NCBI RefSeq assembly: GCF_040537815.1
Contig: NZ_JBEWSZ010000013.1
Coordinates: 1-64,000 of the forward strand
Reading direction: 5' to 3'
DNA from: Mesorhizobium shangrilense
GTDB lineage: Bacteria; Pseudomonadota; Alphaproteobacteria; Rhizobiales; Rhizobiaceae
DNA length: 64,000 nucleotides
Below are positions 1 through 64,000 of this stretch, piece after piece. A model generated the notes under the pieces. The model did no database searches. It was not told where the DNA came from and saw only the letters and a list, made by a program, of their open reading frames with translations. The position numbers were made by a program, and so were the translations under genes. Within the stretch, counting starts at the first letter, position 1; each line of letters starts with the position of its first letter.

Positions 1-155
1 CTAGCTCGGTCCTTCACGACCGGCGGTTCATCGATCCCACCCCTCCCGCCGCCTGCGGGTGGTGAAGGCCCGCAGGCGGCAACCCACTTTGGCCTCCAAA
101 CGACGGAAAGTCATAAGACAAGCAGTTCACGTTTTGACGGAAGCGTAGCCTGCGT

Positions 156-623
156 TTGCGTCGTTATAGGGAATGTGATGCGAAGTGGCTTGAAATGAAG
201 CGGATGCGAGAAGAGGATGTTCCGGCGTTCGTGCGGGAGGTGGCCGCAACCGGCTGCGATATCTGTGCCGTCGGCCCGGGCTACTACTACTTGGGCGATA
301 GCGATGTTCCGCGGGGCAAGCGTACGGGGCTGTACAAGAAACTCGACGAAATCCAGGCGCGCTGCGGTAACCGCGACTACCTGCGTTACGACATCGCGGC
401 TTACCTGGCCTCGATTGGTCGCTATATCGACCCGCCGCCAACGCAAACAGACGCATCGCCCAGCGGGCCAGGTTCCACGTCAAATCGCGATCGACAAGGA
501 GTACGCTGGACTTTGGACAACTCCAAGCACCGAACTGGCTGCTACCCGACTTTCGCTCAGGCTTTCGCTCAGGCTTTCGCTTTTATCGCCCAATCCCTGG
601 ATGCGCAAACCAAATGCGGCTAG
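156..623 (+). CDS. hypothetical protein, possible conserved rhizobial small protein
   Basis: I do not recognise a family. The first ~90 residues look protein-like (aromatic and charged mix, GYYYLGDSD and YKKLDEIQ stretches), while the tail after about nt 480 is low in conservation signals and runs antiparallel over the HNH gene. The frame opens with TTG at 156; an ATG at 195 (MKRMREEDV) is an equally likely start, and neither has a clear ribosome site. The tail carries a 12-bp tandem repeat near 550-580. Either the C-terminus is a read-through into neighbouring DNA, or the gene was joined to it by rearrangement. No function is proposed. Confidence 0.4.
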   Translation: MRRYRECDAKWLEMKRMREEDVPAFVREVAATGCDICAVGPGYYYLGDSDVPRGKRTGLYKKLDEIQARCGNRDYLRYDIAAYLASIGRYIDPPPTQTDASPSGPGSTSNRDRQGVRWTLDNSKHRTGCYPTFAQAFAQAFAFIAQSLDAQTKCG

Positions 624-917
624 CCGGTAACTGAGCGAGCGTGACCCTATCACAGCGCTTTTTGCTTGGTGTGATTTTTGCATGCCGCGATGTTGATTGC
701 AGTGAAAGCATGCCGCGGCAAGATTGCTCAACTCGTCCGAGCCGCCATCCATTTTTGCTTTCTTGTGCTCGATGGTCAGGCGAGTTGGACCGGTCTTTGT
801 GAAATCCCGCCTACAGTAGCAACATTTCCCCCCTGACGCCGGCAGAGCTCGCGGCGCACCCATGCACGGTACTGAAGGTCTCTCAGATTTCCCATGTCCC
901 CACGAAAGAGAGACCAC
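480..917 (-). CDS. HNH endonuclease domain protein
   Basis: Small HNH-type nuclease-fold protein. It has a CCYC zinc-binding pair, then LTIEHKKAK holding the H of the motif, then SNLAAACFHCNQHRG with the second Cys pair and the final N/H residues. This arrangement is usual in stand-alone HNH proteins of mobile regions. The start is uncertain: GTG at 917, or ATG at 863 (MGAPRA), which still keeps the whole domain. The C-terminal third (SESLSESLSE) is encoded by a 12-bp tandem repeat and overlaps the opposite-strand gene, so the real end may differ. Substrate and role are unknown. Confidence 0.6.
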   Translation of the reverse strand: MVSLSWGHGKSERPSVPCMGAPRALPASGGKCCYCRRDFTKTGPTRLTIEHKKAKMDGGSDELSNLAAACFHCNQHRGMQKSHQAKSAVIGSRSLSYRLAAFGLRIQGLGDKSESLSESLSESRVAASSVLGVVQSPAYSLSIAI

Positions 918-1005
918 GAGAACATTTAGCCGTCAACGCGTTTTTACGAGGATCTCGCAAGACGAAAAGATTGACGATACTTTGACGCGGAAGGCGGCCT
1001 GGCAC

Positions 1006-1302
1006 ATGAGTGAAAGCGAGATATGGATGAAAAACAGATCGCGCCAAACGCCTGATCCAACCATCGCTACGGAAGTCCCTTGGGCGGACCATCTCACCGC
1101 CTACGACAACAAGCATCTCATGATGTATTTGAAACTCATCGACGCGTGCGCCGATAGTGCCAGCGAAGAAGAGATGGCGCAGGACATATTGGGTATCGAT
1201 ACGGTGAAGGAGCCGTTCCGCGCCCGGGAGGCTCTTCGCAGTCACCTCGAACGAGTGCGCTGGTTTATGAACAAGGGATACAAGGAACTGTTTTCAACCT
1301 AG
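1006..1302 (+). CDS. DUF2285 domain protein
   Basis: About 98 residues. The core VPWADHLTAYDNKH, then LKLIDACADSA, then REALRSHLERVRWF matches the DUF2285 pattern I know from alphaproteobacterial accessory regions, where such proteins often sit with transfer or integration genes. The family is suspected to bind DNA but has no firm function. I chose ATG 1006 (MSESEIW) because the open frame further upstream overlaps the HNH gene on the other strand and lacks the family pattern. Confidence 0.6.
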   Translation: MSESEIWMKNRSRQTPDPTIATEVPWADHLTAYDNKHLMMYLKLIDACADSASEEEMAQDILGIDTVKEPFRAREALRSHLERVRWFMNKGYKELFST

Positions 1303-1395
1303 CTGCCGAGATACCCACGGCGATGCAGGTTTGGCGATGCATCGTGCGGCGCCAACTGCCGCCAGGAGCGTGGTTTGGAAATATGGAGGAGGGCG

Positions 1396-1935
1396 ATGCC
1401 AAATACGCTTGTCATGATCATTAGGCATGCCGAGAAGCCGGTTCTAGGGGGTGCGGATTTTGGGGTCACAGAACAGGGCGAAAGTGATCCGGCATCGTTG
1501 ACCGTGCGTGGCTGGCAACGCGCGGGCGGGCTTTGCTCTTTCTTTTCAAAGCCGCCTGCGCCTATGGAAAAACCAGCATCGATTGTTGCGTCGGGCACGG
1601 TCAAAAAAGATGGTTCCGGAACCCGGAGCAAACGGCCTAGCCAAACAATCACCCCACTGGCAAGACGGCTCGGTCTTCAACCTGATGTCACGTATTCGAA
1701 GGGCCAAGAGGCGTTGGCGGCAGAAGCCATCCGCATAGCCCCAACACCTGTGTTGGTGAGCTGGCAGCACGAATCTATTCCTGGTTTGGCAGCTGCCCTC
1801 GTCGGTGGCGCGGGCATCGCCCCAGAATCCTGGCCGGACGAGGATTTCGACAGCATCTGGGTGTTGCAGAACGATGGCGCAGATGTCTGGTCATTCTCGC
1901 GTCAGAGCCAAGGGCTTCTCGACGGTGATGGATAA
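1396..1935 (+). CDS. histidine phosphatase superfamily (phosphoglycerate mutase-like) protein
   Basis: Predicted soluble protein of 179 residues. Its N-terminus carries IIRHAEKP, the RHxxK form of the catalytic RHG/RHA motif of histidine phosphatases, where the His would be phosphorylated. LVSWQHESIPGLA holds the C-terminal His of the active site. An AGGAGG-type ribosome site just before ATG 1396 fixes the start. It is followed by a short gap and a convergent small gene. The substrate cannot be told from the sequence. Confidence 0.65.
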   Translation: MPNTLVMIIRHAEKPVLGGADFGVTEQGESDPASLTVRGWQRAGGLCSFFSKPPAPMEKPASIVASGTVKKDGSGTRSKRPSQTITPLARRLGLQPDVTYSKGQEALAAEAIRIAPTPVLVSWQHESIPGLAAALVGGAGIAPESWPDEDFDSIWVLQNDGADVWSFSRQSQGLLDGDG

Positions 1936-2014
1936 TGATTCGACACTGACGGCGTGAAGGGCCGCGTCCGCTTCAGTCCTGATGCCGTCAAATCGCGGGT
2001 TGCAGTGCCGTCTT

Positions 2015-2212
2015 TTAGGACGCGCCTGGCTGCTCCCGCACGATCCAATCCAGCATGTCTGGGTCAATCTGATCGTCGCCGGTGAAATCCCTGATCATTT
2101 GGGCGGCATATTCGCGCGACTGGCTTTCCGGGATTTCCCCTTCGATGATCGCACGGCGGACGGCGCTTCGCAGGATTTCGCAATCGAATGCAGACACCTT
2201 GGCGCGTGACAT
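2015..2212 (-). CDS. small conserved hypothetical protein
   Basis: 65 residues, acidic, predicted helical (CEILRSAVRRAIIEGEIPE, then MIRDFTGDDQIDPDMLDWI). I place the start at ATG 2212 because AGGAGC precedes it at normal spacing; the frame stays open upstream to 2512, but that part looks non-coding. It resembles short proteins of unknown function that recur on rhizobial symbiotic replicons (from memory). No function can be given. Confidence 0.5.
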   Translation of the reverse strand: MSRAKVSAFDCEILRSAVRRAIIEGEIPESQSREYAAQMIRDFTGDDQIDPDMLDWIVREQPGAS

Positions 2213-2539
2213 TGTCAGGCTCCTGGACATAGGCGGAAGCTCAACGCCCAAGCCTCCGCAATGCCCTTTATTCGGTACGGGCGATTTGGGGATCATACGC
2301 CTTACCGCGCATTTCGCGAGTCGAACGAACGCGGGTCCATCAACCCGACCCCTGCTCGTCACCACGGGAATGATTGTTGTGAGGGCGAGCATGCCATCAC
2401 ACTCGGCGCCATGCGGTTGGCAGTTGCCTTCTGCGTTGCTGGTCTGCCCGGAGCTGATGACGTTCCCTTCTAGTCGGCGCAACCGTCTTGTCCCGATCCT
2501 GCCCGCTCGCAAAGGCGATTTCTGACCAGACTGGCCCTG

Positions 2540-3310
2540 TTTCTCTTATTGAGTTGGATCTGGAAACGCGAAAAAAACAACTCTTTTGGTCGAGGCTTAT
2601 GTGGAGACGTATGGTCCGACGTCTTATACAGCCATCGACATCAATCACTCGATCTTAGAGAGAGCGGCTCAAAATATATCCTTTCATCAACATCGGAGTT
2701 GAACTTCTTAGGAATCGTAGGAACCTACCAAACATGACTCGCAAAGACCAAAGAGCTGTCTGGCCGGAAGCTATTAGTTTCCTTGGGCAGCGCGATCGAG
2801 AACTTGTACGATGACGAATTGTATTATCTCCTCCTATCGGCGCGGGCAGCCTTGTCTCCTGGCGGCTATTTTGTGGTCGGAATAGATTTAGACAAGGAGA
2901 CTGATATACTGGAAGTAGCCCACAATAATCAAATGGCTATCCTAGGCAATCTCTGCGTCCTACAACATCTGAATTGGCGTTTCAGCGGAAACTTTGAGAT
3001 ATTTCAGTTTCGGCACGTAGCGTTTCACAACAAATCGCTCCAGCGTGTCGAAGCCCACCTGGAGGCTATGCAGGCCCAATCAATCAATCTCCAAAAACTG
3101 AATTTTTCCTTTTAGCTAGAAAAAGGCGAGATGATCAGGACGGAGATCATGCGAAAAGTTGAGCTGCATGCGTTTCATGACATGTTTATTGAGTATGGCT
3201 TCCACCCGGTGCAGCATTGGACCGATTCTTACAAGCGATATGCGGTATGTCTCTTTCAACTGTCGGATAAGTCCACGAAGTTCGACTCGGAAGCTCCCCC
3301 GGCGGGCTAG
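2540..3310 (+). pseudogene. decayed histidine-specific SAM methyltransferase (EgtD/Methyltransf_33-like)
   Basis: Pieces of one protein lie in successive frames. LIELDLETRKKQ (near 2550) and YGPTSYTAIDINHSILERA (near 2610-2670) look like the SAM-binding start. Next comes KLLVSLGSAIENLYDDEL, then ALSPGGYFVVGIDLDKE and FRHVAFHNKSLQRVE (2768-3112). Without a further shift, after an amber stop at 3113-3115, MIRTEIMRKVELHAF and FHPVQHWTD run to a TAG at 3308. The order matches EgtD-type methyltransferases, which trimethylate histidine in ergothioneine synthesis. At least one frameshift and one in-frame stop make it a pseudogene. The low GC relative to its neighbours suggests separate ancestry. Confidence 0.55.
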
Positions 3311-3972
3311 CCTTCAATGAGGACGTTGAATCGCCGCTCGAAGCTAGTGTTGCTCCTCACCAGCAATGGCGATCGAACGGTTCGCTAGGTCGACTCAGGA
3401 TGGCCAGTACAGTCTCAGCTTGGGAGTTATCATAATGTTTGGAAACCGCGACTTTGGGATCAACGTCATTCGTGCCCAACCGGGTACGTATGCTTGTGGT
3501 ATGGGTCTGGGGTCTCGATGAGGTGTACCCTGGCTTTCCCGGTGATGTGCGGAACGCAAGTGCGTATCGGCGCCTCGCCGGCCTTCACCGTCCGCGACTA
3601 CAGGGAGCGATCAGTGTTCGGCCGGGCGGAGTTGGTCAGGTTACGCAGCCCGGGCGAGCGCGGATCGCGCTTGGCAGCTGACGGGTGACGAGGCGCGGTT
3701 CTTGGCGCGGTCGATTCGTTCTGGTCTCGATTTGGAAACCCACCACGAGAAATGCCGGGCCGCCCAGTAGGTGGACCGTTGCGCCCGCCACAAACATCGT
3801 GCGCAACAGTCGCTGAGAGAGGGCGGCATTCCCAACAGCACGCCCGCACCATCCGAAAGTTTTTCCAATCCTCGATGCGCTGCGCGAGTGCCGAAGGCCA
3901 AGAAATTCGACAGGCCCTGAGAGAAAAAGCGCACGCAGATGCGCGTCGCCCGCCGGAACGAACTTACGGAGC
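3311..3972. other. gene-poor stretch upstream of the effector
   Basis: I find no convincing gene here. Short frames such as LTGDEARFLARSIRSG (about 3680-3720) look like scraps of a lost protein but I cannot name it. The only assigned element nearby is the tts box at the right-hand end. Confidence 0.4.
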
Positions 3973-4012
3973 GTCAGCTGGCTGTCAGCTCGCTCGAGTA
4001 CCTCTCTTCGAG
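3973..4012 (+). promoter_or_regulatory. tts box (TtsI-binding promoter) of the NopP-like gene
   Basis: Begins GTCAGCTGGCTG and continues through GCTCGAGTACCT. Aligned without gaps to the clear tts box at 53810-53771 it agrees at about 20 of the first 31 positions, including GTCAGCT and GAGTA. It lies ~64 bp before the start codon, as expected for a TtsI-dependent effector gene. It is more degenerate than the other box. Confidence 0.6.
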
Positions 4013-4075
4013 AGCGACCTAACTAGCTCAAACTCATATCGAAAGACTTCCGCCAAAAGAAAGGAACCGAATACC

Positions 4076-4942
4076 ATGTACGGTCGTATCAGTGGCTCAT
4101 CCGCAAGCTCCAGCCAAGCTAACGACCCGGTACTGTCAAACGACAGCGACGGCTTTGGGCAAGCGCTTGCGCGCATGGCGCCGCCTGATCTCAACGCGAG
4201 TTCGTCTTCAGCGCCGGCACGGCCGTACTCGCTAGTTTCACAGCCTCCTATCGTGGAGATCGACAGGTCTTCGTTCAGTCGGAAAGCGAGAGACTTTTAC
4301 GGCGATGAAATCAAACACATCGCGGACAATCCGCAAGAGTACTCGGATTTCGTGTCCTCAAAAGCCGCGCGCACGGCAATGGTTGCAAGGCTCGGCGGTG
4401 GCACTCACGATGATACCGACGAGGCGCGATATTTTAGTTATCAGCTAGGTGGAACAAGCGCTGGCCTCTTACGAACAGAAGGCGGATTCAGGACTAGAGG
4501 AGAACCGTGGCAGGACCAGTTCCCCGGGAAAAAACGCGTCACATCCATCGTGGATCTTCGGGTTACTCATCCACTGGTCGAGAATGCAGGCGATATTCTG
4601 CTTGAACATCAACTTCGACTCGACGGCAACCGGGCGCTGGTCATGTCACGACCTGCTGCGACGGAAAATGAAGCTCGTCTAGACCAGATGGGCTTTGTTC
4701 CCGTGGGTGACAATCAGTGGCTACTTGATCCTAGCCAGCACCCCGACAAATGGGCGAAAAATAGTGAGGGTGAATGGCAGCGGGCTGACAAGCCTTGTCT
4801 ATATCTCTCCAAAGCCGAGGATTCCGACGGGGAAGAAAGTGTTGAGGCGAGTTCCAGCGAAGCTAGCTACGAGTCAGACTCGTCCGGCGATGACCCGTCT
4901 TGGTATTTCGAAAATCTCAATTTAAACCAAGAGCGGCATTGA
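4076..4942 (+). CDS. nopP: type III secreted effector, NopP-like
   Basis: 288 residues. Starts MYGRISGSSASSS, with a Ser-rich, disordered N-terminus typical of a type III secretion signal. The body includes FSRKARDFYGDEIKHI, SDFVSSKAARTAMVARLGGG, THPLVENAGDILLEHQ and GFVPVGDNQWLLDPSQHPD, which I recall as NopP (NGR234 Y4yP, Bradyrhizobium NopP). NopP proteins enter the host root cell and affect nodulation compatibility; their biochemical action is not settled. The C-terminus is acidic and Ser-rich. ATG 4076 has AAGGAA upstream and a tts box 64 bp before it; a longer open frame from 3752 would place the tts box inside the gene and is rejected. No secretion apparatus genes are in the window. 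Confidence 0.72.
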   Translation: MYGRISGSSASSSQANDPVLSNDSDGFGQALARMAPPDLNASSSSAPARPYSLVSQPPIVEIDRSSFSRKARDFYGDEIKHIADNPQEYSDFVSSKAARTAMVARLGGGTHDDTDEARYFSYQLGGTSAGLLRTEGGFRTRGEPWQDQFPGKKRVTSIVDLRVTHPLVENAGDILLEHQLRLDGNRALVMSRPAATENEARLDQMGFVPVGDNQWLLDPSQHPDKWAKNSEGEWQRADKPCLYLSKAEDSDGEESVEASSSEASYESDSSGDDPSWYFENLNLNQERH

Positions 4943-5175
4943 AGAGATACTCAGGTAGTTCCCTTCTCGTCCTCGTTCGCTCCTGGGTGAGGATAGAAGT
5001 ATTGAGCGTGGGAGGCGCACCCTTCCCACGCCAAAACCTCTCAGCGCTGGCATGGCCGACTGCAGCCGATTTCATCGGCGTCACCTTGCCGGCGCCGATG
5101 CCAGGCGGGATGCTGACGACAGCGGGTGGTGTCACATTAATTGAGGGGTAAGGAGATTGAGGTAGCAGCGCGCTC

Positions 5176-5436
5176 ATGACCGTGAGTGCACCGACCTACA
5201 AGAAACACCGCTATCCGATCGAAATCGTGGCCCGTGCTGTCTGGCTCTACTTCCGCTTCAATCTGAGCCTGCGCGATGTCGAAGAAATGCTGCTCGATCG
5301 CGGGATCGTCGTTTCCTACGAGACCATCCGCCGATAGTGCCGAAAGCACGGCCCTGATTATGCGCGCCGCATACGCCGCAAGGCACCAACGAAAGACGAT
5401 GTCTGGCATCTGGATGAAGTCGTGGTGCGTCTCCCC
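5176..5436 (+). pseudogene. IS6-family (IS26-like) transposase N-terminal remnant
   Basis: The frame from ATG 5176 gives YKKHRYPIEIVARAVWLYF, LSLRDVEEMLLDRGI and VSYETIRR, then TAG at 5335-5337 where the family has Trp, then ARRIRRKAPTKDDVWHLDE with the first catalytic Asp. Homology stops near 5436, so roughly two thirds of the transposase, including the remaining DDE residues, is missing. It is inactive on both counts. The truncation abuts the 3' side of the MucR-like gene. Confidence 0.8.
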
Positions 5437-5496
5437 ATAAGAGAGGATGCGTCTGTCAAAGCAAAAAGTCAGAACCCGCGAGCAAGCGGGGAGGCT

Positions 5497-6051
5497 TCAC
5501 CCTGGCGTTTTGACTACTGGCCTGCGGCCGAGTCCGGCGGACTTCGCAAGGAGGGACCGCCGGGCGGCATAATTGGGCGCCACCATCGGGTAGTCAGGAC
5601 CAAGTCCCCATTTTGCTCTATAACCCTCAGGTGTCAGGCCATAATTGGCTCGGAGATGCCGTTTGAGAGACTTGAATTTTTTTCCGTCCTCTAGGCAGAT
5701 GATATAGTCGGGGAACACGGACCGCTTGTGATTGACCGCCGGAACGAGCTCAGCTTCTGGTGAAGCAGGCGGTTGTACAATCCCCCTCAACGCAGAATTG
5801 ACACTCGAGATCAAGTCCGGAAGATCGGCGACAGGGATCGGGTTTTTCTGGACGAAGGCCGCAACGATATCTACCGTAAGGCCTAACAAATCAACGCCTG
5901 GCTGTTCGGCATCCTCCTCATCCACGGTGGTCAGTTCAGTATTGTCCTCCTCCACGCTCGTCTTTTCGGTATTGTCATCATCCATGCCGGCCTGATTGGT
6001 ATTGTCCTCATCGACGCTAGTCTTTTCGGTATTGTCGTCAGTCATAGTCAT
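5497..6051 (-). CDS. MucR/Ros-family transcriptional regulator with acidic repeat N-terminus
   Basis: 184 residues. The C-terminal half (from SVFPDYIICLEDGKKFKSLK through YGLTPEGYRAKWGLGPDYP to YAARRSLLAKSAGLG) is the Ros/MucR DNA-binding domain, a global regulator fold for exopolysaccharide, motility and symbiosis genes. The usual zinc ligands are incomplete: the second Cys is Asp (CLED) and one His is Asn (RANYG), as in the zinc-free Ml proteins reported from Mesorhizobium loti. Ahead of the domain lie about five acidic 10-residue repeats (DDNTEKTSVDE pattern), an unusual extension. AGGAG seven bases before ATG 6051 sets the start; GTG 6057 is an alternative. Confidence 0.8.
   Translation of the reverse strand: MTMTDDNTEKTSVDEDNTNQAGMDDDNTEKTSVEEDNTELTTVDEEDAEQPGVDLLGLTVDIVAAFVQKNPIPVADLPDLISSVNSALRGIVQPPASPEAELVPAVNHKRSVFPDYIICLEDGKKFKSLKRHLRANYGLTPEGYRAKWGLGPDYPMVAPNYAARRSLLAKSAGLGRRPVVKTPG
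5903..6042 (-). repeat. ~30-bp tandem repeats encoding acidic decapeptides
   Basis: About 4.5 units of 30 bp inside the MucR-like gene. Each encodes a variant of D/E-D/E-D-N-T-E-x-T-x-V/M. Units differ at several bases, mostly keeping the acidic and Thr residues, so the repeat seems to be an old expansion under some constraint. Confidence 0.75.
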
Positions 6052-6358
6052 AAACACGCTCCTTGCTATTTGTCTGCCTTCCTGAGAAGTTGATGGTCAA
6101 ACACGCACGGCGCAAATTGACAGCATCATCTCTGAAGGCGTTTACTGCACATTCCGATTGTGGCTTCCAGTGTATCCATCCAAATGGTATGGTAACCTGT
6201 CATCTCGAGTACGATGAGTTAGGGTTGCCCAACACTCCCAACGAAGAATACGTTCTTGCCCAAGTGAGAGCAGAGCCCGATTTGGGGCCATTCACTTCGC
6301 CAGCACGATCGCCGGCCCCAATCGGCGCGGATACCTTGCCGCTGGCTCTATTGCCATC

Positions 6359-6562
6359 CTACGTGTCAGGCTTGGCATTGTTGCCTCTTGAGGCCCAAGT
6401 TGCCCTAACTTGATCGCTGGCTTCAAGATAAGCCATCTCGAGCAAATAGGTCAGGAAGCTCTCACCGTCTGCCTGCGCTATCTGATGAATTTCTCTCAAC
6501 ATCGCCTGGGCAAACTGCAAGTTCTGTAATCTGGACTGTTTCACTGGGATTCCGGCTTCCAA
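6359..6562 (-). CDS. small hypothetical protein
   Basis: 67 residues, helical and Gln/Leu rich (QSRLQNLQFAQAMLREIHQ, then FLTYLLEMAYLEASDQVR). TTG at 6562 is the likely start because GAGGAG precedes it at eight bases. It resembles short symbiotic-region proteins I cannot name. It is read toward the MucR-like gene, with ~300 bp between them. Confidence 0.5.
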   Translation of the reverse strand: MEAGIPVKQSRLQNLQFAQAMLREIHQIAQADGESFLTYLLEMAYLEASDQVRATWASRGNNAKPDT

Positions 6563-6796
6563 ACGGCTTTCTCCTCAAAGACAACTGAAACTCGCTCTAA
6601 CCGGAAATCCGACCCTCTGAGAGGTTCTGGCTACGCCCGTGATCAGGTCGGATGCTCGATCAACATACAGTCGCCGAAGACGGCATTTTGTCGCATGACC
6701 ACCTCATTTCTCCCAATCCAAGCGAATCCGGCTGCCTTGTCGGCCCTGTTTCGGAAGACGGGTGGATCTCGTTTTCATGATGGGAACCTCACGCTA

Positions 6797-8107
6797 CTAT
6801 TGCGTTTTGACCGGCAAGGGCTTGCGGCTGCGTTCGCTGGATTGATCTTGCCATGGGACGGCAGCCGCGGCGCCGAGCGATCCCGGCTTCGGTTTCCTGG
6901 GAGGCCTCGGTAAACGTTCGAAGCGGCGGCTCGTTTCCATGAGCCTTCCGACCGCACCCGAGGGTTCGACGCTCGCCTTGTGGCGAACTGTCGACACCAT
7001 CGCGAATGCGAGCATGACGAGCGAGACGTGGCGATGCCATCCGTGCCAAGAACGGGTTTCGTTATGGTCGAGGCCCAGTTCGTTCGTCGCAGTGCGAAGG
7101 CCCTCCTCAACAATCCTGCAGCATTGGTGCACTGCGACAAGGGTTTCGATCTCGGTTCCGACTGGAGACCATGTTGAAAAGTAGCTGAGAGCCTGGTTCG
7201 CATCGCGTCGGATCAAGAGCCCTGCGGTCCAGAGGCCTGAGCGGGTTTTATTGAATTGCGCGAGGTCCGTGTCAGTGAACGGGCAGTAGGCCCATGATTC
7301 AGAGGCCTGGAGCGCCTCTCCCGGGGGGAGACTCCGCCAAACGGAGAGATCGAGGTTCCGTGCGATATCTTCGGCCGTTCCTCCTTCCGCAAAAAAGCGA
7401 TTTCGGAAAGCGGAATGATGGTTTGCGCTAACGGCGAGCACGTATCCCTTGGATCTGCGTCGTAGGGCCATCTCGATGTCGACGCCACTGTAGACCAAGT
7501 CGACAGCTACCCAACTGAAGGATACGTCGGCTGCGACGATACGCGCGATCATATCAAGTGCCAGGCGGGACTTTGTCGCGAAAGTCCTGCCCGCAGGCAC
7601 GTAGGCCCGCGCCAAGCGGGCAGGGTCTTCCGTCCAGGCCCTCGGCAGATACAGCACGCGATCGACGAAAGCGTTTCCGTGCTTGGATGCATAGGCGGCG
7701 AACACGCCGATCTGGCAGTTGGCCATCTTGCCCGTCGAGACATTGACCTGCCGCGCTACCCCGCAGGACGTCTTGCCTTGCTTGACGAAACCCATCTCAT
7801 CGATCACCAGGACCGCGTCGGCGTCAGCCAACGTTTCGAGGGCATATTCGCGCACAATGTCGCGCAGGGCGTCTGCGTCCCACCTGCCCCTTCCGAGAAT
7901 GGCCTGTTGGCGCCACGGCCCAGGGTCACCCGCAGCCTCGGCGCGCATCCACCCGGTTTTGCGATGCGCATCCCGGAGCAGGCCTTCAAGGAACAGTCCG
8001 GCCGAAATCGCCACACGTTCCTGAGGGAAAAGTCCCCTGATCCGGGACTTCACCTCGCGTAGTGCCGAGGCCCAGATCTCTAGTGTCATTTCAATCGATT
8101 CAACCAT
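6797..8107 (-). mobile_element. IS701-family transposase, complete
   Basis: 436 residues, full length for the family. The DDE triad can be read as D in VLVIDEMGFVKQG, D in WVAVDLVYSG and E in ETRSWHGWHRHVSL; the GWHRH block is a family mark. It catalyses cut-and-paste movement of the element. ATG 8107 is used; the frame opens six bases earlier with TTG. I could not identify terminal inverted repeats by eye, so the element ends are not given. The flanks (6563-6796 and 8108-8380) contain no other gene that I can support. Confidence 0.85.
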
Positions 8108-8902
8108 TATCAATAACCCCCCTTTGGCCGCCCGGCACAGAATCGAAAAAAATAACTAATTTACATGTGAAGCGCAATTGTAATACTGGTTTCGCTCTCC
8201 GTTGTTTTTTACCGATAACAGTAATGCTATGGCGACAATTTGGGCGGCGCACAACTCTCACATTCACTTGTTTAGGACAAGCTTGACTTAACAACTGGCG
8301 ATTGCCATAACCACGATGCAGTCGAGAATGCAAGCATCGCAGCGAAGGATAAACGTGAGATTGGCTTTACGGCCTGCGCTATAATATTATACATGTATAA
8401 TAAGAGTTGACCAGCCGTGGATAAGAAGCCGCTTATCAAGAAGCTAATAGAAGAAGCAAAAGGTGGAAACCTGACTTTACGCCGCTGACATTTCAGTCAG
8501 TACGTCATGTCTGCTTATATGAAGTCCTCATTGATCAAATTTGTCAGTGAGTAATTCGCGCCCAGTAGCGTAATCCCTCTGGCTTTGAAGTTAGCACATG
8601 GCGTGAACTTGCTTGCATCTCAGTGCAGTCGATCTCTGCTCGAATGCACCAAGCGGTTGCAGGAGAGTACTTGCGAACAAAGAGAAGAGAGCTGGGATGA
8701 CCGGGGGTTCGATGGTGCGCGGCTTGCAAAGATTTATGGTCAACGCAAGAGAGACCTTTTCGAAAGAGGAACGAACGTTCCCAAGAAGGGCTGACCCCAA
8801 CGAGACACCAGGCTAAATTAAAGGGCGCCGCCTGTTCCACCGGGCGTTTCGATGCCGGCGGTGTGGCTTTGGTGAGGCAGCGGGCAGGGCGGTGCAGCGA
8901 CT
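8108..8902. other. gene-poor stretch between IS701 and parDE
   Basis: There is no gene I can support here. It holds the 18-bp palindrome described separately and, 15 bases past it, a possible 23-codon frame from GTG 8417 (MDKKPLIKKLIEEA). Short frames around 8600-8800 show scattered protein-like pieces but no known motif. Confidence 0.4.
8385..8402. promoter_or_regulatory. perfect 18-bp palindrome, possible operator
   Basis: TATTATACATGTATAATA reads identically on both strands. It is AT-rich inside a moderately GC-rich area, which suits a dimeric repressor site. The regulator is unknown. It also contains TATAAT-like promoter -10 sequences in both directions. Confidence 0.4.
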
Positions 8903-9196
8903 TTACAGGGCCTGCGGCCACTGTTGGGCGGCGTGCATGACAGTCAGGATTTCGACAGTATCGCCGTTGACGTGATAGGGGATGATATAGGGTATATCAG
9001 CCAAAACCAGCTCCCGCGTCGTCCTGATGCGTCCGATGCGACCCATGGCCGGTTGCTCGGCCAGGTGCTCCGCCGCTGACACAATGCGCGCAACGACACG
9101 GCCGGCGGCATCGGGGCTGTCTTTCCCGATGAGGGCGCCGATTTCGTCAAGCCGCCGCAACGCCCGCTGGGTCCAGCGGATTCTTTTACGGCTCAT
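8903..9196 (-). CDS. parE: RelE/ParE-family toxin
   Basis: 97 residues, usual ParE length. Family signs: RIRWTQRALRRLDEIGALI at the N-terminus, VARIVSAAEHLAEQPAMGR in the middle, and RELVLADIPYIIPYHV with EILTVMHAAQQWP at the end. ParE toxins act on DNA gyrase, RelE toxins cut mRNA on the ribosome; the sequence fits the ParE branch better, but the target is inferred. It overlaps the antitoxin gene upstream by four bases (ATGA), so the pair is translationally coupled, antitoxin first. Confidence 0.85.
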   Translation of the reverse strand: MSRKRIRWTQRALRRLDEIGALIGKDSPDAAGRVVARIVSAAEHLAEQPAMGRIGRIRTTRELVLADIPYIIPYHVNGDTVEILTVMHAAQQWPQAL

Positions 9197-9438
9197 GATT
9201 GGCGGGCGGACTTGACGTATTTTCCGACCACGGCAGCTACATCATGGTCACTTGCAAATTCGCCGCGCTGGGCCTCGGCCAATCCGGCCTCTATTTCAGC
9301 CAGCTGCCACTCTTCCCGGGCCACGAAGTCCTCAATGGCCTGTGCGGCCACATAGGAGCGTGAGCGGTCAAGCTTTTCGGCGAGTTGGTCCAGCCTGTCT
9401 GCGGTTTCGTCCGGCACACGGACGGTGAAGGCGGTCAT
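9193..9438 (-). CDS. parD: ribbon-helix-helix antitoxin, ParD/CopG type
   Basis: 81 residues. TAFTVRVPDETADRLDQL is the beta-strand and first helix of an RHH DNA-binding domain; RSYVAAQAIEDFV is the second helix. The acidic C-terminal tail would wrap the toxin. It neutralises the toxin encoded next to it and should repress its own promoter through the inverted repeat just upstream. Confidence 0.85.
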   Translation of the reverse strand: MTAFTVRVPDETADRLDQLAEKLDRSRSYVAAQAIEDFVAREEWQLAEIEAGLAEAQRGEFASDHDVAAVVGKYVKSARQS

Positions 9439-9454
9439 GGAGGTATAACTTTCG

Positions 9455-9483
9455 TTGGTTCACTATGATTATTGGTGAACCAA
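9455..9483. promoter_or_regulatory. operator-like inverted repeat upstream of parDE
   Basis: TTGGTTCAC at 9455-9463 and GTGAACCAA at 9475-9483 form perfect 9-bp arms 11 bases apart, starting 17 bp before the antitoxin start. This is the expected place for autoregulation by an RHH antitoxin. Confidence 0.6.
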
Positions 9484-9760
9484 GCTGGTTCGTCAAGTCT
9501 GTGATTAGCTTGAATGTCGAACGATAATCAATCCGTTGGCCTGCATCGAGCCCTTGGTATCCACGTGAAAACCTGCCCGCATGTCGATTTCCGGACCACC
9601 TCGGCGAACTCCGACTTTAGCGCGACTTCGTTGCGTGGGACGGCTTGTCGACTACTTCGCGAGCATGGCCATGGTTCAATGGCATTTCCAAGCTGCTTAA
9701 GCCTAGAGACAAAAAAGGCGCCCCTCGCAACAAGACGATTCTCGGGGGACGAAATGCTCC

Positions 9761-9803
9761 TTCACACTGTAGGGGTCGTAGGTTCGAATCCTAATCTGGT
9801 GCG
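9761..9803 (+). other. tRNA 3'-half-like sequence, candidate attachment-site scar
   Basis: The run has an anticodon-loop-like TTCACAC, then a variable region, the T-arm GTAGGTTCGAATCCTA, then CTGGTGCG. No matching 5' half precedes it and the acceptor stem cannot pair, so this is not a working tRNA. Integrases often leave such 3' tRNA copies as att sites. The last codons of hipA are read antisense through it (RLGFEPTT, a typical tRNA-antisense peptide). Confidence 0.45.
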
Positions 9804-11126
9804 CGTTTTCTTTCGGGTGGGCAGGGGCTCGGAAACAGCAAGGTTGTCGAGGGATGTGTCACGGCGTAGCGCCTGTGCAGGCTGAGACCTTCGTCCATTC
9901 AGGACAAGATCATGTTCATTTGTTCGTGCTCTGGATAGACCTGCTTCGTCCGCGAACCGTGGCCAGCGATCGACAGCAGAGCGGATGCGTTCGATCACGT
10001 TCAACGCTTCTTGTTCGGAAATGGAAGCGCCTTTGGCGACGGCCAGCAGATGCTGTCGTCCTGGATTCGATCCCTCCCCTGCGATCAATGCGCTGTGCTG
10101 TCCTCCAGGGCCTGCCGAGAAAGTCAGATCGTACGCCGGAGAGAGTCTCCATTGCCCATTCGATCCCATCAGGAATGCATGGTTCTTCGAATGGTCGTCT
10201 CGGTTTCGTGCGTACACATTGAATACCATGTGAGCGAACATGCGGAGGACCTCCGCGCTGTCTCTCGTCATCATATGCGTCAGTTTGTGAAGTGAGCCGT
10301 AGTCAAGTGATGCTTGTCGATGGTCGGCATGGAGGAGACCGCTCGCAGTATGCATATGTAGTCGCCCCTGCGGTGTGCGGTCAAACCTCTTCGTCGCGAA
10401 CAGACGATTTCCTTTTTTTGTCTGCAGTATCCGCGTATCAGCCATGTCCAATCCGGCGGCACGTGCCATGAGCGCATAAGCTTGCTCCTCGACGCCGATG
10501 TCTATCGGGTCGTCGGAGCTACGTGATTTGACAATCCAGCGTTCGAGCCCAGGCTTCAATTGATGGCCGTAGTCAATCACGAAGATGTTCTGATCCGGAT
10601 TCAAGCCGATCATGATCTTAGGACGCGCGCCTGCGGAGCCGCCTTGAGCTCCCTGCAGCGCATCGATCTCAGCGGTATCCATCTCCTGCTGAACAAGCTC
10701 AACCTGCTCAACGAACCAGTCCAAGTCGTCTCTACCTCGCTTGTCATCGGGGAGTTCAGGAATGAAGGCCAATGCTCCCATTCCTGAAGTTCCTACCGCA
10801 GAAAGGCGGTCCAAGGCCGTAAGCGTACGGTAGTCTATCCCCGCTTTTTGAAAGCGGCGATCCAGCAATAGGCGCCCCCATCCATCTGGAAGGCTGTCAT
10901 TGAAGAGCCCATGCAGGCCATTGAACGGTTCATTCTGAGCCGGAAGAAGACCTGCCTTCACGCCGAGATGAAACGGCGAAATCAGCAGTGGTGCGGCTGT
11001 GAATTCGGCTGCGTACTCAAAGTAAGCCCGCCGTTCTTCGGCACTCCAAGCAAGAGTTCCAAGATCTCGTTGCAACCCCTCAAGATCTAGGGTCACCTTC
11101 ATTTTTCTGATTGGCCTGAACTTCAT
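9762..11126 (-). CDS. hipA: HipA-family serine/threonine kinase toxin
   Basis: 454 residues with the couple_hipA N-terminal domain (FNGLHGLFNDSLPDGWGRLL) and the HipA_C kinase domain. GAQGGSAGARPKIM is the nucleotide loop, NRDDHSKNHAFL holds the catalytic Asp and metal-binding Asn, and AYDLTFS holds the Mg-binding Asp. HipA kinases phosphorylate translation factors or aminoacyl-tRNA synthetases and cause dormancy. It overlaps the upstream hipB by four bases. Its last ~13 residues are coded by a tRNA-like scar, so the original C-terminus was probably replaced when something integrated here; the kinase core is intact. Confidence 0.88.
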   Translation of the reverse strand: MKFRPIRKMKVTLDLEGLQRDLGTLAWSAEERRAYFEYAAEFTAAPLLISPFHLGVKAGLLPAQNEPFNGLHGLFNDSLPDGWGRLLLDRRFQKAGIDYRTLTALDRLSAVGTSGMGALAFIPELPDDKRGRDDLDWFVEQVELVQQEMDTAEIDALQGAQGGSAGARPKIMIGLNPDQNIFVIDYGHQLKPGLERWIVKSRSSDDPIDIGVEEQAYALMARAAGLDMADTRILQTKKGNRLFATKRFDRTPQGRLHMHTASGLLHADHRQASLDYGSLHKLTHMMTRDSAEVLRMFAHMVFNVYARNRDDHSKNHAFLMGSNGQWRLSPAYDLTFSAGPGGQHSALIAGEGSNPGRQHLLAVAKGASISEQEALNVIERIRSAVDRWPRFADEAGLSRARTNEHDLVLNGRRSQPAQALRRDTSLDNLAVSEPLPTRKKTRTRLGFEPTTPTV

Positions 11127-11422
11127 TTCTTGCGAACCCTCTTCCTAGCCGGCTGCCCAACGACTTCTTCAATTGTCTTCGGCGGCCGTGGCGGAAATAA
11201 GCGTTCAAATTCAGCTTCTGCTTCCAAAGCGAATGCGATCTTTACGACAGCTTCGAAGGATGCCTTGCCGGTCTCCTCAAAAACTCTAAGGGAGCCGTAG
11301 GAAACTCCAGCCTTGGAAGCCAGCTCTCGTTGGGTAAGATTGGCATCAATTCGTCGCCGCTTCATCCGCGCCGCGACGCCTTCAATGATTTCCATCGGCG
11401 ATGTCATATTGAATGTTAGCAT
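11123..11422 (-). CDS. hipB: HipB-like XRE-family antitoxin
   Basis: 99 residues. The helix-turn-helix is DANLTQRELASKAGVSYGSL, and the C-terminal tail is Pro/Lys rich (PPRPPKTIEE, RKRVRKK). It binds DNA as a dimer and restrains the HipA kinase. ATG 11422 is used; ATG 11407 or 11398 are alternatives and no start has a good ribosome site, so a leaderless message is possible. The basic C-terminal tail is unusual in length. Confidence 0.82.
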   Translation of the reverse strand: MLTFNMTSPMEIIEGVAARMKRRRIDANLTQRELASKAGVSYGSLRVFEETGKASFEAVVKIAFALEAEAEFERLFPPRPPKTIEEVVGQPARKRVRKK

Positions 11423-11428
11423 GATGGC

Positions 11429-11455
11429 ACTTAACGCTAAATATTGGAGTTAAGT
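11429..11455. promoter_or_regulatory. inverted repeat, likely hipBA operator
   Basis: ACTTAAC at 11429-11435 and GTTAAGT at 11449-11455 are perfect 7-bp arms with a 13-bp spacer, starting 7 bp before the hipB start. This fits autorepression by the HipB dimer. Confidence 0.5.
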
Positions 11456-11582
11456 ACATCTATAATGGCAATTATGTTGGATGTCAAGATTTTGCGGCTG
11501 TTGCCGATCTGCCAGGCGCCTTCCTGTTGTGAAACCGCCCTTTCGACAAGGCCATGCTGACATAGGGACTGATCCGGCATTC

Positions 11583-12947
11583 CTAAGAAACAGCCGCCGC
11601 GGTTGGGGCGGGCTGTAGCACATACCCAAGCGATTTGGCGCGATGTCGGATATTGCTGAGAACCCGTTGACGATAGCGCTCCTCATAGGAGGAGGCCCCC
11701 GGATCGGCATAGTCCATGTGGTGACGCAGGGCGTTGTATAAGAGGACGGCGATCTTGCGCGCCGTCGCGGTGACGGCTTTGGCCTTGCCGATACGGGACG
11801 CCAAGCGGCGATAAAAGGCTCCAAGCGCCGTCTGAGTGCGCCCCACCGCCGTCGCGGCCAGCCGCAGCAGCGCCGCCACCCGACTGCCGGAGCGGCGCGT
11901 GCGCGACGACAGCACCTTTCCCCCGGAGATCTTGTTGTGCGGCGCCAGGCTCAGCCAGGAGGTGAAGTGCTTGGCGCTCGGCCAGGCGGAGAGGTCGGTG
12001 CCGCACTCGCTAACCACCTTTAGCGCCAAGTACGGTCCGACACCGTGGATTTGCGTCAGGTCGACGCCGAGGATCGCATGCAGTGCCTCGCGCACCGGGA
12101 ACCCCGGCTCATTGGCCTGTGGTCGCTTGTAGCGGGGTTGCGGCAGCGCCGCCGACGGCGTCGAATGGGCATCCTTCATGCGTTCCAGAACCACTGCGAT
12201 CCGCTTATCGCACACGGCCACCTTGGCCTGGTAGACCTCGTACAGCTCCAGCGCCTGCGCCAGGGCGAAGACATGCTCCTCCCGGTCGTTGCCGACCAGG
12301 GCCGCCCGAATGATCTCGGCCGAAGCCTTGCAATGCGGATCACGGAGGGTGGCCAATTTGTCCGGGTCGCGCTCGCCTGCCACCAAGGCCCGGATAATGC
12401 GCAGCCCGGTGGCGCCCGTCACGTCCGCAACGACGTGATGGAGTTGGAGGTTCATCTCGGTCAACGCTTTTTGCATGTGCTGGATGTGAACCGCCGCCGC
12501 ATCGAGCAACCGCTCGCGCTGGCGCAGATAGCTCCGCAGCGTCGCGATCTCGCCGGTGGGCCGAAAGCTGGCCCGCAGCAATCCGTATTCGTGCAGGCGC
12601 TGAAGCCATTCGGCATCGGAGACATCGCTCTTGCGGCCCGGAACCTGCTTGGCCTCGCGGGCATTGACCAGGATCACTTCAAACCCGCGCTGCTCGAGAA
12701 TCTCGAAGATCGGAATCCAGTACACTCCGGTCGACTCCATCGCCACCGTCTCGATCCCACACTGTGCGAACCAGTCGGCGAGGCGATGCAGGTCGGCCGT
12801 GAAAGTTCCGAACGTGCGCACCGGCTCCGGATCGCACCGGGGCGAGACTGCCGCCACGTGTATGGTGGCGCCGATGTCAATGGCAGCCGCATGGGCATGG
12901 ACGGGGGCGAGCTTTTGGCTCCGGCGGGGTTGTGATTTGCGCGTCAT
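11583..12947 (-). mobile_element. IS110-family transposase (DEDD/RuvC-like recombinase), complete
   Basis: 454 residues. The N-terminal RuvC-like DEDD domain shows AAAIDIGATIHVAAV (first D), ETVAMESTGVYWIP (E) and GRKSDVSDAEWLQ (DxxD). The C-terminal Transposase_20 part shows IHGVGPYLALKVVSECG and FTSWLSLAPHNKISGGK with the conserved Ser region. Such enzymes insert without terminal inverted repeats and are guided by an element-encoded bridge RNA. GAGGAG seven bases before ATG 12947 sets the start. The non-coding flank upstream is a plausible bridge-RNA region. Confidence 0.9.
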
Positions 12948-13537
12948 GGTATGCTCCTCTCTACAAAGCTGGAGGGCTGGGCTGCGCAACACATCAATTT
13001 CCTAATCGGGATCGCCGCGTGGCGTCACCACTTTCAAGTCCGCAAGAGCCCATGGGCCACGTTAGGTAACGGGGTAGAGCCACCAAATACCGGACGGCCA
13101 CTCCCTCCGCCGCCCATCATAGGGCTCCGCTGTTTCTCCTGCCACAGGCGGACTGCCGTTCCTCACCCGTTAGGTAGAAGCAAAAATGCATCATGGGCCT
13201 TGCCGCTCGTCACGTAGTTTGAGCAGGCGCGTGAGTCCTGATGGCAGTTGCTACCTCACATGGGAGTTAGTTGATTCAACAGGTAGTCATCGCATGTCGT
13301 AATCTCCAGCTTGGAGCGGACCCATGGTCCGAGCCCTTTGCGTGACGCGGTCTGCGTGCAGACCTATCCACCGTCGCCGCTCGGAGCGGCTGCACCACAA
13401 TCCCGCTTGCGGCGGTCGGGCTCAGGAGACGGGACCATTCTAATTGTCGGCGAGTGAAGCGATGGTAGCTAGCGGTCCGTCGCCTGGATCCGCCGGGACT
13501 GATCAGGTCCTGGCGAAGGGAGTGTCGGGCGATTGTC
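12948..13537. other. non-coding stretch upstream of the IS110 transposase
   Basis: No protein gene is visible over ~590 bp. The part nearest the transposase (to about 13240) is where IS110-group elements carry the left end and bridge RNA; I could not fold it or prove ends. The rest probably belongs to the neighbouring, decayed IS110-type element. Confidence 0.4.
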
Positions 13538-13700
13538 TCAGGCGGCGGTGAAGACCGCGCCCTCGATGATCACGCCGGCTGTGACATACTTCCAAAGCAC
13601 CACCAGGAGCTTGCGTGTCATGGCGACGATCGTCGGCTTGCGCAGGCTGCCGCCGTCGCGCCGGACCCGCTCTTTGAACCAGAGATGGCGCCAATATCCA
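13538..13700 (-). pseudogene. C-terminal remnant of a second IS110/IS116/IS902 transposase
   Basis: Reading from 13700 leftwards gives GYWRHLWFKERVRRDGGS, then LRKPTIVAMTRKLLVVLWKY, then VTAGVIIEGAVF before TGA at 13540-13538. This matches the extreme C-terminus of a different IS110-family branch from the intact copy next to it. The rest of that transposase is absent. Confidence 0.65.
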
Positions 13701-13848
13701 CGCGGATAGCGGCCGGAATTTCAGTCAGGCTTGTTCCTGCAGCATTGATCTTCTCCAACGTGAGGGGTTTCTAGCCGCCTCACTCTGGCGGAGCTCCGGC
13801 GGCTTTCCACCCCCGTGGGATCTAATTGCTCAAGATTCTAGCGATCCC

Positions 13849-14022
13849 GTGAAAATTATACAGGCTTTCACATTCGAGGCTGCGCGCTGCCTTCCCCGGG
13901 TACCCGAAACCCATCGCTGCCGTCAGATGCACGGCCACTCATACCGTGTGGAACTTTGTCTCGTTGTGTGCCTCAAGTTCTGCAAAAGCGTCATGGTGGG
14001 AGCGGGCATCCCTTTGCGATGA
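13849..14022 (+). pseudogene. queD: queD (6-carboxytetrahydropterin synthase) N-terminal remnant
   Basis: GTG 13849 opens a 57-codon frame: QAFTFEAARCLPRVPETH, then CRQMHGHSYRVELCLV. This is the start of QueD, the queuosine/deazapurine pathway enzyme. HGHS keeps two of the zinc His ligands, but the family AAHxLP is AARCLP, so the first zinc His is Arg. Homology ends at about residue 45 and the frame stops at 14022, leaving less than half a protein. It is not functional as read. Confidence 0.65.
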
Positions 14023-14178
14023 GCCTGGCTCGTTCCAGGCGAAGGTGGACGGTGCGAAGGCAGAGGAAGAGCATGAGCGTCCTCTCCACCGTCATCAGCA
14101 TGACATCACGTTCTGCGATGGTTGCCGAAAAGCGGCCTTTTCACGAATTAAAGCCGTTCAAAGAATTCGAGGCATTTG

Positions 14179-14481
14179 ATGAACGCCACCACATTCAGCA
14201 GCCCCGTTTTCGTGAAGGACGGGAATTGCATTGTGCGAGAAATTGTCAGCGTCGATGGCGCCATTGATTTTCTCGAACGATGGCCCGAAAGCCGTCGAGA
14301 TTTGATCCACAAGACTGCACTCAAAGCATGCTACGACGCGCACGACGGCTACAAGCCGGTCAGCGTGGCCCGTGAGGCGTTCATCAGCTTCGCCAAGCGG
14401 GCCTGCATACTGGAAGACCCGGCTTCTGTAATGCCTTGGATCTCACCCTCTAAATCTGGCAGTGGAACGGAAGCGGTATAG
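14179..14481 (+). CDS. DUF982 domain protein
   Basis: 100 residues. IVREIVSVDGAIDFLERWPE, LIHKTALKACYDAHDG, SVAREAFISFAKRACILED is the DUF982 pattern, common in multiple copies in Mesorhizobium and Rhizobium, often on symbiotic replicons. Function is unknown. GAGG six bases before ATG 14179 supports the start. Confidence 0.75.
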   Translation: MNATTFSSPVFVKDGNCIVREIVSVDGAIDFLERWPESRRDLIHKTALKACYDAHDGYKPVSVAREAFISFAKRACILEDPASVMPWISPSKSGSGTEAV

Positions 14482-14491
14482 GCTCATTCGA

Positions 14492-14721
14492 TCAGCGGTG
14501 CCGCATCAGGTCGAAAATCCGCGAAACAGGCCAGCGGCGGGCAAACTGTCCCGGTCTGTAATTGTCCGAGCGGTCGACATGCCGTGAGTGGCTGATCCGG
14601 AAGAGCAGCCGCTCGAGGGCGAAGCGGGTCAAAACCAGTCGAAGCTCTGGCCACTTGCCTTGGCGAGTTGCAGAAGGCGTGCGCGCACCGAGGCACCGAT
14701 GTTCTTGATCTCCTTAGCCAT
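14492..14721 (-). pseudogene. AbiEii-like nucleotidyltransferase toxin, 5' remnant
   Basis: ATG 14721 gives MAKEIKNIGASVRARLLQL and AKASGQSFD, then a one-base frameshift. The next frame continues LVLTRFALERLLFRISHSR before leaving homology and stopping at 14494-14492. This is the N-terminus of an AbiEii/AbiGii-type toxin. The nucleotidyltransferase motif (GGT...DxDL) is absent. ATG overlaps the stop region of the AbiEi remnant, as in intact pairs. Confidence 0.65.
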
Positions 14722-15310
14722 TGGCAGTTAGTGCCTCGAGACAAGGTCGGATCACCGTGGCAACCCCACCTTGCTCGGCCTGCCTGGCAATTTCGCCGGC
14801 TATTGCCTTGCGTTGGGGGAGTGCTTCCTGAAGACCCTCGATCGCCACCGACAGGCCAATCTTGTTGCGATATCGGAAACAAACCACGATTGTCTTGACG
14901 ATCCCAAAGACCTTTACGGGCACACCCTCGACGACATGGATTTCGACGCTGTCGTTGAGCAGACTTTCGGTGAAACGCACGATACGGATCGGCGTGCCGT
15001 CGGGTCTGGGAGCCTAGTCTTTCCGACCTATCGCCAGCCACACCTGCTTCGGGAGTTGATCGGTCAGACCGTGGAAATGCCAGGGCCGACACAAGCAGAC
15101 AACGCCTTTGGGTACGCGCTGTGCGGCCTCAGCCACGCTATGATTGGCGTCGAGCGGCACGTCCGAGAGCTGGTAGAGGCCCCGTGCAAGCCGGAGCACC
15201 TCCCCATCCGTTCCATACGGTTCATCGTAGCGGCGGTTACGCCGGCCTCGCGCAGCTCTACAAGACGCGCGATCCCGCGCGCCGTCAGGAGAGCGTGAGC
15301 GATTTGTCAC
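14714..15310 (-). pseudogene. AbiEi-like antitoxin, frameshifted
   Basis: The family sequence is spread over frames. GEVLRLARGLYQLSDVPLDA, HSVAEAAQRVPKGVVCL and FHGLTDQLPKQVWLAIG lie in one frame (about 15015-15220). VEIHVVEGVPVKVFGIVKTI and GLQEALPQRKAIAGEIARQ lie in another (14714-14980), ending LTANG. Shifts near 15005 and 15240 break it. Together with the toxin remnant it is a dead type IV toxin-antitoxin pair; an intact, different AbiE pair sits at 46-47.8 kb. Confidence 0.65.
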
Positions 15311-15409
15311 TGGGAGGCGGGTTCCGGCATTGATACGACGGCTCGGAGCTAAGGCCCTATTGTCCGAGGAGTCGAAAACAGAAGGAAGCTGACCAGAGTT
15401 TGTGAATCG

Positions 15410-15615
15410 CCGGCGCTGTCTTGGGTCTTACACGCCGGACGCTTCGGTTATCGCGCGGCCGCCCACCATCGCCACCCCGGCCGGTTCCTCGATCGAAATG
15501 TTTGTCCAGGAGAAGCGTGTCGAACGCCGGTTGCCAAGGCGCTGTCCAGTTGTTGCAGCGTGTCGACCTCGCCCTCGACCTCGATCTTGACCGTCCTTCC
15601 ACGTAATAGCACGTC
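15410..15615 (-). pseudogene. nadC: nadC (quinolinate phosphoribosyltransferase) fragment
   Basis: Read leftwards, TVKIEVEGEVDTLQQLDSAL is followed after a frameshift by NISIEEPAGVAMVGGRAITE. These match the C-terminal barrel of NadC (usual VEVE...LDNMSP... GRAxxEASGG). nadC belongs to NAD synthesis and is known on some symbiosis islands. Only this frameshifted piece remains. Confidence 0.55.
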
Positions 15616-15662
15616 CGCGGTCCATGGGCTTATTGGTCCTTGGAAATAATGGAAACGGTGCC

Positions 15663-16586
15663 CTACTCCCCTTCGCCAATTGGGCGTACTTGAGTGGAGA
15701 TGACACCGCGCTCAGGCACGGATGTGATCAACGCACCGACAATGATGGCCAATGCCGCGAGCATTCCCGGACCCGTCAGCCATTCGCCGAAGAACACGGC
15801 TGCGAAGAGGGCGGAAAAGAATGGCTCACTCGATTCGATGACCTGCGTCTTGTAAGCCTCGATATGCTGAAGGGCGAGGATTGTGCAGTAGAAACCGCAA
15901 AACGAGGGGATAATCCCGAGCGCTAACAAAGCTGGAAAGGTGTTCACTGACGGGATTGGCGCGCCGCTCCAGGCATAGGGAACGGCGAGCATGGCAAAGC
16001 CGTAAGCCAGGAACCACCAGAAAGTTTCTAGGGATGAGCGAAGCTTGAAGAACTTCCAAGCAAAAATAAAGCTGGCGTAGCCTAGCCCTGCGATAAGGGC
16101 GAGGCTAATGCCGACAATGCTTCCAGCCATCTTTCCGTCGCCGGCAATCAGGAAGTAGCCGCCAAGGAAAACCATGGTCATGGCGACCGCCTTTCGCGTG
16201 GTCACCCTTTCCTTAAGTATGAGGATGTCGAGCGCGATTGCACCAAGGCCGCCGGTAAAAACAAGGATGGCAACAAGTGGGATCGGCGCGTGGGCGAAAG
16301 CTTGGGTTTCGAAATGATAAAGCGTGAAGATGCCAAGCGTAGAGCAGACGGCGATCTTCCACGATCCCGTGAAAGCGGCGAGGAGACGAGCCAAGCCCCC
16401 AGACCTCAAAAGGATGACGATCGAGAGTAGCGAAAGCGCAATGCCGCAACGCCAGAATGCGACCGCAGTGGGGTCGAGCCCTTCATTAAAGGCGGACCGG
16501 GAAAGCACCCCGACGGTTCCGTTGGACAGAGCTGCGAGAAGGGCCAAACCGGCCCCAAGGATCGACGACAAATAAGCATTCTTCAT
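15663..16586 (-). CDS. EamA/DMT-family transporter, predicted exporter
   Basis: 307 residues with about ten hydrophobic segments in two EamA halves (for example AYLSSILGAGLALLAALS and LGIIPSFCGFYCTILALQ). DMT carriers export amino acids, amines or drug-like metabolites across the inner membrane. ATG 16586 overlaps the stop of the upstream amidotransferase gene (ATGA), and it is the last gene of a five-gene coupled operon, so it most likely exports the operon's product. A longer frame to 16679 runs into the upstream gene and lacks a ribosome site. Confidence 0.8.
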   Translation of the reverse strand: MKNAYLSSILGAGLALLAALSNGTVGVLSRSAFNEGLDPTAVAFWRCGIALSLLSIVILLRSGGLARLLAAFTGSWKIAVCSTLGIFTLYHFETQAFAHAPIPLVAILVFTGGLGAIALDILILKERVTTRKAVAMTMVFLGGYFLIAGDGKMAGSIVGISLALIAGLGYASFIFAWKFFKLRSSLETFWWFLAYGFAMLAVPYAWSGAPIPSVNTFPALLALGIIPSFCGFYCTILALQHIEAYKTQVIESSEPFFSALFAAVFFGEWLTGPGMLAALAIIVGALITSVPERGVISTQVRPIGEGE

Positions 16587-17368
16587 GGCTGTGACTTCGT
16601 TGCTATCATGTGGGAGCGGCAGGCTTCGCCGAATGCACGGAAGATTTCGACGCTGAGCAGATCCTCTGCGTGAAACCATTCAGGATGCCATTGCACGGCG
16701 GCGGCAAACGTTGCCGCGCCCTTTACGGAGACAGCTTCTATGACGCCGTCCGTGCATCGCGCATCGACCTCAAGGCCATCAGCCAAACGCGCGATCCCCT
16801 GCCGATGCAGGGTGTTGACCAAGACCGTTTTCTTTTGCGAGCGACGGATGCACTGGGCAATGTAACCGCGGCCTTCGGCTAGAATCGCATGCGAGCAGGC
16901 GTATTGAAGATCGCGCGGGAGTGTGAGGTCTTCCACATGGGTGATCCGACCTTCACCTTCCGAAAGGTCACTTGAGAGGGTACCGCCAAGCGCGACGTTG
17001 AGTTCCTGCAACCCACGGCAGATTCCGAGCAGCGGAATGCCGGACGACAGAGCAATCTTGATAGCAGCAATACTTGTCCGGTCCCGGTCGAGATCGAGCG
17101 TCTCTGGACAAGCTTCTGGCCCCCCATAAAGTGAGGGCGAGACATTCGACTCCGCCCCGGTCAGCAGCACCCCGTTGAGGACCGAAAAGCAGGCCTGCAA
17201 ACTCTCTTCCTCAAGTCCGCCTGGGATTACGAGCGGTAAAACATGCGCGGTCGAACGCAGGGCTTCAAGATACCGGATGCGCACCGTCTCATAGCCGACG
17301 CTGTCCACTGTCTGGCGGTAAGAAACGACACCGACGATGGCCGGACTTCTGTCTGGGATGGCGTTCAA
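16583..17368 (-). CDS. class I glutamine amidotransferase-like hydrolase (peptidase C26, PuuD-like)
   Basis: 261 residues from TTG 17368, two bases after the stop of the upstream gene; the frame continues upstream but would overlap it. GVVSYRQTVDSVGYE opens the fold, IPLLGICRGLQELNVALGG holds the nucleophile Cys, and AAVQWHPEWF holds the catalytic His. PuuD-type members remove gamma-glutamyl groups from amines; others transfer ammonia. In this operon a gamma-glutamyl hydrolase would make sense as a deprotection step, but that is inference. The start codon is the main doubt. Confidence 0.75.
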   Translation of the reverse strand: MNAIPDRSPAIVGVVSYRQTVDSVGYETVRIRYLEALRSTAHVLPLVIPGGLEEESLQACFSVLNGVLLTGAESNVSPSLYGGPEACPETLDLDRDRTSIAAIKIALSSGIPLLGICRGLQELNVALGGTLSSDLSEGEGRITHVEDLTLPRDLQYACSHAILAEGRGYIAQCIRRSQKKTVLVNTLHRQGIARLADGLEVDARCTDGVIEAVSVKGAATFAAAVQWHPEWFHAEDLLSVEIFRAFGEACRSHMIATKSQP

Positions 17369-17369
17369 A

Positions 17370-18713
17370 TCAGGCGCCCCCAAGGGCTTGCCCGATATCG
17401 GCGATGATATCATCAATATGCTCAAGTCCGACGGAGATGCGGATTGTGCCATCGCGAACCCCGGCAGCAAGGCGCGCCTCGCGGTGAACCGAAGCATGAG
17501 TCGTCGAGGCTGGATGCGTGGCGAGCGTTCTAGCGTCGCCAATATTTGAGACGTGGTAGGCCAGTCGCAAGCGCTCGATAAAACGGCCCCCAGCCTCGAT
17601 GCCTCCAGCGATCTCGAACACGATCATGGGGCCGCCATGATCGCCCATGTTCTGCACGGCGCGATGCCGTTCAACGGTTCCGCCAAAAGCCGGATAGGTC
17701 ACGTCGAGCACACCAGGCTGCGCCTTGAGATAGTGGGCGAGCTGCCGGGCATTGGAGCAATGTCGTGGCATTCGCAAAGGCAGCGTCTCCAAGCCTTGGA
17801 TGCAGAGAAAAGATGCGAACGGGGACGGGCAGGGTCCAAAGTCACGCATGAGCGTGTTGCGCATCTTGAGCAGAAACGGGCTGGCCCCATACGGGCCGGG
17901 CAAATCGCGCGCAGCATCCAGCCAGAGTATGTTGCCATGGGAGATATCAGGACGTGTCATCAACGGAAAGCGCTCGGGATAAGCAGCCCAGTCGAAGGTG
18001 CCGCCGTCGACGATAATGCCGCCAATCGTGGTGCCGTGGCCGCAAATATATTTGGAAGTGGACTGCACGGTTACATGGGCGCCAAGCGTAAGAGGGCGTG
18101 AAATGAGGGGGGTCAGCGTGTTGTCGATGATCAGCGGAATTCCGACTTCATGCGCGATCGCCCCCACTTCGACGATCGGGAAGGGGCTGAGCTTCGGATT
18201 GGGAAGCCCTTCCGCAAACCAACAGCGCGTGCGATGGTCCGAGGCTTCGCGGAAGCGCTCGGGATCGCTCGGATCGACGAAGCGCGTTTCGATCCCAAGC
18301 CGCTGAAACGTGCTGGAGAGCAGATTGATTGTCCCGCCATACAGGTGCGCGGAGCTCACGATGTTGTCCCCGCAAACGGCAATGTTCAGGATCGCAAGCA
18401 TTATCGCGGCCTGTCCCGAGGAGGTTGCCAAGGCGGCTATGCCACCCTCCAGAGCCGCGACACGTTGCTCGAATATATCCGTCGTCGGGTTCATCAACCG
18501 CGAATAGGTGCGTCCCTCGCGGCGTAGATCGAAGACGTCCGATGCGTGATCAATGGATTCGAACGCATAGGCGTTCGAGAGATAGATCGGAACGGTCGTC
18601 GCCAATGTCGCCGGATCACAGCGATAGCCCCCATGCAGGACTGTCGTCTCCGCGTGAAGGGCTGGCGTCGGATCCAATCGTGTTGCAGGGCCATTTTTCT
18701 GGAGTTTGGTCAA
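17370..18713 (-). CDS. PLP-dependent O-acetylhomoserine sulfhydrylase/cystathionine gamma-synthase-like enzyme
   Basis: 447 residues, full length. HAETTVLHGGYRCDPAT and YSRLMNPTTDIFEQRVAALE open a Cys/Met-metabolism PLP enzyme; VQSTSKYICGHGTTIGG holds the PLP Lys; SNIGDARTLATHPASTTH is the C-terminal block typical of O-acetylhomoserine sulfhydrylases (MetY). These enzymes replace the acetyl of O-acetylhomoserine by a nucleophile. The rhizobitoxine enzyme RtxA carries such a domain and uses an alcohol instead of sulfide. Here it lies 42 bp after a desaturase gene and directly before an amidotransferase, so a secondary-metabolite role is more likely than methionine synthesis. Confidence 0.82.
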   Translation of the reverse strand: MTKLQKNGPATRLDPTPALHAETTVLHGGYRCDPATLATTVPIYLSNAYAFESIDHASDVFDLRREGRTYSRLMNPTTDIFEQRVAALEGGIAALATSSGQAAIMLAILNIAVCGDNIVSSAHLYGGTINLLSSTFQRLGIETRFVDPSDPERFREASDHRTRCWFAEGLPNPKLSPFPIVEVGAIAHEVGIPLIIDNTLTPLISRPLTLGAHVTVQSTSKYICGHGTTIGGIIVDGGTFDWAAYPERFPLMTRPDISHGNILWLDAARDLPGPYGASPFLLKMRNTLMRDFGPCPSPFASFLCIQGLETLPLRMPRHCSNARQLAHYLKAQPGVLDVTYPAFGGTVERHRAVQNMGDHGGPMIVFEIAGGIEAGGRFIERLRLAYHVSNIGDARTLATHPASTTHASVHREARLAAGVRDGTIRISVGLEHIDDIIADIGQALGGA

Positions 18714-18755
18714 CTCGAGTTCTCCGGAGATACATTGTTCTCGATGGGGTAGCGT

Positions 18756-19841
18756 TCAGGCCCGCAATCCCGCGCTTGCGGCGAAGCGCTTCCGGTTCTG
18801 GTCGCGGATCAGCTTCAGGATCGAAGGCTCGCCATTTGGGCCAGACTGGAAGATACCGCCCGTTTCGGAACAGTGCGCCGCATAGACGGGGTCCCTCATG
18901 CGGATGGAATGTGCTTCGGGCAAGCGCCAGAGCGGGGTCGCTGGATCGAGATGATGATCGAGATGATAGTTGTCGCCGTTGATCGCGGTCAGCCACTTCT
19001 CGATATGACGGCTGCGGCGATTCCGGGTCATTTCCAGGTCCACGGTTCGGCTGTCAATGGAGCTGCAATGCTCAGACATCTCGATGACCCAGCCGATGAT
19101 ATGAAACGCGGTGAGGTAGGGGACAACCCAGAGAAGGACAAATTCCTGGAAGCAGCCGTAGGCCAGAGCGAGCGTTACGACACAAGCCCAGAACGCGTAA
19201 AAGCCCCAGCAATCGAACAGGTAACGCCATGTCTCTTCGCGCTTCACCCGCGTTGAGCTCTCCTTGCGAGAGAGGGTGTCTAGGATCATCTGGTATCTGT
19301 TGCGGAGGAGATACTTCAGATAGGCGTAGGTTTTCGATCCAAGCAGGGGCAAGATGATGATCTTCCAAACGAAGGAGCGATCCGTTTGGGGTGTGAAGAC
19401 ACCTTCCGCGATGAAAAACCCCAGGTCAGGGTCGGCATCGGCTCTCCCCAGGTAGGGGTGATGGCTGTGGACGTGGGACTCCGTGTAGGCGAAGTGGCGT
19501 TGAAACAGGGGCCAAGCCGTCAGCAGCGTGCCGAGCAAGAAGTTCAGCACACGATTTTTTGTCAGCACGCCGTGCGCACAGTCGTGCAAAATGGTGGAGA
19601 TGCCTCGCTGACGCGCTCCGATGACTATCACAGTCAGGGGATAGAACCACCAGCTTACTCCAATGACCAGCCACGCGAAGGCGGCGATCACCGCATAGTC
19701 CTTCATGATGTAAAGAGGGCCATGCCAATTGTCAGTCTCAAGTGCCTTGATCTCATGAGTGATGGATCGATCGAAGCGGTAGTGAATGTAGCGCTTTGGT
19801 GCTTCGATGCCGTGATACTGGGGCTGTACATGAGCGTTCAT
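18756..19841 (-). CDS. membrane fatty-acid-desaturase-superfamily protein
   Basis: 361 residues from ATG 19841, which overlaps the stop of the upstream decarboxylase-like gene (ATGA). The three di-iron His boxes are present: TILHDCAHG, ESHVHSHHPY and NYHLDHHLDP, with hydrophobic segments between them (AVIAAFAWLVIGVSWWFYPL). The superfamily inserts double bonds or hydroxyls. RtxC, which desaturates dihydrorhizobitoxine, is of this type, and the neighbouring sulfhydrylase-like gene supports a similar job here. Substrate is not shown by sequence. Confidence 0.85.
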   Translation of the reverse strand: MNAHVQPQYHGIEAPKRYIHYRFDRSITHEIKALETDNWHGPLYIMKDYAVIAAFAWLVIGVSWWFYPLTVIVIGARQRGISTILHDCAHGVLTKNRVLNFLLGTLLTAWPLFQRHFAYTESHVHSHHPYLGRADADPDLGFFIAEGVFTPQTDRSFVWKIIILPLLGSKTYAYLKYLLRNRYQMILDTLSRKESSTRVKREETWRYLFDCWGFYAFWACVVTLALAYGCFQEFVLLWVVPYLTAFHIIGWVIEMSEHCSSIDSRTVDLEMTRNRRSRHIEKWLTAINGDNYHLDHHLDPATPLWRLPEAHSIRMRDPVYAAHCSETGGIFQSGPNGEPSILKLIRDQNRKRFAASAGLRA

Positions 19842-21034
19842 GAAAACACCTTTTGCCGAGAATTGCAGGGCCACTCGGCGATAAAGTCGCCGACGAAGCG
19901 GTCAATGAGATCAGCTTTGACGTTTGGCATGACAATCGCATGGGCGCAGTTGCCATGACATGCGAGCTGGTATTCGTTAACGAGTCTCTCGGACGGTTTC
20001 GGAAACACAACCGTCAAGGAGCACGGATTGAGCAATACCGGCACACTCTCTGACCGTAGTGCTCCCGCAAAGCCATCCGCACGCTCGATGCAGGTTCGGG
20101 CAAAATGACGGAAACCGGCGATACCGAGGCGCGTCAGCCGGTTCCATATCGCGAGAACGGCGTGGCCGTTTCGCGATCCCATCAAGGTAGTATCATCAGA
20201 GCGCAAGTAGCTCACGGTGGAGGCCACTCGACGGACATGTTCCCGTCGGACTACGAGTACGCCGCAGGGCATCGGCGTGCCGATCATCTTGTGGCCCGAG
20301 GTTGATATACTATCGATCCCGTGCCGGAAGGAGGGACGGATACCACTCGGTAAGCCATCGACGAAGGGAAGGACCATTGCATTCAGGGCGCCATCGACGT
20401 GGACAAAGCGCCGACTCGGATCGATCCCGACTTGGTCCAGAACGCTGATGCAGGACGCGATATCATCGTGCGCCCCTTTCATGGTCGTTCCACAGGTCAA
20501 TGCGAGAATGACGCAGCGATGGCGATTTGCCTGGATGACTTCCCGCAGAGCATCCGGACAGATGGCGCCGGTATGGTCGGCCTCGCATGTCAAAGCCTCG
20601 ATCCGGAGGATTTTCGCTGCCTTTGGGACCGAATAATGCGCCTCTTTGGAGTGTACCAGAACCGGATTACCAAGAGTCTCTCGCGCAAGATATATGGCCC
20701 ACAGATTGCCCTCAGTACCGCTCGCGCCCACGGCTCCCCAGTATTCTTCTGGATCGCCACATTCCCAGGCCCGCATGATCCAGTCGACCACATCGCGCTC
20801 TACGCAAGAGACCTCCGTCCCATAGTGCGATCCGACATATGGATCCCCCAAGTTATTAATTAGAAACTCGCCGAACTGAGAGATTGGTTCGGCGTCAAAG
20901 TCGAGATTATACGGATATCCTAGGTGTTTTTTTCGCCTATCAACGAATTTATTTCGGAGTCTATCCAGAGTCGCATCGATGATGACGTCGGGTTTACTCA
21001 GGCGAGTGTCCAATATATCGCACGTAAGCTTCAC
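19838..21034 (-). CDS. hdc: PLP-dependent group II decarboxylase, histidine decarboxylase-like
   Basis: 398 residues. Landmarks of the bacterial histidine decarboxylase family: YWGAVGASGTEGNLWAIYLA, VLVHSKEAHYSVPKAAKIL, RFVHVDGALNAMVLPF with the PLP Asp, and IDSISTSGHKMIGTPMPCG with the PLP Lys. The product from histidine would be histamine, but serine and other substrates are possible in this family. It is the first gene of the five-gene leftward operon. I found no -24/-12 or NifA site in the ~260 bp upstream on this strand. Confidence 0.82.
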   Translation of the reverse strand: MKLTCDILDTRLSKPDVIIDATLDRLRNKFVDRRKKHLGYPYNLDFDAEPISQFGEFLINNLGDPYVGSHYGTEVSCVERDVVDWIMRAWECGDPEEYWGAVGASGTEGNLWAIYLARETLGNPVLVHSKEAHYSVPKAAKILRIEALTCEADHTGAICPDALREVIQANRHRCVILALTCGTTMKGAHDDIASCISVLDQVGIDPSRRFVHVDGALNAMVLPFVDGLPSGIRPSFRHGIDSISTSGHKMIGTPMPCGVLVVRREHVRRVASTVSYLRSDDTTLMGSRNGHAVLAIWNRLTRLGIAGFRHFARTCIERADGFAGALRSESVPVLLNPCSLTVVFPKPSERLVNEYQLACHGNCAHAIVMPNVKADLIDRFVGDFIAEWPCNSRQKVFS

Positions 21035-21602
21035 GCATATGCTCCGCTATAGCCGCCCAGGGAACCGGCAGGCAAGGGTGACTCAAGACCCGCTCCAATC
21101 AGCCCGCCGGCACCCCGCCTCCGACACGGGCGTCACTCATCCGGTGGGCCAGGCGACGAATTGTCACCACGACGAGAATATCGGTTCGGCAACTCCTGAC
21201 GCCTCGCGACAAGGGAGCCTCAAAAATCATGCCCGCATCGCAGAAAGAGCCTAAAAACGAGCATTTCTCCATATTATTCAATAGTTTAATAAGGTGCGCA
21301 GGCCGAACAGTCCCGCGTCGCGGACTCGACAAAGCGACGGTAAAATGTCGGTTATCAGACGTTGTCCTGGGAATGCTGGACAGGTGCTTACTAACGGCGG
21401 CGCGCCGAGGCATCGGTTCCGAGCAGCCGTTGCGGCCACGGTCTTCCAGCCGGTCAAGGGGCGGTCCAGACCCCACCTTGATCGTGCACAGCCACACCGT
21501 CCATTTCGACAATTGCGGCGGCACCATCGACAAGCGCGAACGCTATTGGTTCCGCGCCCAGAACACGACCTCGCCTGCCGCCTCCTACCGCAAACCTGCT
21601 TG
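21035..21602. other. intergenic region upstream of hdc-like operon
   Basis: No gene that I can support. It should hold the leftward promoter of the hdc-like operon, but I see no RpoN-type or other recognisable box. Peptide scraps such as IVHSHTVHFDNCGGTIDKR (about 21480-21535) may be remnants of a lost gene. Confidence 0.35.
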
Positions 21603-21721
21603 TGTCCGAAGCTGAACAAGAATGTCGCAAACCCGGCCAAAAGGTCGCCAAGGCCGGGCCACCCGCCTACCGAGCAAGCCGTGTAACGCAGACGGAGCGC
21701 CGAGTCGGCACGCAACTTGCT
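21603..21721 (+). promoter_or_regulatory. NifA upstream site and RpoN -24/-12 promoter (module copy A)
   Basis: TGTCCGAAGCTGAACA at 21603-21618 is an exact TGT-N10-ACA NifA site. CGGCAC (21706-21711), five bases, TTGCT (21717-21721) is a -24/-12 element with GG and GC ten bases apart. The 88-bp stretch between is similar to copies B (25782) and C (35959). It points to the reductase gene at 22047, giving a ~310-base leader. Confidence 0.8.
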
Positions 21722-21727
21722 GCCATG

Positions 21728-21850
21728 ATTTCGACGCGCGAGATCGGCCTCGCCGTCGTTATGCTCGGCGGCGGCGCACACGGCCGGAAGACAGCGTCGC
21801 CCATTCGGTCCATATCACCCGGATGCTCCCTTGTCGGCGCGGAGGCGCCG
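21728..21850 (+). pseudogene. deoA: deoA (thymidine phosphorylase) fragment
   Basis: STREIGLAVVMLGGG followed, after a frameshift, by PEDSVAHSVHITRMLP matches the C-terminal part of thymidine phosphorylase (REIGLAVV.LGGGR...D..VG). It is only ~40 codons, broken, and sits inside the leader transcribed from promoter copy A. Confidence 0.5.
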
Positions 21851-22046
21851 CCGCAGCCAGCGCCGCGAAGCCGCCCCATGGTGAGCATCCCTGCATCCCC
21901 TTGCGCGTGATCATAAAGGTCTTCCGAGTATTGCTGGCTTCGAAGCCAAGACGCACCGGCTCAGAGCCCTTGTCCGACGCGCCCTGTGCAAACGACAATC
22001 TTAGAAGGTGGCTTCGCTGCGACTAGCAACCAAGGAGGATGGCAGC

Positions 22047-22922
22047 ATGACAAAGATCGCCTTCATCGGACTGGGTTCGATGGGCGGGCCCATGGCCCGA
22101 AATCTTCTCAAGCACAGCTTTGAAGTTCGGGGCTTCGACATCGCCTCAAAGAGCCTTGCGGATCTACAAGCGGCGGGAGGCACGCCGGCCGCCTCGGCTG
22201 CCGGAGCCTGCGCGGGTGCGAATTTTGTCGTGCTTATGGTGGTCGATGCGGCGCAGGCGCAAATGGTGCTCTTCACCAATGGAGCGCTCGCGGCAGCGCT
22301 TCCTGACGCGACCGTCTGTCTGATGGCGACCTGTCCGCCGAAATCGGTCGAATCAATCGCCGCGCGCGTCACCGCGACCGGGCGGGGATTCATCGACGCG
22401 CCGGTCTCGGGCGGCACTGCCGGGGCGACAGCCGGGACGCTGACGATCACGGCGGCTGCGCCGCAGAGCGTCTTCGAGGCGGCCCAGCCGATCTTCAAGG
22501 CGATGGGCGACAGGGTCTTCCACATCGGCGAGCGCCCCGGGCAGGCAGCAGTCGTCAAGACCGTCAATCAGCTCCTCTGCGGCGTGCACATCGCTGTGGC
22601 GGCCGAGGCCTTTTCCCTCGCTGAGAAGGTCGGTGTCGATGCCGCGAGCATGCTCGACATTCTCTCGGGCACATCGGCCTCGAGTTGGATGCTGAAAGAT
22701 CGCGGGCCGCGCATGATCATGGACGACCCGGAGGCCTTCAGCACAGTCGATATCTTCGTCAAGGATCTCGGCATCGTGCTCGAGGCGGGCCGAGAAACAA
22801 AGGCGGCGCTGCCGTTCGCCGCTCTGTCCCACCAACTCTTCCTTTCCGTTTCCGGCCGCGGCGACGGCCAAGCCGACGACAGCCAGGTGATCCGCGCCTA
22901 TCGCGCGCTCAACGGTGAGTGA
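22047..22922 (+). CDS. 3-hydroxyisobutyrate dehydrogenase/tartronate semialdehyde reductase family protein
   Basis: 291 residues. KIAFIGLGSMGGPMARNLL is the dinucleotide-binding GxGxxG, FIDAPVSGGTAGATAGTL is the substrate-binding motif, and VVKTVNQLLCGVHIAVAAEA holds the catalytic Lys. It would oxidise or reduce a beta-hydroxyacid with NAD(P). AGGAGG eight bases before ATG 22047 sets the start. The nearest upstream promoter is a NifA/RpoN module, so expression in nitrogen-fixing bacteroids is predicted. Which hydroxyacid is used cannot be read. Confidence 0.8.
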   Translation: MTKIAFIGLGSMGGPMARNLLKHSFEVRGFDIASKSLADLQAAGGTPAASAAGACAGANFVVLMVVDAAQAQMVLFTNGALAAALPDATVCLMATCPPKSVESIAARVTATGRGFIDAPVSGGTAGATAGTLTITAAAPQSVFEAAQPIFKAMGDRVFHIGERPGQAAVVKTVNQLLCGVHIAVAAEAFSLAEKVGVDAASMLDILSGTSASSWMLKDRGPRMIMDDPEAFSTVDIFVKDLGIVLEAGRETKAALPFAALSHQLFLSVSGRGDGQADDSQVIRAYRALNGE

Positions 22923-23265
22923 GCGCGATCAATCAGCCCCAGAACCTTAATCCAACCCGACGTAGATCGGGAAACAACCGAGAGGAAATTGCCCAAGGCG
23001 GCTCCATGAGGTTCAGACGTCCTGCAGCCTGACCGGCGACGTCTGGGACCGCTGTTGGGTGCTCGGCAACAAGCGCGCCTTCACACGTCTTGCTAAGGAT
23101 ATCCAGGAGATTGTTAGCCCCGAGCTCGACCGCTCCGCGCTCGATCAGTGGGCCGACATTGCGCGTCTCAGCCAGAGCTTGCGCAGCGACTGACGGCCAG
23201 TGTGATCTCATTCATCGAGGTCGACCGGGAGGCGTTGCGGAAAGCATCGCCGCTTCCTGCAGATG
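22923..23265. other. gene-poor stretch with unidentified coding scrap
   Basis: On the + strand a protein-like run SLTGDVWDRCWVLGNKRAF, then RLAKDIQEIVSPELDRSAL, ends at TGA 23191-23193. It has no start and no family I can name, so it is probably the tail of a truncated gene. Confidence 0.3.
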
Positions 23266-23545
23266 TGCAGCCATTATCGGGTGCAGCCGTTCGCTCCCAC
23301 GCTGGCGTCGGGCTGGGAGAAGGGTCAGGTCTAGAACCTAGTCGGGCAAGTGCGCGAGCCCTTCTTCACGCCGCGGCTGCGCTTCAAGACCTACGAGAAG
23401 CTGAACGCCTGGCTGCATGACAAGTGCGTCGCCGACGCCAAGGCGCATCGTCACGTCGAGCAACCCGGAACGAACGATCTGGAACGTGTTCGAGGAGGAG
23501 CCCGGCAAGCTGGTTGAATACCGCGGTTCCTTCGACGGTCCATGG
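23266..23545 (+). pseudogene. IS21-family IstA transposase fragment
   Basis: CSHYRVQPFAPTLASGWEKG, a TAG stop where the family has Glu (WEKGQVE), then REPFFTPRLRFKTYEKLNAW and DKCVADAKAHRHVE. After a frameshift comes ERTIWNVFEEEPGKLVEYRG. This is the C-terminal half of IstA with one stop and one shift. The IstB partner is absent. Confidence 0.75.
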
Positions 23546-23760
23546 TGCCGGCCTCGGTCTGAAGGTCGGCGAGGCCCCGGCGCTGGTCATGCCCGATCGG
23601 AAGTCGACGCGGAAGAGGCAGTAGCCGCGATCCGGGCGCTATACGATTTGGCGAGACGAAGCCTGCAACCGCCAGAGTAATCGTGCGCAGGATCGCGCCG
23701 CCGGCTGATGCGATTGCATCTCTCGCCGCGCTGCGCTGAGAGCCTCTTCTGTCAGGCAGT

Positions 23761-24978
23761 CTAGGTTTCGCGCTTCGGGCCGAGCAGGAACACTGTCAGG
23801 GCGGCGAGGAACATGGCAACCGCGCTGTAGGCAAAGACACTGGCAACGCCGGCATTATCCACCAGTAATCCGCCGAAAATCGCGCCGGCTGCGATGGCCA
23901 CTTGGAACGTTGCCGTCATCAGCACACCGGCGCTTTCGGCCTGCTTGGAAGCGGCGCGCAGCACCGTCCACGTCTGTAACCCCACCGGCGCCGCGCCGAA
24001 GGCAAAGCCCCATACGGTAACCGCAATTGCCGAGGCCGAGGCCGATGCTCCCACCGTCAGCAGCGAGACAGCGGCTATCGCTATGACCAGGGGCGGCAGG
24101 GCCGCGACTGCCTTGAGGCTGTGCTCGGCCAGGAATGCGCCGGCTAAATTGCCGAAGAAGCCGCCGATGCCAGAAGCGAGCAACACCAGCGAGATCGTCT
24201 CGATATCGAGCGCGGGAACCTTCTCGAGAAACGCACGGATGTAGGTGAAGCTGGCGAAGTGCCCAGAAGCGACCAGCAGGACGACCAAATACGCGACCCT
24301 GATTGTCGGATTCTTGGCCACATCCAGCAGACTGCGGAATGTAGCCACTTCAACCGGAGGCAGCGTCGGAATGGTTATGAGTTGAACCAGCAGTGTAACG
24401 GCATTAACAACTGCGGCGATCATGAAGGCGGCTCGCCATCCCCAGATCTCACCGACATAGGCGCCGATTGGAGGCGCGCAAACGGTAGCGACGGAAACGC
24501 CGGTAAGGATGATCGACATGGCGCGCGGCAGGAGGTGACTTGGAACGAGCCGCATCGCCAGCGCTGCCGAAATCGACCAGAAGCCTCCGAGCGCTATGCC
24601 GAGCACGACGCGTGCCGTCAGGAAAACCGGCAGCGACCAGGCTACCTCCGCCAGAACGTTGGACAGGATCTGCAGCAGCGTCATCGCCCACAGGACGATA
24701 TTGCGATCCAGACGCCTTGTAATGATGGCCATCGTCGGCGCTGAGATCGCCCCGGCGATTGCGGTCGCTGTCAGCGCCTGTCCAGCCGCACCCTTGGTGA
24801 TGCCGAGATCATGCGCGAGTGGCGTCAGCACGCTGGCAGGCAGAAATTCTGCCGTCACCAGCCCGAAGGTGCCCAAGGCAAGCGAAATGACCGCACCCCA
24901 AACGGGACAAGACCGTTGATCGGGCTTTTCTGGGTCGTGCAGAACAGCGTCCGTGAAGTCTGTCGCCGATTCGGTCAT
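23761..24978 (-). CDS. MFS transporter, NepI/sugar-efflux-like
   Basis: 405 residues with twelve predicted membrane segments. FGLVTAEFLPASVLTPLA and the RRLDRNIVLW loop between helices 2 and 3 fit the drug:proton antiporter DHA1 group that includes NepI (purine ribonucleoside efflux) and arabinose efflux pumps. It acts at the inner membrane as an exporter; the substrate is unknown. ATG 24978 is used; TTG 24984 is possible. It stands alone, reading away from the rpoN remnant. Confidence 0.82.
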   Translation of the reverse strand: MTESATDFTDAVLHDPEKPDQRSCPVWGAVISLALGTFGLVTAEFLPASVLTPLAHDLGITKGAAGQALTATAIAGAISAPTMAIITRRLDRNIVLWAMTLLQILSNVLAEVAWSLPVFLTARVVLGIALGGFWSISAALAMRLVPSHLLPRAMSIILTGVSVATVCAPPIGAYVGEIWGWRAAFMIAAVVNAVTLLVQLITIPTLPPVEVATFRSLLDVAKNPTIRVAYLVVLLVASGHFASFTYIRAFLEKVPALDIETISLVLLASGIGGFFGNLAGAFLAEHSLKAVAALPPLVIAIAAVSLLTVGASASASAIAVTVWGFAFGAAPVGLQTWTVLRAASKQAESAGVLMTATFQVAIAAGAIFGGLLVDNAGVASVFAYSAVAMFLAALTVFLLGPKRET

Positions 24979-25035
24979 GAACAAGCTCTTCAGTTTGAAT
25001 GCGCTGCAACATGGGGATGGCTGCGTCGACCCGCA

Positions 25036-25254
25036 TTAAAGCCAGAAGCGCCGCCTTTCCCGACGGCGTTGCACGGAAGAGGGGATGTTCATCGCTTCGC
25101 GACATGTTGTGACAATGCGGCGCGCAATATCGATGACCGTTTCCTTGAGCCGGACGATGCTGTCATCGTCGGAGGAGGGGACGATGTCCCGACGTCCGGC
25201 GGGAATGGGCACGGTCTGCTTGGCCGCTTGTATGGAGCTTCGCGTCTTAGCCAT
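25036..25254 (-). pseudogene. rpoN: fusion remnant: leader-gene 5' end joined to rpoN 3' end
   Basis: ATG 25254 starts MAKTRSSIQAAK, which matches the start of the unknown gene at 35493 (MADTRSSIGSPE). After ~26 codons it switches to the C-terminal end of sigma-54: DDDSIVRLKETVIDIARRIV, then TTCREAMNIPSSVQRRRERR, equivalent to the RpoN box region of the intact rpoN2 at 32769. A deletion therefore seems to have joined the two ends, removing prxS and most of rpoN. The RpoN box itself is altered (CRE for YRE). Confidence 0.75.
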
Positions 25255-25297
25255 AGTTTGTAGCTCTCTCCGCGCTTTGATGGGCACCAACGGTGAG

Positions 25298-25313
25298 CGC
25301 AAGCGCCATGCCA
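25298..25313 (-). promoter_or_regulatory. leftward -24/-12-like element (copy B)
   Basis: Read on the minus strand it is TGGCAT, five bases, TTGCG, with GG and GC ten bases apart. It lies 44 bp before the fused rpoN remnant. It is weaker than its counterpart at 35542 and now serves only a pseudogene. Confidence 0.5.
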
Positions 25314-25781
25314 TTTCACTTGAAGGCACCCAATCGGCTACTTTTTTGCAGAGACCCTTTTGGCTCGAGCAGGAGCACCGTGCCTTCGCGGAGACCGAGC
25401 GCCCCTCACAATCCTCGCGCACCAGGACCGAGAAGGGTCCTGTATGGTCGGGGCGATCAGCACTTTCGCACAGGCTCGGGAACCCGTTCCGGACAGGCCG
25501 GCCGACGCATTGTCGCGCGCCGGCGCGCACTGCAGCGATCGGGTAAGGCTTTGTCTCTACCGCAGGCACGGCGATCCGCGAAGACGCCGCTGTCGCAGCA
25601 TCTACGATCGCGCTGTTGCTACTCCGGCCCTGTCGAGGAAGCTCTTTGACATCTTCCAGCCCTTCAACAAGCGCGCACCGCTCCGGACGCCGTGGGGATC
25701 GAGTTCGGCTCGGGTCGCGGCGTTTGCATGCCTCAGGTCCCTTTCATTTGCTCCTCCGTGGCGTCTATCCGCAACCTTCTG

Positions 25782-25897
25782 TGTTCGAAGCTGAACAAGT
25801 ATGTCGCAAACCCGACCAAAAGGCCGCCAAGGCCGGGCCACCGGGACCGGGCAAGGGGTGCAACGCAAACGGTGCGCTAATCGGCACGCAACTTGCT
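25782..25897 (+). promoter_or_regulatory. NifA upstream site and RpoN -24/-12 promoter of the P450 operon (module copy B)
   Basis: TGTTCGAAGCTGAACA (25782-25797) is TGT-N10-ACA; CGGCAC at 25882, five bases, TTGCT at 25893-25897 is the -24/-12. Transcription would start near 25910, ~155 bp before the P450 gene. Known NifA control of the related NGR234 block agrees (recalled, not checked). Confidence 0.82.
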
Positions 25898-26065
25898 CCG
25901 ACAGTTTTGTCAGAGTGACGTTCGCAGTGCTTCATGGAGCTCAGTGGTCATTGACCAATCTGCACGGCGCCTGAGCCGGAACATATCCCCTGCTGGTAAT
26001 CGACCTTGTGACCAGTCGTGCGATCCAATCGAGCGCAAGAACGCCTGACGTTCAGGAGAAACCAA

Positions 26066-27283
26066 ATGGCGGTCAACCCGGTTCCAGATCATGTTCCGCC
26101 CGAAATGGTGAGGGACTTCAGTCTGTTCACGTCGCCTGGCATGGCGCCGACGCCGAACGGGGATCCGCACGCAGCTGTCGCTTGCGTCCATAGCGGGCCG
26201 CCGATCTTTTATTCGCCCTGCAACACGCGCGATGGCCGGGGCACCTGGGTCGTCACTCGGGCCACAGACCAGCGCCGAGTGCTGCAGGACGCCGAAACCT
26301 TTTCCAGCCATCGCAGCATCTTCTCATCCGCGCTGGGCGAAAGCTGGCCGATGATCCCGCTTGAACTCGATCCACCGGCCCATGGTGTTTTTCGCTCACT
26401 GCTCAATCCCCTGCTTTCGCCGAAGCGGGTGGTGGTATTGGAGCCGAAGGTCCGCGAGCGAGCGATCACGCTGATCGATAGGATAGCCGCATCGGGCACA
26501 AGCTGCGACGTCATGAAGGATTTTGCCTTTCCTTTCACGGTCAGCATCTTCCTTCGCCTTCTGGGGCTGCCGGATCACCGACTCGATACATTTGTGGGCT
26601 GGGCGAAAGATCTGCTCCACGGCGACGATGTGAAGCGACCGGCGGCGGCCCAGACGATTGTGGCCTTCATCGACGAACTTGCAACCAAGCGCCGCAAGGA
26701 ACCGGCCGACGATTTCATGACCTTCATCGTGCAGGCACAGGTCGAGCGACGCCGCCTGACCGAGGAGGAAGTCCGTGGCATCGGCGTGCTCGTGTTCGTC
26801 GCGGGGCTCGACACGGTCGCGGCAGCTATTGGCTTTGGCTTGGCTTATCTCGCGCGCAACCTCAAAGATCAGGATTTGCTGCGGCGCGAACCGGACCGAA
26901 TCGTGCTTGCAGCCGAAGAATTGCTGCGCGCCTATCCGACCGTTCAGATAATCCGCGTGGCAACCAAAGATATCGACTTCGAAGGCGCGCCGATCCGCAA
27001 GGGGGATTATGTTTCCTGCGCCACGATGATTGCCAATCGTGACCCGGCGGAATTCGAATGCCCCAACACGGTCGATCTGGCGCGAGAGGACAACCGCCAC
27101 GCCGCCTTTGGCTATGGTCCCCATCGTTGCCTTGGCTCACACCTTGCCCGGCGGGAGATTGTCATTGGCCTGGAGGAGTGGCTGGCGCGCATCCCGGCTT
27201 TCCGGATCAAGAAGGCTACGGCACCCATTACCTCTGGCGGCCATGTATTCGGGATCGAAAATCTAATCCTGGACTGGTCCTGA
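26066..27283 (+). CDS. cytochrome P450
   Basis: 405 residues, full length. Helix K EELLRAYP (ExxR), I-helix region FVAGLDTVAAAIGF, and heme-binding FGYGPHRCLGSHLAR with the ligand Cys at about residue 355. It is soluble, so a class I bacterial P450 that takes electrons from a ferredoxin; such a gene follows 45 bp downstream. AGGAG before ATG 26066 sets the start. From memory it resembles CYP127-type P450s (NGR234 y4vG) rather than the gibberellin P450s. The substrate is unknown; it heads a NifA-controlled block with SDR and flavin monooxygenase genes. Confidence 0.88.
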   Translation: MAVNPVPDHVPPEMVRDFSLFTSPGMAPTPNGDPHAAVACVHSGPPIFYSPCNTRDGRGTWVVTRATDQRRVLQDAETFSSHRSIFSSALGESWPMIPLELDPPAHGVFRSLLNPLLSPKRVVVLEPKVRERAITLIDRIAASGTSCDVMKDFAFPFTVSIFLRLLGLPDHRLDTFVGWAKDLLHGDDVKRPAAAQTIVAFIDELATKRRKEPADDFMTFIVQAQVERRRLTEEEVRGIGVLVFVAGLDTVAAAIGFGLAYLARNLKDQDLLRREPDRIVLAAEELLRAYPTVQIIRVATKDIDFEGAPIRKGDYVSCATMIANRDPAEFECPNTVDLAREDNRHAAFGYGPHRCLGSHLARREIVIGLEEWLARIPAFRIKKATAPITSGGHVFGIENLILDWS

Positions 27284-27328
27284 CTAAGCCCCGTCCCGAG
27301 CCGGGGCGCAGACATTGGAGGTAGCGCT

Positions 27329-27538
27329 ATGCGCATTATTGTCCACAAAGCCAGATGCCAGGGTCACGCGCGATGTTCGGCGCAAGCGCCGGACGTCTTC
27401 AGGCTTGATGACGAGGGCTACATCCTGCCCGGTGACATTGAGGTTGGGGAGGGGGAGCAACTGCTTGCGTCACGCGGTGCGCGATCCTGCCCCGAACGTG
27501 CGCTGGAACTCGACCGTACACCCGCTGCGCGAGGTTGA
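27329..27538 (+). CDS. [3Fe-4S]-type ferredoxin, P450 redox partner
   Basis: 69 residues. CQGHARCSAQAPDVF gives two Cys ligands and ARSCPERAL the third, the usual pattern of small P450-associated ferredoxins. GGAGG just before ATG 27329. It follows the P450 gene and should pass electrons to it. Confidence 0.85.
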   Translation: MRIIVHKARCQGHARCSAQAPDVFRLDDEGYILPGDIEVGEGEQLLASRGARSCPERALELDRTPAARG

Positions 27539-27751
27539 ATCGGACGTCATTGAACCGAGAACCTGGCGGGCTTGAATGGGGGATCGACCATGTGGCCGCA
27601 CACTGGAAGAACGGCACGCTGCCTTTGCCCCAACCCGTCCTCGTCCAACTGCGCAAAGGCATCCCCGGCATCGAGGTGCTGCCATGATGCGCAACCGGCG
27701 GCGGGGTTCGCCAAACATTTCTTCCAATCACGCAATTTTGCGACAGAGACA

Positions 27752-28342
27752 ATGGACCAGGCAAAAATTACCGAATTACTCGACCGTGAGGCGATCCGCG
27801 ACTGCCTCTATCGATACTGCCGCGGGATAGACCGCGCGGATGAGGCGGCGTTGCGCAGCGCGTACTGGCCCGATGCGCATGACAGTCATGGGGCCTATTG
27901 CGGCTCGGCAGAGGGCTTCATCCGGTTTGCGCTCGGTGTCTTCAAGACCAGGCCCCGCAACATCCATCAGATCACGAACATCCTGGTCGAATTCATCAGC
28001 CCGGCAGAGGCCGCGGTCGAAAGCTATTTCACCGCGCTGCAACGCGGACCGGACAGAGACGGAGAAGTACGCCAGACCCTCCTCTGCGGCCGCTACTGTG
28101 ATCTGTTTCAGAAGAGGGAAGGGGAGTGGCGAGTTGCCGAACGGACGGTGGTCTACGATTGGCTCGAGGAGCAGATCCCACCAGGGGCCCTTGAGGCAGA
28201 GCGGTTCGGGTCTCGGCAGCCGATTGGAGCACCTCATCCGGATGATCCGGTCTATGCGCTCGGCAAGCGTCCTTCTCGCCATGATGCCTTCAGTGATTTC
28301 GAACGGGAGATCCGCATCGGCAGTGGGGACGACAGACTATGA
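27752..28342 (+). CDS. SnoaL-like (NTF2 fold) protein
   Basis: 196 residues. [20 protein letters not shown] and [17 protein letters not shown] match the nuclear-transport-factor-2/SnoaL-4 fold used by small isomerases, dehydratases and dioxygenase beta-like subunits. In this operon it could act on the P450 or SDR product, but no catalytic residues can be assigned with confidence. The ribosome site is weak and the 210 bp before it contain no gene. ATG 27752 is chosen because family similarity begins right there. Confidence 0.7.
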
Positions 28343-28709
28343 CAACTTTGCAATGCCACAGCGGCCCGGCGAAAGCCTGCCCAGTGAAGATGCGGCCGAT
28401 AAATTGCCTTTCTGCCCCGCGTCGGCGTGACCGTGATCAGCTCTGGCGTCACGAGCCCGCCGACGAGGCTGGTGCGCATCGATCCGCGGGATATCGGCAC
28501 AGCCGCCCATCGAGGCTACTGCCTGTCTTGGCGGGTCGCTTGCCAGCTTGGGATATCAAATCGAGAGTTGGACCGCAGCCGGAACGCACGACGTCTATCT
28601 GGGACCGCAACGGGCCGTCACCAGGGCGTGCTGCTTTACCTCGACCGGTCATTCCGCCGCCCAACGTTGATGGGCTGAAATCGCTGCGGCTGGTCGCGGG
28701 GAAGTTCTC
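28343..28709 (+). other. unresolved stretch between SnoaL-like and SDR genes
   Basis: Protein-like runs occur in different frames (VTVISSGVTSPPTRLVRID, RGYCLSWRVACQ, then GYQIESWTAAGTHDVYLGP). This suggests a frameshifted remnant of a gene I cannot identify. No intact gene is visible. Confidence 0.4.
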
Positions 28710-30312
28710 ATGAAGCAGGCAGGACGCATCGTCATCATTACAGGCGCCGCGGGCGGGATCGGCCGTGCCCTAGTCGATGTTGTTGCCAAGGATGGAGACA
28801 CTGTTGTTGCGGTGGACCTTCCGGGCAGCGGCGTCGTTGAACTGGCTCATGGTCTCGGCTACCCGCATCTCGGCCTCGAGTGCGATGTCTCCCGGGAGGA
28901 GGATATTCTCGCGCTTTACGGCCGGGTCGAAGCACAGTTCGCGCAGATTGGCGTCCTCATCAACAACGCGGCGATGGGACCCACCATGGCCGCAACTGTC
29001 GACACCGGTGTCGACGCCTTCCGACGCGGGCTGGCAGTAAACCTGATTGGGCCGTTCGTCATGGCTCGCGAAGCGGCGAGGCGCATGAGGCCGGGCGGTG
29101 CTATCGTCAACATCGCTTCCATGGCGGGCATGGTCGGCAATCCCAAGCGCAATGCCTACGCAGCATCGAAAGCGGGCCTGATCTCATTGACGAAGTCGCT
29201 TGCATGCGACTGGGCTTCTCGCGGCATCCGCGTGACGGCGGTAGCGCCGGGCTACGTGCGCACGCCGATGGTCGCTGAACTGGAACGCGCGGGCAAAAAT
29301 CGACCTCGCCGCGGTGCGCCGCCGCGTGCCGATGGGGCGCTTGGCGCGGTCCGACGAGATCGCCCTCGCTGTGCGTTTTCTGGCCAGCACGCAGGCGCGC
29401 TATATCACCGGATCGGTGCTGGCGGTCGACGGCGGCTGGATGTCATTTAACCAGCCGGGGAATGCGCACCCGCCGGTGGATGGGACGCCCCGAGCCGAAC
29501 TCTCCTGTCCGGCCGAACGCGCCGACGCGCGAATCGTGCTCGTCACGGGTGGTGCGAACGGCATAGGCGCGGCCGTGGTTCGCCGCTTTGCCGCGAGCGG
29601 CGATACCGTCGTGATTGCTGACAGAGATGGCGCTGCAGCAGCAGAGTTCGCTGGATTGCTCGACGGCAAGAACCCGGCCAAATCCGTGGACGTGGCCGTC
29701 GAGAGTGAGGTTGTCGCGCTGTTCGAGGAGTTGCGGGGACGCTTCGGGCGCGTCGATGTCCTCGTCAACGGTGCTGGTGTCGCCGAGACGTTGTTGTCGG
29801 GGATCGAACAAATACCGGAACGGATCGAACACGTCCTGGATGTCAATCTTACCGGCGCCTTCATTTGCGCGCGCGAGGCGATCAAGACAATGCGCCCTGG
29901 CGGCGTGATCCTCAACCTCGGATCGATCAACAGCTTTCTGCCGTTCGCGCCGCGCCATGCCTACGGCGCCTCCAAGGCGGGGATGGGCATTCTGACCCGA
30001 TGCATGGCGGCCGAACTCGGGCCGGTCGGCATTCGGACAGCCACCGTCGCTCCTGGTTACATCCGCACGCCTGGCGTTGCTCAGTTGGCGAAAGTCGGCC
30101 GCATCGACTCGACAGCGATCAGACGACGCATCCCGATGGGCAGGATGGGACGGCCGGAAGATGTCGCAGACGCGGCATTTTTCCTCGCTTCGTCTGACGC
30201 CTCATACATCAACGGCTCGATCCTCTACGTGGACGGCGGCTGGACCTCGTTCGGTGATGCGGGAAACGCCAGCGAACTCTATGACGAATGTTTTGCGGAG
30301 GCCGCGGGCTGA
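28710..30312 (+). pseudogene. double SDR dehydrogenase (y4vI-like), one frameshift
   Basis: Two complete short-chain dehydrogenase domains in tandem. Domain 1 has VIITGAAGGIGRALVDVV, NNAAMGPT and YAASKAGLISLTK; domain 2 has VLVTGGANGIGAAVVRRF, NGAGVAE and YGASKAGMGILTR. All keep the Gly motif and Tyr-x3-Lys. Domain 1 leaves frame near 29297 at a run of five A; dropping one A restores AGKIDLAAVRRRVPMGR, which mirrors domain 2 (VGRIDSTAIRRRIPMGR). The restored protein would be ~534 residues, like the fused y4vI of NGR234. The shift is either a true mutation or a sequencing error. It would reduce or oxidise the P450 operon's intermediate. Confidence 0.8.
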
Positions 30313-30618
30313 GTATCGACCATTCGCCAGGCGACGGGCTTCGGCTCATGGAAGCCCAAGATTTCAAATTGCTCCCAGGCTCCCGCTGCGCGACGCGCCC
30401 GCAGCGTGGTCCGCGATCGAGGATATGGTCTTTGGCGCGGAAAGGTCCTCCTCGGGGTCGAAACAGTTCCGAGCCTTCCGGGTGCGCTTGCAACCGCGGA
30501 ATGCGAGCGGTTTGCCGCAAGACTATGCCGGCGCCGAGCGTCGGATCGCCACCGCGGCCAAAGCAATCTGTGCGCATGCCCCTGATTGGCCAACTCCATC
30601 TGCAAACAAGGAGACACC
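30313..30618. other. intergenic, SDR to monooxygenase
   Basis: 306 bp without a gene or a promoter box that I can recognise; GG/GC spacing in the one -24-like TTGGCC run near 30590 is wrong for RpoN. Confidence 0.4.
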
Positions 30619-31671
30619 ATGGAATTCGCCACCTTCATCCTGGCCGCCCAACGTGGCTACCATCAATCCTCCGACAGCGTCATCCGAAACTCCATCGAAC
30701 AGGCCGTCGTTTCGGAGCAGGCTGGCTTCGGCACCGCCTGGTTCCCCGAGCACCACTTCAACAATTACAGCCTGATTCCGTCACCCTTGATGATGGTGGC
30801 GCACTGCGCCGGCGTGACGAACACCATTCGCCTCGGCACTGCCGTCTGCGTGCTGCCGCTCTATCAACCGCAGCGCCTGCTTTCCGAGATCGGCTTCGCC
30901 GACATCGTTGCGAACGGTCGTCTCGAGCTCGGCGTCGGCGTGGGATACCAGCAATTCGAGTTCGAGCGCTTCGGCGTCAATATCGATGAGGCGCCGGCCG
31001 TCTTTTCGGAATACCTGGACATCCTCCTGAAGGGCCTCAACCAGAAGGTCTTCGAGCACAACGGCCAGTATGAGAACATACCCCCGACAGCGATTTCGGT
31101 GCGCACCGTCCAGAAGCCGACCCCGCCGATCTGGATCGCCGGCGGGCCGGCGCGCATGGAGCGGGCCTATCGCGAGGGACACAATTTCTTTGTCACAGCA
31201 TTCCACGATGGCCTGGAGGATTTGAGCAGGCTGCGCCGAACCATCGAGAAGGCAGCGGCTTGCGAGGGCAGGAATGTCACGGACGCCAAGATTTCGCTGC
31301 TGCGCTGCTGCTATGCCAGCGACGACCAGGCGGAGATCAACAGCTATCTCGATAACGCCCGCTTCCAGCGCCGGCTGTCAGAGGCGTTGCATCAGCGCCG
31401 TCAGCAGAGCGACGACGGCTATCTGCTGACGGAAACACCGACGCGGCAGGATCTGTCGTTCGAGACCATGCGCAAGAACCTGCCGATCGGCAGTGTCAAT
31501 CGCGTGATCGATCGCCTGCTGGAAGAGATGGACATCTTGAGACCGGATCAGATCGCAATTCAGACCCAATTGGGAGATTTCGACCAAAAGACGATGCTGC
31601 GCCAGATCGAGCTCTGGGGAGACAAGATCATTCCCGCGATCAACAAGTCGCTGGGTCATGCGCAGATTTGA
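30619..31671 (+). CDS. LLM-class flavin-dependent monooxygenase (y4vJ-like)
   Basis: 350 residues, full length for luciferase-like monooxygenases. ATFILAAQRGYHQSSDSVIR at the start, GTAWFPEHHFNNYSLIPSP with the flavin/substrate His pair, RLGTAVCVLPLYQPQRLLSE, LELGVGVGYQQFEFERFGV, and PPIWIAGGPARMERAYREG. AAGGAG precedes ATG 30619. It needs FMNH2 and oxygen from a separate reductase. From memory it is the counterpart of y4vJ, which lies beside nif genes in NGR234. The fdxB and nifQ genes follow in the same direction, so it may share the NifA-driven transcript. Confidence 0.82.
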   Translation: MEFATFILAAQRGYHQSSDSVIRNSIEQAVVSEQAGFGTAWFPEHHFNNYSLIPSPLMMVAHCAGVTNTIRLGTAVCVLPLYQPQRLLSEIGFADIVANGRLELGVGVGYQQFEFERFGVNIDEAPAVFSEYLDILLKGLNQKVFEHNGQYENIPPTAISVRTVQKPTPPIWIAGGPARMERAYREGHNFFVTAFHDGLEDLSRLRRTIEKAAACEGRNVTDAKISLLRCCYASDDQAEINSYLDNARFQRRLSEALHQRRQQSDDGYLLTETPTRQDLSFETMRKNLPIGSVNRVIDRLLEEMDILRPDQIAIQTQLGDFDQKTMLRQIELWGDKIIPAINKSLGHAQI

Positions 31672-31780
31672 AGTGCGCAACGGCTTGAACTTTTTGCCTC
31701 AGCTGCATGATCGTTTCAGCCGGCATAAGCGCACGTCCAACGGCAGGGCTCAGGGACGGGACTTAAAGATCGCTTTTCGA

Positions 31781-32143
31781 ATGAGGAGCGCTTTCGTCAC
31801 CCTCGACGGCGCCAGATGGGTGCCGGGATGTCTCACCGCTATCGACAGCTCCGCCTGCACCGGCCGCGGCCGCTATTTCAAGGTCTGCTCGCGCGAAGTC
31901 ATGCACCTTCACGGCGTCGGTGACCCGGGTGAACTCCTCGGCGCCTGCGGCGGCGAGGACGATGACTTCGATGGCGAGCTCAATCGCATGATCATGGTCG
32001 TCGACCATGCCGGCCGCTGCATCGGTTGCGGAGCCTGCGGCCACCTCTGCCCGAAGGACTGCCAGACCCACGTTGCAGCCGACAAAGTCGCTGCATCATC
32101 TGACGAGACAAACCCAGGAGAACGGGACCATGTTCGCCCCTAA
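31781..32143 (+). CDS. fdxB: nif-specific ferredoxin III (FdxB-like) with altered first cluster site
   Basis: 120 residues from ATG 31781 (the upstream open frame overlaps the monooxygenase gene). FdxB marks: FVTLDGARWVPGCLTAIDS, KVCSREVMHLHGVGDPGE and GEDDDFDGELNRMIMVVD. The second cluster motif CIGCGACGHLCPKDC is complete. In the first, the family CxxCxxCxxxC reads CTGRGRYFKVC: two Cys are Arg and Tyr, so this site cannot bind a normal [4Fe-4S] cluster. FdxB carries electrons in nitrogenase function or cofactor assembly. Its stop overlaps the nifQ start. Confidence 0.82.
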   Translation: MRSAFVTLDGARWVPGCLTAIDSSACTGRGRYFKVCSREVMHLHGVGDPGELLGACGGEDDDFDGELNRMIMVVDHAGRCIGCGACGHLCPKDCQTHVAADKVAASSDETNPGERDHVRP

Positions 32144-32750
32144 CTATGGCTGTCTTAGCCCCGGCCAATGGCCTCGGATCGAGCTCGAGAAGGAGTTCGA
32201 CCAGCATGTGCTTGCCTGTGTCCTGTCGTGTGCGCTCAAGGAGGTCGAGGCCGGCGAGGCGACGGCGACGGAGGCAACGGGCCTTTCCCGCGCCGAGTTG
32301 AGCGATGTCCTGACCCGCAGTTTTCCTGCTACCGCTATAAACGCCTTCGCCTTGGATGACGCCGGCGACCCAGAGCGGGGTACGGAGGAAGAACTTTTGC
32401 ACGGCCTGCTGCTGGCGCATGCCAGGCCTGGCGATCCGGCCAGCGCCCGCTTCGCTAAGATCATCGCCCGTCGTGCCATGCGCAACGACCATCTCTGGCA
32501 GGACCTTGGCCTTTTCAATCGGGCCGAGCTCAACCGCCTGCTTGCCACGCATTTTCCGATGCTGGCGGCCGGCAACACCCAAAACATGAGGTGGAAGAAG
32601 TACTTTTACCGCAAACTCTGCGAGGCCGAAGGTTTTTCGCTATGCACCACACCCAATTGCCGGGAATGCAATGATTTCGAAAGCTGCTTCGGCCCGGAAG
32701 AAGGAGAAAGTCGCCTCATGCGGGTCAAGTACGCGATCGCATTAGATTAA
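32130..32750 (+). CDS. nifQ: NifQ, molybdenum donor for FeMo-cofactor
   Basis: 206 residues. The C-terminal cluster-binding motif C-x4-C-x2-C-x5-C is complete (CTTPNCRECNDFESC). NifQ holds a Mo-Fe-S cluster and supplies Mo to the NifEN/NifH cofactor assembly. Other marks: LFNRAELNRLLATHFPMLA and NMRWKKYFYRKLCEAEGF. ATG 32130 overlaps the fdxB stop and has AGGAG upstream. It is the last gene of the rightward run and converges on rpoN2. Confidence 0.92.
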   Translation: MFAPNYGCLSPGQWPRIELEKEFDQHVLACVLSCALKEVEAGEATATEATGLSRAELSDVLTRSFPATAINAFALDDAGDPERGTEEELLHGLLLAHARPGDPASARFAKIIARRAMRNDHLWQDLGLFNRAELNRLLATHFPMLAAGNTQNMRWKKYFYRKLCEAEGFSLCTTPNCRECNDFESCFGPEEGESRLMRVKYAIALD

Positions 32751-32768
32751 GGGCCGCATTCGTTTGGG

Positions 32769-34178
32769 TTACGAGGCCTTCAGGCCTTGTTCGCCGTTGA
32801 ACCATAGCCGCTTTTCCCGGCGCCGCTGTATGGAGGAGGGGATGTTCATCGCCTCGCGATATTTTGTGACGGTGCGGCGAGCGACCTCGATGCCGGTTTC
32901 CTTGAGCCGGACAGCAATGTCATCGTCGGAAAGCACGTCATCAAGCGATTCTTCGGCGACGATTGCCTTGATCCGATGGCGGACAGCTTCGGCGGAATGC
33001 GCGTCACCGCCCTCCGAGGAGGCGATCGCGACAGTGAAAAAGTACTTCAGTTCGAATACCCCGCGTGGGGTAAGCATGTACTTGTTCGACGTCACCCGGC
33101 TCACCGTTGACTCGTGCACGTTGATTGCGTCAGCGACAGTCCTGAGATTGAGCGGCCGCAGGTGGGCGACGCCATGTTCCAAAAAGGCATCCTGCTGGCG
33201 CACGATTTCGGTCGCCACCTTAAGGATCGTCTTAGCGCGCTGATCGAGGCTGCGGATTAGCCAGTTCGCATTTTGCAAGCATTCATTGAGAAATACCATG
33301 TCTTTCGAATTTTTGCCGGCCCGGCGTGAGACCTCCGCGACATAGCTTTGGTTAATCAGCAGCTTGGGCAGCGTGTTCGGATCAAGCTCGATCTGCCATC
33401 CACCTCCGGGCGAGGGCAGGACCCAGACGTCGGGTATGATGGTTTCCGGCGGCCCCGATTGGAATCTGTTTCCAGGCTTGGGATCGAGCGCACGGATTTC
33501 TTGCAACATGTCGAGGAGGTCGTCTTCATCGACGCCGCAACGCTGTTTCAATGCCTGAAAATCGCGTCGCGCAAGCATCTCAAGATTGGCGACCAAAGCC
33601 GCCATCGCCGGATCGAACCGGTCGCGCTGGCGCAGCTGTATCTCGAGGCATTCGCTGAGAGTTCGTGCAAAAATTCCCGGTGGATCGAAGTGCTGCAGGG
33701 TTTCCAGAACCCGCTCCACATCAGCCACACGGACGTTTAGGCTCCCGGCCAGCTCCAACGAACTTACCTCAAGATAGCCGGTGTCTTCCAGGTGAGCGGC
33801 AAGCTCGCCAGCAATGAGCTGCTCCTGCGGTGTGAATGCAGTGAGGGCGATCTGACGAGCGACATGGTCGTGCAACGTTTCGACCAAGGCGACAAATTCC
33901 TCGAGGGCAGGACGATCACCCGGCGCGGTACTGGTCCCATTGGGCAGGGATTTCCCTTGCCTGAGCCGGTCCGGTGACCCGGACCAGGTCGGTCCCTCAA
34001 CCTCGCCAAACGACCCGTCGTCCTTTGAGGCAGGCTCCAAAAGCGGGTTCTTCTCGAGTTCCTGCTCCACGAATTGATGCAGTTCGGCATGCGCCAGTTG
34101 CAGCAAACGAATCGACTCAATGAGTTGAGGCGATGCAACCAGAGACTGTTTCTGAAGTAGGCTTACTGATGGTTGCAT
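32769..34178 (-). CDS. rpoN2: RNA polymerase sigma-54 factor, symbiotic copy
   Basis: 469 residues. Region I is Gln/Leu-rich (VSLLQKQSLVASPQLIESIR and QLAHAELHQFVEQELEKNPL), the core-binding and helix-turn-helix regions follow (ADAINVHESTVSRVTSNKYM), and the RpoN box is ARRTVTKYREAMNIPSS. It directs polymerase to -24/-12 promoters such as those of nif genes, with NifA as activator. ATG 34178 is preferred because similarity starts there; TTG 34199 is possible. prxS lies upstream on the same strand, as in the prxS-rpoN2 operon of Rhizobium etli. A deletion remnant of the same gene lies at 25036. Confidence 0.95.
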   Translation of the reverse strand: MQPSVSLLQKQSLVASPQLIESIRLLQLAHAELHQFVEQELEKNPLLEPASKDDGSFGEVEGPTWSGSPDRLRQGKSLPNGTSTAPGDRPALEEFVALVETLHDHVARQIALTAFTPQEQLIAGELAAHLEDTGYLEVSSLELAGSLNVRVADVERVLETLQHFDPPGIFARTLSECLEIQLRQRDRFDPAMAALVANLEMLARRDFQALKQRCGVDEDDLLDMLQEIRALDPKPGNRFQSGPPETIIPDVWVLPSPGGGWQIELDPNTLPKLLINQSYVAEVSRRAGKNSKDMVFLNECLQNANWLIRSLDQRAKTILKVATEIVRQQDAFLEHGVAHLRPLNLRTVADAINVHESTVSRVTSNKYMLTPRGVFELKYFFTVAIASSEGGDAHSAEAVRHRIKAIVAEESLDDVLSDDDIAVRLKETGIEVARRTVTKYREAMNIPSSIQRRREKRLWFNGEQGLKAS

Positions 34179-34348
34179 GGTCAGTGCGGTCCCTGTCAAA
34201 GAAGCTCTTGGCCGTGGCTAATTGGTTCTCTCACAGGTCGACGCCTCTAAAGCGCATCACATTTCTCCGGCCTCATGGGATGCGCTTTGGAGTTTTGTTT
34301 TTGTGCACTTCGTCGCCCAAACACCGCTGCACACCTATGATCGAAAGG

Positions 34349-34882
34349 TCATGCAGCGGCTTTCAACGTCTCAAGAACGTTCTGTGGGGATGAGACGCCA
34401 TAGGGGTCGGTCTCACAGTTGTCGGAGAAACCTTCCTCCTCGAACCACTGCTCCACCACGCCATTGTTGATCAGGGCGGCGTAGCGCCAGGAACGCATAC
34501 CGAAGCCGAGATTGTCCTTGGCGACCAGCATGCCCATTTTGCGCGTGAACTCGCCTGAGCCGTCCGGGATGAGCTTGACCTTCTGCAGAGCCAAGGACTT
34601 CCCCCACGCATTCATGACGAAGGCATCGTTGACGGAGACACAGTAGACCGCGTCAATTCCCTGCTTCTCAAACTCGTCGTAGAGCTCTTCGAAATTGGGC
34701 AGTTGGTAGGTCGAGCAGGTCGGGGTGAAGGCACCAGGCAGCGAGAATAGGATGACGCGCTTGCCGCCGAAATAGTCGTCGGATGTCTTTTCTTCCCAGC
34801 GATATGGATTTGGCCCCTGGACTGACTCATCGCGTACACGCGTGAGAAAGGTGACGAAGGGAACCTTCTTTTGAACGGTCAT
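34349..34882 (-). CDS. prxS: peroxiredoxin of the Prx5 type, PrxS-like
   Basis: 177 residues. GKRVILFSLPGAFTPTCSTY holds the peroxidatic Cys, followed by GIDAVYCVSVNDAFVMNAW and GFGMRSWRYAALINNGVVE, full length for this group. A Cys in FSDNCETDPYG is a possible resolving residue. It reduces peroxides in the cytoplasm, useful in bacteroids. GGAG before ATG 34882 sets the start. In Rhizobium etli prxS is cotranscribed with rpoN2 from an RpoN-dependent promoter; the leftward -24/-12 at 35542 could serve the same purpose here, reading first through the remnant gene in between. Confidence 0.88.
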   Translation of the reverse strand: MTVQKKVPFVTFLTRVRDESVQGPNPYRWEEKTSDDYFGGKRVILFSLPGAFTPTCSTYQLPNFEELYDEFEKQGIDAVYCVSVNDAFVMNAWGKSLALQKVKLIPDGSGEFTRKMGMLVAKDNLGFGMRSWRYAALINNGVVEQWFEEEGFSDNCETDPYGVSSPQNVLETLKAAA

Positions 34883-35051
34883 CAACTTGCTCCTCTAGAA
34901 AAACTGGCGCACTGGATTTCGGCTGGGACTGGCGCAATACCGAACTGCGGCCCGCATGCCGGGCATGAGATGAGGCCTTCGCGGCTCCCGAGTGCATGGG
35001 AACGGCCTGGCTCCTGGTCTTTGTCACCCGAACGGCATCTATATGAGGGAT

Positions 35052-35493
35052 CTAGAGGCCTTCGAGCGGCTTGGTCACTCTTTCCGCGGCTACGACGCCG
35101 GAAGCGGCCTCGATCACCCGCTGCTCGTGCCCGGAATGAAAGTGGTAGCAACCGGAAGTGGCCAGTATCGGAATAAGCGTGTGAAGCCGCGAATATGACC
35201 TCACGCAAGAGACCCGCGTCACCGAACTGGTTCAGCTTATTGTCGTGGCCTGCCGGTGACCCGCCGACCTTGGCTTGGGTGACCCTTTGATGGGGCTCTT
35301 GGGCACTCACATGCTGATCGGAACCGGTAAATGGCAATCGCGCGAGCGCCACGTGATGCCGTGTCGGCATCGGACCAGCCATCCGCAAAGCAGCTACCAA
35401 GCATGGATCTCCGAAGCCGACGATGTCCCGATCTTCAGCGAGACTGGGCGCCGTCGCCTCGGGCGATCCTATAGAGCTTCGCGTGTCAGCCAT
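35052..35493 (-). pseudogene. unidentified frameshifted gene upstream of prxS
   Basis: ATG 35493 gives MADTRSSIGSPEATAPSLAE then DRDIVGFGDPCLVAALRMAG. A later run FGDAGLLREVIFAAS shifts frame near 35150 into LIPILATSGCYHFHSGHEQR and VIEAASGVVAAERVTKPLEG, ending at TAG 35054-35052. Each run is protein-like, so the gene was real, but I do not recognise it. It is the first gene downstream of a good -24/-12 element, and its 5' end is duplicated at 25254. Confidence 0.5.
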
Positions 35494-35541
35494 GGTTCGG
35501 TAGTCGCTTTCTTCGTGCTTTGATGGGCTCTAACCACGAGT

Positions 35542-35557
35542 AGCAAGCGCCGTGCCA
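35542..35557 (-). promoter_or_regulatory. RpoN -24/-12 promoter for the prxS-rpoN2 side
   Basis: Minus strand reads TGGCAC, GGCGC, TTGCT: an exact TGGCAC-N5-TTGCT match, with GG and GC ten bases apart. It sits 49 bp before the gene start at 35493 and points to prxS and rpoN2, suggesting rpoN2 autoregulation. The nearest exact NifA site is the one at 35959, ~400 bp upstream. Confidence 0.72.
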
Positions 35558-35958
35558 TTTTAAATGAAGAGCTTTTGCAGCGATCCTTTGGCTTCGCGAG
35601 GACGTCTTCGCTTGGGCTGGGTGCGCGCTATAACCGCCTGGTCACCACACTGAACAAAGGTGCCGCATGGTGCGGGTATTCAGCGCTTCCGCGACCGGCT
35701 GGGGAATGACGAAACGGGCAGACGAGCCGATGCCGCACCGGGCAGTGCAGCGATTGCATAGCGTCTGCCGTTTGCGTGTTCTTGCGTGCGCAGGCACGGC
35801 TATGGCGCAGACACGGCTGGCGCAGCAACCATGAGCGCGCGCTCTTCAGCAAGCGCCCTGGTCCGAATTCGTTGGGATCAAGTTCCGCCCTGGTGAGACC
35901 TTTACATGCCTGAGGTTCCATTTGGTCTCCCCGAGAGTGTTGATCGGCAACCTTCTTT

Positions 35959-36077
35959 TGTCCGAAACTGGACAAGAATGTCGCAAACCCGACCGAAAGG
36001 CCGCCAAAGGCCGGGCCACCGGTTAGTGGGCAAGCGGTGGAACGCAAACGCAGCGCCAATCCGGCACGCAAATTGCT
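35959..36077 (+). promoter_or_regulatory. NifA upstream site and RpoN -24/-12 promoter (module copy C)
   Basis: TGTCCGAAACTGGACA (35959-35974) is TGT-N10-ACA. CGGCAC at 36062, five bases, TTGCT at 36073-36077 is the -24/-12 with correct spacing. No convincing gene lies downstream before the convergent glycosyltransferase gene, so its transcript is an orphan. Confidence 0.72.
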
Positions 36078-36449
36078 TCGGTGATCTTGTCAGTGGGGCG
36101 TTGTGGAGAATAGGCGATCAACATGGAGCGTGCTCGATGCTCGCCAATGCGATGGCCAGAACAGGACGATGAACCCAGCCACACCAAGGAGCTTGACCGC
36201 TACTAGTAAGCCACGGCGCTTCCCCCCAAGATCGCGCCTCTGTCTCCCAAGCCGGTTGGCCTCGACCAGTAAACGAGGGCCACCCGATGAAGCTCTCGGA
36301 CCTGGTCACAGCGCATATGGCACCAAGGACGCCCCTCGGCCATGTCCGCTCGATGCGGGCCAGGCACGCACTGATATGTGGACGAAAAAGTGCGCTTGGC
36401 CGGTTGGACGCTCGAGCAGTCCCGCACCTCTCCGATCCGTCGCCCCTGA
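36078..36449 (+). other. stretch downstream of promoter copy C, no clear gene
   Basis: Open frames exist (for example ATG 36121, MERARCSPMRWPEQD, 28 codons) but none shows a motif or family pattern. A transcript from 36089 would run antisense into the glycosyltransferase gene. It may hold a small RNA or a lost gene. Confidence 0.35.
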
Positions 36450-37886
36450 TCAGCTGGTTTGGAACGGTTCCCGGTATTGCACCCCCTCAAAGCTGGATAG
36501 AGCCGATTGAATCGACTCATACCACTTTGGAATTTGCGAGATTTGCGTACTCGAGCGCAGGCAGTTTTCGCGCGCGGTTCTGGCCATCTCCTCGAAATCA
36601 CTATAACCGGTCGCAAGGCGATGCATCATTTCTGCAGCTTTGTCCTCGATGTCCGGCTCGTCGAGGACAACGCCATTCAGCCCATTTACGACCTGCCTCT
36701 TTAGGCCAAAGGCGGACGACACTACGACGGGTTTTCCTCGGAACAGGGCCTCTGTTGCTGTCAGGCCGAAGCCCTCCTCGCGAGAGAGCGCAAATACTCC
36801 ATGGGCGTTCTGTTGCAGCCGGCCGACAATTTCGGCATTTGCGTCGTGGTCCTTCATCGAGATACAGGTCAGATACACGCGCCGCCGCACTTCCTTGGGT
36901 AATTGAGAGCATAATGCGACGCATTTCTCGAAATACTCGCGTCCTTCAGGATCGTCGGCAACATCCAAAGGATCCGGTCCCGCGATCACCATGCGTATAT
37001 CGTCTGCATCGGCGAGCGCCATTTTCACAAAGCGATCGAAAGCGGCGATGATCCGGTCAATTCCTTTCAGTCCATCCCACCTGGATACATGCAGGAAATA
37101 CCGCGAGCCGAGAATGTTCTGAAGGGATGAGGTGGGCTCGAATTCTTGGCTATTGAACGAAAACGAATTCTCCAGCGTCTTGCCCGCTGGCCCTTCATAG
37201 TTACGGTTCTTGCTTGAGAATGGGCTGATCGATGGCTGGATGATATCTATGGGGAGACCGGTATCAAAGGCATATTCCTTGGCGCTCAGGACAATGCGCT
37301 GGAATTGACGCAGGTATTCTCCCAGAAACCCCCAGGTTTCGTCGACTGTCGGGGTGCGCTTTGGATAGCCGATGTGGCATCGCCAGATAGCCGGGTGCGG
37401 GTGAGAGTCCAGGAACTTCGCAGCTGCACCAAGTGGCTGCGGATCATGAATAATCAGAAAGGCATCAGGTCTGATAATCCTTTCCAGCTGCGCGGCGCCT
37501 TGCTTCGATGCCTCAAGATAATGCGGCAGCAGATCATTCAAGCCTGCCACAGCGGCGTCGTGCAGAGAATTGTGAAGTCCTTTGGTGAACTCAAAAAATT
37601 GCTCTTCCTTCGGTTTAAAAATGAGCCAACGCACATCAAAACCAAGTTCCCGAAGGAGGCATATGTGGTGTGGAAGCATTTCGGCCACCCCACCGCCGAA
37701 CGCGGTGGAATTTATGTGCCAAATAGAACGGCGGCCAATCTTGTCACGAATTGCACTGGACGAACGAAATAGTTCATTGAGAAGTTCGTCATACTTGTTT
37801 CGTTCCGCTGCGTAATGCTCAAGTACCGAGCCTTCTATCAGCACCTCATCAAATAGTGGTGTGCGGGATTTCGTTGATACTTTCAT
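36450..37886 (-). CDS. GT4 glycosyltransferase, trehalose synthase (TreT)-like
   Basis: 478 residues in two Rossmann halves. N-terminal half: IWHINSTAFGGGVAEMLPHH, DAFLIIHDPQPLG and AIWRCHIGYPKR. C-terminal half: RYFLHVSRWDGLKGIDRIIA (nucleotide-sugar site) and FALSREEGFGLTATEALFRG with the E-x7-E motif. This is the pattern of trehalose glycosyltransferring synthase, which joins NDP-glucose and glucose, and of related alpha-glycosyltransferases. It overlaps the HAD phosphatase gene by four bases and is the last gene of a five-gene leftward operon. The true acceptor may be a modified sugar. Confidence 0.82.
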   Translation of the reverse strand: MKVSTKSRTPLFDEVLIEGSVLEHYAAERNKYDELLNELFRSSSAIRDKIGRRSIWHINSTAFGGGVAEMLPHHICLLRELGFDVRWLIFKPKEEQFFEFTKGLHNSLHDAAVAGLNDLLPHYLEASKQGAAQLERIIRPDAFLIIHDPQPLGAAAKFLDSHPHPAIWRCHIGYPKRTPTVDETWGFLGEYLRQFQRIVLSAKEYAFDTGLPIDIIQPSISPFSSKNRNYEGPAGKTLENSFSFNSQEFEPTSSLQNILGSRYFLHVSRWDGLKGIDRIIAAFDRFVKMALADADDIRMVIAGPDPLDVADDPEGREYFEKCVALCSQLPKEVRRRVYLTCISMKDHDANAEIVGRLQQNAHGVFALSREEGFGLTATEALFRGKPVVVSSAFGLKRQVVNGLNGVVLDEPDIEDKAAEMMHRLATGYSDFEEMARTARENCLRSSTQISQIPKWYESIQSALSSFEGVQYREPFQTS

Positions 37887-38572
37887 TTCGTGGCCCGCCG
37901 TTCAGTCTGAGAAGCAGGTTCAGCGCGGCCGGTTAGAAAGGAAGCCTCGCTAAAATTCTCTATCCAGCCCCTGGTGTCAGGGTGACCCCTGGCATTGGGG
38001 CCGACACCTACGCAGTCGCAGCCTGCAGCGATCGCCGCTTCAATACCGGTGCGGGAATCCTCAAAAACCAAGCATCTTTTGGGAGTGATGCGCAGCATTC
38101 GCAACAGCGTTTGATAGGGTTGCGGATGCGGCTTTCCGTGACTGACGTCCTCGGCTGCAATCATGATCCTCGGGCGGGAGAGCCCAGCGGCCTCGAGGCG
38201 GGCAAGGGCCGAAACCCTTGCCGAAGAGGTGACAATAGATCTCCGTTCGGCGGGGATCGAGCTATAGAACTCTGCGGCGCCCTGGATCGGTTGCAACAGC
38301 CTCATCGCTTGGATCTCATAATCCGCAATGCGAGTTGCTTCGCGTTCTGGCGAGCGACCGGGCGTAATCGCCGCCACCAGGTCGACGTCCCGGCGGCCGG
38401 CCGACATCCGAATTGCGTAATCCGGAGAGATCCGTTCCTCTCGTGCCCATCGACGGAGTGCGCTTTCGACCACAGCCTCCGAATCTACAAGGGTACCGTC
38501 CAGATCGAAGGCAACATGATCATAATCTTCGAGCTGAACATTGACGGTTGTGGTTTTCGTTCGATCTTTCAC
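37883..38572 (-). CDS. HAD-superfamily sugar phosphatase/phosphomutase-like protein
   Basis: 229 residues. Motif I HVAFDLDGTLVDSEAV with the nucleophile Asp, motif II RSIVTSSARVSALARLEAAG, motif III DVSHGKPHPQPYQ, motif IV LVFEDSRTGIEAAIAAGCD: the beta-phosphoglucomutase/phosphatase subgroup. The GKPxP block and the cap suggest a phosphosugar substrate. GTG 38572 is used. Coupled to the glycosyltransferase gene, it may remove a phosphate from the glycosylation product or its precursor. Confidence 0.82.
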   Translation of the reverse strand: MKDRTKTTTVNVQLEDYDHVAFDLDGTLVDSEAVVESALRRWAREERISPDYAIRMSAGRRDVDLVAAITPGRSPEREATRIADYEIQAMRLLQPIQGAAEFYSSIPAERRSIVTSSARVSALARLEAAGLSRPRIMIAAEDVSHGKPHPQPYQTLLRMLRITPKRCLVFEDSRTGIEAAIAAGCDCVGVGPNARGHPDTRGWIENFSEASFLTGRAEPASQTERRATK

Positions 38573-38588
38573 GGCTTTCCTCCCCGTA

Positions 38589-39835
38589 TCAGCCCGAATG
38601 ATGCTTGCTGGAGAGACATACTCTTTCTGTGGTGTGGAACGCCTCCGCGCAGTATTCGACTATGGGTGCGTCAGTGACCTGTGCAGTCATGTCCTCGTCC
38701 TTGCGGTAGTCTGCGAGTGCTCGCTCCAGTGCCGGCTGCAAAGCTGCGAAAAATGCACCTTCCATGGACGCATTGCTCATGTATGTCCCTGGGTAGCCGG
38801 TGTAGATACCGTGTTGCAGACACCTCTGAGCGAAGACCCTTCCATGCTTTTGCGAGGGCAGAACGATTCTGAACATGGTATCGCTCCGAGCACGCGCGCA
38901 GGTATTTCGCTACGCTCGAACGAGGTCTGGAACTGCCTCTTGAGCGCTAAGCCGCTCTCGGCGATGCGAGCCGCGATTTCTGCTTCTTCAGAGATTTCCT
39001 GTGTCAGGTTGCCGGCCACATAGGCCCGGTTCTCGCGCAGATAGGTATTACCAAGGTAGGCCTTGTCGGCTCCCACCATGGCACCGGCGGTGCCGACGAC
39101 CGCGGAAAGGCCAATGCCTTGTGCGATCCCCTTCGCCAATGTGATGAGGTCAGCTTTCACACCGTGTTTTCGGTAGTAGCCACCCTTGGCGTAACGACGT
39201 CCGCATAGAACCTCATCAACGATAAGCAATACTCCATGCGGGCTAGCCATCCTGGAGATCTCCTGGAGCAATTCCGGAGGAAAGACCGAAGACTCAGGCG
39301 TGACGAAAATGCCCGCGACTCTCCCCTCGTTCCCGACTAGCTGCTGCTCAAGGTTATCGAGATCATATTGGAAATCCTGGATATGCTGATCCTTGGCCGG
39401 CGGATTGCCCGACCAGGGGTGCTGTTGAAAGATGTCGTGCCACCCGTGGAAGCCAGCCGTCAGGATGACCGGCCGGCCAGTTCGGTGTCGGGCGATCCGA
39501 ACAGCCGCTTCCGTCGCACAAGATCCGGTCCTCAGAAAGAACACTCTGGAATTGCTTGGGAACATCTCCGAGATTTTCCCGGCGAGTATCTGGCGTTGCT
39601 CACTCACCGGAGATGGCAGAATATCAGTTTCTCGCTCCATCGCCTGCGCAAGCTTGGCCTTGAACACTGGGTCATTGTTGCCCAAGGGCGAAGCCCCGCT
39701 GCAGGACGTCATATCCAGATAGATCTTGCCGTTGATATCCTCCGCCATCCCGCCATTGGCGGACCGGAATATGATGGATGACCGGGTGTCACGCTCCCAT
39801 TCCGCCAAATGCTCGGTAGCTCCAGGATCGAGCAT
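38589..39835 (-). pseudogene. class III PLP aminotransferase (glutamate-1-semialdehyde aminomutase type), one frameshift
   Basis: Frame one from ATG 39835 shows IIFRSANGGMAEDINGKIYL, VFFLRTGSCATEAAVRIARH, GVLLIVDEVLCGRR (PLP Asp) and LITLAKGIAQGIGLSAVVG (PLP Lys). Near 38880 homology moves to the next frame, MFRIVLPSQKHGRVFAQRCL, GYPGTYMSNASME, ending at 38589. Joined length ~415 residues is normal. The break removes only the last quarter; it may be a sequencing error or a true mutation. Relatives in aminoglycoside pathways aminate a sugar C6 aldehyde made by a GMC-type oxidase; the gene upstream is a GMC oxidoreductase. Confidence 0.78.
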
Positions 39836-39847
39836 CGAAATTGCCCC

Positions 39848-41338
39848 TTACTTGACTGACATGGCCATTCGCCTGGCGTTGGCCATGAATGTGTGTGTCG
39901 GATTGCTGCTCCCCGCGAAGTTCATAACGGAGCCATCCATGACATGGATGTTGGTGAACCCGTGGACCCTGCCGCAGCTGTCTACCACCGAGGTCCTCGG
40001 ATCACATCCGGCACGCATCGTGCCGTGCAGGTGGCCGCTGCCTTTTCCATGGGAAGATGGCTCTCGCTCGATGCGGAATGCGCCAAGATGGCGCAGAATG
40101 TCATCCGCGCGGTCGGCGAGAAAATTTATTCGCGCACGGTCATTTTCGGAGTTTCGGTATTCGAAACGGATGTAAGGGATACCGTACTGGTCAACGGCCT
40201 CGTCAAGCACGACGCGATTATGCGACCATGGCTCTTCTCCAGCTGTGTAGTGCAGGCGCACAAGGCCGACGTTCTTATCCGGCGAGGGGAAATTCGCTTC
40301 ATAAATGAGGCCGCCAAATCTGCATGGCACGTCGTTATGCTCGTAGAAGTCATCGGTATAAACCGTCGCATGCGGTCCCCAGTGCGGAGCAAATGCACCG
40401 GAGCCGCGATCGGCCGGTTCCATGTAGCCGACGGAGTAGCCTTTAATCTTGAATGAGAGGCCCCGCCCAACGAGGCCGGATTCGTTTCCTATTCCCTTCG
40501 GTGCATGCCCACTCTTCGACCGAAGCATCAATGCCGCTGATTGTATCGCGTTTGCGCAGACGATGACCCTTTCAACTGGGATCCGGATCAGTTCCGATGA
40601 GAGCGGCACATAGCACTCAAGGGCTTCAGCCCGACCGTCGTCCCGCATTTCGATCCGGTTGACGAAACAGCCGTATAGAACCGAGATCGTTCCTGGCAGG
40701 GGAGAGTCATCCAAAATGTTTCTTGCAAGCACTGATGCTCTCGCATCCGTAGGGCACACCAGATCATCGCAAGCCGAACAATTGGTGCATCCCTTGTTGG
40801 TCCTTGGCGGCCTGATTGCCAGGGGGATGCTCTTTGATCTTATGCTGAGTTCCTGCATTGCATTGGATAACATCAACCCACGCGGACTGGCTGGATACGA
40901 TAGGAACCCATTCGCACCACTGACCTCCAGGAGATGCTCGATCTCCGAATAGTAGGGTTCAAGATCCTGGAGGGTAATGGGCCAATTAATCTCCATGTCA
41001 GTCGCAAGATATTGGGAGACTGACAGATCTGCTTGTCGGTACCTGAACGTTATCCCGTTGTAGAACGGCATCCCGCCGCCGACGCAGCACGCTGTCCATG
41101 GGTTACCATCGGCGGGGCCGTTGGAAGTGAGTGCCTTGCTGTAGGCCGCTTGATGAGGCTCAAGCATGGCGCCAGGGGAAACCAGGCCTCCATATTCCAG
41201 GACGGCCACATGGCAGCCCCTTTCCGCAAGTGTTCGGGCGACGATCGATCCAGATGGCCCGGAGCCGACGATAACCGCATCGAAGTTTGTGTAATTACAT
41301 GAGTCCGCTGCAATGTGTCTGATGTCCGTCACGGTCAA
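39848..41338 (-). CDS. GMC-family FAD-dependent oxidoreductase
   Basis: 496 residues. AVIVGSGPSGSIVARTLAER is the FAD-binding GxGxxG; GGGMPFYNGITFRYRQADL is the GMC signature region; GHLHGTMRAGCDPRTSVVDS, NIHVMDGSVMNFAGSSNPTH give the C-terminal active-site His and Asn/His positions. CTNCSACDDLVCPTDARAS is a Cys-rich loop. GMC enzymes oxidise alcohols, often sugar hydroxyls (compare NeoQ/BtrQ). TTG 41338 or GTG 41332 are candidate starts, directly after the stop of the preceding gene. It is followed 12 bp later by the aminotransferase gene. Confidence 0.86.
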   Translation of the reverse strand: MTVTDIRHIAADSCNYTNFDAVIVGSGPSGSIVARTLAERGCHVAVLEYGGLVSPGAMLEPHQAAYSKALTSNGPADGNPWTACCVGGGMPFYNGITFRYRQADLSVSQYLATDMEINWPITLQDLEPYYSEIEHLLEVSGANGFLSYPASPRGLMLSNAMQELSIRSKSIPLAIRPPRTNKGCTNCSACDDLVCPTDARASVLARNILDDSPLPGTISVLYGCFVNRIEMRDDGRAEALECYVPLSSELIRIPVERVIVCANAIQSAALMLRSKSGHAPKGIGNESGLVGRGLSFKIKGYSVGYMEPADRGSGAFAPHWGPHATVYTDDFYEHNDVPCRFGGLIYEANFPSPDKNVGLVRLHYTAGEEPWSHNRVVLDEAVDQYGIPYIRFEYRNSENDRARINFLADRADDILRHLGAFRIEREPSSHGKGSGHLHGTMRAGCDPRTSVVDSCGRVHGFTNIHVMDGSVMNFAGSSNPTHTFMANARRMAMSVK

Positions 41339-41946
41339 TAGTCTCCTGTGGGGTGTGCGGTAGCTGGCCAGCGGGCGGTGCTCGCGATGGAGGCCAGGAG
41401 GTGCTTATACGGGCCACGTAGTGGGGAACCGCGATGCCTGCCGGGCCGGTGGCAGGGTGACGGTAGTTGACGAAGAGGCCGTCGTAGGTACGCGCGACCC
41501 AGAGGTACACTTCGTCCGGGTCGCTGCTGCGGCCGCAGAGGATGACAATCCGCCAAAGTGTTCCAGTCTCGGGCACCGGGGGTGCGACGAAGGTCACTGT
41601 ACGAAACCATGAAGGGGTCGCGGAGGGGTCGGCCGAGGAACTCCTCCACTCGGGGTATGGGTATCTGGGCCAGGTCCTTCACTCCGTCGAGGCCGGAGAC
41701 CGCGGAGCGCACCGCCTCAGCGAAGGAGTCGGTTGCGCTTGCAGGGAAGGTGATGGGGCCCATACCTACGTACCAGCCGATGGAGGACCGCGAGGGACCC
41801 GTCAGGGTGTCGAGCAGGACACTGAGCAGAGTGGTGCCGGAGCGGTTCTCACCGCCGAGCAGGACAGGGTTAGAGGGCAGGGCGAGAGGAGGGGACACGT
41901 CTTTGTCCATGCCCACATTTACTAGGAGAGGTTTGGAAGTGTTCAC
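41335..41946 (-). CDS. P-loop sulfotransferase-like protein, possibly frameshifted
   Basis: 203 residues from GTG 41946, which has GAGGAG seven bases upstream. NPVLLGGENRSGTTLLSVLL is the PAPS-binding P-loop of sulfotransferases. The C-terminal half is Arg/Pro/Leu rich without family features, and the alternative frame (from about 41597) looks more protein-like (GTLWRIVILCGRSSDPDEV), so a frameshift near 41600 is possible. It is the first gene of the NifA/RpoN-type operon. Sulfation of a sugar product is a reasonable guess but unproven. Confidence 0.5.
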   Translation of the reverse strand: MNTSKPLLVNVGMDKDVSPPLALPSNPVLLGGENRSGTTLLSVLLDTLTGPSRSSIGWYVGMGPITFPASATDSFAEAVRSAVSGLDGVKDLAQIPIPRVEEFLGRPLRDPFMVSYSDLRRTPGARDWNTLADCHPLRPQQRPGRSVPLGRAYLRRPLRQLPSPCHRPGRHRGSPLRGPYKHLLASIASTARWPATAHPTGDY

Positions 41947-42118
41947 TTTCGTCTCCTCAAGCACGAGACTTTAGGCGACGCGATCACTGCCGGACCGGTA
42001 CCCCTCGGGAGGTGGCGTAGCCAGAATTCATGCGCATCGACCTCAGATGGCTTTTTGAGCCCCCTGGAAGAGGTTTTGGGAGACTTCTCCTCAGTCCGTA
42101 CTCGTCTTGCGGATAGCC

Positions 42119-42212
42119 TTGCATGTACCGTGCCAAAGCAGAAAGCATTTGAAAACATCTGATTGGTCAGATTCTGTTACGTTGCATACCCGACATTGTC
42201 GGGTATTGGACA
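42119..42212 (-). promoter_or_regulatory. RpoN -24/-12 promoter and NifA site of the glycosyltransferase operon
   Basis: On the minus strand TGGCAC (42135-42130), GGTAC, ATGCA gives GG and GC ten bases apart; the -12 has one change (A for T). TGTCGGGTATTGGACA at 42197-42212 is an exact TGT-N10-ACA NifA site 62 bp upstream. Transcription would begin near 42110, ~160 bp before the first gene. Confidence 0.72.
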
Positions 42213-42452
42213 ACGATGGCGCATGATGCATGCTTTATCTTAGAGTTCTGTCCGCAATTCTTGGGACAGCGCCGGGCAACTATGGGCCGGAATGATCAGC
42301 GCGCCACTGCCGGCAGGCTGATGAGAGGATCATCTGACATGAAACAACTGCTTTACGCCGCAACTGGCTTTGCCGCTGTCACCTTCCTGCCGAGCGCCGC
42401 ACTGGCTCAGGATGCCTCTTGGAGCGTCATCTGGCGTTCGATAGCTTTCTTG

Positions 42453-42665
42453 TCAGCTTCTTCGCCTTTCCCACTCATTGCCGTGATATCCCCAACAAAC
42501 CGCTGCTCTATAATGTGGGGATCTTCTGGTTCTCTGCTTCACGCTCATTGCATTGATCGCGAAGGAAAATCGAAGCGACAGGAGCAGCGCGGCGAGCGGC
42601 CCGAGGACCCACCACACTTTGGCCGAAACCGTAAGGAGGGCGAACGATATGGCTATGGCCAGCAA
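42453..42665 (-). CDS. possible small membrane protein
   Basis: Frame with LAIAISFALLTVSAKVWWV and LGPLAALLLSLRFSFA, one or two membrane segments. It is in frame with, and directly after, the stop of the nuclease-like gene, and its only candidate start is TTG 42665. It may be a decayed gene. On the other strand MKQLLYAATGFAAVTF at 42339 looks like a signal peptide but leads nowhere. Confidence 0.25.
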   Translation of the reverse strand: MLAIAISFALLTVSAKVWWVLGPLAALLLSLRFSFAINAMSVKQRTRRSPHYRAAVCWGYHGNEWERRRS

Positions 42666-42716
42666 CAGGGCCCGCCATAGGATCGGTTGCGAGCGAGCTC
42701 TAAATATGGGCCAGGT

Positions 42717-43208
42717 CTAGCAATGATCGGTCTGCCCTCTTCGGTTTGTGACGGCATCGAAGGGAGGCGAAATTCCACTCTCGCGCTGAGCGAGTAGGTT
42801 AAAATCGGCGATCGGACGCCGGTCGGGCGTCTTGTCGACCGCCTTGCGTAGACACTCATTCATATCGAGGACGTAAGTGGCCCACATGCCGTAGCGCGCT
42901 GCCATCGCGTAGTTCTGAACGGTCAGATACTGGCCGTTCACGGGGTAGGGCGCGGCGACCCGCGCCCATCCGACACGCAGCATTTCGAGGGCGAGATCCT
43001 CGCCGCCCGTTGCGCAGCGACCGAGCGGCACACCGTCATGGCTGTAGCCGAGAACAGCACATTCGACGCTTTTGTTGCCGACAGTGCGTTTCAGCCATGC
43101 CTTGGCGAGCGGATCGCATAGGACCGGGGGCGGCGCCTTGATCTTGTCGCGGGCCTCCCATTTGGGATTGAGCGCCCATTGCGGCAGCCCGCATCCATCT
43201 ACTGACAT
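42717..43208 (-). CDS. thermonuclease (SNase-like) family protein, probably 5'-truncated
   Basis: 163 residues. VECAVLGYSHDGVPLGRCAT, LALEMLRVGWARV and QNYAMAARYGMWAT fit the C-terminal part of staphylococcal-nuclease-fold proteins found near transfer genes. The usual N-terminal strand (DGDT...RLxGIDAPE) is missing, so the gene is likely truncated, or the start at 43208 follows a deletion. It follows the S46 peptidase gene by ~20 bp. Confidence 0.5.
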   Translation of the reverse strand: MSVDGCGLPQWALNPKWEARDKIKAPPPVLCDPLAKAWLKRTVGNKSVECAVLGYSHDGVPLGRCATGGEDLALEMLRVGWARVAAPYPVNGQYLTVQNYAMAARYGMWATYVLDMNECLRKAVDKTPDRRPIADFNLLAQRESGISPPFDAVTNRRGQTDHC

Positions 43209-43229
43209 TTGCCAACGTTTTCTATCCGC

Positions 43230-45389
43230 TCAGGAGCGCGACGCCGGCCGCACTCCCATTTCCTTGAGCAGCCGGCCCGCGCCGTCGATCTTGTCCATGG
43301 TCCAGAGCATGAAGCGACTGTCGACATGGATGCTGCGATTGCGATCCGCGTCAGGGGCCCAGTCCGAGATCACGCCCTCGAGCGTGCCGTCGAACGCGAG
43401 ACCGACGAACTCGCCGCGCCCGTTCAGCGTCGCCGAGCCGCTGTTGCCGTTGGTGATGTCGACCGTGGACATAAAGTCGACCGGCAACGTGCCCAGCGCT
43501 GGCGCGACATATGGGCCATAATCCTTGGCCCGAATCGCGGCAACCGCGGCATCCGGCGCATCGAACTCGCCCTTGCCAGTGTGCTTGGCCAGTAGTCCCT
43601 CGGCCGTGGTGAAGGGCGTCCAGATCTGCCCGTCGCGCGTTCGCCCTGTCACCTTGCCCCAGGTGATGCGCAGCGATCCATTCGCGTCCGGATACACGGG
43701 CCGGCCGATCGCCTGCCGATAGGCACGCAGGCCCTGCACATAGGTCGCGCGGGCCGCCTGCGTGCGGCCGGCGCGGTCTTTCTTCACGCCCTCCGCAGCT
43801 ATGTCGCCAGGATAGAGCGCGACCGCCAGTTTAATGAAAGGATCATCCGACGCCTCGAAGGCAGTAGCCGGCTTGCCGAGCCAGCCGAGCCGCGTGGCCG
43901 TGTCGGCGAGTTTGGTGTCTGCATAAAGTCGGTCAAGGCCGATTTGGTCCAGAGCGGTCTCGAACGCAGTATTGCGATCCTTCGCGTCCAGCCGGCGATA
44001 TACATCGAGCGCGGCCTCGAAGAGCTTGCGATCGATGTCGGGCAGATAACGGCGTTCGATCTGCGTCAGTTGATCGACGGTCTTGTTGCGGTTACGATCC
44101 TGAAAGCCGCTTTCGCGGTCTTCATCGGGCTTCTCGTGCTCCTTCGCCCAGCGATAGAGAGTGCGCGCGGATGAGAGGATTTGCGCGCGGCCCAAAAGCG
44201 CCTGCCGCAGTCCCTCGAGCGAGGCCCGGCTGTTCTCGGCCACCATGGCGTCCAGTTCGCGGATTGCTGCGCCATAGCGCGCCTGCCGCGCGGAATCGTC
44301 AGCAACCCAGTCGCGATAAGCTTTCTCCTCGTTGGCCTTGCGAGCGGTGAGCCCAATCGCATCGGCGCCGGCGAGATCGCCCGCCAGCTTCTTCTCGTAG
44401 TTTTCCACGCCTTGCAGGATGGCGGCGTAGCGGATCTGCGCGTCACGATTGCCTGCCGTGGCCTGCTTGATCTGGGCGGCATAGTCCGACAACAAATGCT
44501 GCAGCAGCGGTTCGAAGTGCGCGAAGTTGAACCGTACTTCGCCGGCGGTGCGCAACCGATTGGTCGTCGCCGGGAAGCCGGCGACCATCACGAAATCGCC
44601 TTCTTGGACGCCTTCAGGGGCGATGCGCAGCCAGCTCTTCGGCCGGTAAGGTACATTGTCGCGCGCATAATGGCGGGAGGAACCATCACGAGCGACATAG
44701 GCGCGATAAAAGCCGAAGTCGCCTGTGTGGCGCGGCCACGTCCAATTGTCCGTTTCGCCGCCGAAGTTACCGATGCCGAGCGCGGGCGCATAGACGAGGC
44801 GCACGTCCTGAATTTCGAGCTTCTGCTGGAGATAGTAGGAGGCGCCGCCATAATAGGCCCCCACGTCGCAGCGGCGATTGGGCTGTTTTTCACATGCGGC
44901 GATCAGCGCCTTGCGGTTCGTGTCGAGCCGTTCATTGCGGGCAAAGCCGTTCAGCTTGTCCGAAACGCCCTTGAGCATGCCGGCGGTCACATCCCGCATA
45001 TCCTCGATCACATAGATGCGGCTGCCGGGCGCCGCGGGCAATTCTTCACCCAGGCTCTTCGCCAGAAAGCCGTTTGTGAGATAGTCCTGGCCCTCCCTGC
45101 TGTTGTACTGGATCGATCCGAACACGCAGTGATGATTGGTCGCGACCAGCCCTTGTGGACTGACGAAGGAGGCGGAGCATCCGCCCAGTGATACGATCGC
45201 GTTGAGCGGGTCAGCGTCCAGACGGCGCAGCTGGGCGGGATCGATCTGGAGCCCATCCGCGCGCATGGCCGCGCCCACTTCCGCAGTCTGGCCCGGCATC
45301 CACATACCTTCGTCCGCCGTCGTAGCGGTGACCGTCCAGAGCAAGGCGATGGCAGTTGCTTGGGCCAAACATTTCACATTCGAGTTCAT
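43230..45389 (-). CDS. S46-family dipeptidyl-peptidase (DPP7/DPP11-like)
   Basis: 719 residues from ATG 45389, with an N-terminal signal peptide (CLAQATAIALLWTVTATTA) for export to the periplasm. Catalytic triad: His ~87 in LVATNHHCVFGSIQ, Asp in FGGETDNWTWPRHTGDF, and Ser ~650 in ITNGNSGSATLNGRGEF. These serine peptidases release dipeptides from peptide N-termini. They are common in Bacteroidetes and Xanthomonadales and uncommon in rhizobia, so transfer is likely. A -24/-12 and a NifA site lie upstream. Confidence 0.88.
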   Translation of the reverse strand: MNSNVKCLAQATAIALLWTVTATTADEGMWMPGQTAEVGAAMRADGLQIDPAQLRRLDADPLNAIVSLGGCSASFVSPQGLVATNHHCVFGSIQYNSREGQDYLTNGFLAKSLGEELPAAPGSRIYVIEDMRDVTAGMLKGVSDKLNGFARNERLDTNRKALIAACEKQPNRRCDVGAYYGGASYYLQQKLEIQDVRLVYAPALGIGNFGGETDNWTWPRHTGDFGFYRAYVARDGSSRHYARDNVPYRPKSWLRIAPEGVQEGDFVMVAGFPATTNRLRTAGEVRFNFAHFEPLLQHLLSDYAAQIKQATAGNRDAQIRYAAILQGVENYEKKLAGDLAGADAIGLTARKANEEKAYRDWVADDSARQARYGAAIRELDAMVAENSRASLEGLRQALLGRAQILSSARTLYRWAKEHEKPDEDRESGFQDRNRNKTVDQLTQIERRYLPDIDRKLFEAALDVYRRLDAKDRNTAFETALDQIGLDRLYADTKLADTATRLGWLGKPATAFEASDDPFIKLAVALYPGDIAAEGVKKDRAGRTQAARATYVQGLRAYRQAIGRPVYPDANGSLRITWGKVTGRTRDGQIWTPFTTAEGLLAKHTGKGEFDAPDAAVAAIRAKDYGPYVAPALGTLPVDFMSTVDITNGNSGSATLNGRGEFVGLAFDGTLEGVISDWAPDADRNRSIHVDSRFMLWTMDKIDGAGRLLKEMGVRPASRS

Positions 45390-45571
45390 GTTGATCTCGC
45401 CCCATCCTGATTCTGTTCTCCGCAGACTCGATGACAATCGGGATGGCCGGCGTCCGCCAGCGCCTGCGCTGCCGCCACTCCGTGAAGACTGAGTGGACCG
45501 TTAACGCAAGAATCCAGATGACGCGCACCTCTCATTGTATCGGTTCCGTGCAACGTTTGCGGATCATCCGC

Positions 45572-45637
45572 AGCACTAATCGTGCCAATTTCAATTACAA
45601 CGTGGGGAGCCGCCCCATCTATGTCCGACCTCCGACA
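45572..45637 (-). promoter_or_regulatory. candidate NifA/RpoN promoter of the S46 peptidase
   Basis: Minus strand TGGCAC (45587-45582), GATTA, GTGCT: perfect -24, one change in the -12, correct GG-N10-GC spacing. TGTCCGACCTCCGACA at 45622-45637 is TGT-N10-ACA. The NifA site is only ~35 bp from the -24, closer than usual. Confidence 0.55.
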
Positions 45638-45759
45638 TTCGTTGTAGACCCGACGCTGTCCTCGCTAGCCATGAAGCGCCGCTACCAACGGTTGTCGCTT
45701 GGCCATTAATTGTGAGAGTGCTGTCGTTTCGGTTAGACCGGTGATTTCTCTGGGTCAGG

Positions 45760-46078
45760 CAGCGCGCAGAAGAGGTGTGTCGCACTGCATTTAGATGCGA
45801 GAATACGGCGGAAGCCTTGAAACTGGGATTCTGTGCGTAAACCCTTACCTTCGCGGCGATCTCTGCCTTGGTAATTGCCGCGTAAGCATGAGCAGCAGCG
45901 CGGGTGACGCGCTCCAGGACAGCGGCGCTGGAAAGCCAAAGCTTTATGTGTCCCTTTTCGATCTCCGGGAACTTACGCAGGAGAGCGTTAAGGTCGCCGC
46001 CGGAATATATGTCCGCTCTCTGACTTACTTTTGTGGTTCTCCAAGCGTCTTCTTCGACAAGCCAGTTCGACCGCGTGA
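45760..46078 (-). pseudogene. nSTAND3-type NTPase defence protein fragment
   Basis: Read leftwards from 46078: NWLVEEDAWRTTKVSQRADI, GDLNALLRKFPEIEKGHIKL, WLSSAAVLERVTRAAAHAYA and AAKVRVYAQNPSFKAS. This resembles the linker before the NTPase in nSTAND3 proteins with an N-terminal nuclease-like domain, used in phage defence. Neither the N-terminus nor the Walker motifs are present. It abuts the AbiE toxin gene. Confidence 0.45.
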
Positions 46079-47005
46079 TTACTTATCACCGATTCCCAAT
46101 ACTGTTGCCAGCCGGTCAGTTAAGACGGCCCTGGCCTTCGCGCTCAGCCGATCAAGGTTCTGCTGCTTGAATCTCACCGCAGGTAGATCGGCCGCCCCGG
46201 CGACTCCGAGCTTTTCCCAGTCAGGCTCGCCCTTCTTGAAGCCAACCAGAAATTCCCGATGCGCCTGGGGCATACCGCCGATCAGGATTTCAACGAGTTG
46301 CGCCCGCGCGGCGTGAAGCTCGGCGAGCGGTACATCCTCCTCGGTCATCCCGGCAAAGTTCCTCTCATATTCGGCCGCAATGTCCTTCTGGCCCGAGGCG
46401 ATGATTTCCCCGATAGGGCGGCCATGGCTGATGAGATAGACGATAAACCCCTGGCGCAAATCGTCGGTGATCCCCTCGTTGGCTAGCAAATCCCTGATAT
46501 CGAAAAGGTCGCGCGGGTGCTGCCGGTCAAGGGCCGCCATGATCTTACCCGCATATAAATCCGCAAACGAAACGACCTGGATCTCCGCGAAGCCGAATTC
46601 ATCTTCTACGGCTGCCGACACGGGCCTTATTTCCGGGGTAAAAACACAGCCACGCAGAACGGGCGTGACTTCGATCTTGATCCGCGTGCGGTTCCTGTCC
46701 TGAACGACAAGGCGTGTAAGGCCGCCGTCATTCTGGCGGCTTTCAAAGACGCGCACGCCTGCGACTGCGTCTTCGATCCGTTTCTTGATACGCAGGAGCG
46801 CAACCTCGATGGCAGCCAGTGATTCATCGCGCGGCATGACCGGTAGGAAGGTCAGGTCGATATCGACTGACAGTCGCGGCATATCGCGGACGAACAGATT
46901 GATGGCGGTGCCACCCTTGAGGGCGAAGTCCTTCTCCTCGGCAACAGCTGGGAGTGTCTGGATTAGCAAGGCGACCTGGTGGCGGTACTGTTCACTGACC
47001 GGCAT
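46079..47005 (-). CDS. abiEii: AbiEii/AbiGii nucleotidyltransferase toxin
   Basis: 308 residues, full length. ALKGGTAINLFVRDMPRLSV then DIDLTFLPV is the GGT...DxD nucleotidyltransferase motif; FADLYAGKIMAALDRQHPRD is the second conserved block (Lys/Asp). AbiEii toxins add nucleotides to tRNA or other targets and stop growth, for example on phage infection. ATG 47005 lies inside the end of the antitoxin gene (14-base overlap) with GGAGG before it, so the pair is coupled. Confidence 0.88.
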   Translation of the reverse strand: MPVSEQYRHQVALLIQTLPAVAEEKDFALKGGTAINLFVRDMPRLSVDIDLTFLPVMPRDESLAAIEVALLRIKKRIEDAVAGVRVFESRQNDGGLTRLVVQDRNRTRIKIEVTPVLRGCVFTPEIRPVSAAVEDEFGFAEIQVVSFADLYAGKIMAALDRQHPRDLFDIRDLLANEGITDDLRQGFIVYLISHGRPIGEIIASGQKDIAAEYERNFAGMTEEDVPLAELHAARAQLVEILIGGMPQAHREFLVGFKKGEPDWEKLGVAGAADLPAVRFKQQNLDRLSAKARAVLTDRLATVLGIGDK

Positions 47006-47843
47006 ATAATTCCTCCGGCACGGTGATCAGGTAGGTGGGATCAAGGCGACCGCCCGGCACGAGCATCCGCTTCCCGGTACCTAGATTGACGGCCTCTTTG
47101 TTGAGGTGCTTGCGCCACGGGTGGTTGTGGCGGTCGGCGAAGAAGAAGAACAGGCGTTTGACCTTGATACTCTTGCAGTCCACGAGCAGCTTCTGCAGCC
47201 GTCGGGGACTGAGGGTAGTGAGCCCTTCTATGATTTTGTCGGCCTGGTCGAAACTCTCATGGCCGGGCAGCCCGTCCAGCATTTCAAGGACGGCGCGCTC
47301 AGGCGTTGAAAGTGTCAGCGGCCATTCCCACTGGCCCCATGGCATAACCCGGAAAGAGCCGCCGTGGATATTGTCGTCGCTGACATGGCTGCCGTCTTTG
47401 AGGTTCCACGCCAGACTGGTAAGCCCGAAGTGTATAGGCTCATTGCGAAACAGCGCCTCGCTATTGTGATAGACGAACGTAATTTGCAGCGGGAGCTTGT
47501 TCAGCCAGGTGGGCGCTTCGTCGGGGCCATAGAGGTGAACCTCTTTCTCTTCCCGCCTGAGATAGTGAGAAAATCCGTGGAGTGACAGCGCCGTGCCTCC
47601 ACCAACAAGGAGCGGTTTCATCAGCAGGGTCTGCAGCGATATGACCACATGCTCCCACAGGAGTTTTCCGCCGGGCTTGCGATAGGCGCCGTGAGCGACG
47701 CGTTCGAGCCAGCCGTTGGTTACGTATTTCCGGCAAAGCTGCGCAGAGTAGCCGCGCTCCTTCAACCATGCCGAATCTACGACCAGCCCTTCGGGAAGTT
47801 CGCGTTGGAGGTGGTTTAGTTTTCCATGGAATTCTTCACTCAT
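46992..47843 (-). CDS. abiEi: AbiEi-type antitoxin with winged-helix N-terminus
   Basis: 283 residues. The N-terminal wHTH reads LVVDSAWLKERGYSAQLCRK then YVTNGWLERVAHGAYRKPGG, and the antitoxin domain follows (LLVGGGTALSLHGFSHYL, TPERAVLEMLDGLPG, LLVDCKSIKVKRLFFFFADR). It represses its own promoter and counters the AbiEii toxin in a type IV arrangement. It starts at ATG 47843, after which the sequence becomes AT-rich (47860-47930), a likely promoter. Confidence 0.85.
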   Translation of the reverse strand: MSEEFHGKLNHLQRELPEGLVVDSAWLKERGYSAQLCRKYVTNGWLERVAHGAYRKPGGKLLWEHVVISLQTLLMKPLLVGGGTALSLHGFSHYLRREEKEVHLYGPDEAPTWLNKLPLQITFVYHNSEALFRNEPIHFGLTSLAWNLKDGSHVSDDNIHGGSFRVMPWGQWEWPLTLSTPERAVLEMLDGLPGHESFDQADKIIEGLTTLSPRRLQKLLVDCKSIKVKRLFFFFADRHNHPWRKHLNKEAVNLGTGKRMLVPGGRLDPTYLITVPEELYAGQ

Positions 47844-48008
47844 GGTTTATATTATAGGAGATTTCTAAACCGAAAGTCAAGTTCATATTTTCCAGTATTT
47901 ATAAACCCAGAGGCTACAAATAGAGGCGCTATCAAACCGCAATTTTCCTTTCGCTAGGAGCGGTAGGGGGCTGGCAGGCCGGAGTTCCGTCCACGCCGAC
48001 GATGCCGC

Positions 48009-48545
48009 CTAAACGACGGCCACCTTCTTGAATCCTGGCGGCAAGATAATGGTCGAAGCGGTCAACGCCTTAACGGGATAGAGGAGGATCAGCACATTGT
48101 GCTGGGTATCGAACGCCTCAGCGACGCACTCGTGCGAAGTTCCATTCTTGTCTGTAATCGACAAGGAAACAGGACGCGTCATCTTGCGGCCGATCGGCAG
48201 TACCGGGCCCAGGGTATGGTTCAAGGTAACGACTATATCTGACGGCCGTCCGAACTGCGCGATGAAGGAAGGGGAAGGCTCGATGCGGCGGAGTCTGGCT
48301 TCAGCACCGTGCCCGGCAACGAACCCGTTGGGCTCCAGAATATAGGCGACGCACGCACGATGATTGGTGCTGGCAAATTCCCGCGCCGACGCGTAGACTG
48401 ACGCCCCGAATTTTTTCGCAAGCTTCATTGGGGTTTTGATTTCGAACGCGCAGTCGGCGGCATGCCGTGCGAAGGCGTCCCCTTTGAAAAGCGCGTAACG
48501 CGCGAAGTTATTTGCCTCGCGTGGGGTGCTTAGACACCCGCACAC
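48009..48545 (-). pseudogene. ImmA/IrrE-family metallopeptidase, C-terminal part
   Basis: 178 codons. EANNFARYALFKGDAFARHA and KTPMKLAKKFGASVYASARE then ASTNHRACVAYILEP match the region after the HExxH zinc site in ImmA/IrrE proteins (the EAN motif and helical bundle). The HExxH itself is upstream of any start in this frame and is missing, so this is a 5'-truncated gene, probably without peptidase activity. Confidence 0.5.
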
Positions 48546-48612
48546 ACGGTCTGGGTGGTGTCGGCGAGAAGAGAGAAGCCGCTCCAGCGAGCTCTATCTA
48601 CAGAAGCCGACA

Positions 48613-51600
48613 TCATCCCCTGAGTCGGGTTTGCAGTGCCTGCCGATTGACGACGAGGTTGTCGAGGTTCAGCAGGTCTGGCTGCAATCTTTGCAATCGC
48701 CTAACCAGCGCCCGCGTACCGTCCACCACGAAGACGCCGCAATCATAACCGTTCCGCTGTTGGGCCATGCCGGGTGACATCAGGCCGGAATGGCCCAGCC
48801 TTGCTGCGAGCTCTGCTGCAGGCTTGTCATTGTATCCCCTGTTGGAGTCGTAGTGATAAGCAACCGGCCTTTCCCGCTCGCTGCGATCAACGAACAGCAG
48901 CGACCAATGGCTACCGCGGCGATTAGGATCCGTAGCACTGGCATCGTTCACCGGCACGAACAGGAAGTCGGCTCTATCGTCCCCATTCTGATCATCGACG
49001 ACGCGCCGGAATGCGCGTGACGCGTCGCTCTCGGCGCCCAAGCGCAGATGATAGTGGGCTACGAGGGGATCCACGAACCGCGTTCGGGCGGCCAGATCTG
49101 GATTGTTCCGCTGCAACTCCTGCGCCAGGAGCTCGTAATCCCTCAGGATATGTTCGTCGCCCAGCCATTGCCTGGCGCCGAGCACCCGCCCGCTGCGGTC
49201 GTGGGACGAGGCTGTAGGATACGAAGCCCCGATCTGAGCATCGGAGGATGTGCTCGGAAACACTGGCGCATAATGAGCATCGTCACGCAGCTCGTGCGGT
49301 GTGGACGGCAAATCAAGGAGAGACCCAAGCCCGCGGTAGAAATCTGACGACAGAGCCCTTGCCGGTGCCGCTAACGCAGCTTCACTCATGGGCCGAGGTC
49401 GAGGGTGATGGATGAGCTGAACGTCATTGGGCCCTCCGGTCCCCAAGACGGCGGTGTAGCGCTCACCGCGAATGTCGTAGCTCATCACCCGCTGTTCCGC
49501 GTCCGGCAACAGGCCCAAGTGGCTCAAGCTAGAGAGCATCGTTTCCGGGGCGGATTGGGTGCGGTGGGAAAAGTCCTCGGGAACGGCGAATGAAACATCA
49601 ATTGTCTCGCCGACAGGGGGGGCGGTCTCCTCAGCCCTCGCGGACGCTGGCACGGCCTGCTCCATCGTCGGTCGAAAGAGCTCTGGCGAGGCGGAATTTC
49701 CCACCCGCAAGCTGGGCTTCGGAGCGAGTTCCGGTCGATATCTCAGTGGTACCTCCTCGCTTGGTAGCAGGCTGCTCCTGTCCAGTGCACCCATCAGCTC
49801 GTCCGGCGCGCGCCGGTCGCCGTGGCGCCAGTTCAAGTGACGAACGGCCCCTCCGAAATCCGGTGCTTGGTGATGGTGCGCAGTTGGCACGGGAGACGAT
49901 GGTAGAACCGCGTCGTCTTCATTACCTTCCCCTGGGAGGTTCTCTGGCCAACCGAATGCCTCCTGCGGTGCGCTGTGCTGCGCAGCGGCGTCCCCAATGG
50001 GACTAGCGTCCATGCCGACCGTGTCTTCCGGATGAGCAGCAAGGGCAATTTCGCGTCCGAGTGCGGCGCGCGGCAGGAACTTCTGGAGATGAACCAGTGC
50101 AGCACCGATCTTTTGCTCACCACCGGAGTCCTTATAGCGCCTGACATCTTCATCCAGCGACCCCTCGTGAATCCGAGCCGCAATCCCCGGCTTGTTGTTT
50201 TCACGCAGGTATTGACTGAAACGTTTAAGAACAGTTGCATAGCTGCGAGTGGTATTTGGAGTCGGCCAGATCGCAGGCGCTGCCTCGTACTGTTTGATGA
50301 GGGCCGCTGTGTATCTTCTGATGAGCGCCGCGTCGTCAGGATCGGGATTCAGGGCAGTGCGCCCCACCATTGGCGCGGCTCCGCCCGCCGACTTCTTGAG
50401 CTGACCCAGTGCGCCAGCCACGGATGAGGAACCACCCTTGCTCTCGTACTCCTTGAGATCCTGATTCAGCGACGGATGGTAAAGCCGAGCAGCAAATCCC
50501 CGCCTGTTGTTTTCAAGGAGCCAACGACCAAAGCCGAAAAGAAGACTTACATTGCGCGTGACCGTGCTCTCCTTGGCCTTACCCGCGCGGAGTGCTGACC
50601 TCAGCCCTTCAATAACGGTCGCATCGCTGGAATAAAGAGGACGCTTGTTGCGACCGTCGGAGACCACTATCGGAGGATCCGGCTGCATTGCCGAGGGCAT
50701 CGACCCACCGCCTCCGGCATGCGGTGCTGGGGTGTATTCGTGCTCGTCCCCGGGCATCATAAGCCGCGCCCCCCATGCCGATGTACCCACTTGATGGGCG
50801 GGGTCCTGCATCGGTTCGATCTCCTCCATCTCCTCCCGCAACCAAGCCAAAGCTTGTCGAGCGGCCTGCGCGGCCTCGCCAACCGCGGAGGATGTCTCCT
50901 CAGCCCTGGCGAACGCCGGCCCGGCAGGCGCCGGCACAGAATGAGAATGGTCACGCAACTCGAACGGTGCGGGCGGAGCCAGATCAACCACTGACGAATG
51001 CGGCGCATGATGATGCCGCGTCGTTGAGTGACCCGGCTGCAGCACCGAGGCACCCAGCATCGGCACACCGCCTCCGGCGTACGGCGCCGCGGCGTGTTCC
51101 TGTCCGCTCCCTTGCATCATGGGCTGCGCTTCCCATGGCAATGCGCCCGCTTGATGAGTGGGGGCCTGCATCAGCACGCGAGCGCCTGAATTGTCGATCT
51201 CGCTTAGCCGCGGCTCAGTGGCAACGTCGCCTGGCGGGAGGCTGCTCCTGTCCAGTGCACCCATCAGCTCGTCCGGCGCGCGCTGGTCGCCGTGGCGCCA
51301 GTTCGAGTGACGAACGGCCCCTCCGAAATCCGGTGCTTGGTGATGGTGCGCAGTTGGCACGGGAGACGATGGTAGAACCACGTCGTCTTCATTACCTTCC
51401 CCTGGGAGCTTCTCTGGCCAACCGAATGCCTCCTGCGGCGCGCTGTGCTGCGCAGCGGCGTCCCCAATGGGACTAGCGTCCATGCCGACCGTGCCTTCCG
51501 GATGAGCAGCAAGGGCAAATTCGCGTCCGAGTGCGGCGCGCGGCAGGAACTTCTGGAGATGAACCAGTGCAGCACCGATCTTTTGGTCACCACCGGAGTC

Positions 51601-53748
51601 CTTATAGCGCCTGACATCTTCATCCAGCGACTCCTCGTGAATCCGAGCCGCAATCCCCGGCTTGTTGTTTTCACGCAGGTACTCACTAAAGCGGGTAAGA
51701 GCATGTGCATATCTCCTGGTGGTATTTGACGGGACATTGTTCGCAAAGGCCGACGCTTGGTACTTTTGGACGAGTGCTTCGTGGGGATAACCTTCAAGGA
51801 TGGGTCCGCTCGCTGCGGCCTTGAGATTAGCTAGTGCCGTAACGACGGACGAAGGACCACCCTTTCTCTCGAACTCCTGGACATCCCGGGTCAGCGACTC
51901 GTCGTCAAACCGAGCAGCAAGGCTCGGCTTGTTGTTTTCAAAGAGCCAACGAGCCAAGTTGAGTAGATGCTCTCCATTGGACTCGATGATCGCTTGCCCA
52001 AATCCCAAGATAAGGGACGCGTCATCGGAATAAAGAGGGCGCGTGCTGCCAGTTACGCAAACCCCTGTTGGCTGGCCCGGCTGCACCGCCGGGGGCATCG
52101 ACCCACCGCCTCCGGCATGCGGTGCTGGGGTGTATTCGTGCTCGTCCCCGGGCATCATAAGCCGCGCCTCCCATGCCGATGTACCCACTTGATGGGCGGG
52201 GTCCTGCATCGGTTCGATCTCCTCCATCTCCTCCCGCAACCAAGCCAAAGCTTGTCGAGCGGCCTGCGCGGCCTCGCCAACCGCGGAGGATGTCTCCTCA
52301 GCCCTGGCGAACGCCGGCCCGGCAGGCGCCGGCACAGAATGAGAATGGTCACGCAACTCGAACGGTGCGGGCGGAGCCAGATCAACCACTGACGAATGCG
52401 GCGCATGATGATGCCGCGTCGTTGAGTGACCCGGCTGCAGCACCGAGGCACCCAGCATGGGCACACCGCCTCCGGCGTACGGCGCCGCGGCGTGTTCCTG
52501 TCCGCTCCCTTGCATCATGGGCTGCGCCTCCCATGGCAATGCGCCCGCTTGATGAGTGGGGGCCTGCATCAACACGCGAGCGCCTGAATTGCCGATCTCG
52601 CTCAGCTGCGGCTCAGTGGCAACGTCCTGCAGATCGTTCAGGGTCCTCTGCCTCTTCGCCGGTCTCAACTCCGCTGTATCATGCTCACTATTGATGAGGA
52701 CCTCCTCGCATGGCGGGAGGCTGCTCCCGAGAAGTGCACCGATCAGCTCGTCCGCGGCCTGCAGGTAGTCGTGGCGCCAGCTTAGGGGACGAAAGGACTC
52801 TGCGGGATCCGGATCAAAACTTAACTGCGAAGAGAGTTGATCCTCCGACGGTCGCTGAAGCTCGTCTGGATCGATAGCTAAGACTGACGAATGGACCGGT
52901 TCAGCGCCTACCGCGTCGGGCGAGCGCCGAATCTGCTCTTCGTTGACAGCTAGCACTGGCGGGGCGGCAGCCTGACCCCCGTCCTGTCGAGAGCCGCTCG
53001 CCACGGAAGCGCCGCCCCCGCCGTTGTCACGAGTGACACTAAACCCGTCATCAGCTGAAGCACCGAACTCACGATACCTACGGAGGGTCTGCGACGCCTG
53101 ATGATCATTCCGGAATGACTGGTCAGCATAGGCGAGCAAGAAATCGTCATCGAGCGCATTGATCGTTTCGCGTCGAGGCTCGAGATGTTTCGCTGACGTG
53201 CGAAGGGCCGCAGCATAATTCTGCGCGGTGTCCGGTTTCAGCCGTGGGAGCGCAACGTCTGCCTCGACCGACCTCTCGATGAGGCTCTGGTTGTTTTGAC
53301 CAGCCGGTGCACTACGCTCGCGAAACTTACGAAGCGCCTCCAAGGCGGGCCGCATTAGCGCCTTCGGGAACGCCGCGTCAGCGATAGCGACCAACGAATC
53401 GTGACCAAGGCCTTCAATCGTCTCGCCCCGAAACCCGAGATAATCCCCCAATCTGCGAAGAGCCCCAACATAATTCTGCACGGTCTTCGACTGCAGTTTC
53501 CGCCGCGCAGCGTCTGCCTGAACGGCGGCGTCGATGAGGCTCAGGTCTCCCTGAGACAGATGAGGATGGAACGGGTCTGGCAGAGTCGGAAAGCCGGGGG
53601 CGGGAATTTGGGCAGCGGCTCGGCGCGCCTCGCCCAAGTGCTGCTCAAAGCCCTCTTGCCCGGCCTGTCCCGCTTGCTCTTGCGATACCGCGTGCTGCAC
53701 CTGCCGCCAAGCTGTTACGCTGGATGGGTCAAGTTTGTGCGGGTCCAC
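48613..53748 (-). CDS. nopD: type III effector, NopD-like SUMO protease (C48/Ulp1)
   Basis: 1711 residues. The C-terminal ~220 form a Ulp1/SENP cysteine protease: His 1614 (GSHWSLLF), Asp 1634 (YHYDSN), Gln 1664 and Cys 1670 (QQRNGYDCGVFV), all intact. It should remove SUMO from host proteins, like NopD and XopD. The rest is disordered, His/Pro/Ala-rich linker with six ~60-residue modules (for example TRRYAHALTRFSEYLRENNK, then PGIAARIHEESLDEDVRRY) that look like SAM-like tyrosine-recombinase core-binding folds. GAGG five bases before GTG 53748 fixes the start, with a tts box 22 bp further up. Similar large proteins occur on the Mesorhizobium loti symbiosis island (recalled). Confidence 0.85.
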   Translation of the reverse strand: MDPHKLDPSSVTAWRQVQHAVSQEQAGQAGQEGFEQHLGEARRAAAQIPAPGFPTLPDPFHPHLSQGDLSLIDAAVQADAARRKLQSKTVQNYVGALRRLGDYLGFRGETIEGLGHDSLVAIADAAFPKALMRPALEALRKFRERSAPAGQNNQSLIERSVEADVALPRLKPDTAQNYAAALRTSAKHLEPRRETINALDDDFLLAYADQSFRNDHQASQTLRRYREFGASADDGFSVTRDNGGGGASVASGSRQDGGQAAAPPVLAVNEEQIRRSPDAVGAEPVHSSVLAIDPDELQRPSEDQLSSQLSFDPDPAESFRPLSWRHDYLQAADELIGALLGSSLPPCEEVLINSEHDTAELRPAKRQRTLNDLQDVATEPQLSEIGNSGARVLMQAPTHQAGALPWEAQPMMQGSGQEHAAAPYAGGGVPMLGASVLQPGHSTTRHHHAPHSSVVDLAPPAPFELRDHSHSVPAPAGPAFARAEETSSAVGEAAQAARQALAWLREEMEEIEPMQDPAHQVGTSAWEARLMMPGDEHEYTPAPHAGGGGSMPPAVQPGQPTGVCVTGSTRPLYSDDASLILGFGQAIIESNGEHLLNLARWLFENNKPSLAARFDDESLTRDVQEFERKGGPSSVVTALANLKAAASGPILEGYPHEALVQKYQASAFANNVPSNTTRRYAHALTRFSEYLRENNKPGIAARIHEESLDEDVRRYKDSGGDQKIGAALVHLQKFLPRAALGREFALAAHPEGTVGMDASPIGDAAAQHSAPQEAFGWPEKLPGEGNEDDVVLPSSPVPTAHHHQAPDFGGAVRHSNWRHGDQRAPDELMGALDRSSLPPGDVATEPRLSEIDNSGARVLMQAPTHQAGALPWEAQPMMQGSGQEHAAAPYAGGGVPMLGASVLQPGHSTTRHHHAPHSSVVDLAPPAPFELRDHSHSVPAPAGPAFARAEETSSAVGEAAQAARQALAWLREEMEEIEPMQDPAHQVGTSAWGARLMMPGDEHEYTPAPHAGGGGSMPSAMQPDPPIVVSDGRNKRPLYSSDATVIEGLRSALRAGKAKESTVTRNVSLLFGFGRWLLENNRRGFAARLYHPSLNQDLKEYESKGGSSSVAGALGQLKKSAGGAAPMVGRTALNPDPDDAALIRRYTAALIKQYEAAPAIWPTPNTTRSYATVLKRFSQYLRENNKPGIAARIHEGSLDEDVRRYKDSGGEQKIGAALVHLQKFLPRAALGREIALAAHPEDTVGMDASPIGDAAAQHSAPQEAFGWPENLPGEGNEDDAVLPSSPVPTAHHHQAPDFGGAVRHLNWRHGDRRAPDELMGALDRSSLLPSEEVPLRYRPELAPKPSLRVGNSASPELFRPTMEQAVPASARAEETAPPVGETIDVSFAVPEDFSHRTQSAPETMLSSLSHLGLLPDAEQRVMSYDIRGERYTAVLGTGGPNDVQLIHHPRPRPMSEAALAAPARALSSDFYRGLGSLLDLPSTPHELRDDAHYAPVFPSTSSDAQIGASYPTASSHDRSGRVLGARQWLGDEHILRDYELLAQELQRNNPDLAARTRFVDPLVAHYHLRLGAESDASRAFRRVVDDQNGDDRADFLFVPVNDASATDPNRRGSHWSLLFVDRSERERPVAYHYDSNRGYNDKPAAELAARLGHSGLMSPGMAQQRNGYDCGVFVVDGTRALVRRLQRLQPDLLNLDNLVVNRQALQTRLRG
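49771..50260 (-). repeat. internal nopD repeat, unit 1 (pair at 51241-51730)
   Basis: About 490 bp, nearly identical to 51241-51730 at an offset of 1470 bp (in frame). It covers the linker with SSLPP/LMGALDR and the module ending in LRENNKPGIAARIHE. The recent-looking identity points to duplication or gene conversion inside the gene. Confidence 0.8.
50703..51240 (-). repeat. internal nopD repeat, unit 2 (pair at 52101-52640)
   Basis: About 540 bp, nearly identical to 52101-52640 at an offset of 1398 bp (in frame). It encodes the proline/histidine-rich linker with TRHHHAPHSSVVDLAPP and AAQAARQALAWLREEMEEIE. Such long direct repeats make copy-number change by recombination easy and can mislead assembly. 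Confidence 0.8.
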
Positions 53749-53770
53749 GCTAGCCTCACGTCCACATATC

Positions 53771-53810
53771 GGCTGAGCAACCTACTCGGGCAAACTTTCG
53801 ACAAGCTGAC
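53771..53810 (-). promoter_or_regulatory. tts box of the NopD-like gene
   Basis: Minus strand reads GTCAGCTTGTCGAAAGTTTG followed by CCCGAGTAGGTTGCTCAGCC, a near-canonical TtsI-binding tts box. It ends 22 bp before the GTG start. It puts the effector under the flavonoid-NodD-TtsI cascade. Confidence 0.88.
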
Positions 53811-54014
53811 GAGGTCCGCGGTCCCAGAGCGCGTAGGACCTAATTTTCTGCGCGCCGATTGTGCTGCCGCGATGTAGCCTGCTTGCCAGCTCGGCAGCTA
53901 CGGCTCGCAACGAGCGTCGTAGGCTTGCCGCGCCGGTGGTGACGCTGCAGGTTAGCCCCGGATGCCAGCGCCCAAAGGCTTGACGCAGCGTCAGGGAGTG
54001 ACAATATTTGGGGC

Positions 54015-54503
54015 TCACGACTTGATCGCCGCGGCGTCGCTGAAGCCGTGGCGCGCGCCCGGTCCGGTTCCGAAGGGGACCGCCCAGTCGCTGCCGCCGC
54101 AATGATTGAAGACCGCCTCGATACGGCCCTGTTCGATGCGCTGCGACCAGATATAATCTGGGCGGCCCACGCTTCCGGCCGCGATGACTCGGTCGAACTG
54201 CAGATCGTCGAATTCGGGAAGCGCGAGCAGCTGAACGAACAGCTGGCTGCCTAAGCTGTGAATGACGACGTCGGGCGGTTCGGGGATCCTGCTCGCCCGC
54301 GCGTGCGCGATTCCGGTCCGGATGGTGGTGCCCAGTTGGCGGGCCAGCGTGCGGTGTTGCCAGCGCGGCAGAACGCTGAAGCGGATCAGCCCATACTTGA
54401 AGATGAGGACGGGCGCGCTGTACTTAAGTTTGGTCGCGCAGCGCCAGCGAATGCGATCTTCGCGGCAACGGGCAAGCGCTATCCGCGCGCTGCCCATCGA
54501 CAC
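54015..54503 (-). pseudogene. alpha/beta-hydrolase-like fragment
   Basis: VVIHSLGSQLFVQLLALPEF looks like a nucleophile elbow region (HSLGS), followed by DRVIAAGSVGRPDYIW and IEAVFNHCGGSDWAVPFG. This resembles a hydrolase-fold domain seen in some rhizobial proteins of unknown role. The frame stops at 54015 soon after, short of a full domain, and the N-terminal third (54350-54503) is Arg-rich and unlikely. Probably truncated at both ends. Confidence 0.35.
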
Positions 54504-54740
54504 CGAAATCCCGAGATCTTTCTGACCGCTGTCAGAGGCATAAGGTCAATGGCATTTGCCGGTGGATGTGCCGATCTTGCAGCCTTCTGCCGTCACATAG
54601 CCGCGAACAAAAATGCGTATCGGAATAACCACGAATCGCGACAATGATAGTGATGACTGATGACCGCAGTCCACCGGACGATAATAAATGGGGTAGCACC
54701 CCTGCTCTGTTCGGAACGTCCTTGTCGTGGTCAGCGCCGG
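54504..54740. other. spacer between hydrolase remnant and MacB-like gene
   Basis: 237 bp with no gene or recognisable signal. Confidence 0.3.
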
Positions 54741-56690
54741 TCAATCGCGAGATAACGCCTCGATGGGTTTCAAACGCGCCGCTTTTTTCGCAGGAAAAAA
54801 GCCAAAGACCGCACCGACCACAACAGCCATGACGCAACCGACGCTGACTGCGTGCAACGAGATCACCATCGGAATAGGTGTTCCGATGGAGTGGGTGAGC
54901 GCGCCAAGGCCGAAGGCGAGGGCGACGCCCGCGCACCCCCCCATGATAGTGATGGCAAGGGTCTCGATCAAAAACTGCAACATAATATCGCTCGTCCGGG
55001 CTCCGACTGCCATCCGCAGGCCGATTTCGTTGGTGCGTTCGGTGATCGAGACCAGCATGATATTCATCACGCCGATACCTCCGACCAACAGCGTAACAGA
55101 TCCGACAGACACTAAGAGCATCGAGAGAGTTCGGGTCGTCTTCTCAATCGACCGTCGTATTCGATCGGTATTGTATGTGAAGAAATCCCGCGTTCCGTGA
55201 CGTTTCTCCAAGAACGCTATCACGGCTTTCTCGCCAACGTCCGTACCAACGCTCTCGTTGATTCGGACCATTATCTCGGGCAGCCGTTGCGGGCCCGAGA
55301 TGCGGGACATCATGCTGATGTGCGGAATGAACACTTGCGGGCGCTCGTCCTGCCCTAAGGCTCCGCCGAGCTCTCCAATGGCGCCGACAATCACGAAGGG
55401 CACACCCTTTACGACCAGGATCTCACCAATCGGGCTCCTTGAATCTCCGAAGAACGTTCGTCGGATGTTGTTATCGATGATCGCTTCCTGCAGAGTGCGA
55501 TTTTCACCGCCGGTGAATCGGTTGCCTTGCGTTAAGGGAAGTTCCGCGATGTCGAAATAGGCGTTGCTCACTCCCTTGATTACTCCGTCGACGGTCCTAC
55601 TCTCGAACATGAGCTGCCCGGTTTCCTCAGCCAACGGACTGACACTATTTATGTAAGATTGCTCTGCCAGGGCGGCCGCATCGTCGGCGGTGAGCGTATC
55701 GACATTTCCGCGGTTGCGGTCATCCCAGCCGGTGCCAGGGAAGATGCTGATCGAGTTTGCGCCAAGGCTGTTGATCTGATCGAGAACGATCGCCCGGCCT
55801 CCCTCACCGAGACCAACGACGGCGATTACAGACATGATCCCCACGACGATACCGAGCAGTGTGAGAGCGCTACGCAGCCAATGTGCAGCAATCGATTGGA
55901 ATGCTATTCTGGCAGCCTCGGACGTTCTTCTGAGGAAGCTTGTCAGGAAATCGGCCTTTTCCGCAAAATCGACCAGACCGGGCAAGGGAGGCCCTCCAGT
56001 CGCGACGTTGCGTCGATCGGAGACGATCTGTCCGTCGTTGATCTCGACGATCCGATCGGCGTGTCGAGCTACGCCCATGTCGTGTGTAACCATGACGATG
56101 GTGTGTCCTTCCCCATGAAGGGTCTTCAGGTGGTCCAGAACAATCGCCCCGCTCTTTGAATCGAGCGACCCTGTCGGCTCATCTGCAAGAATGATCTCTC
56201 CCCCATTCATCAACGCTCGGGCGATCGATACGCGCTGCTGCTGCCCACCCGACATTTCCATAGGGCGATGATGGAGCCGATCTTCCAGACCGAGTTGGGT
56301 TAGCAATCGCCGGGCTCGGGCTTGCCGCCTCAACTTCGAAACGCCGTTATAGATCGCTGGCACCTCGACGTTCGAAACTGCGCTCAGCGAGTTCAGAAGG
56401 TGATACCGTTGAAACACAAAGCCGAAATGCCTGCGCCTGAGTTCTGCGAGCGCGTCCTGACCAAGAGCCGACACATCCTGCCCGGCCAAAAGGTAAGTGC
56501 CGGCCGTCGGCGCATCCAAGCACCCCAGGATGTTCATGAGCGTCGATTTGCCGGAACCGCTCGCGCCCACAAGCGCAACGAATTCGCCGCGCTCTATGTC
56601 GAGATTGATTGCGCCAAGCGCCTCGACGGTTTCTCCTCCCAGGGTGAAAGAACGGCCAAGATCGCGGAGCTCTACCAGATGGGTCATCAT
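54741..56690 (-). CDS. macB: MacB-type ABC export protein (ATPase-permease fusion)
   Basis: 649 residues. The N-terminal ATPase has Walker A VALVGASGSGKSTLMNILGC, signature EMSGGQQQRVSIARAL, Walker B ILADEPTGSLDSKSG and the switch His in IVMVTHDMGVARHAD. The C-terminal half is the MacB periplasmic domain plus FtsX-like permease with four membrane segments (one before, three after the domain), the last ones at MNIMLVSITERTNEIGLRMA onward. With MacA and an outer-membrane channel it exports peptides or macrolide-like compounds. ATG 56690 or 56687 directly follows the macA stop. Confidence 0.92.
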   Translation of the reverse strand: MMTHLVELRDLGRSFTLGGETVEALGAINLDIERGEFVALVGASGSGKSTLMNILGCLDAPTAGTYLLAGQDVSALGQDALAELRRRHFGFVFQRYHLLNSLSAVSNVEVPAIYNGVSKLRRQARARRLLTQLGLEDRLHHRPMEMSGGQQQRVSIARALMNGGEIILADEPTGSLDSKSGAIVLDHLKTLHGEGHTIVMVTHDMGVARHADRIVEINDGQIVSDRRNVATGGPPLPGLVDFAEKADFLTSFLRRTSEAARIAFQSIAAHWLRSALTLLGIVVGIMSVIAVVGLGEGGRAIVLDQINSLGANSISIFPGTGWDDRNRGNVDTLTADDAAALAEQSYINSVSPLAEETGQLMFESRTVDGVIKGVSNAYFDIAELPLTQGNRFTGGENRTLQEAIIDNNIRRTFFGDSRSPIGEILVVKGVPFVIVGAIGELGGALGQDERPQVFIPHISMMSRISGPQRLPEIMVRINESVGTDVGEKAVIAFLEKRHGTRDFFTYNTDRIRRSIEKTTRTLSMLLVSVGSVTLLVGGIGVMNIMLVSITERTNEIGLRMAVGARTSDIMLQFLIETLAITIMGGCAGVALAFGLGALTHSIGTPIPMVISLHAVSVGCVMAVVVGAVFGFFPAKKAARLKPIEALSRD

Positions 56691-57866
56691 TCAGCTCGTG
56701 CTCTTTGGCGCGGACACGTCCAGCAATACGGTTTCCCCTTGACGAAGGCCTTCAAGCACCTGAGCGTGAATCCTGTCCGTATAGCCAGTCCGAACCGATC
56801 GCTCTGTCACCTTGCCGTTTATGCCCTTCACCTTGACTAGATATGATCCGTCCGCCTGCCGCAGCGAAAGCGCCGCCAATGGCACGAGTAAGACATCATC
56901 AGCACGCCCTATTGAAATGCGTACTTGGGCGGTCATCTTGGTTCGAAGTTTTTCTTCTGGATTCTTCACCCTGAGCACGCCGTGGTAATAGACCGCGCTG
57001 TCTTTCGCCGCCTCCGTGGAGCGATCGTGCGCCGACTCATCGGCTATGGATGGAGGTGCATATTCAACCGCCTCAAGCGGGGCCTGGTAGCGAGTCTGTG
57101 GATCTCCGAAGATCGTGAACCAGGCGTTTTGACCAGGTCTTGTGCGCCAGACGTCGACTTCGGAAATCCGGATCTTTACCACCATCTCCTCAAGGTTCGC
57201 GATCACGGCGACCGTTGGCGAAGTCTGCGCAGAATTGAGCGTCTGTCCCGGCTCGATCGGGACCGCTACGATCTTCCCCTTCATTGGTGAGATTATCCGC
57301 GTGTATGCGATGTTGGCTTGCGCGGTCTCAACGTCGACCTCGCTTTGCAGGATCTTGGCCTCCAGCGAGACCTGTTCCGCCAATAGCGTCTGGTACTTTG
57401 TTTCAGCCTCTTCGAACGTCTTCTTAGAGACTGCATTATGCTCGCTGAGGTTACGTTGCCTTCGGAGGTCTGATCCAGCGAATCGCATCGCTACTTGCTT
57501 CATGCCCCTCTGGGCTTTCGTGTCCTCTACCTTGGCCTCCGCAATCCTAAGGGCGTTTTGCTGCGGAATCGCGTCGATCTCCGCCAGAAGGTCTCCGGGC
57601 ATGACGGTCTGGCCGACGTGAACATGGATCGCCTTGATCTGGCCCGATACCTGGGCGCCAACGCGGACCATTGAGACCGGCTCTAGAGTGCCCAGGGCTA
57701 ATACGACCTCTTCAACTGAACCTCGCGTAACAATCGCCGTCATTTCGTCGGGTCGCGCGCTTTCCGCATAATCTGCCGAAAGAAACGAATGATACGCCGC
57801 ATATAAAGTCAGGGCCGCGACCGCCACTAGAACATATGTCGATTTATTTTTCACGTTATGTTCCAT
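56691..57866 (-). CDS. macA: MacA-type periplasmic adaptor (membrane fusion protein)
   Basis: 391 residues from ATG 57866. One N-terminal membrane anchor (STYVLVAVAALTLYAAYHSF), lipoyl half GAQVSGQIKAIHVHVGQTVM, a coiled-coil hairpin (about residues 90-160), then IISPMKGKIVAVPIEPGQT and the beta-barrel; NAWFTIFGDPQTRYQAPLEA is typical of MacA. It links MacB to an outer-membrane tunnel protein not present here. The region upstream is unusually AT-rich and contains a -24/-12-like element at 58174. Confidence 0.88.
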   Translation of the reverse strand: MEHNVKNKSTYVLVAVAALTLYAAYHSFLSADYAESARPDEMTAIVTRGSVEEVVLALGTLEPVSMVRVGAQVSGQIKAIHVHVGQTVMPGDLLAEIDAIPQQNALRIAEAKVEDTKAQRGMKQVAMRFAGSDLRRQRNLSEHNAVSKKTFEEAETKYQTLLAEQVSLEAKILQSEVDVETAQANIAYTRIISPMKGKIVAVPIEPGQTLNSAQTSPTVAVIANLEEMVVKIRISEVDVWRTRPGQNAWFTIFGDPQTRYQAPLEAVEYAPPSIADESAHDRSTEAAKDSAVYYHGVLRVKNPEEKLRTKMTAQVRISIGRADDVLLVPLAALSLRQADGSYLVKVKGINGKVTERSVRTGYTDRIHAQVLEGLRQGETVLLDVSAPKSTS

Positions 57867-58173
57867 CACTCTCACTATTGACACCTGTCTATGCGGATAG
57901 TAATAACTTTCGAGAGTTTTATGTCCATCGATATATATTATATATATACATTTTGTCGGGTGACGCAAAAACATACATCTACGAATACCACCTATATTTA
58001 CTTTTTATTGAACATATAAATCGATATGCGGCGAGATCCCAATTAAACAAGGAGACATTTTTCTCCGAAGGCCATTTATTTCAACTCCCGTTGAATGAGG
58101 TCGTACTCAGCAATCCTAAGCGTAGCAAAGATTTCAATGCGTGTTGCCATCGCGAGCCGTCCACTGGCTGCCC

Positions 58174-58189
58174 TGCAATGCGCATGCCA
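58174..58189 (-). promoter_or_regulatory. leftward -24/-12-like element toward macAB
   Basis: Minus strand TGGCAT, GCGCA, TTGCA: good RpoN match with GG-N10-GC spacing, ~310 bp before macA. No exact TGT-N10-ACA lies in the next 200 bp upstream; the nifH site at 58616 is 430 bp away. Confidence 0.5.
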
Positions 58190-58615
58190 ACTTTATGGCT
58201 GGAACGCGACAATCTGGGATTCTTCGGCGCATTTGGTGCAGGTTGCAGGTTTCAGCGCCGGTGCGAGTAAGTTCATGGAGTCGGAATCGCAATCGACGCC
58301 GTGATTTGCCCGTGCTCTGTGCCACCGCTCGCTGATTTCACCCGAGCTTTCGATCGACCAAATTGTCCCACAGGCCAATGGGGTTGTGCTCGTAGGCCCG
58401 GCCGGAGGCGATGGACTTGTGTATCCATGTTGCGGCCGCCGAACCGCGCGAAATCAAAAGCAGCCTGGAGCGATACACAGCTACGCGTGGACCGAAGTCT
58501 CTACAGCAGGTCTATCGACGAAAGTCGCCTTAACTCGCTGCTCCAACTTGCTTCGGACACCAAGGTCAACCTGTAGCGGTCTCGAGCAGCGCCATCCGAC
58601 ACTTTCTGTCGCCTT

Positions 58616-58748
58616 TGTTGCGTCCGCAACATGGCTTGTTCCGACAATCACTTGTTTGCGCACTTGTTTGCGCTCAAGCTAACTCGCTGAAAAGAAATAA
58701 CAAACTTTTTTCTTCCGTCCGATCAAGCCAATTGGCACGAGTCTTGAA
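58616..58748 (+). promoter_or_regulatory. nifH control region: NifA site and -24/-12
   Basis: TGTTGCGTCCGCAACA (58616-58631) is a TGT-N10-ACA site that is also fully palindromic. TGGCAC at 58733-58738, GAGTC, TTGAA: perfect -24, but the -12 has GA in place of GC. The NifA site lies 102 bp before the -24, a normal distance; transcription would start near 58760. Confidence 0.85.
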
Positions 58749-58763
58749 ACCCTTTGGGTGTGA

Positions 58764-59726
<963 letters not shown>

Positions 59727-59739
59727 CCGCCCTGCCGCC

Positions 59740-59788
59740 ACGAGGCGCGGCCTTGAGCTGACGCGCCTTTCAAAGAACGGCGCCTCGT
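59740..59788 (+). other. inverted repeat between nifH and nifD
   Basis: ACGAGGCGC at 59740-59748 and GCGCCTCGT at 59780-59788 are perfect 9-bp arms. A stem here could protect the nifH 3' end or reduce read-through, which would help the usual excess of NifH. No T-run follows, so it is not a simple terminator. Confidence 0.55.
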
Positions 59789-59823
59789 CAGTGAGGCGTC
59801 ACTCAAACCTTTATAGGGGTCCC

Positions 59824-61326
59824 ATGAGCCTGGAATACGAGAATGACGGCACTCTCCATGCGAAGCTTATCGAGGAGGTGCTGTCGCAATATCCCGACAA
59901 GGCGGCGAAGCGCCGCAAAAAGCACCTCAGCGTCGCAAAGAGTGGGGACGAGGCTAGCGAGGAAGGCGAGGTCGTTTCCGAATGCGACGTCAAATCGAAC
60001 ATCAAGTCCATTCCGGGCGTGATGACGATTCGCGGCTGCGCTTATGCCGGCTCTAAGGGCGTGGTGTGGGGTCCAATCAAGGATATGGTCCATATCTCGC
60101 ACGGCCCGGTCGGCTGCGGGCAATATTCCTGGTCGCAGCGCCGCAACTACTACGTCGGCACGACGGGCATCGACACGTTCGGGACAATGCAGTTCACCTC
60201 CGACTTCCAGGAGAAGGACATTGTTTTCGGCGGTGACAAGAAGCTGGAACAGATCATCGACGAGATTGAGGGACTGTTTCCCCTCAACAACGGCATGAGC
60301 GTGCAATCCGAATGCCCGATCGGCCTGATTGGCGACGACACCGAAGCCGTGTCCCGCAACAAGGCCAAGGAGCACGGAAAGACGATCGTGCCGGTGCGCT
60401 GCGAGGGCTTTCGCGGCGTCTCGCAATCGCTCGGCCACCACATCGCCAACGACGCGATCCGCGACTGGGTCTTCGAGAAGAAGGATATCGAGTTCGAGGC
60501 CGGCCCTTACGACGTCAACGTGATCGGCGACTACAATATCGGCGGCGACGCCTGGGCCTCGCGCATCCTGCTCGAGGAGATAGGGCTGCGCGTGGTCGGC
60601 AACTGGTCGGGCGACGCCACGCTCGCCGAGATAGAGCGCGCACCGAAGGCCAAGCTCAATCTCATCCATTGCTATAGGTCGATGAACTACATCTGCCGGC
60701 ACATGGAGGAAAAATATGGCGTCGCCTGGATGGAGTACAATTTCTTCGGCCCCTCCCAAATCGAAGCCTCTCTGCGCAAGATAGCCAGGCATTTTGGGCC
60801 CGAAATCGAGGAGAAGACTGAGAAGGTCATCGCCAAGTACAGACCGCTTGTTGATGCCGTCATTGCCAAGTATCGGCCGCGCCTCGAAGGCAATACCGTC
60901 ATGCTCTATGTCGGCGGCCTGCGCCCCCGCCACGTCATCACCGCCTACGAGGACCTCGGCATGGTGATCGTCGGCACCGGCTACGAGTTCGCCCACAACG
61001 ATGACTATCAGCGCACCGGCCATTACGTAAGGAACGGCACGCTAATCTATGATGACGTGACCGGTTACGAGTTGGAGAAGTTCATCGAGGGGGTTCGCCC
61101 TAACCTCGTTGGCTCGGGGATCAAGGAAAAATACCCGGTGCAGAAGATGGGCATACCGTTCCGCCAGATGCACTCCTGGGACTATTCGGGACCGTATCAC
61201 GGCTATGACGGCTTTGCCATTTTCGCCCGCGACGTGGATCTTGCCATCAACAACCCGGTCTGGGGCCTGTACGACGCCCCTTGGAAAAAAAGCCCGAGCC
61301 GTGGGCGGGCGCTGGCTGCCGAATAA
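59824..61326 (+). CDS. nifD: nitrogenase molybdenum-iron protein alpha chain NifD
   Basis: 500 residues. P-cluster Cys in [17 protein letters not shown] and [18 protein letters not shown], FeMo-cofactor Cys in [16 protein letters not shown], and cofactor His in [19 protein letters not shown]. It forms the alpha2beta2 MoFe protein with NifK, where N2 is reduced. ATG 59824 starts 97 bp after nifH; an open frame to 59791 lacks similarity. Confidence 0.98.
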
Positions 61327-61343
61327 CACCCGGCCTTAGCCTG

Positions 61344-61391
61344 GTCTCCCCAAGGGAGACGATGAACGCCCGCGGCCCCGTGGCCCGCGGG
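61344..61391 (+). other. hairpins between nifD and nifK
   Basis: GTCTCCC (61344-61350), loop CAA, GGGAGAC (61354-61360) is a tight 7-bp stem. A second GC-rich stem pairs CCCGCGG (61369-61375) with CCGCGGG (61385-61391). Both lie in the 134-bp spacer and may stabilise mRNA ends. Confidence 0.55.
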
Positions 61392-61460
61392 ACACCTGAA
61401 ACGTCTCGACGTCCCTGAGCTGCGGTATGGCGCGGTCAGATGAAAAAGAGGTAATCACCA

Positions 61461-63002
61461 ATGCCGCAGTCGGCTGAAAAAATTCTCGACCACGCTCCCC
61501 TGTTCCGCGAGCCGGAATACAGGCAGATGCTCGCCGAGAAGAAGCTGAATTTCGAATGTCCGCATCCGGATCAGATCGTTACCGATCAACGAGAGTTCAC
61601 CAAGACGTGGGAATACCGCGAATTGAACCTCGCCCGCGAAGCGCTTGTGGTGAACCCCGCCAAGGCCTGCCAGCCGCTCGGCGCGGTGTTCGCGGCCGCG
61701 GGCTTCGAGCGAACCATGTCTTTCGTCCACGGCAGCCAGGGCTGCGTGGCCTATTACCGCTCGCACCTGTCGCGCCATTTCAAGGAGCCTGCTTCGGCGG
61801 TTTCCTCCTCGATGACCGAGGATGCGGCGGTATTCGGCGGCCTGAAGAACATGGTCGATGGGCTCGCCAACACCTACCAGCTCTACGATCCGAAGATGAT
61901 CGCCGTCTCGACGACTTGTATGGCGGAGGTCATTGGCGACGACCTGCACAGCTTCATCGAGAACGCCAAGGACGAAAACTCGGTCCCGCGCGACTTCGAC
62001 GTGCCCTTCGCCCACACGCCGGCCTTCGTCGGCAGCCATGTCGATGGCTATGACGTAATGGTCAAGGGCATTTTGGAGCACTTCTGGAAAGGCCAGGAGC
62101 GCACGGAAGCCGGGGGAACCATCAACATCATTCCCGGTTTCGACGGCTTTTGCGTCGGCAACAACCGGGAACTCAAGCGCCTGCTCGATCTGATGGGCGT
62201 GTCCTACACCTTCATCCAGGACGCCTCAGACCAGTTCGACACGCCGTCGGACGGCGAATACCGCATGTATGACGGCGGCACGAAGATCGAAGACGTGAAG
62301 AAGGCAGTCAACGCCGAGGCGACACTTTCGCTGCAGTATTACAACACCCGAAAAACGCTGGACTACTGCCGGGAAGTCGAGCAGGCCACGGCCTCGTTCC
62401 ATTACCCGCTCGGCGTCCAGGCGACCGACGAACTCCTGATGAAGGTCTCGGCGATTTCCGGCAAGGAGATCCCCGAGACAATCCGCCTTGAGCGCGGTCG
62501 ACTGGTTGATGCCATGGCGGACAGCCAGTCTTGGCTGCACGGCAAGAAATATGCGATCTACGGCGATCCGGACTTCGTCTACGCCATGGCCCGCTTCGTC
62601 ATGGAGACCGGCGGCGAGCCCACCCATTGCCTCGCCACCAACGGCACCTCGGCGTGGCAAGCCGAGATGAAGGAACTGCTTGCATCCTCGCCCTTCGGCA
62701 AGGACGCTCAAGTCTGGCCGGGCAAGGACCTCTGGGCGATGCGTTCGCTGCTCTTCACCGAGCCGGTGGACCTGCTGATCGGCAATTCCTATGGCAAGTA
62801 TCTGGAGCGCGACACCGGCACGCCGCTGATCCGGCTGATGTTTCCGATCTTCGACCGGCACCATCACCATCGTTTCGCGCTCATGGGCTACCAAGGCGGG
62901 TTACGCGTCCTGACGACGATCCTCGACAAGATCTTCGACAAACTCGATCGCGAGACAAGCGAGACGGGCGTGACGGACTATTCTTATGACCTCACCCGCT
63001 AG
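61461..63002 (+). CDS. nifK: nitrogenase molybdenum-iron protein beta chain NifK
   Basis: 513 residues. P-cluster Cys in [17 protein letters not shown], in [20 protein letters not shown], and in [13 protein letters not shown] [34 protein letters not shown] closes the protein. It partners NifD and shares the P-cluster, the electron relay to FeMo-cofactor. GAGG ahead of ATG 61461 supports the start. Confidence 0.98.
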
Positions 63003-63006
63003 CAGC

Positions 63007-63037
63007 GGCGGCCGGCCTTTCGCCAAGGCTGGCCGCC
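63007..63037 (+). other. inverted repeat between nifK and nifE
   Basis: GGCGGCC (63007-63013) and GGCCGCC (63031-63037) pair around a 17-base loop that itself has a short inner repeat (CCTT/AAGG). It lies in the 63-bp spacer. Possible partial terminator or stability element. Confidence 0.5.
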
Positions 63038-63065
63038 TTCCAATGCACTTTTGGAGACCGACGCA

Positions 63066-64000
63066 ATGTCCTCGCTCAGCGCCAAAATTCAGGATGTCTT
63101 CAACGAGCCCGCCTGCGAGAGAAACCGCGGCAAGGATGCCAAGGCGCGCAAAGAGGGCTGCTCGAAGCCGCTGACCCCCGGGGCGGCAGCCGGCGGCTGC
63201 GCCTTTGACGGCGCCAAGATCGTGCTGCAGCCGATCACCGACGTCGCGCACCTGGTCCATGCGCCGCTCGCCTGCGAGGGCAATTCCTGGGACAACCGGG
63301 GAGCGGCTTCGTCGGGGGCAACGCTTTGGCGCACAAGCTTCACAACCGACCTCACCGAACTCGACGTGGTGATGGGGCAGGGCGAGCGCAAGCTTTTCAA
63401 AGCGATCCGCGAGATCAAGGAAGCTTACGCGCCGCCAGCGATCTTCGTCTATTCGACCTGCGTGACGGCGCTGATCGGCGACGACATCGAGGCCGTCTGC
63501 AAGCGCGCGGGGGAAAAATTCGGCTTGGCCGTGGTGCCGGTCAATGCGCCGGGCTTAGCCGGCTCCAAGAACCTCGGCAACAAGCTCGCCGCCGAGGCGT
63601 TGCTCGATCACGTCATCGGCACGGTAGAACCCGACGACGCCGGGCCGTACGACATCAACATCCTTGGCGAATTCAACCTCTCCGGCGAATTCTGGATGGT
63701 GAAGCCGCTGCTTGATCGGCTCGGGATCCGGGTGCGCGCCTGCATTCCGGGCGACGCGCGTTACCTCGACGTTGCTTCCGCGCACCGGGCCCGGGCGGCT
63801 ATGTTGGTGTGCTCGACCGCGCTCATCAATCTTGCCCGCAAGATGGAGGAGCGCTGGGACATCCCGTTCTTCGAGGGCTCCTTTTACGGCATTACCGACA
63901 CCTCGGAAGCACTTCGCAACATTGCTGAGCTGCTCGTGAGGAAGGGCGCTGATCCGGAGATCCTCAACCGCACACAGACGCTGATCGCAGTGGAAGAGGC
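63066..64000 (+). CDS. nifE: NifE, FeMo-cofactor scaffold subunit (3' end outside window)
   Basis: First 311 codons. ATG 63066 has GGAG upstream. The N-terminal Cys-rich segment (GCSKPLTPGAAAGGCAFDGA), APLACEGNSWDNRGAASSG and IFVYSTCVTALIGDDIEAVC match NifE, the alpha-like subunit of the NifEN scaffold on which FeMo-cofactor is finished. ILGEFNLSGEFWMVKPLLDR and FFEGSFYGITDTSEALR follow in order. The reading frame is open to the end of the window; nifN should follow. Confidence 0.96.
   Translation, partial: MSSLSAKIQDVFNEPACERNRGKDAKARKEGCSKPLTPGAAAGGCAFDGAKIVLQPITDVAHLVHAPLACEGNSWDNRGAASSGATLWRTSFTTDLTELDVVMGQGERKLFKAIREIKEAYAPPAIFVYSTCVTALIGDDIEAVCKRAGEKFGLAVVPVNAPGLAGSKNLGNKLAAEALLDHVIGTVEPDDAGPYDINILGEFNLSGEFWMVKPLLDRLGIRVRACIPGDARYLDVASAHRARAAMLVCSTALINLARKMEERWDIPFFEGSFYGITDTSEALRNIAELLVRKGADPEILNRTQTLIAVEE

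Follow-up and report, generated by a model that had tools for sequence, protein, structure and literature searches.

In mycobacteria, acylated and sulfated trehaloses are lipids that act on the host, and the sulfolipid-1 pathway employs the sulfotransferase Stf0 and the exporter MmpL8. Aminoglycoside pathways pair a 6'-oxidase with a 6'-aminotransferase. Trehalose has long been known in nodules, with a full role lacking, and rhizopine (mos) synthesis in S. meliloti is a nif-controlled bacteroid pathway in which an aminotransferase acts on a sugar-like ring; that pathway is inositol-based and, to our knowledge, contains no TreT, GMC, sulfotransferase or acyltransferase. The acyltransferase of mycobacterial sulfolipid-1 synthesis is PapA2 (PMC6996325). 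Trehalosamines are amino-trehalose natural products, one of which was reported from Bacillus amyloliquefaciens (PMC6960277), and resemble the product class predicted below in being amino-substituted trehaloses; for them, in contrast to the operon family analyzed here, our search of open-licence papers gave no biosynthetic gene cluster, and it gave no description of this operon. Here we analyzed an operon in a 64,000-nt stretch of Mesorhizobium shangrilense DNA (the window), and we propose, with a probability of about 60%, that it derives from a sulfolipid-1-like amino-trehalose pathway that came under nif control in Mesorhizobium and was trimmed afterwards. Our observations concern the genes present and their lesions, the site pairs, conservation, assigned folds and substitution counts; the reactions, their regiochemistry and order, the product, its role and actual control by NifA are inferred.

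Three of six genes are lesioned in the window

Intact relatives of the operon on nod/nif plasmids have six genes, encoding a sulfotransferase, a condensation-type acyltransferase, a GMC oxidase, a class III aminotransferase, a HAD phosphatase and a TreT-like glycosyltransferase (GT), and intact six-gene sets are found in Sinorhizobium and Paraburkholderia. In the window, three of the six are lesioned and the GMC, HAD and TreT genes are intact (Table 1). An earlier note on this DNA had described five leftward genes; the GMC, aminotransferase, HAD and TreT-like GT4 genes were recognized correctly, whereas its "sulfotransferase-like" gene is a fusion remnant. A single sulfotransferase gene at this position was ruled out, as the frame is a pseudogene joining two genes: the sulfotransferase part is confined to 41797-41898 (76% over 34 aa), the rest corresponds to the last third of a protein with a condensation domain, ~50 residues of which lie in another frame, and the product matches nothing in Pfam or NCBIfam. 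The acyltransferase, the most telling gene of the family, had been missed in the note. The aminotransferase frameshift is present in the window sequence, which has one base fewer at the lesion than four relatives. The GMC open frame spans 39848-41338, with the GTG start at 41332 fitting the family better, and the TreT-like and HAD genes overlap by 4 bp.

Searches of the strain's own genome gave no second copy of any lesioned gene: the condensation protein matched only the pseudogene region, the sulfotransferase had just weak matches elsewhere (30-35%, best 4e-7), and the next best match of the aminotransferase was at E 3e-15 and 24%. With the sulfotransferase and acyltransferase destroyed and the aminotransferase frameshifted, the window copy is not expected to yield a sulfated amino-disaccharide. 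The aminated, perhaps sulfated, trehalose-like product suggested earlier has comparative support, in scaffold, oxidation/amination and sulfation, for the family and not for this copy.

Table 1. Features of the operon and its upstream region in the window
Feature	Coordinates	Strand	Evidence or remark
TreT-type GT4, predicted trehalose synthase	36450..37886	-	open frame, profile and fold matches
HAD-IA sugar phosphatase-like enzyme	37883..38572	-	open frame
Class III aminotransferase, C-6' aminotransferase-like	38589..39835	-	broken: one-base deletion near 38882
GMC-type sugar oxidase (494 aa, counted from the start usual in the family)	39848..41332	-	open frame
Pseudogene: N-terminal part of the sulfotransferase (41797-41898) joined through a deletion to condensation-domain acyltransferase C-terminal part (to 41341), with out-of-frame stretch	41335..41964	-	
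Promoter core, recurring before varied sequence in other Mesorhizobium genomes	42082..42218	-	
Sigma-54 -24/-12 promoter-like site TGGCACGGTACATGC (TGGCAC-N5-ATGC)	42121..42135	-	77 bp downstream of UAS, start to start
NifA upstream activator-like site (UAS) TGTCCAATACCCGACA	42197..42212	-	exact TGT-N10-ACA; homologous site in five M. plurifarium-group loci

Trehalose as the predicted scaffold and its oxidation and amination

The window GT carries the TreT N-terminal domain PF21269 (122 bits against a cut-off of 27), and the twelve best PDB matches of its AlphaFold model (pLDDT 92.6) are all TreT. In all five Lonsdalea and Pectobacterium loci, OtsB and OtsA sit beside the GMC and aminotransferase genes in place of TreT and HAD (Pfam check of OtsB/OtsA done in Pectobacterium only). 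Another OtsA lies elsewhere in the genome in all four Lonsdalea, and in one Lonsdalea locus (L047) the OtsA of the cluster is broken in two; the Pectobacterium cluster OtsA, just under the OtsA equivalog cut-off (544 vs 565), is the only OtsA match in its genome. These TreT structural matches and the OtsB-OtsA replacement support trehalose as the probable scaffold of the family. The HAD gene accompanies the GT in 16 of 16 GT-bearing loci as well as in the window. It is unlikely, in our estimate, that the disaccharide is a related glucoside, formed by a TreT-family enzyme with a changed acceptor and leading to another amino-glycoside. Such a change would agree with the GT being only 25-28% identical to solved TreT, missing the cut-off of the TreT equivalog NF041139 (TreT_Thcocales, named for Thermococcales; 163 vs 775 bits) and forming a clade distinct from the other TreT sequences (39% to 35%); however, the OtsA/OtsB replacement and the PapA2 similarity described below point to trehalose. 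Moreover, the loci of C. taiwanensis and three Ensifer, which have neither GT nor HAD, would lack a dedicated substrate source, whereas trehalose is a common pool.

The likeness to aminoglycoside enzymes noticed earlier held up. GMC relatives are annotated as 6'-oxidases of the LivQ/NeoQ type (34% over 96% to LivQ), and the best PDB matches of the aminotransferase are C-6' aminotransferases (9e-38; 3e-110 for Pectobacterium's own), as in the pairs with NeoN- or GenB-type aminotransferases. The intact relatives thus have a GMC oxidase adjoining a putative C-6'-type class III aminotransferase, the latter being frameshifted in the window, and this comparison lends support to sugar oxidation and amination by the family. 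The best PDB matches of the GMC protein are fructose dehydrogenases, and pyranose oxidases also rank above LivQ, so C6 is not certain as the oxidation site. The Marinomonas locus adds an inosamine-phosphate-type amidinotransferase (1e-57), as would be expected if an amine forms. Unlike the aminoglycoside systems, the family has scaffold enzymes of trehalose rather than 2-deoxystreptamine type, and adds sulfation and acylation.

A PapA2-like acyltransferase and a sulfotransferase

For the intact acyltransferase of S. americanum, PapA2 led the PDB matches both in sequence (3e-22, against 1.6e-5 for the one other match) and in fold (5e-35, TM 0.85/0.89; next 1.7e-21), and the H and D of the HxxxD motif are present in 39 of 39 rows. 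This protein is predicted to be a PapA2-type acyltransferase, of which the window holds a fragment only. The family sulfotransferase is not of Stf0 type in the domain search, PF13469 (Sulfotransfer_3) and PF00685 being the only domains listed, and its best PDB matches are tyrosylprotein sulfotransferases. Sulfation by the family has comparative support from two TreT homologues (P0204, P0205) fused to APS kinase. The family therefore resembles the sulfolipid-1 pathway in its predicted trehalose-forming enzyme, its sulfotransferase and an acyltransferase nearest to solved PapA2; we also count as a likeness the RND adaptor gene 3' of the operon in five Sinorhizobium/Ensifer loci (absent in L030 and L054). 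It differs in the family of its sulfotransferase, in its additional oxidase and aminotransferase and in its Gram-negative hosts. A further difference may be the lack of a polyketide synthase and an acyl ligase, neither of which appears in the incomplete gene tables of four plasmid loci (L052-L054 and L106).

Distribution and probable transfer of the operon

nodA was found in 23 of the 29 host genomes or records given, and all four complete plasmids carrying the operon have both nodA and nifH; listed host plants of the carrier symbionts are Mimosa, Vachellia, Desmanthus and common bean. Relatives of the acyltransferase at 63-65% occur in Streptomyces (63%) and Variovorax, and one at 31% is on a Tsukamurella plasmid, where the annotation up to 8 kb away lists neither a GMC nor an aminotransferase nor a sulfotransferase. 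In our best explanation, the operon family was passed horizontally among alpha-, beta- and gamma-proteobacteria, mainly because of its patchy, plasmid-borne distribution and the 85% identity to Pseudomonas. The GMC tree (25 rows) needs two changes for each of the three classes; its starred branches force only one, with four forks open, so there may have been one origin per class.

A NifA/sigma-54-type site pair in two rhizobial lineages

The exact TGT-N10-ACA and the TGGCAC-N5-ATGC element reported earlier ahead of the operon were both found. Each kind of site is near chance in the window when counted alone: TGT-N10-ACA occurs 11 times where the mean is 6.7 (9 of 100 shuffles had as many), and there are 76 -24/-12 sites with up to two mismatches against 73. 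Ordered pairs (at most one mismatch, sites 60-200 bp apart), in contrast, number four against a mean of 0.04, and none of 200 dinucleotide shuffles reached four; the three further pairs in the window belong to copies of a single cassette. The pair also precedes the operon in five loci of the M. plurifarium group and in five of Cupriavidus. An arrangement beyond chance and conserved in two rhizobial lineages is what a candidate NifA-sigma-54 regulon member would have, and rpoN and nifQ sit near the operon in the window. With a 221-bp promoter query, 86 of 144 genomes matched at E<=1e-3, many of the matches being weak and short (best non-own 86%). Over 16 nt (TTGGCACGGTACATGC), the -24/-12 element of the window is identical to the acdS promoter listed for M. 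loti R7A; unlike the window, the NifA-RpoN accessory regulon of that strain, as given in the same Table 1 of PMC3538637, includes no such sugar operon.

The ordered pair was absent from the 1.1 kb upstream in 13 other family loci (M. alhagi L021; Pseudomonas L025 and L026; Sinorhizobium/Ensifer L028-L033, L048, L052 and L054; Paraburkholderia L034), and we rejected NifA control of the whole operon family. The earlier note had staked its proposal on other rhizobia having the intact set should the frameshift prove real; the frameshift is there, and intact sets exist in Sinorhizobium and Paraburkholderia, but without the NifA-type pair. The suggestion of nodule expression is consequently limited to the reduced version of Mesorhizobium and the version of Cupriavidus that lacks the GT. 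Single UAS or -24/-12 sites do occur upstream in L021, L028, L029, L034, L048 and L052. Scanning upstream of 12 of the 13 loci for nod, FixK and tts boxes gave FixK-like sites with one mismatch at about -54 in L030 and L054, which 0 of 40 and 2 of 40 background stretches equalled, respectively, and otherwise nothing better than 4 of 40; we do not claim FixK control.

Trimming and selection in Mesorhizobium

The M. plurifarium group has deleted the same three functions that are lost in the window, including most or all of the aminotransferase, in what looks like, from the same spacing, one shared deletion. In M. alhagi the sulfotransferase and aminotransferase genes are uninterrupted and the condensation gene has three stops; because these two genes are kept there, the mesorhizobial losses appear independent.

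We consider it improbable that the window frameshift reflects an error of sequencing, or that the cell bypasses it, and that the strain makes plain 6-amino-trehalose in bacteroids, with neither sulfate nor acyl groups, which would be the product proposed in the earlier note minus its sulfate. The lesion is indeed a single missing base, and the window-branch counts before it (18 synonymous/13 nonsynonymous, P 5e-5) indicate that the aminotransferase was under selection until recently, but those after it are 0/5 (small numbers, two ambiguous changes excluded), the gene is mostly or wholly deleted in the M. plurifarium group, and the sulfotransferase and acyltransferase are lost regardless.

Somewhat less improbable, though still unlikely, is that the window operon is dead, a natural-product relic with functionless leftover genes and an incidental promoter. 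This would fit the three lesioned genes and the higher omega on the window branch than on the M. alhagi branch (GMC 0.46 vs 0.37; GT 0.43 vs 0.33). Against it, the three remaining frames are open, and window-branch counts, which cover time before the lesions too, reject neutrality for GMC (P 0.013), HAD (0.0008) and GT (0.012). In the M. plurifarium group, GMC (P 1e-4) and GT (P 6e-11) were under purifying selection after the apparent shared deletion, with HAD not significant (5/5 counts, P 0.075), and the site pair is kept in the window and all five loci of that group.

Proposed pathway and implications

In the amino-trehalose pathway that we favor, the HAD enzyme would free glucose from glucose phosphate, and TreT would join it with NDP-glucose to give trehalose, which Lonsdalea and Pectobacterium would make through OtsA and OtsB instead. 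The GMC flavoenzyme would oxidize a primary (C6) hydroxyl to the aldehyde, and the aminotransferase would yield 6-amino-6-deoxytrehalose. A PAPS-dependent sulfotransferase may then sulfate the amino-trehalose and the PapA2-like enzyme acylate it, giving a sulfolipid-1-like amino-glycolipid or an N-acyl sugar, exported by an MFS pump or perhaps, in some Sinorhizobium, an RND pump. In the window's Mesorhizobium lineage, the operon stands behind a predicted NifA/sigma-54 promoter, and only TreT, HAD and GMC remain after the loss of the sulfotransferase, the acyltransferase and the aminotransferase. More tentatively, and as a possibility that we would not call probable, rhizobial symbiosis plasmids and islands may share this pathway horizontally with plant-associated gamma-proteobacteria, and in Mesorhizobium a mobile NifA promoter module and independent trimming, at least twice, to TreT, HAD and GMC may have produced a functional bacteroid operon for oxidized (or otherwise aminated) trehalose during nitrogen fixation.

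For the symbionts of Mimosa, Vachellia, Desmanthus and common bean, the family provides a set of genes with which a trehalose-derived metabolite can be tested for. If the proposal is true, a Gram-negative symbiont analogue of sulfated acyl-trehaloses on nod/nif plasmids would be unexpected, and the trimmed operon would be a natural-product operon re-used under nif control.

The window operon is a damaged copy of an intact gene family

The window lies on contig C13 of an 8.35-Mb genome and also carries nifH (Table), nifQ and rpoN. On the minus strand, the GMC oxidase, class III aminotransferase, HAD phosphatase and TreT-like GT4 (GT) genes follow one another with overlaps or short gaps. The first gene had no family match, and comparison with the intact S. 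americanum operon resolved it into sulfotransferase residues 5-38 followed by the C-terminal part of a condensation-type acyltransferase. In the same comparison, aminotransferase residues 1-318 and 318-413 were matched in two different frames, and at the break point four relatives have one base more than the window. Elsewhere in the M. shangrilense genome we found no second copy of the acyltransferase and only weak relatives of the sulfotransferase and the aminotransferase. The window operon is a damaged copy of a real and interesting gene family: the aminated, perhaps sulfated, trehalose-like product proposed in the earlier note survives for the family but fails for this strain as sequenced.

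Table. Coordinates of features in the window
Feature	Position	Strand	Remark
EamA transporter, Cys/Met-metabolism PLP enzyme, fatty-acid-desaturase-like and PLP decarboxylase genes	15663-21034	-	clustered; a group we take to be reminiscent of rhizobitoxine-type clusters
Promoter cassette, first copy	21593-21721	+	83-85% identical to third copy
Promoter cassette, second copy	25767-25900	+	83-85% identical to third copy
Cytochrome P450, two short-chain dehydrogenases, luciferase-like monooxygenase	26018-31671	+	first gene comes after promoter cassette 25782-25896
Promoter cassette, third copy	35940-36080	+	35959-36076 faces the GT gene 3' end from the opposite strand
Sulfotransferase-acyltransferase remnant	41335-41964	-	first gene of the operon
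Operon promoter core	42082-42218		scattered over many Mesorhizobium genomes, resembling a portable promoter
AbiEii/AbiEi-type toxin-antitoxin pair	46079-47843	-
nifH	58845-59660

The NifA/sigma-54-type site pair

The NifA-type upstream site (TGT-N10-ACA) and the -24/-12 element that had been noted ahead of the operon are real sites. Counted singly in the window, each kind occurs in a number near chance. Ordered pairs are far above shuffles, with 4 found versus 0.04 expected and none of 200 shuffles reaching 4. Three of these pairs are copies of one plus-strand cassette, which has three further copies outside the window in the same genome (77%, 77% and 75%), and the remaining pair is that of the operon. 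The operon promoter region could be aligned between the window and five loci of the M. plurifarium group, and at E<=1e-3 a 221-bp stretch of it had matches in 86 of the 144 Mesorhizobium genomes, many of them weak and short; the best match outside its own genome was 86%, and the downstream sequence varied among the loci read. Over 16 nt, the operon -24/-12 element is the same as the M. loti R7A acdS element. A separate site pair, 109-112 bp start to start and with a -24 element beginning with A or G, is present in the five Cupriavidus loci, and no ordered pair was found upstream of the Sinorhizobium/Ensifer, Paraburkholderia and Pseudomonas loci. The M. alhagi CCNWXJ12-2 locus is the sole mesorhizobial one without the pair; its genome has nodA, and its best nifH match is weak (3e-6). 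The lack of a strong nifH match fits the missing pair, but may be due to a draft assembly.

Distribution of the intact family

Scanning genomes with a GMC alignment yielded 31 loci. We tabulated 29 of these (L021-L049), leaving out L050 and L051 (29%), and added three plasmid loci to make a table of 32. The complete set, defined as all six genes at coverage >=87% with no in-frame stop within the match, was present in 9 of the 32: Pseudomonas (L025, L026), Sinorhizobium/Ensifer (L028, L029, L030, L048, L052, L054; L029 and L052 proteins identical) and Paraburkholderia atlantica (L034). By annotation, S. fredii GR64 has a tenth six-gene locus. An MFS transporter gene lies between the sulfotransferase and acyltransferase genes in Pseudomonas, Paraburkholderia and Cupriavidus and is reduced to its N-terminal part in six Sinorhizobium/Ensifer loci; downstream of the operon, L028, L029, L048, L052 and L106 have an RND adaptor gene, whereas L030 and L054 gave no match. 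Within the table, HAD and GT are absent from three Ensifer loci (L031-L033) and from C. taiwanensis L053. Of the host genomes or records given, 23 of 29 have nodA, the six without it being Pseudomonas (2), Lonsdalea (1 of 4 given), Pectobacterium, Marinomonas and Phaeobacter. The operon, nodA and a strong nifH match share one replicon in all four complete plasmids. Among 146 Mesorhizobium genomes, just 6 have the GMC gene at E<=1e-90.

Losses in Mesorhizobium

The M. plurifarium group lacks the sulfotransferase and most of the acyltransferase, and of the aminotransferase it keeps no more than a C-terminal tail. The genes are equally spaced in its sublineages, which suggests that the deletion is older than their split. 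Between L022 and L023 (one locus per sublineage, two of the five), synonymous/nonsynonymous changes were 20/18 for GMC (P 1e-4), 36/20 for GT (P 6e-11) and 5/5 for HAD (P 0.075); GMC and GT, at least, therefore seem to have been retained after this apparently shared deletion. On the window branch, which spans some time before the lesions, the counts were 17/25 (P 0.013), 15/21 (P 0.012) and 10/5 (P 8e-4), respectively. In the tree, M. alhagi joins the M. plurifarium group to the exclusion of the window (90/84, branch not starred), whereas by pairwise dS the window is closer to M. alhagi, whose acyltransferase has three stops. Since the M. alhagi sulfotransferase and aminotransferase are uninterrupted, either branching order implies separate losses in the window and the M. 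plurifarium group, unless M. alhagi regained the genes.

Predicted product of the family

Domain and structure matches identify the GT as a putative TreT. In all five Lonsdalea and Pectobacterium loci, OtsB-OtsA replace TreT and HAD and precede GMC-aminotransferase (confirmed by Pfam for Pectobacterium only). The cluster OtsA is the second OtsA of the genome in all four Lonsdalea (in two pieces in L047) and the sole one in Pectobacterium, where it scores slightly under the OtsA equivalog cut-off. HAD accompanies GT in 16 of 16 GT-bearing loci and had no match in the five OtsA/OtsB loci, which suggests that it provides TreT with free glucose.

The closest solved structures to the aminotransferase are C-6' aminotransferases. 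The GMC protein has four cysteines invariant across 16 rows and counts the aminoglycoside-pathway LivQ among its listed relatives (34%); fructose dehydrogenase tops its sequence matches in the PDB. For the acyltransferase, the mycobacterial sulfolipid-1 enzyme PapA2 ranks above NRPS condensation domains both by sequence and by fold, and in three of four Lonsdalea genomes the gene lies 15 to 38 kb from the otsA cluster on the same contig. The sulfotransferase belongs to PF13469; an adenylyl-sulfate kinase gene follows the aminotransferase on the opposite strand in C. taiwanensis, and APS kinase is fused to TreT in two TreT homologues.

Two variants were also observed. Lonsdalea L041 (7608-18828 and beyond) has a larger cluster, otsB-otsA-GMC-aminotransferase-sulfotransferase, followed by two ORFs that are glycosyltransferase-like by eye and a radical SAM gene, with the acyltransferase ~17 kb from otsA on one contig. 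In Marinomonas L046, whose short contig holds no sulfotransferase or acyltransferase, an amidinotransferase gene of the inosamine-phosphate type lies between aminotransferase and HAD; this variant (2254-3348) also has a MATE exporter and is possibly a relative making a guanidino-sugar.

Combined, the GT/Ots, HAD, GMC, aminotransferase, acyltransferase and sulfation evidence points to a sulfated, acylated amino-trehalose as the predicted product of the family.
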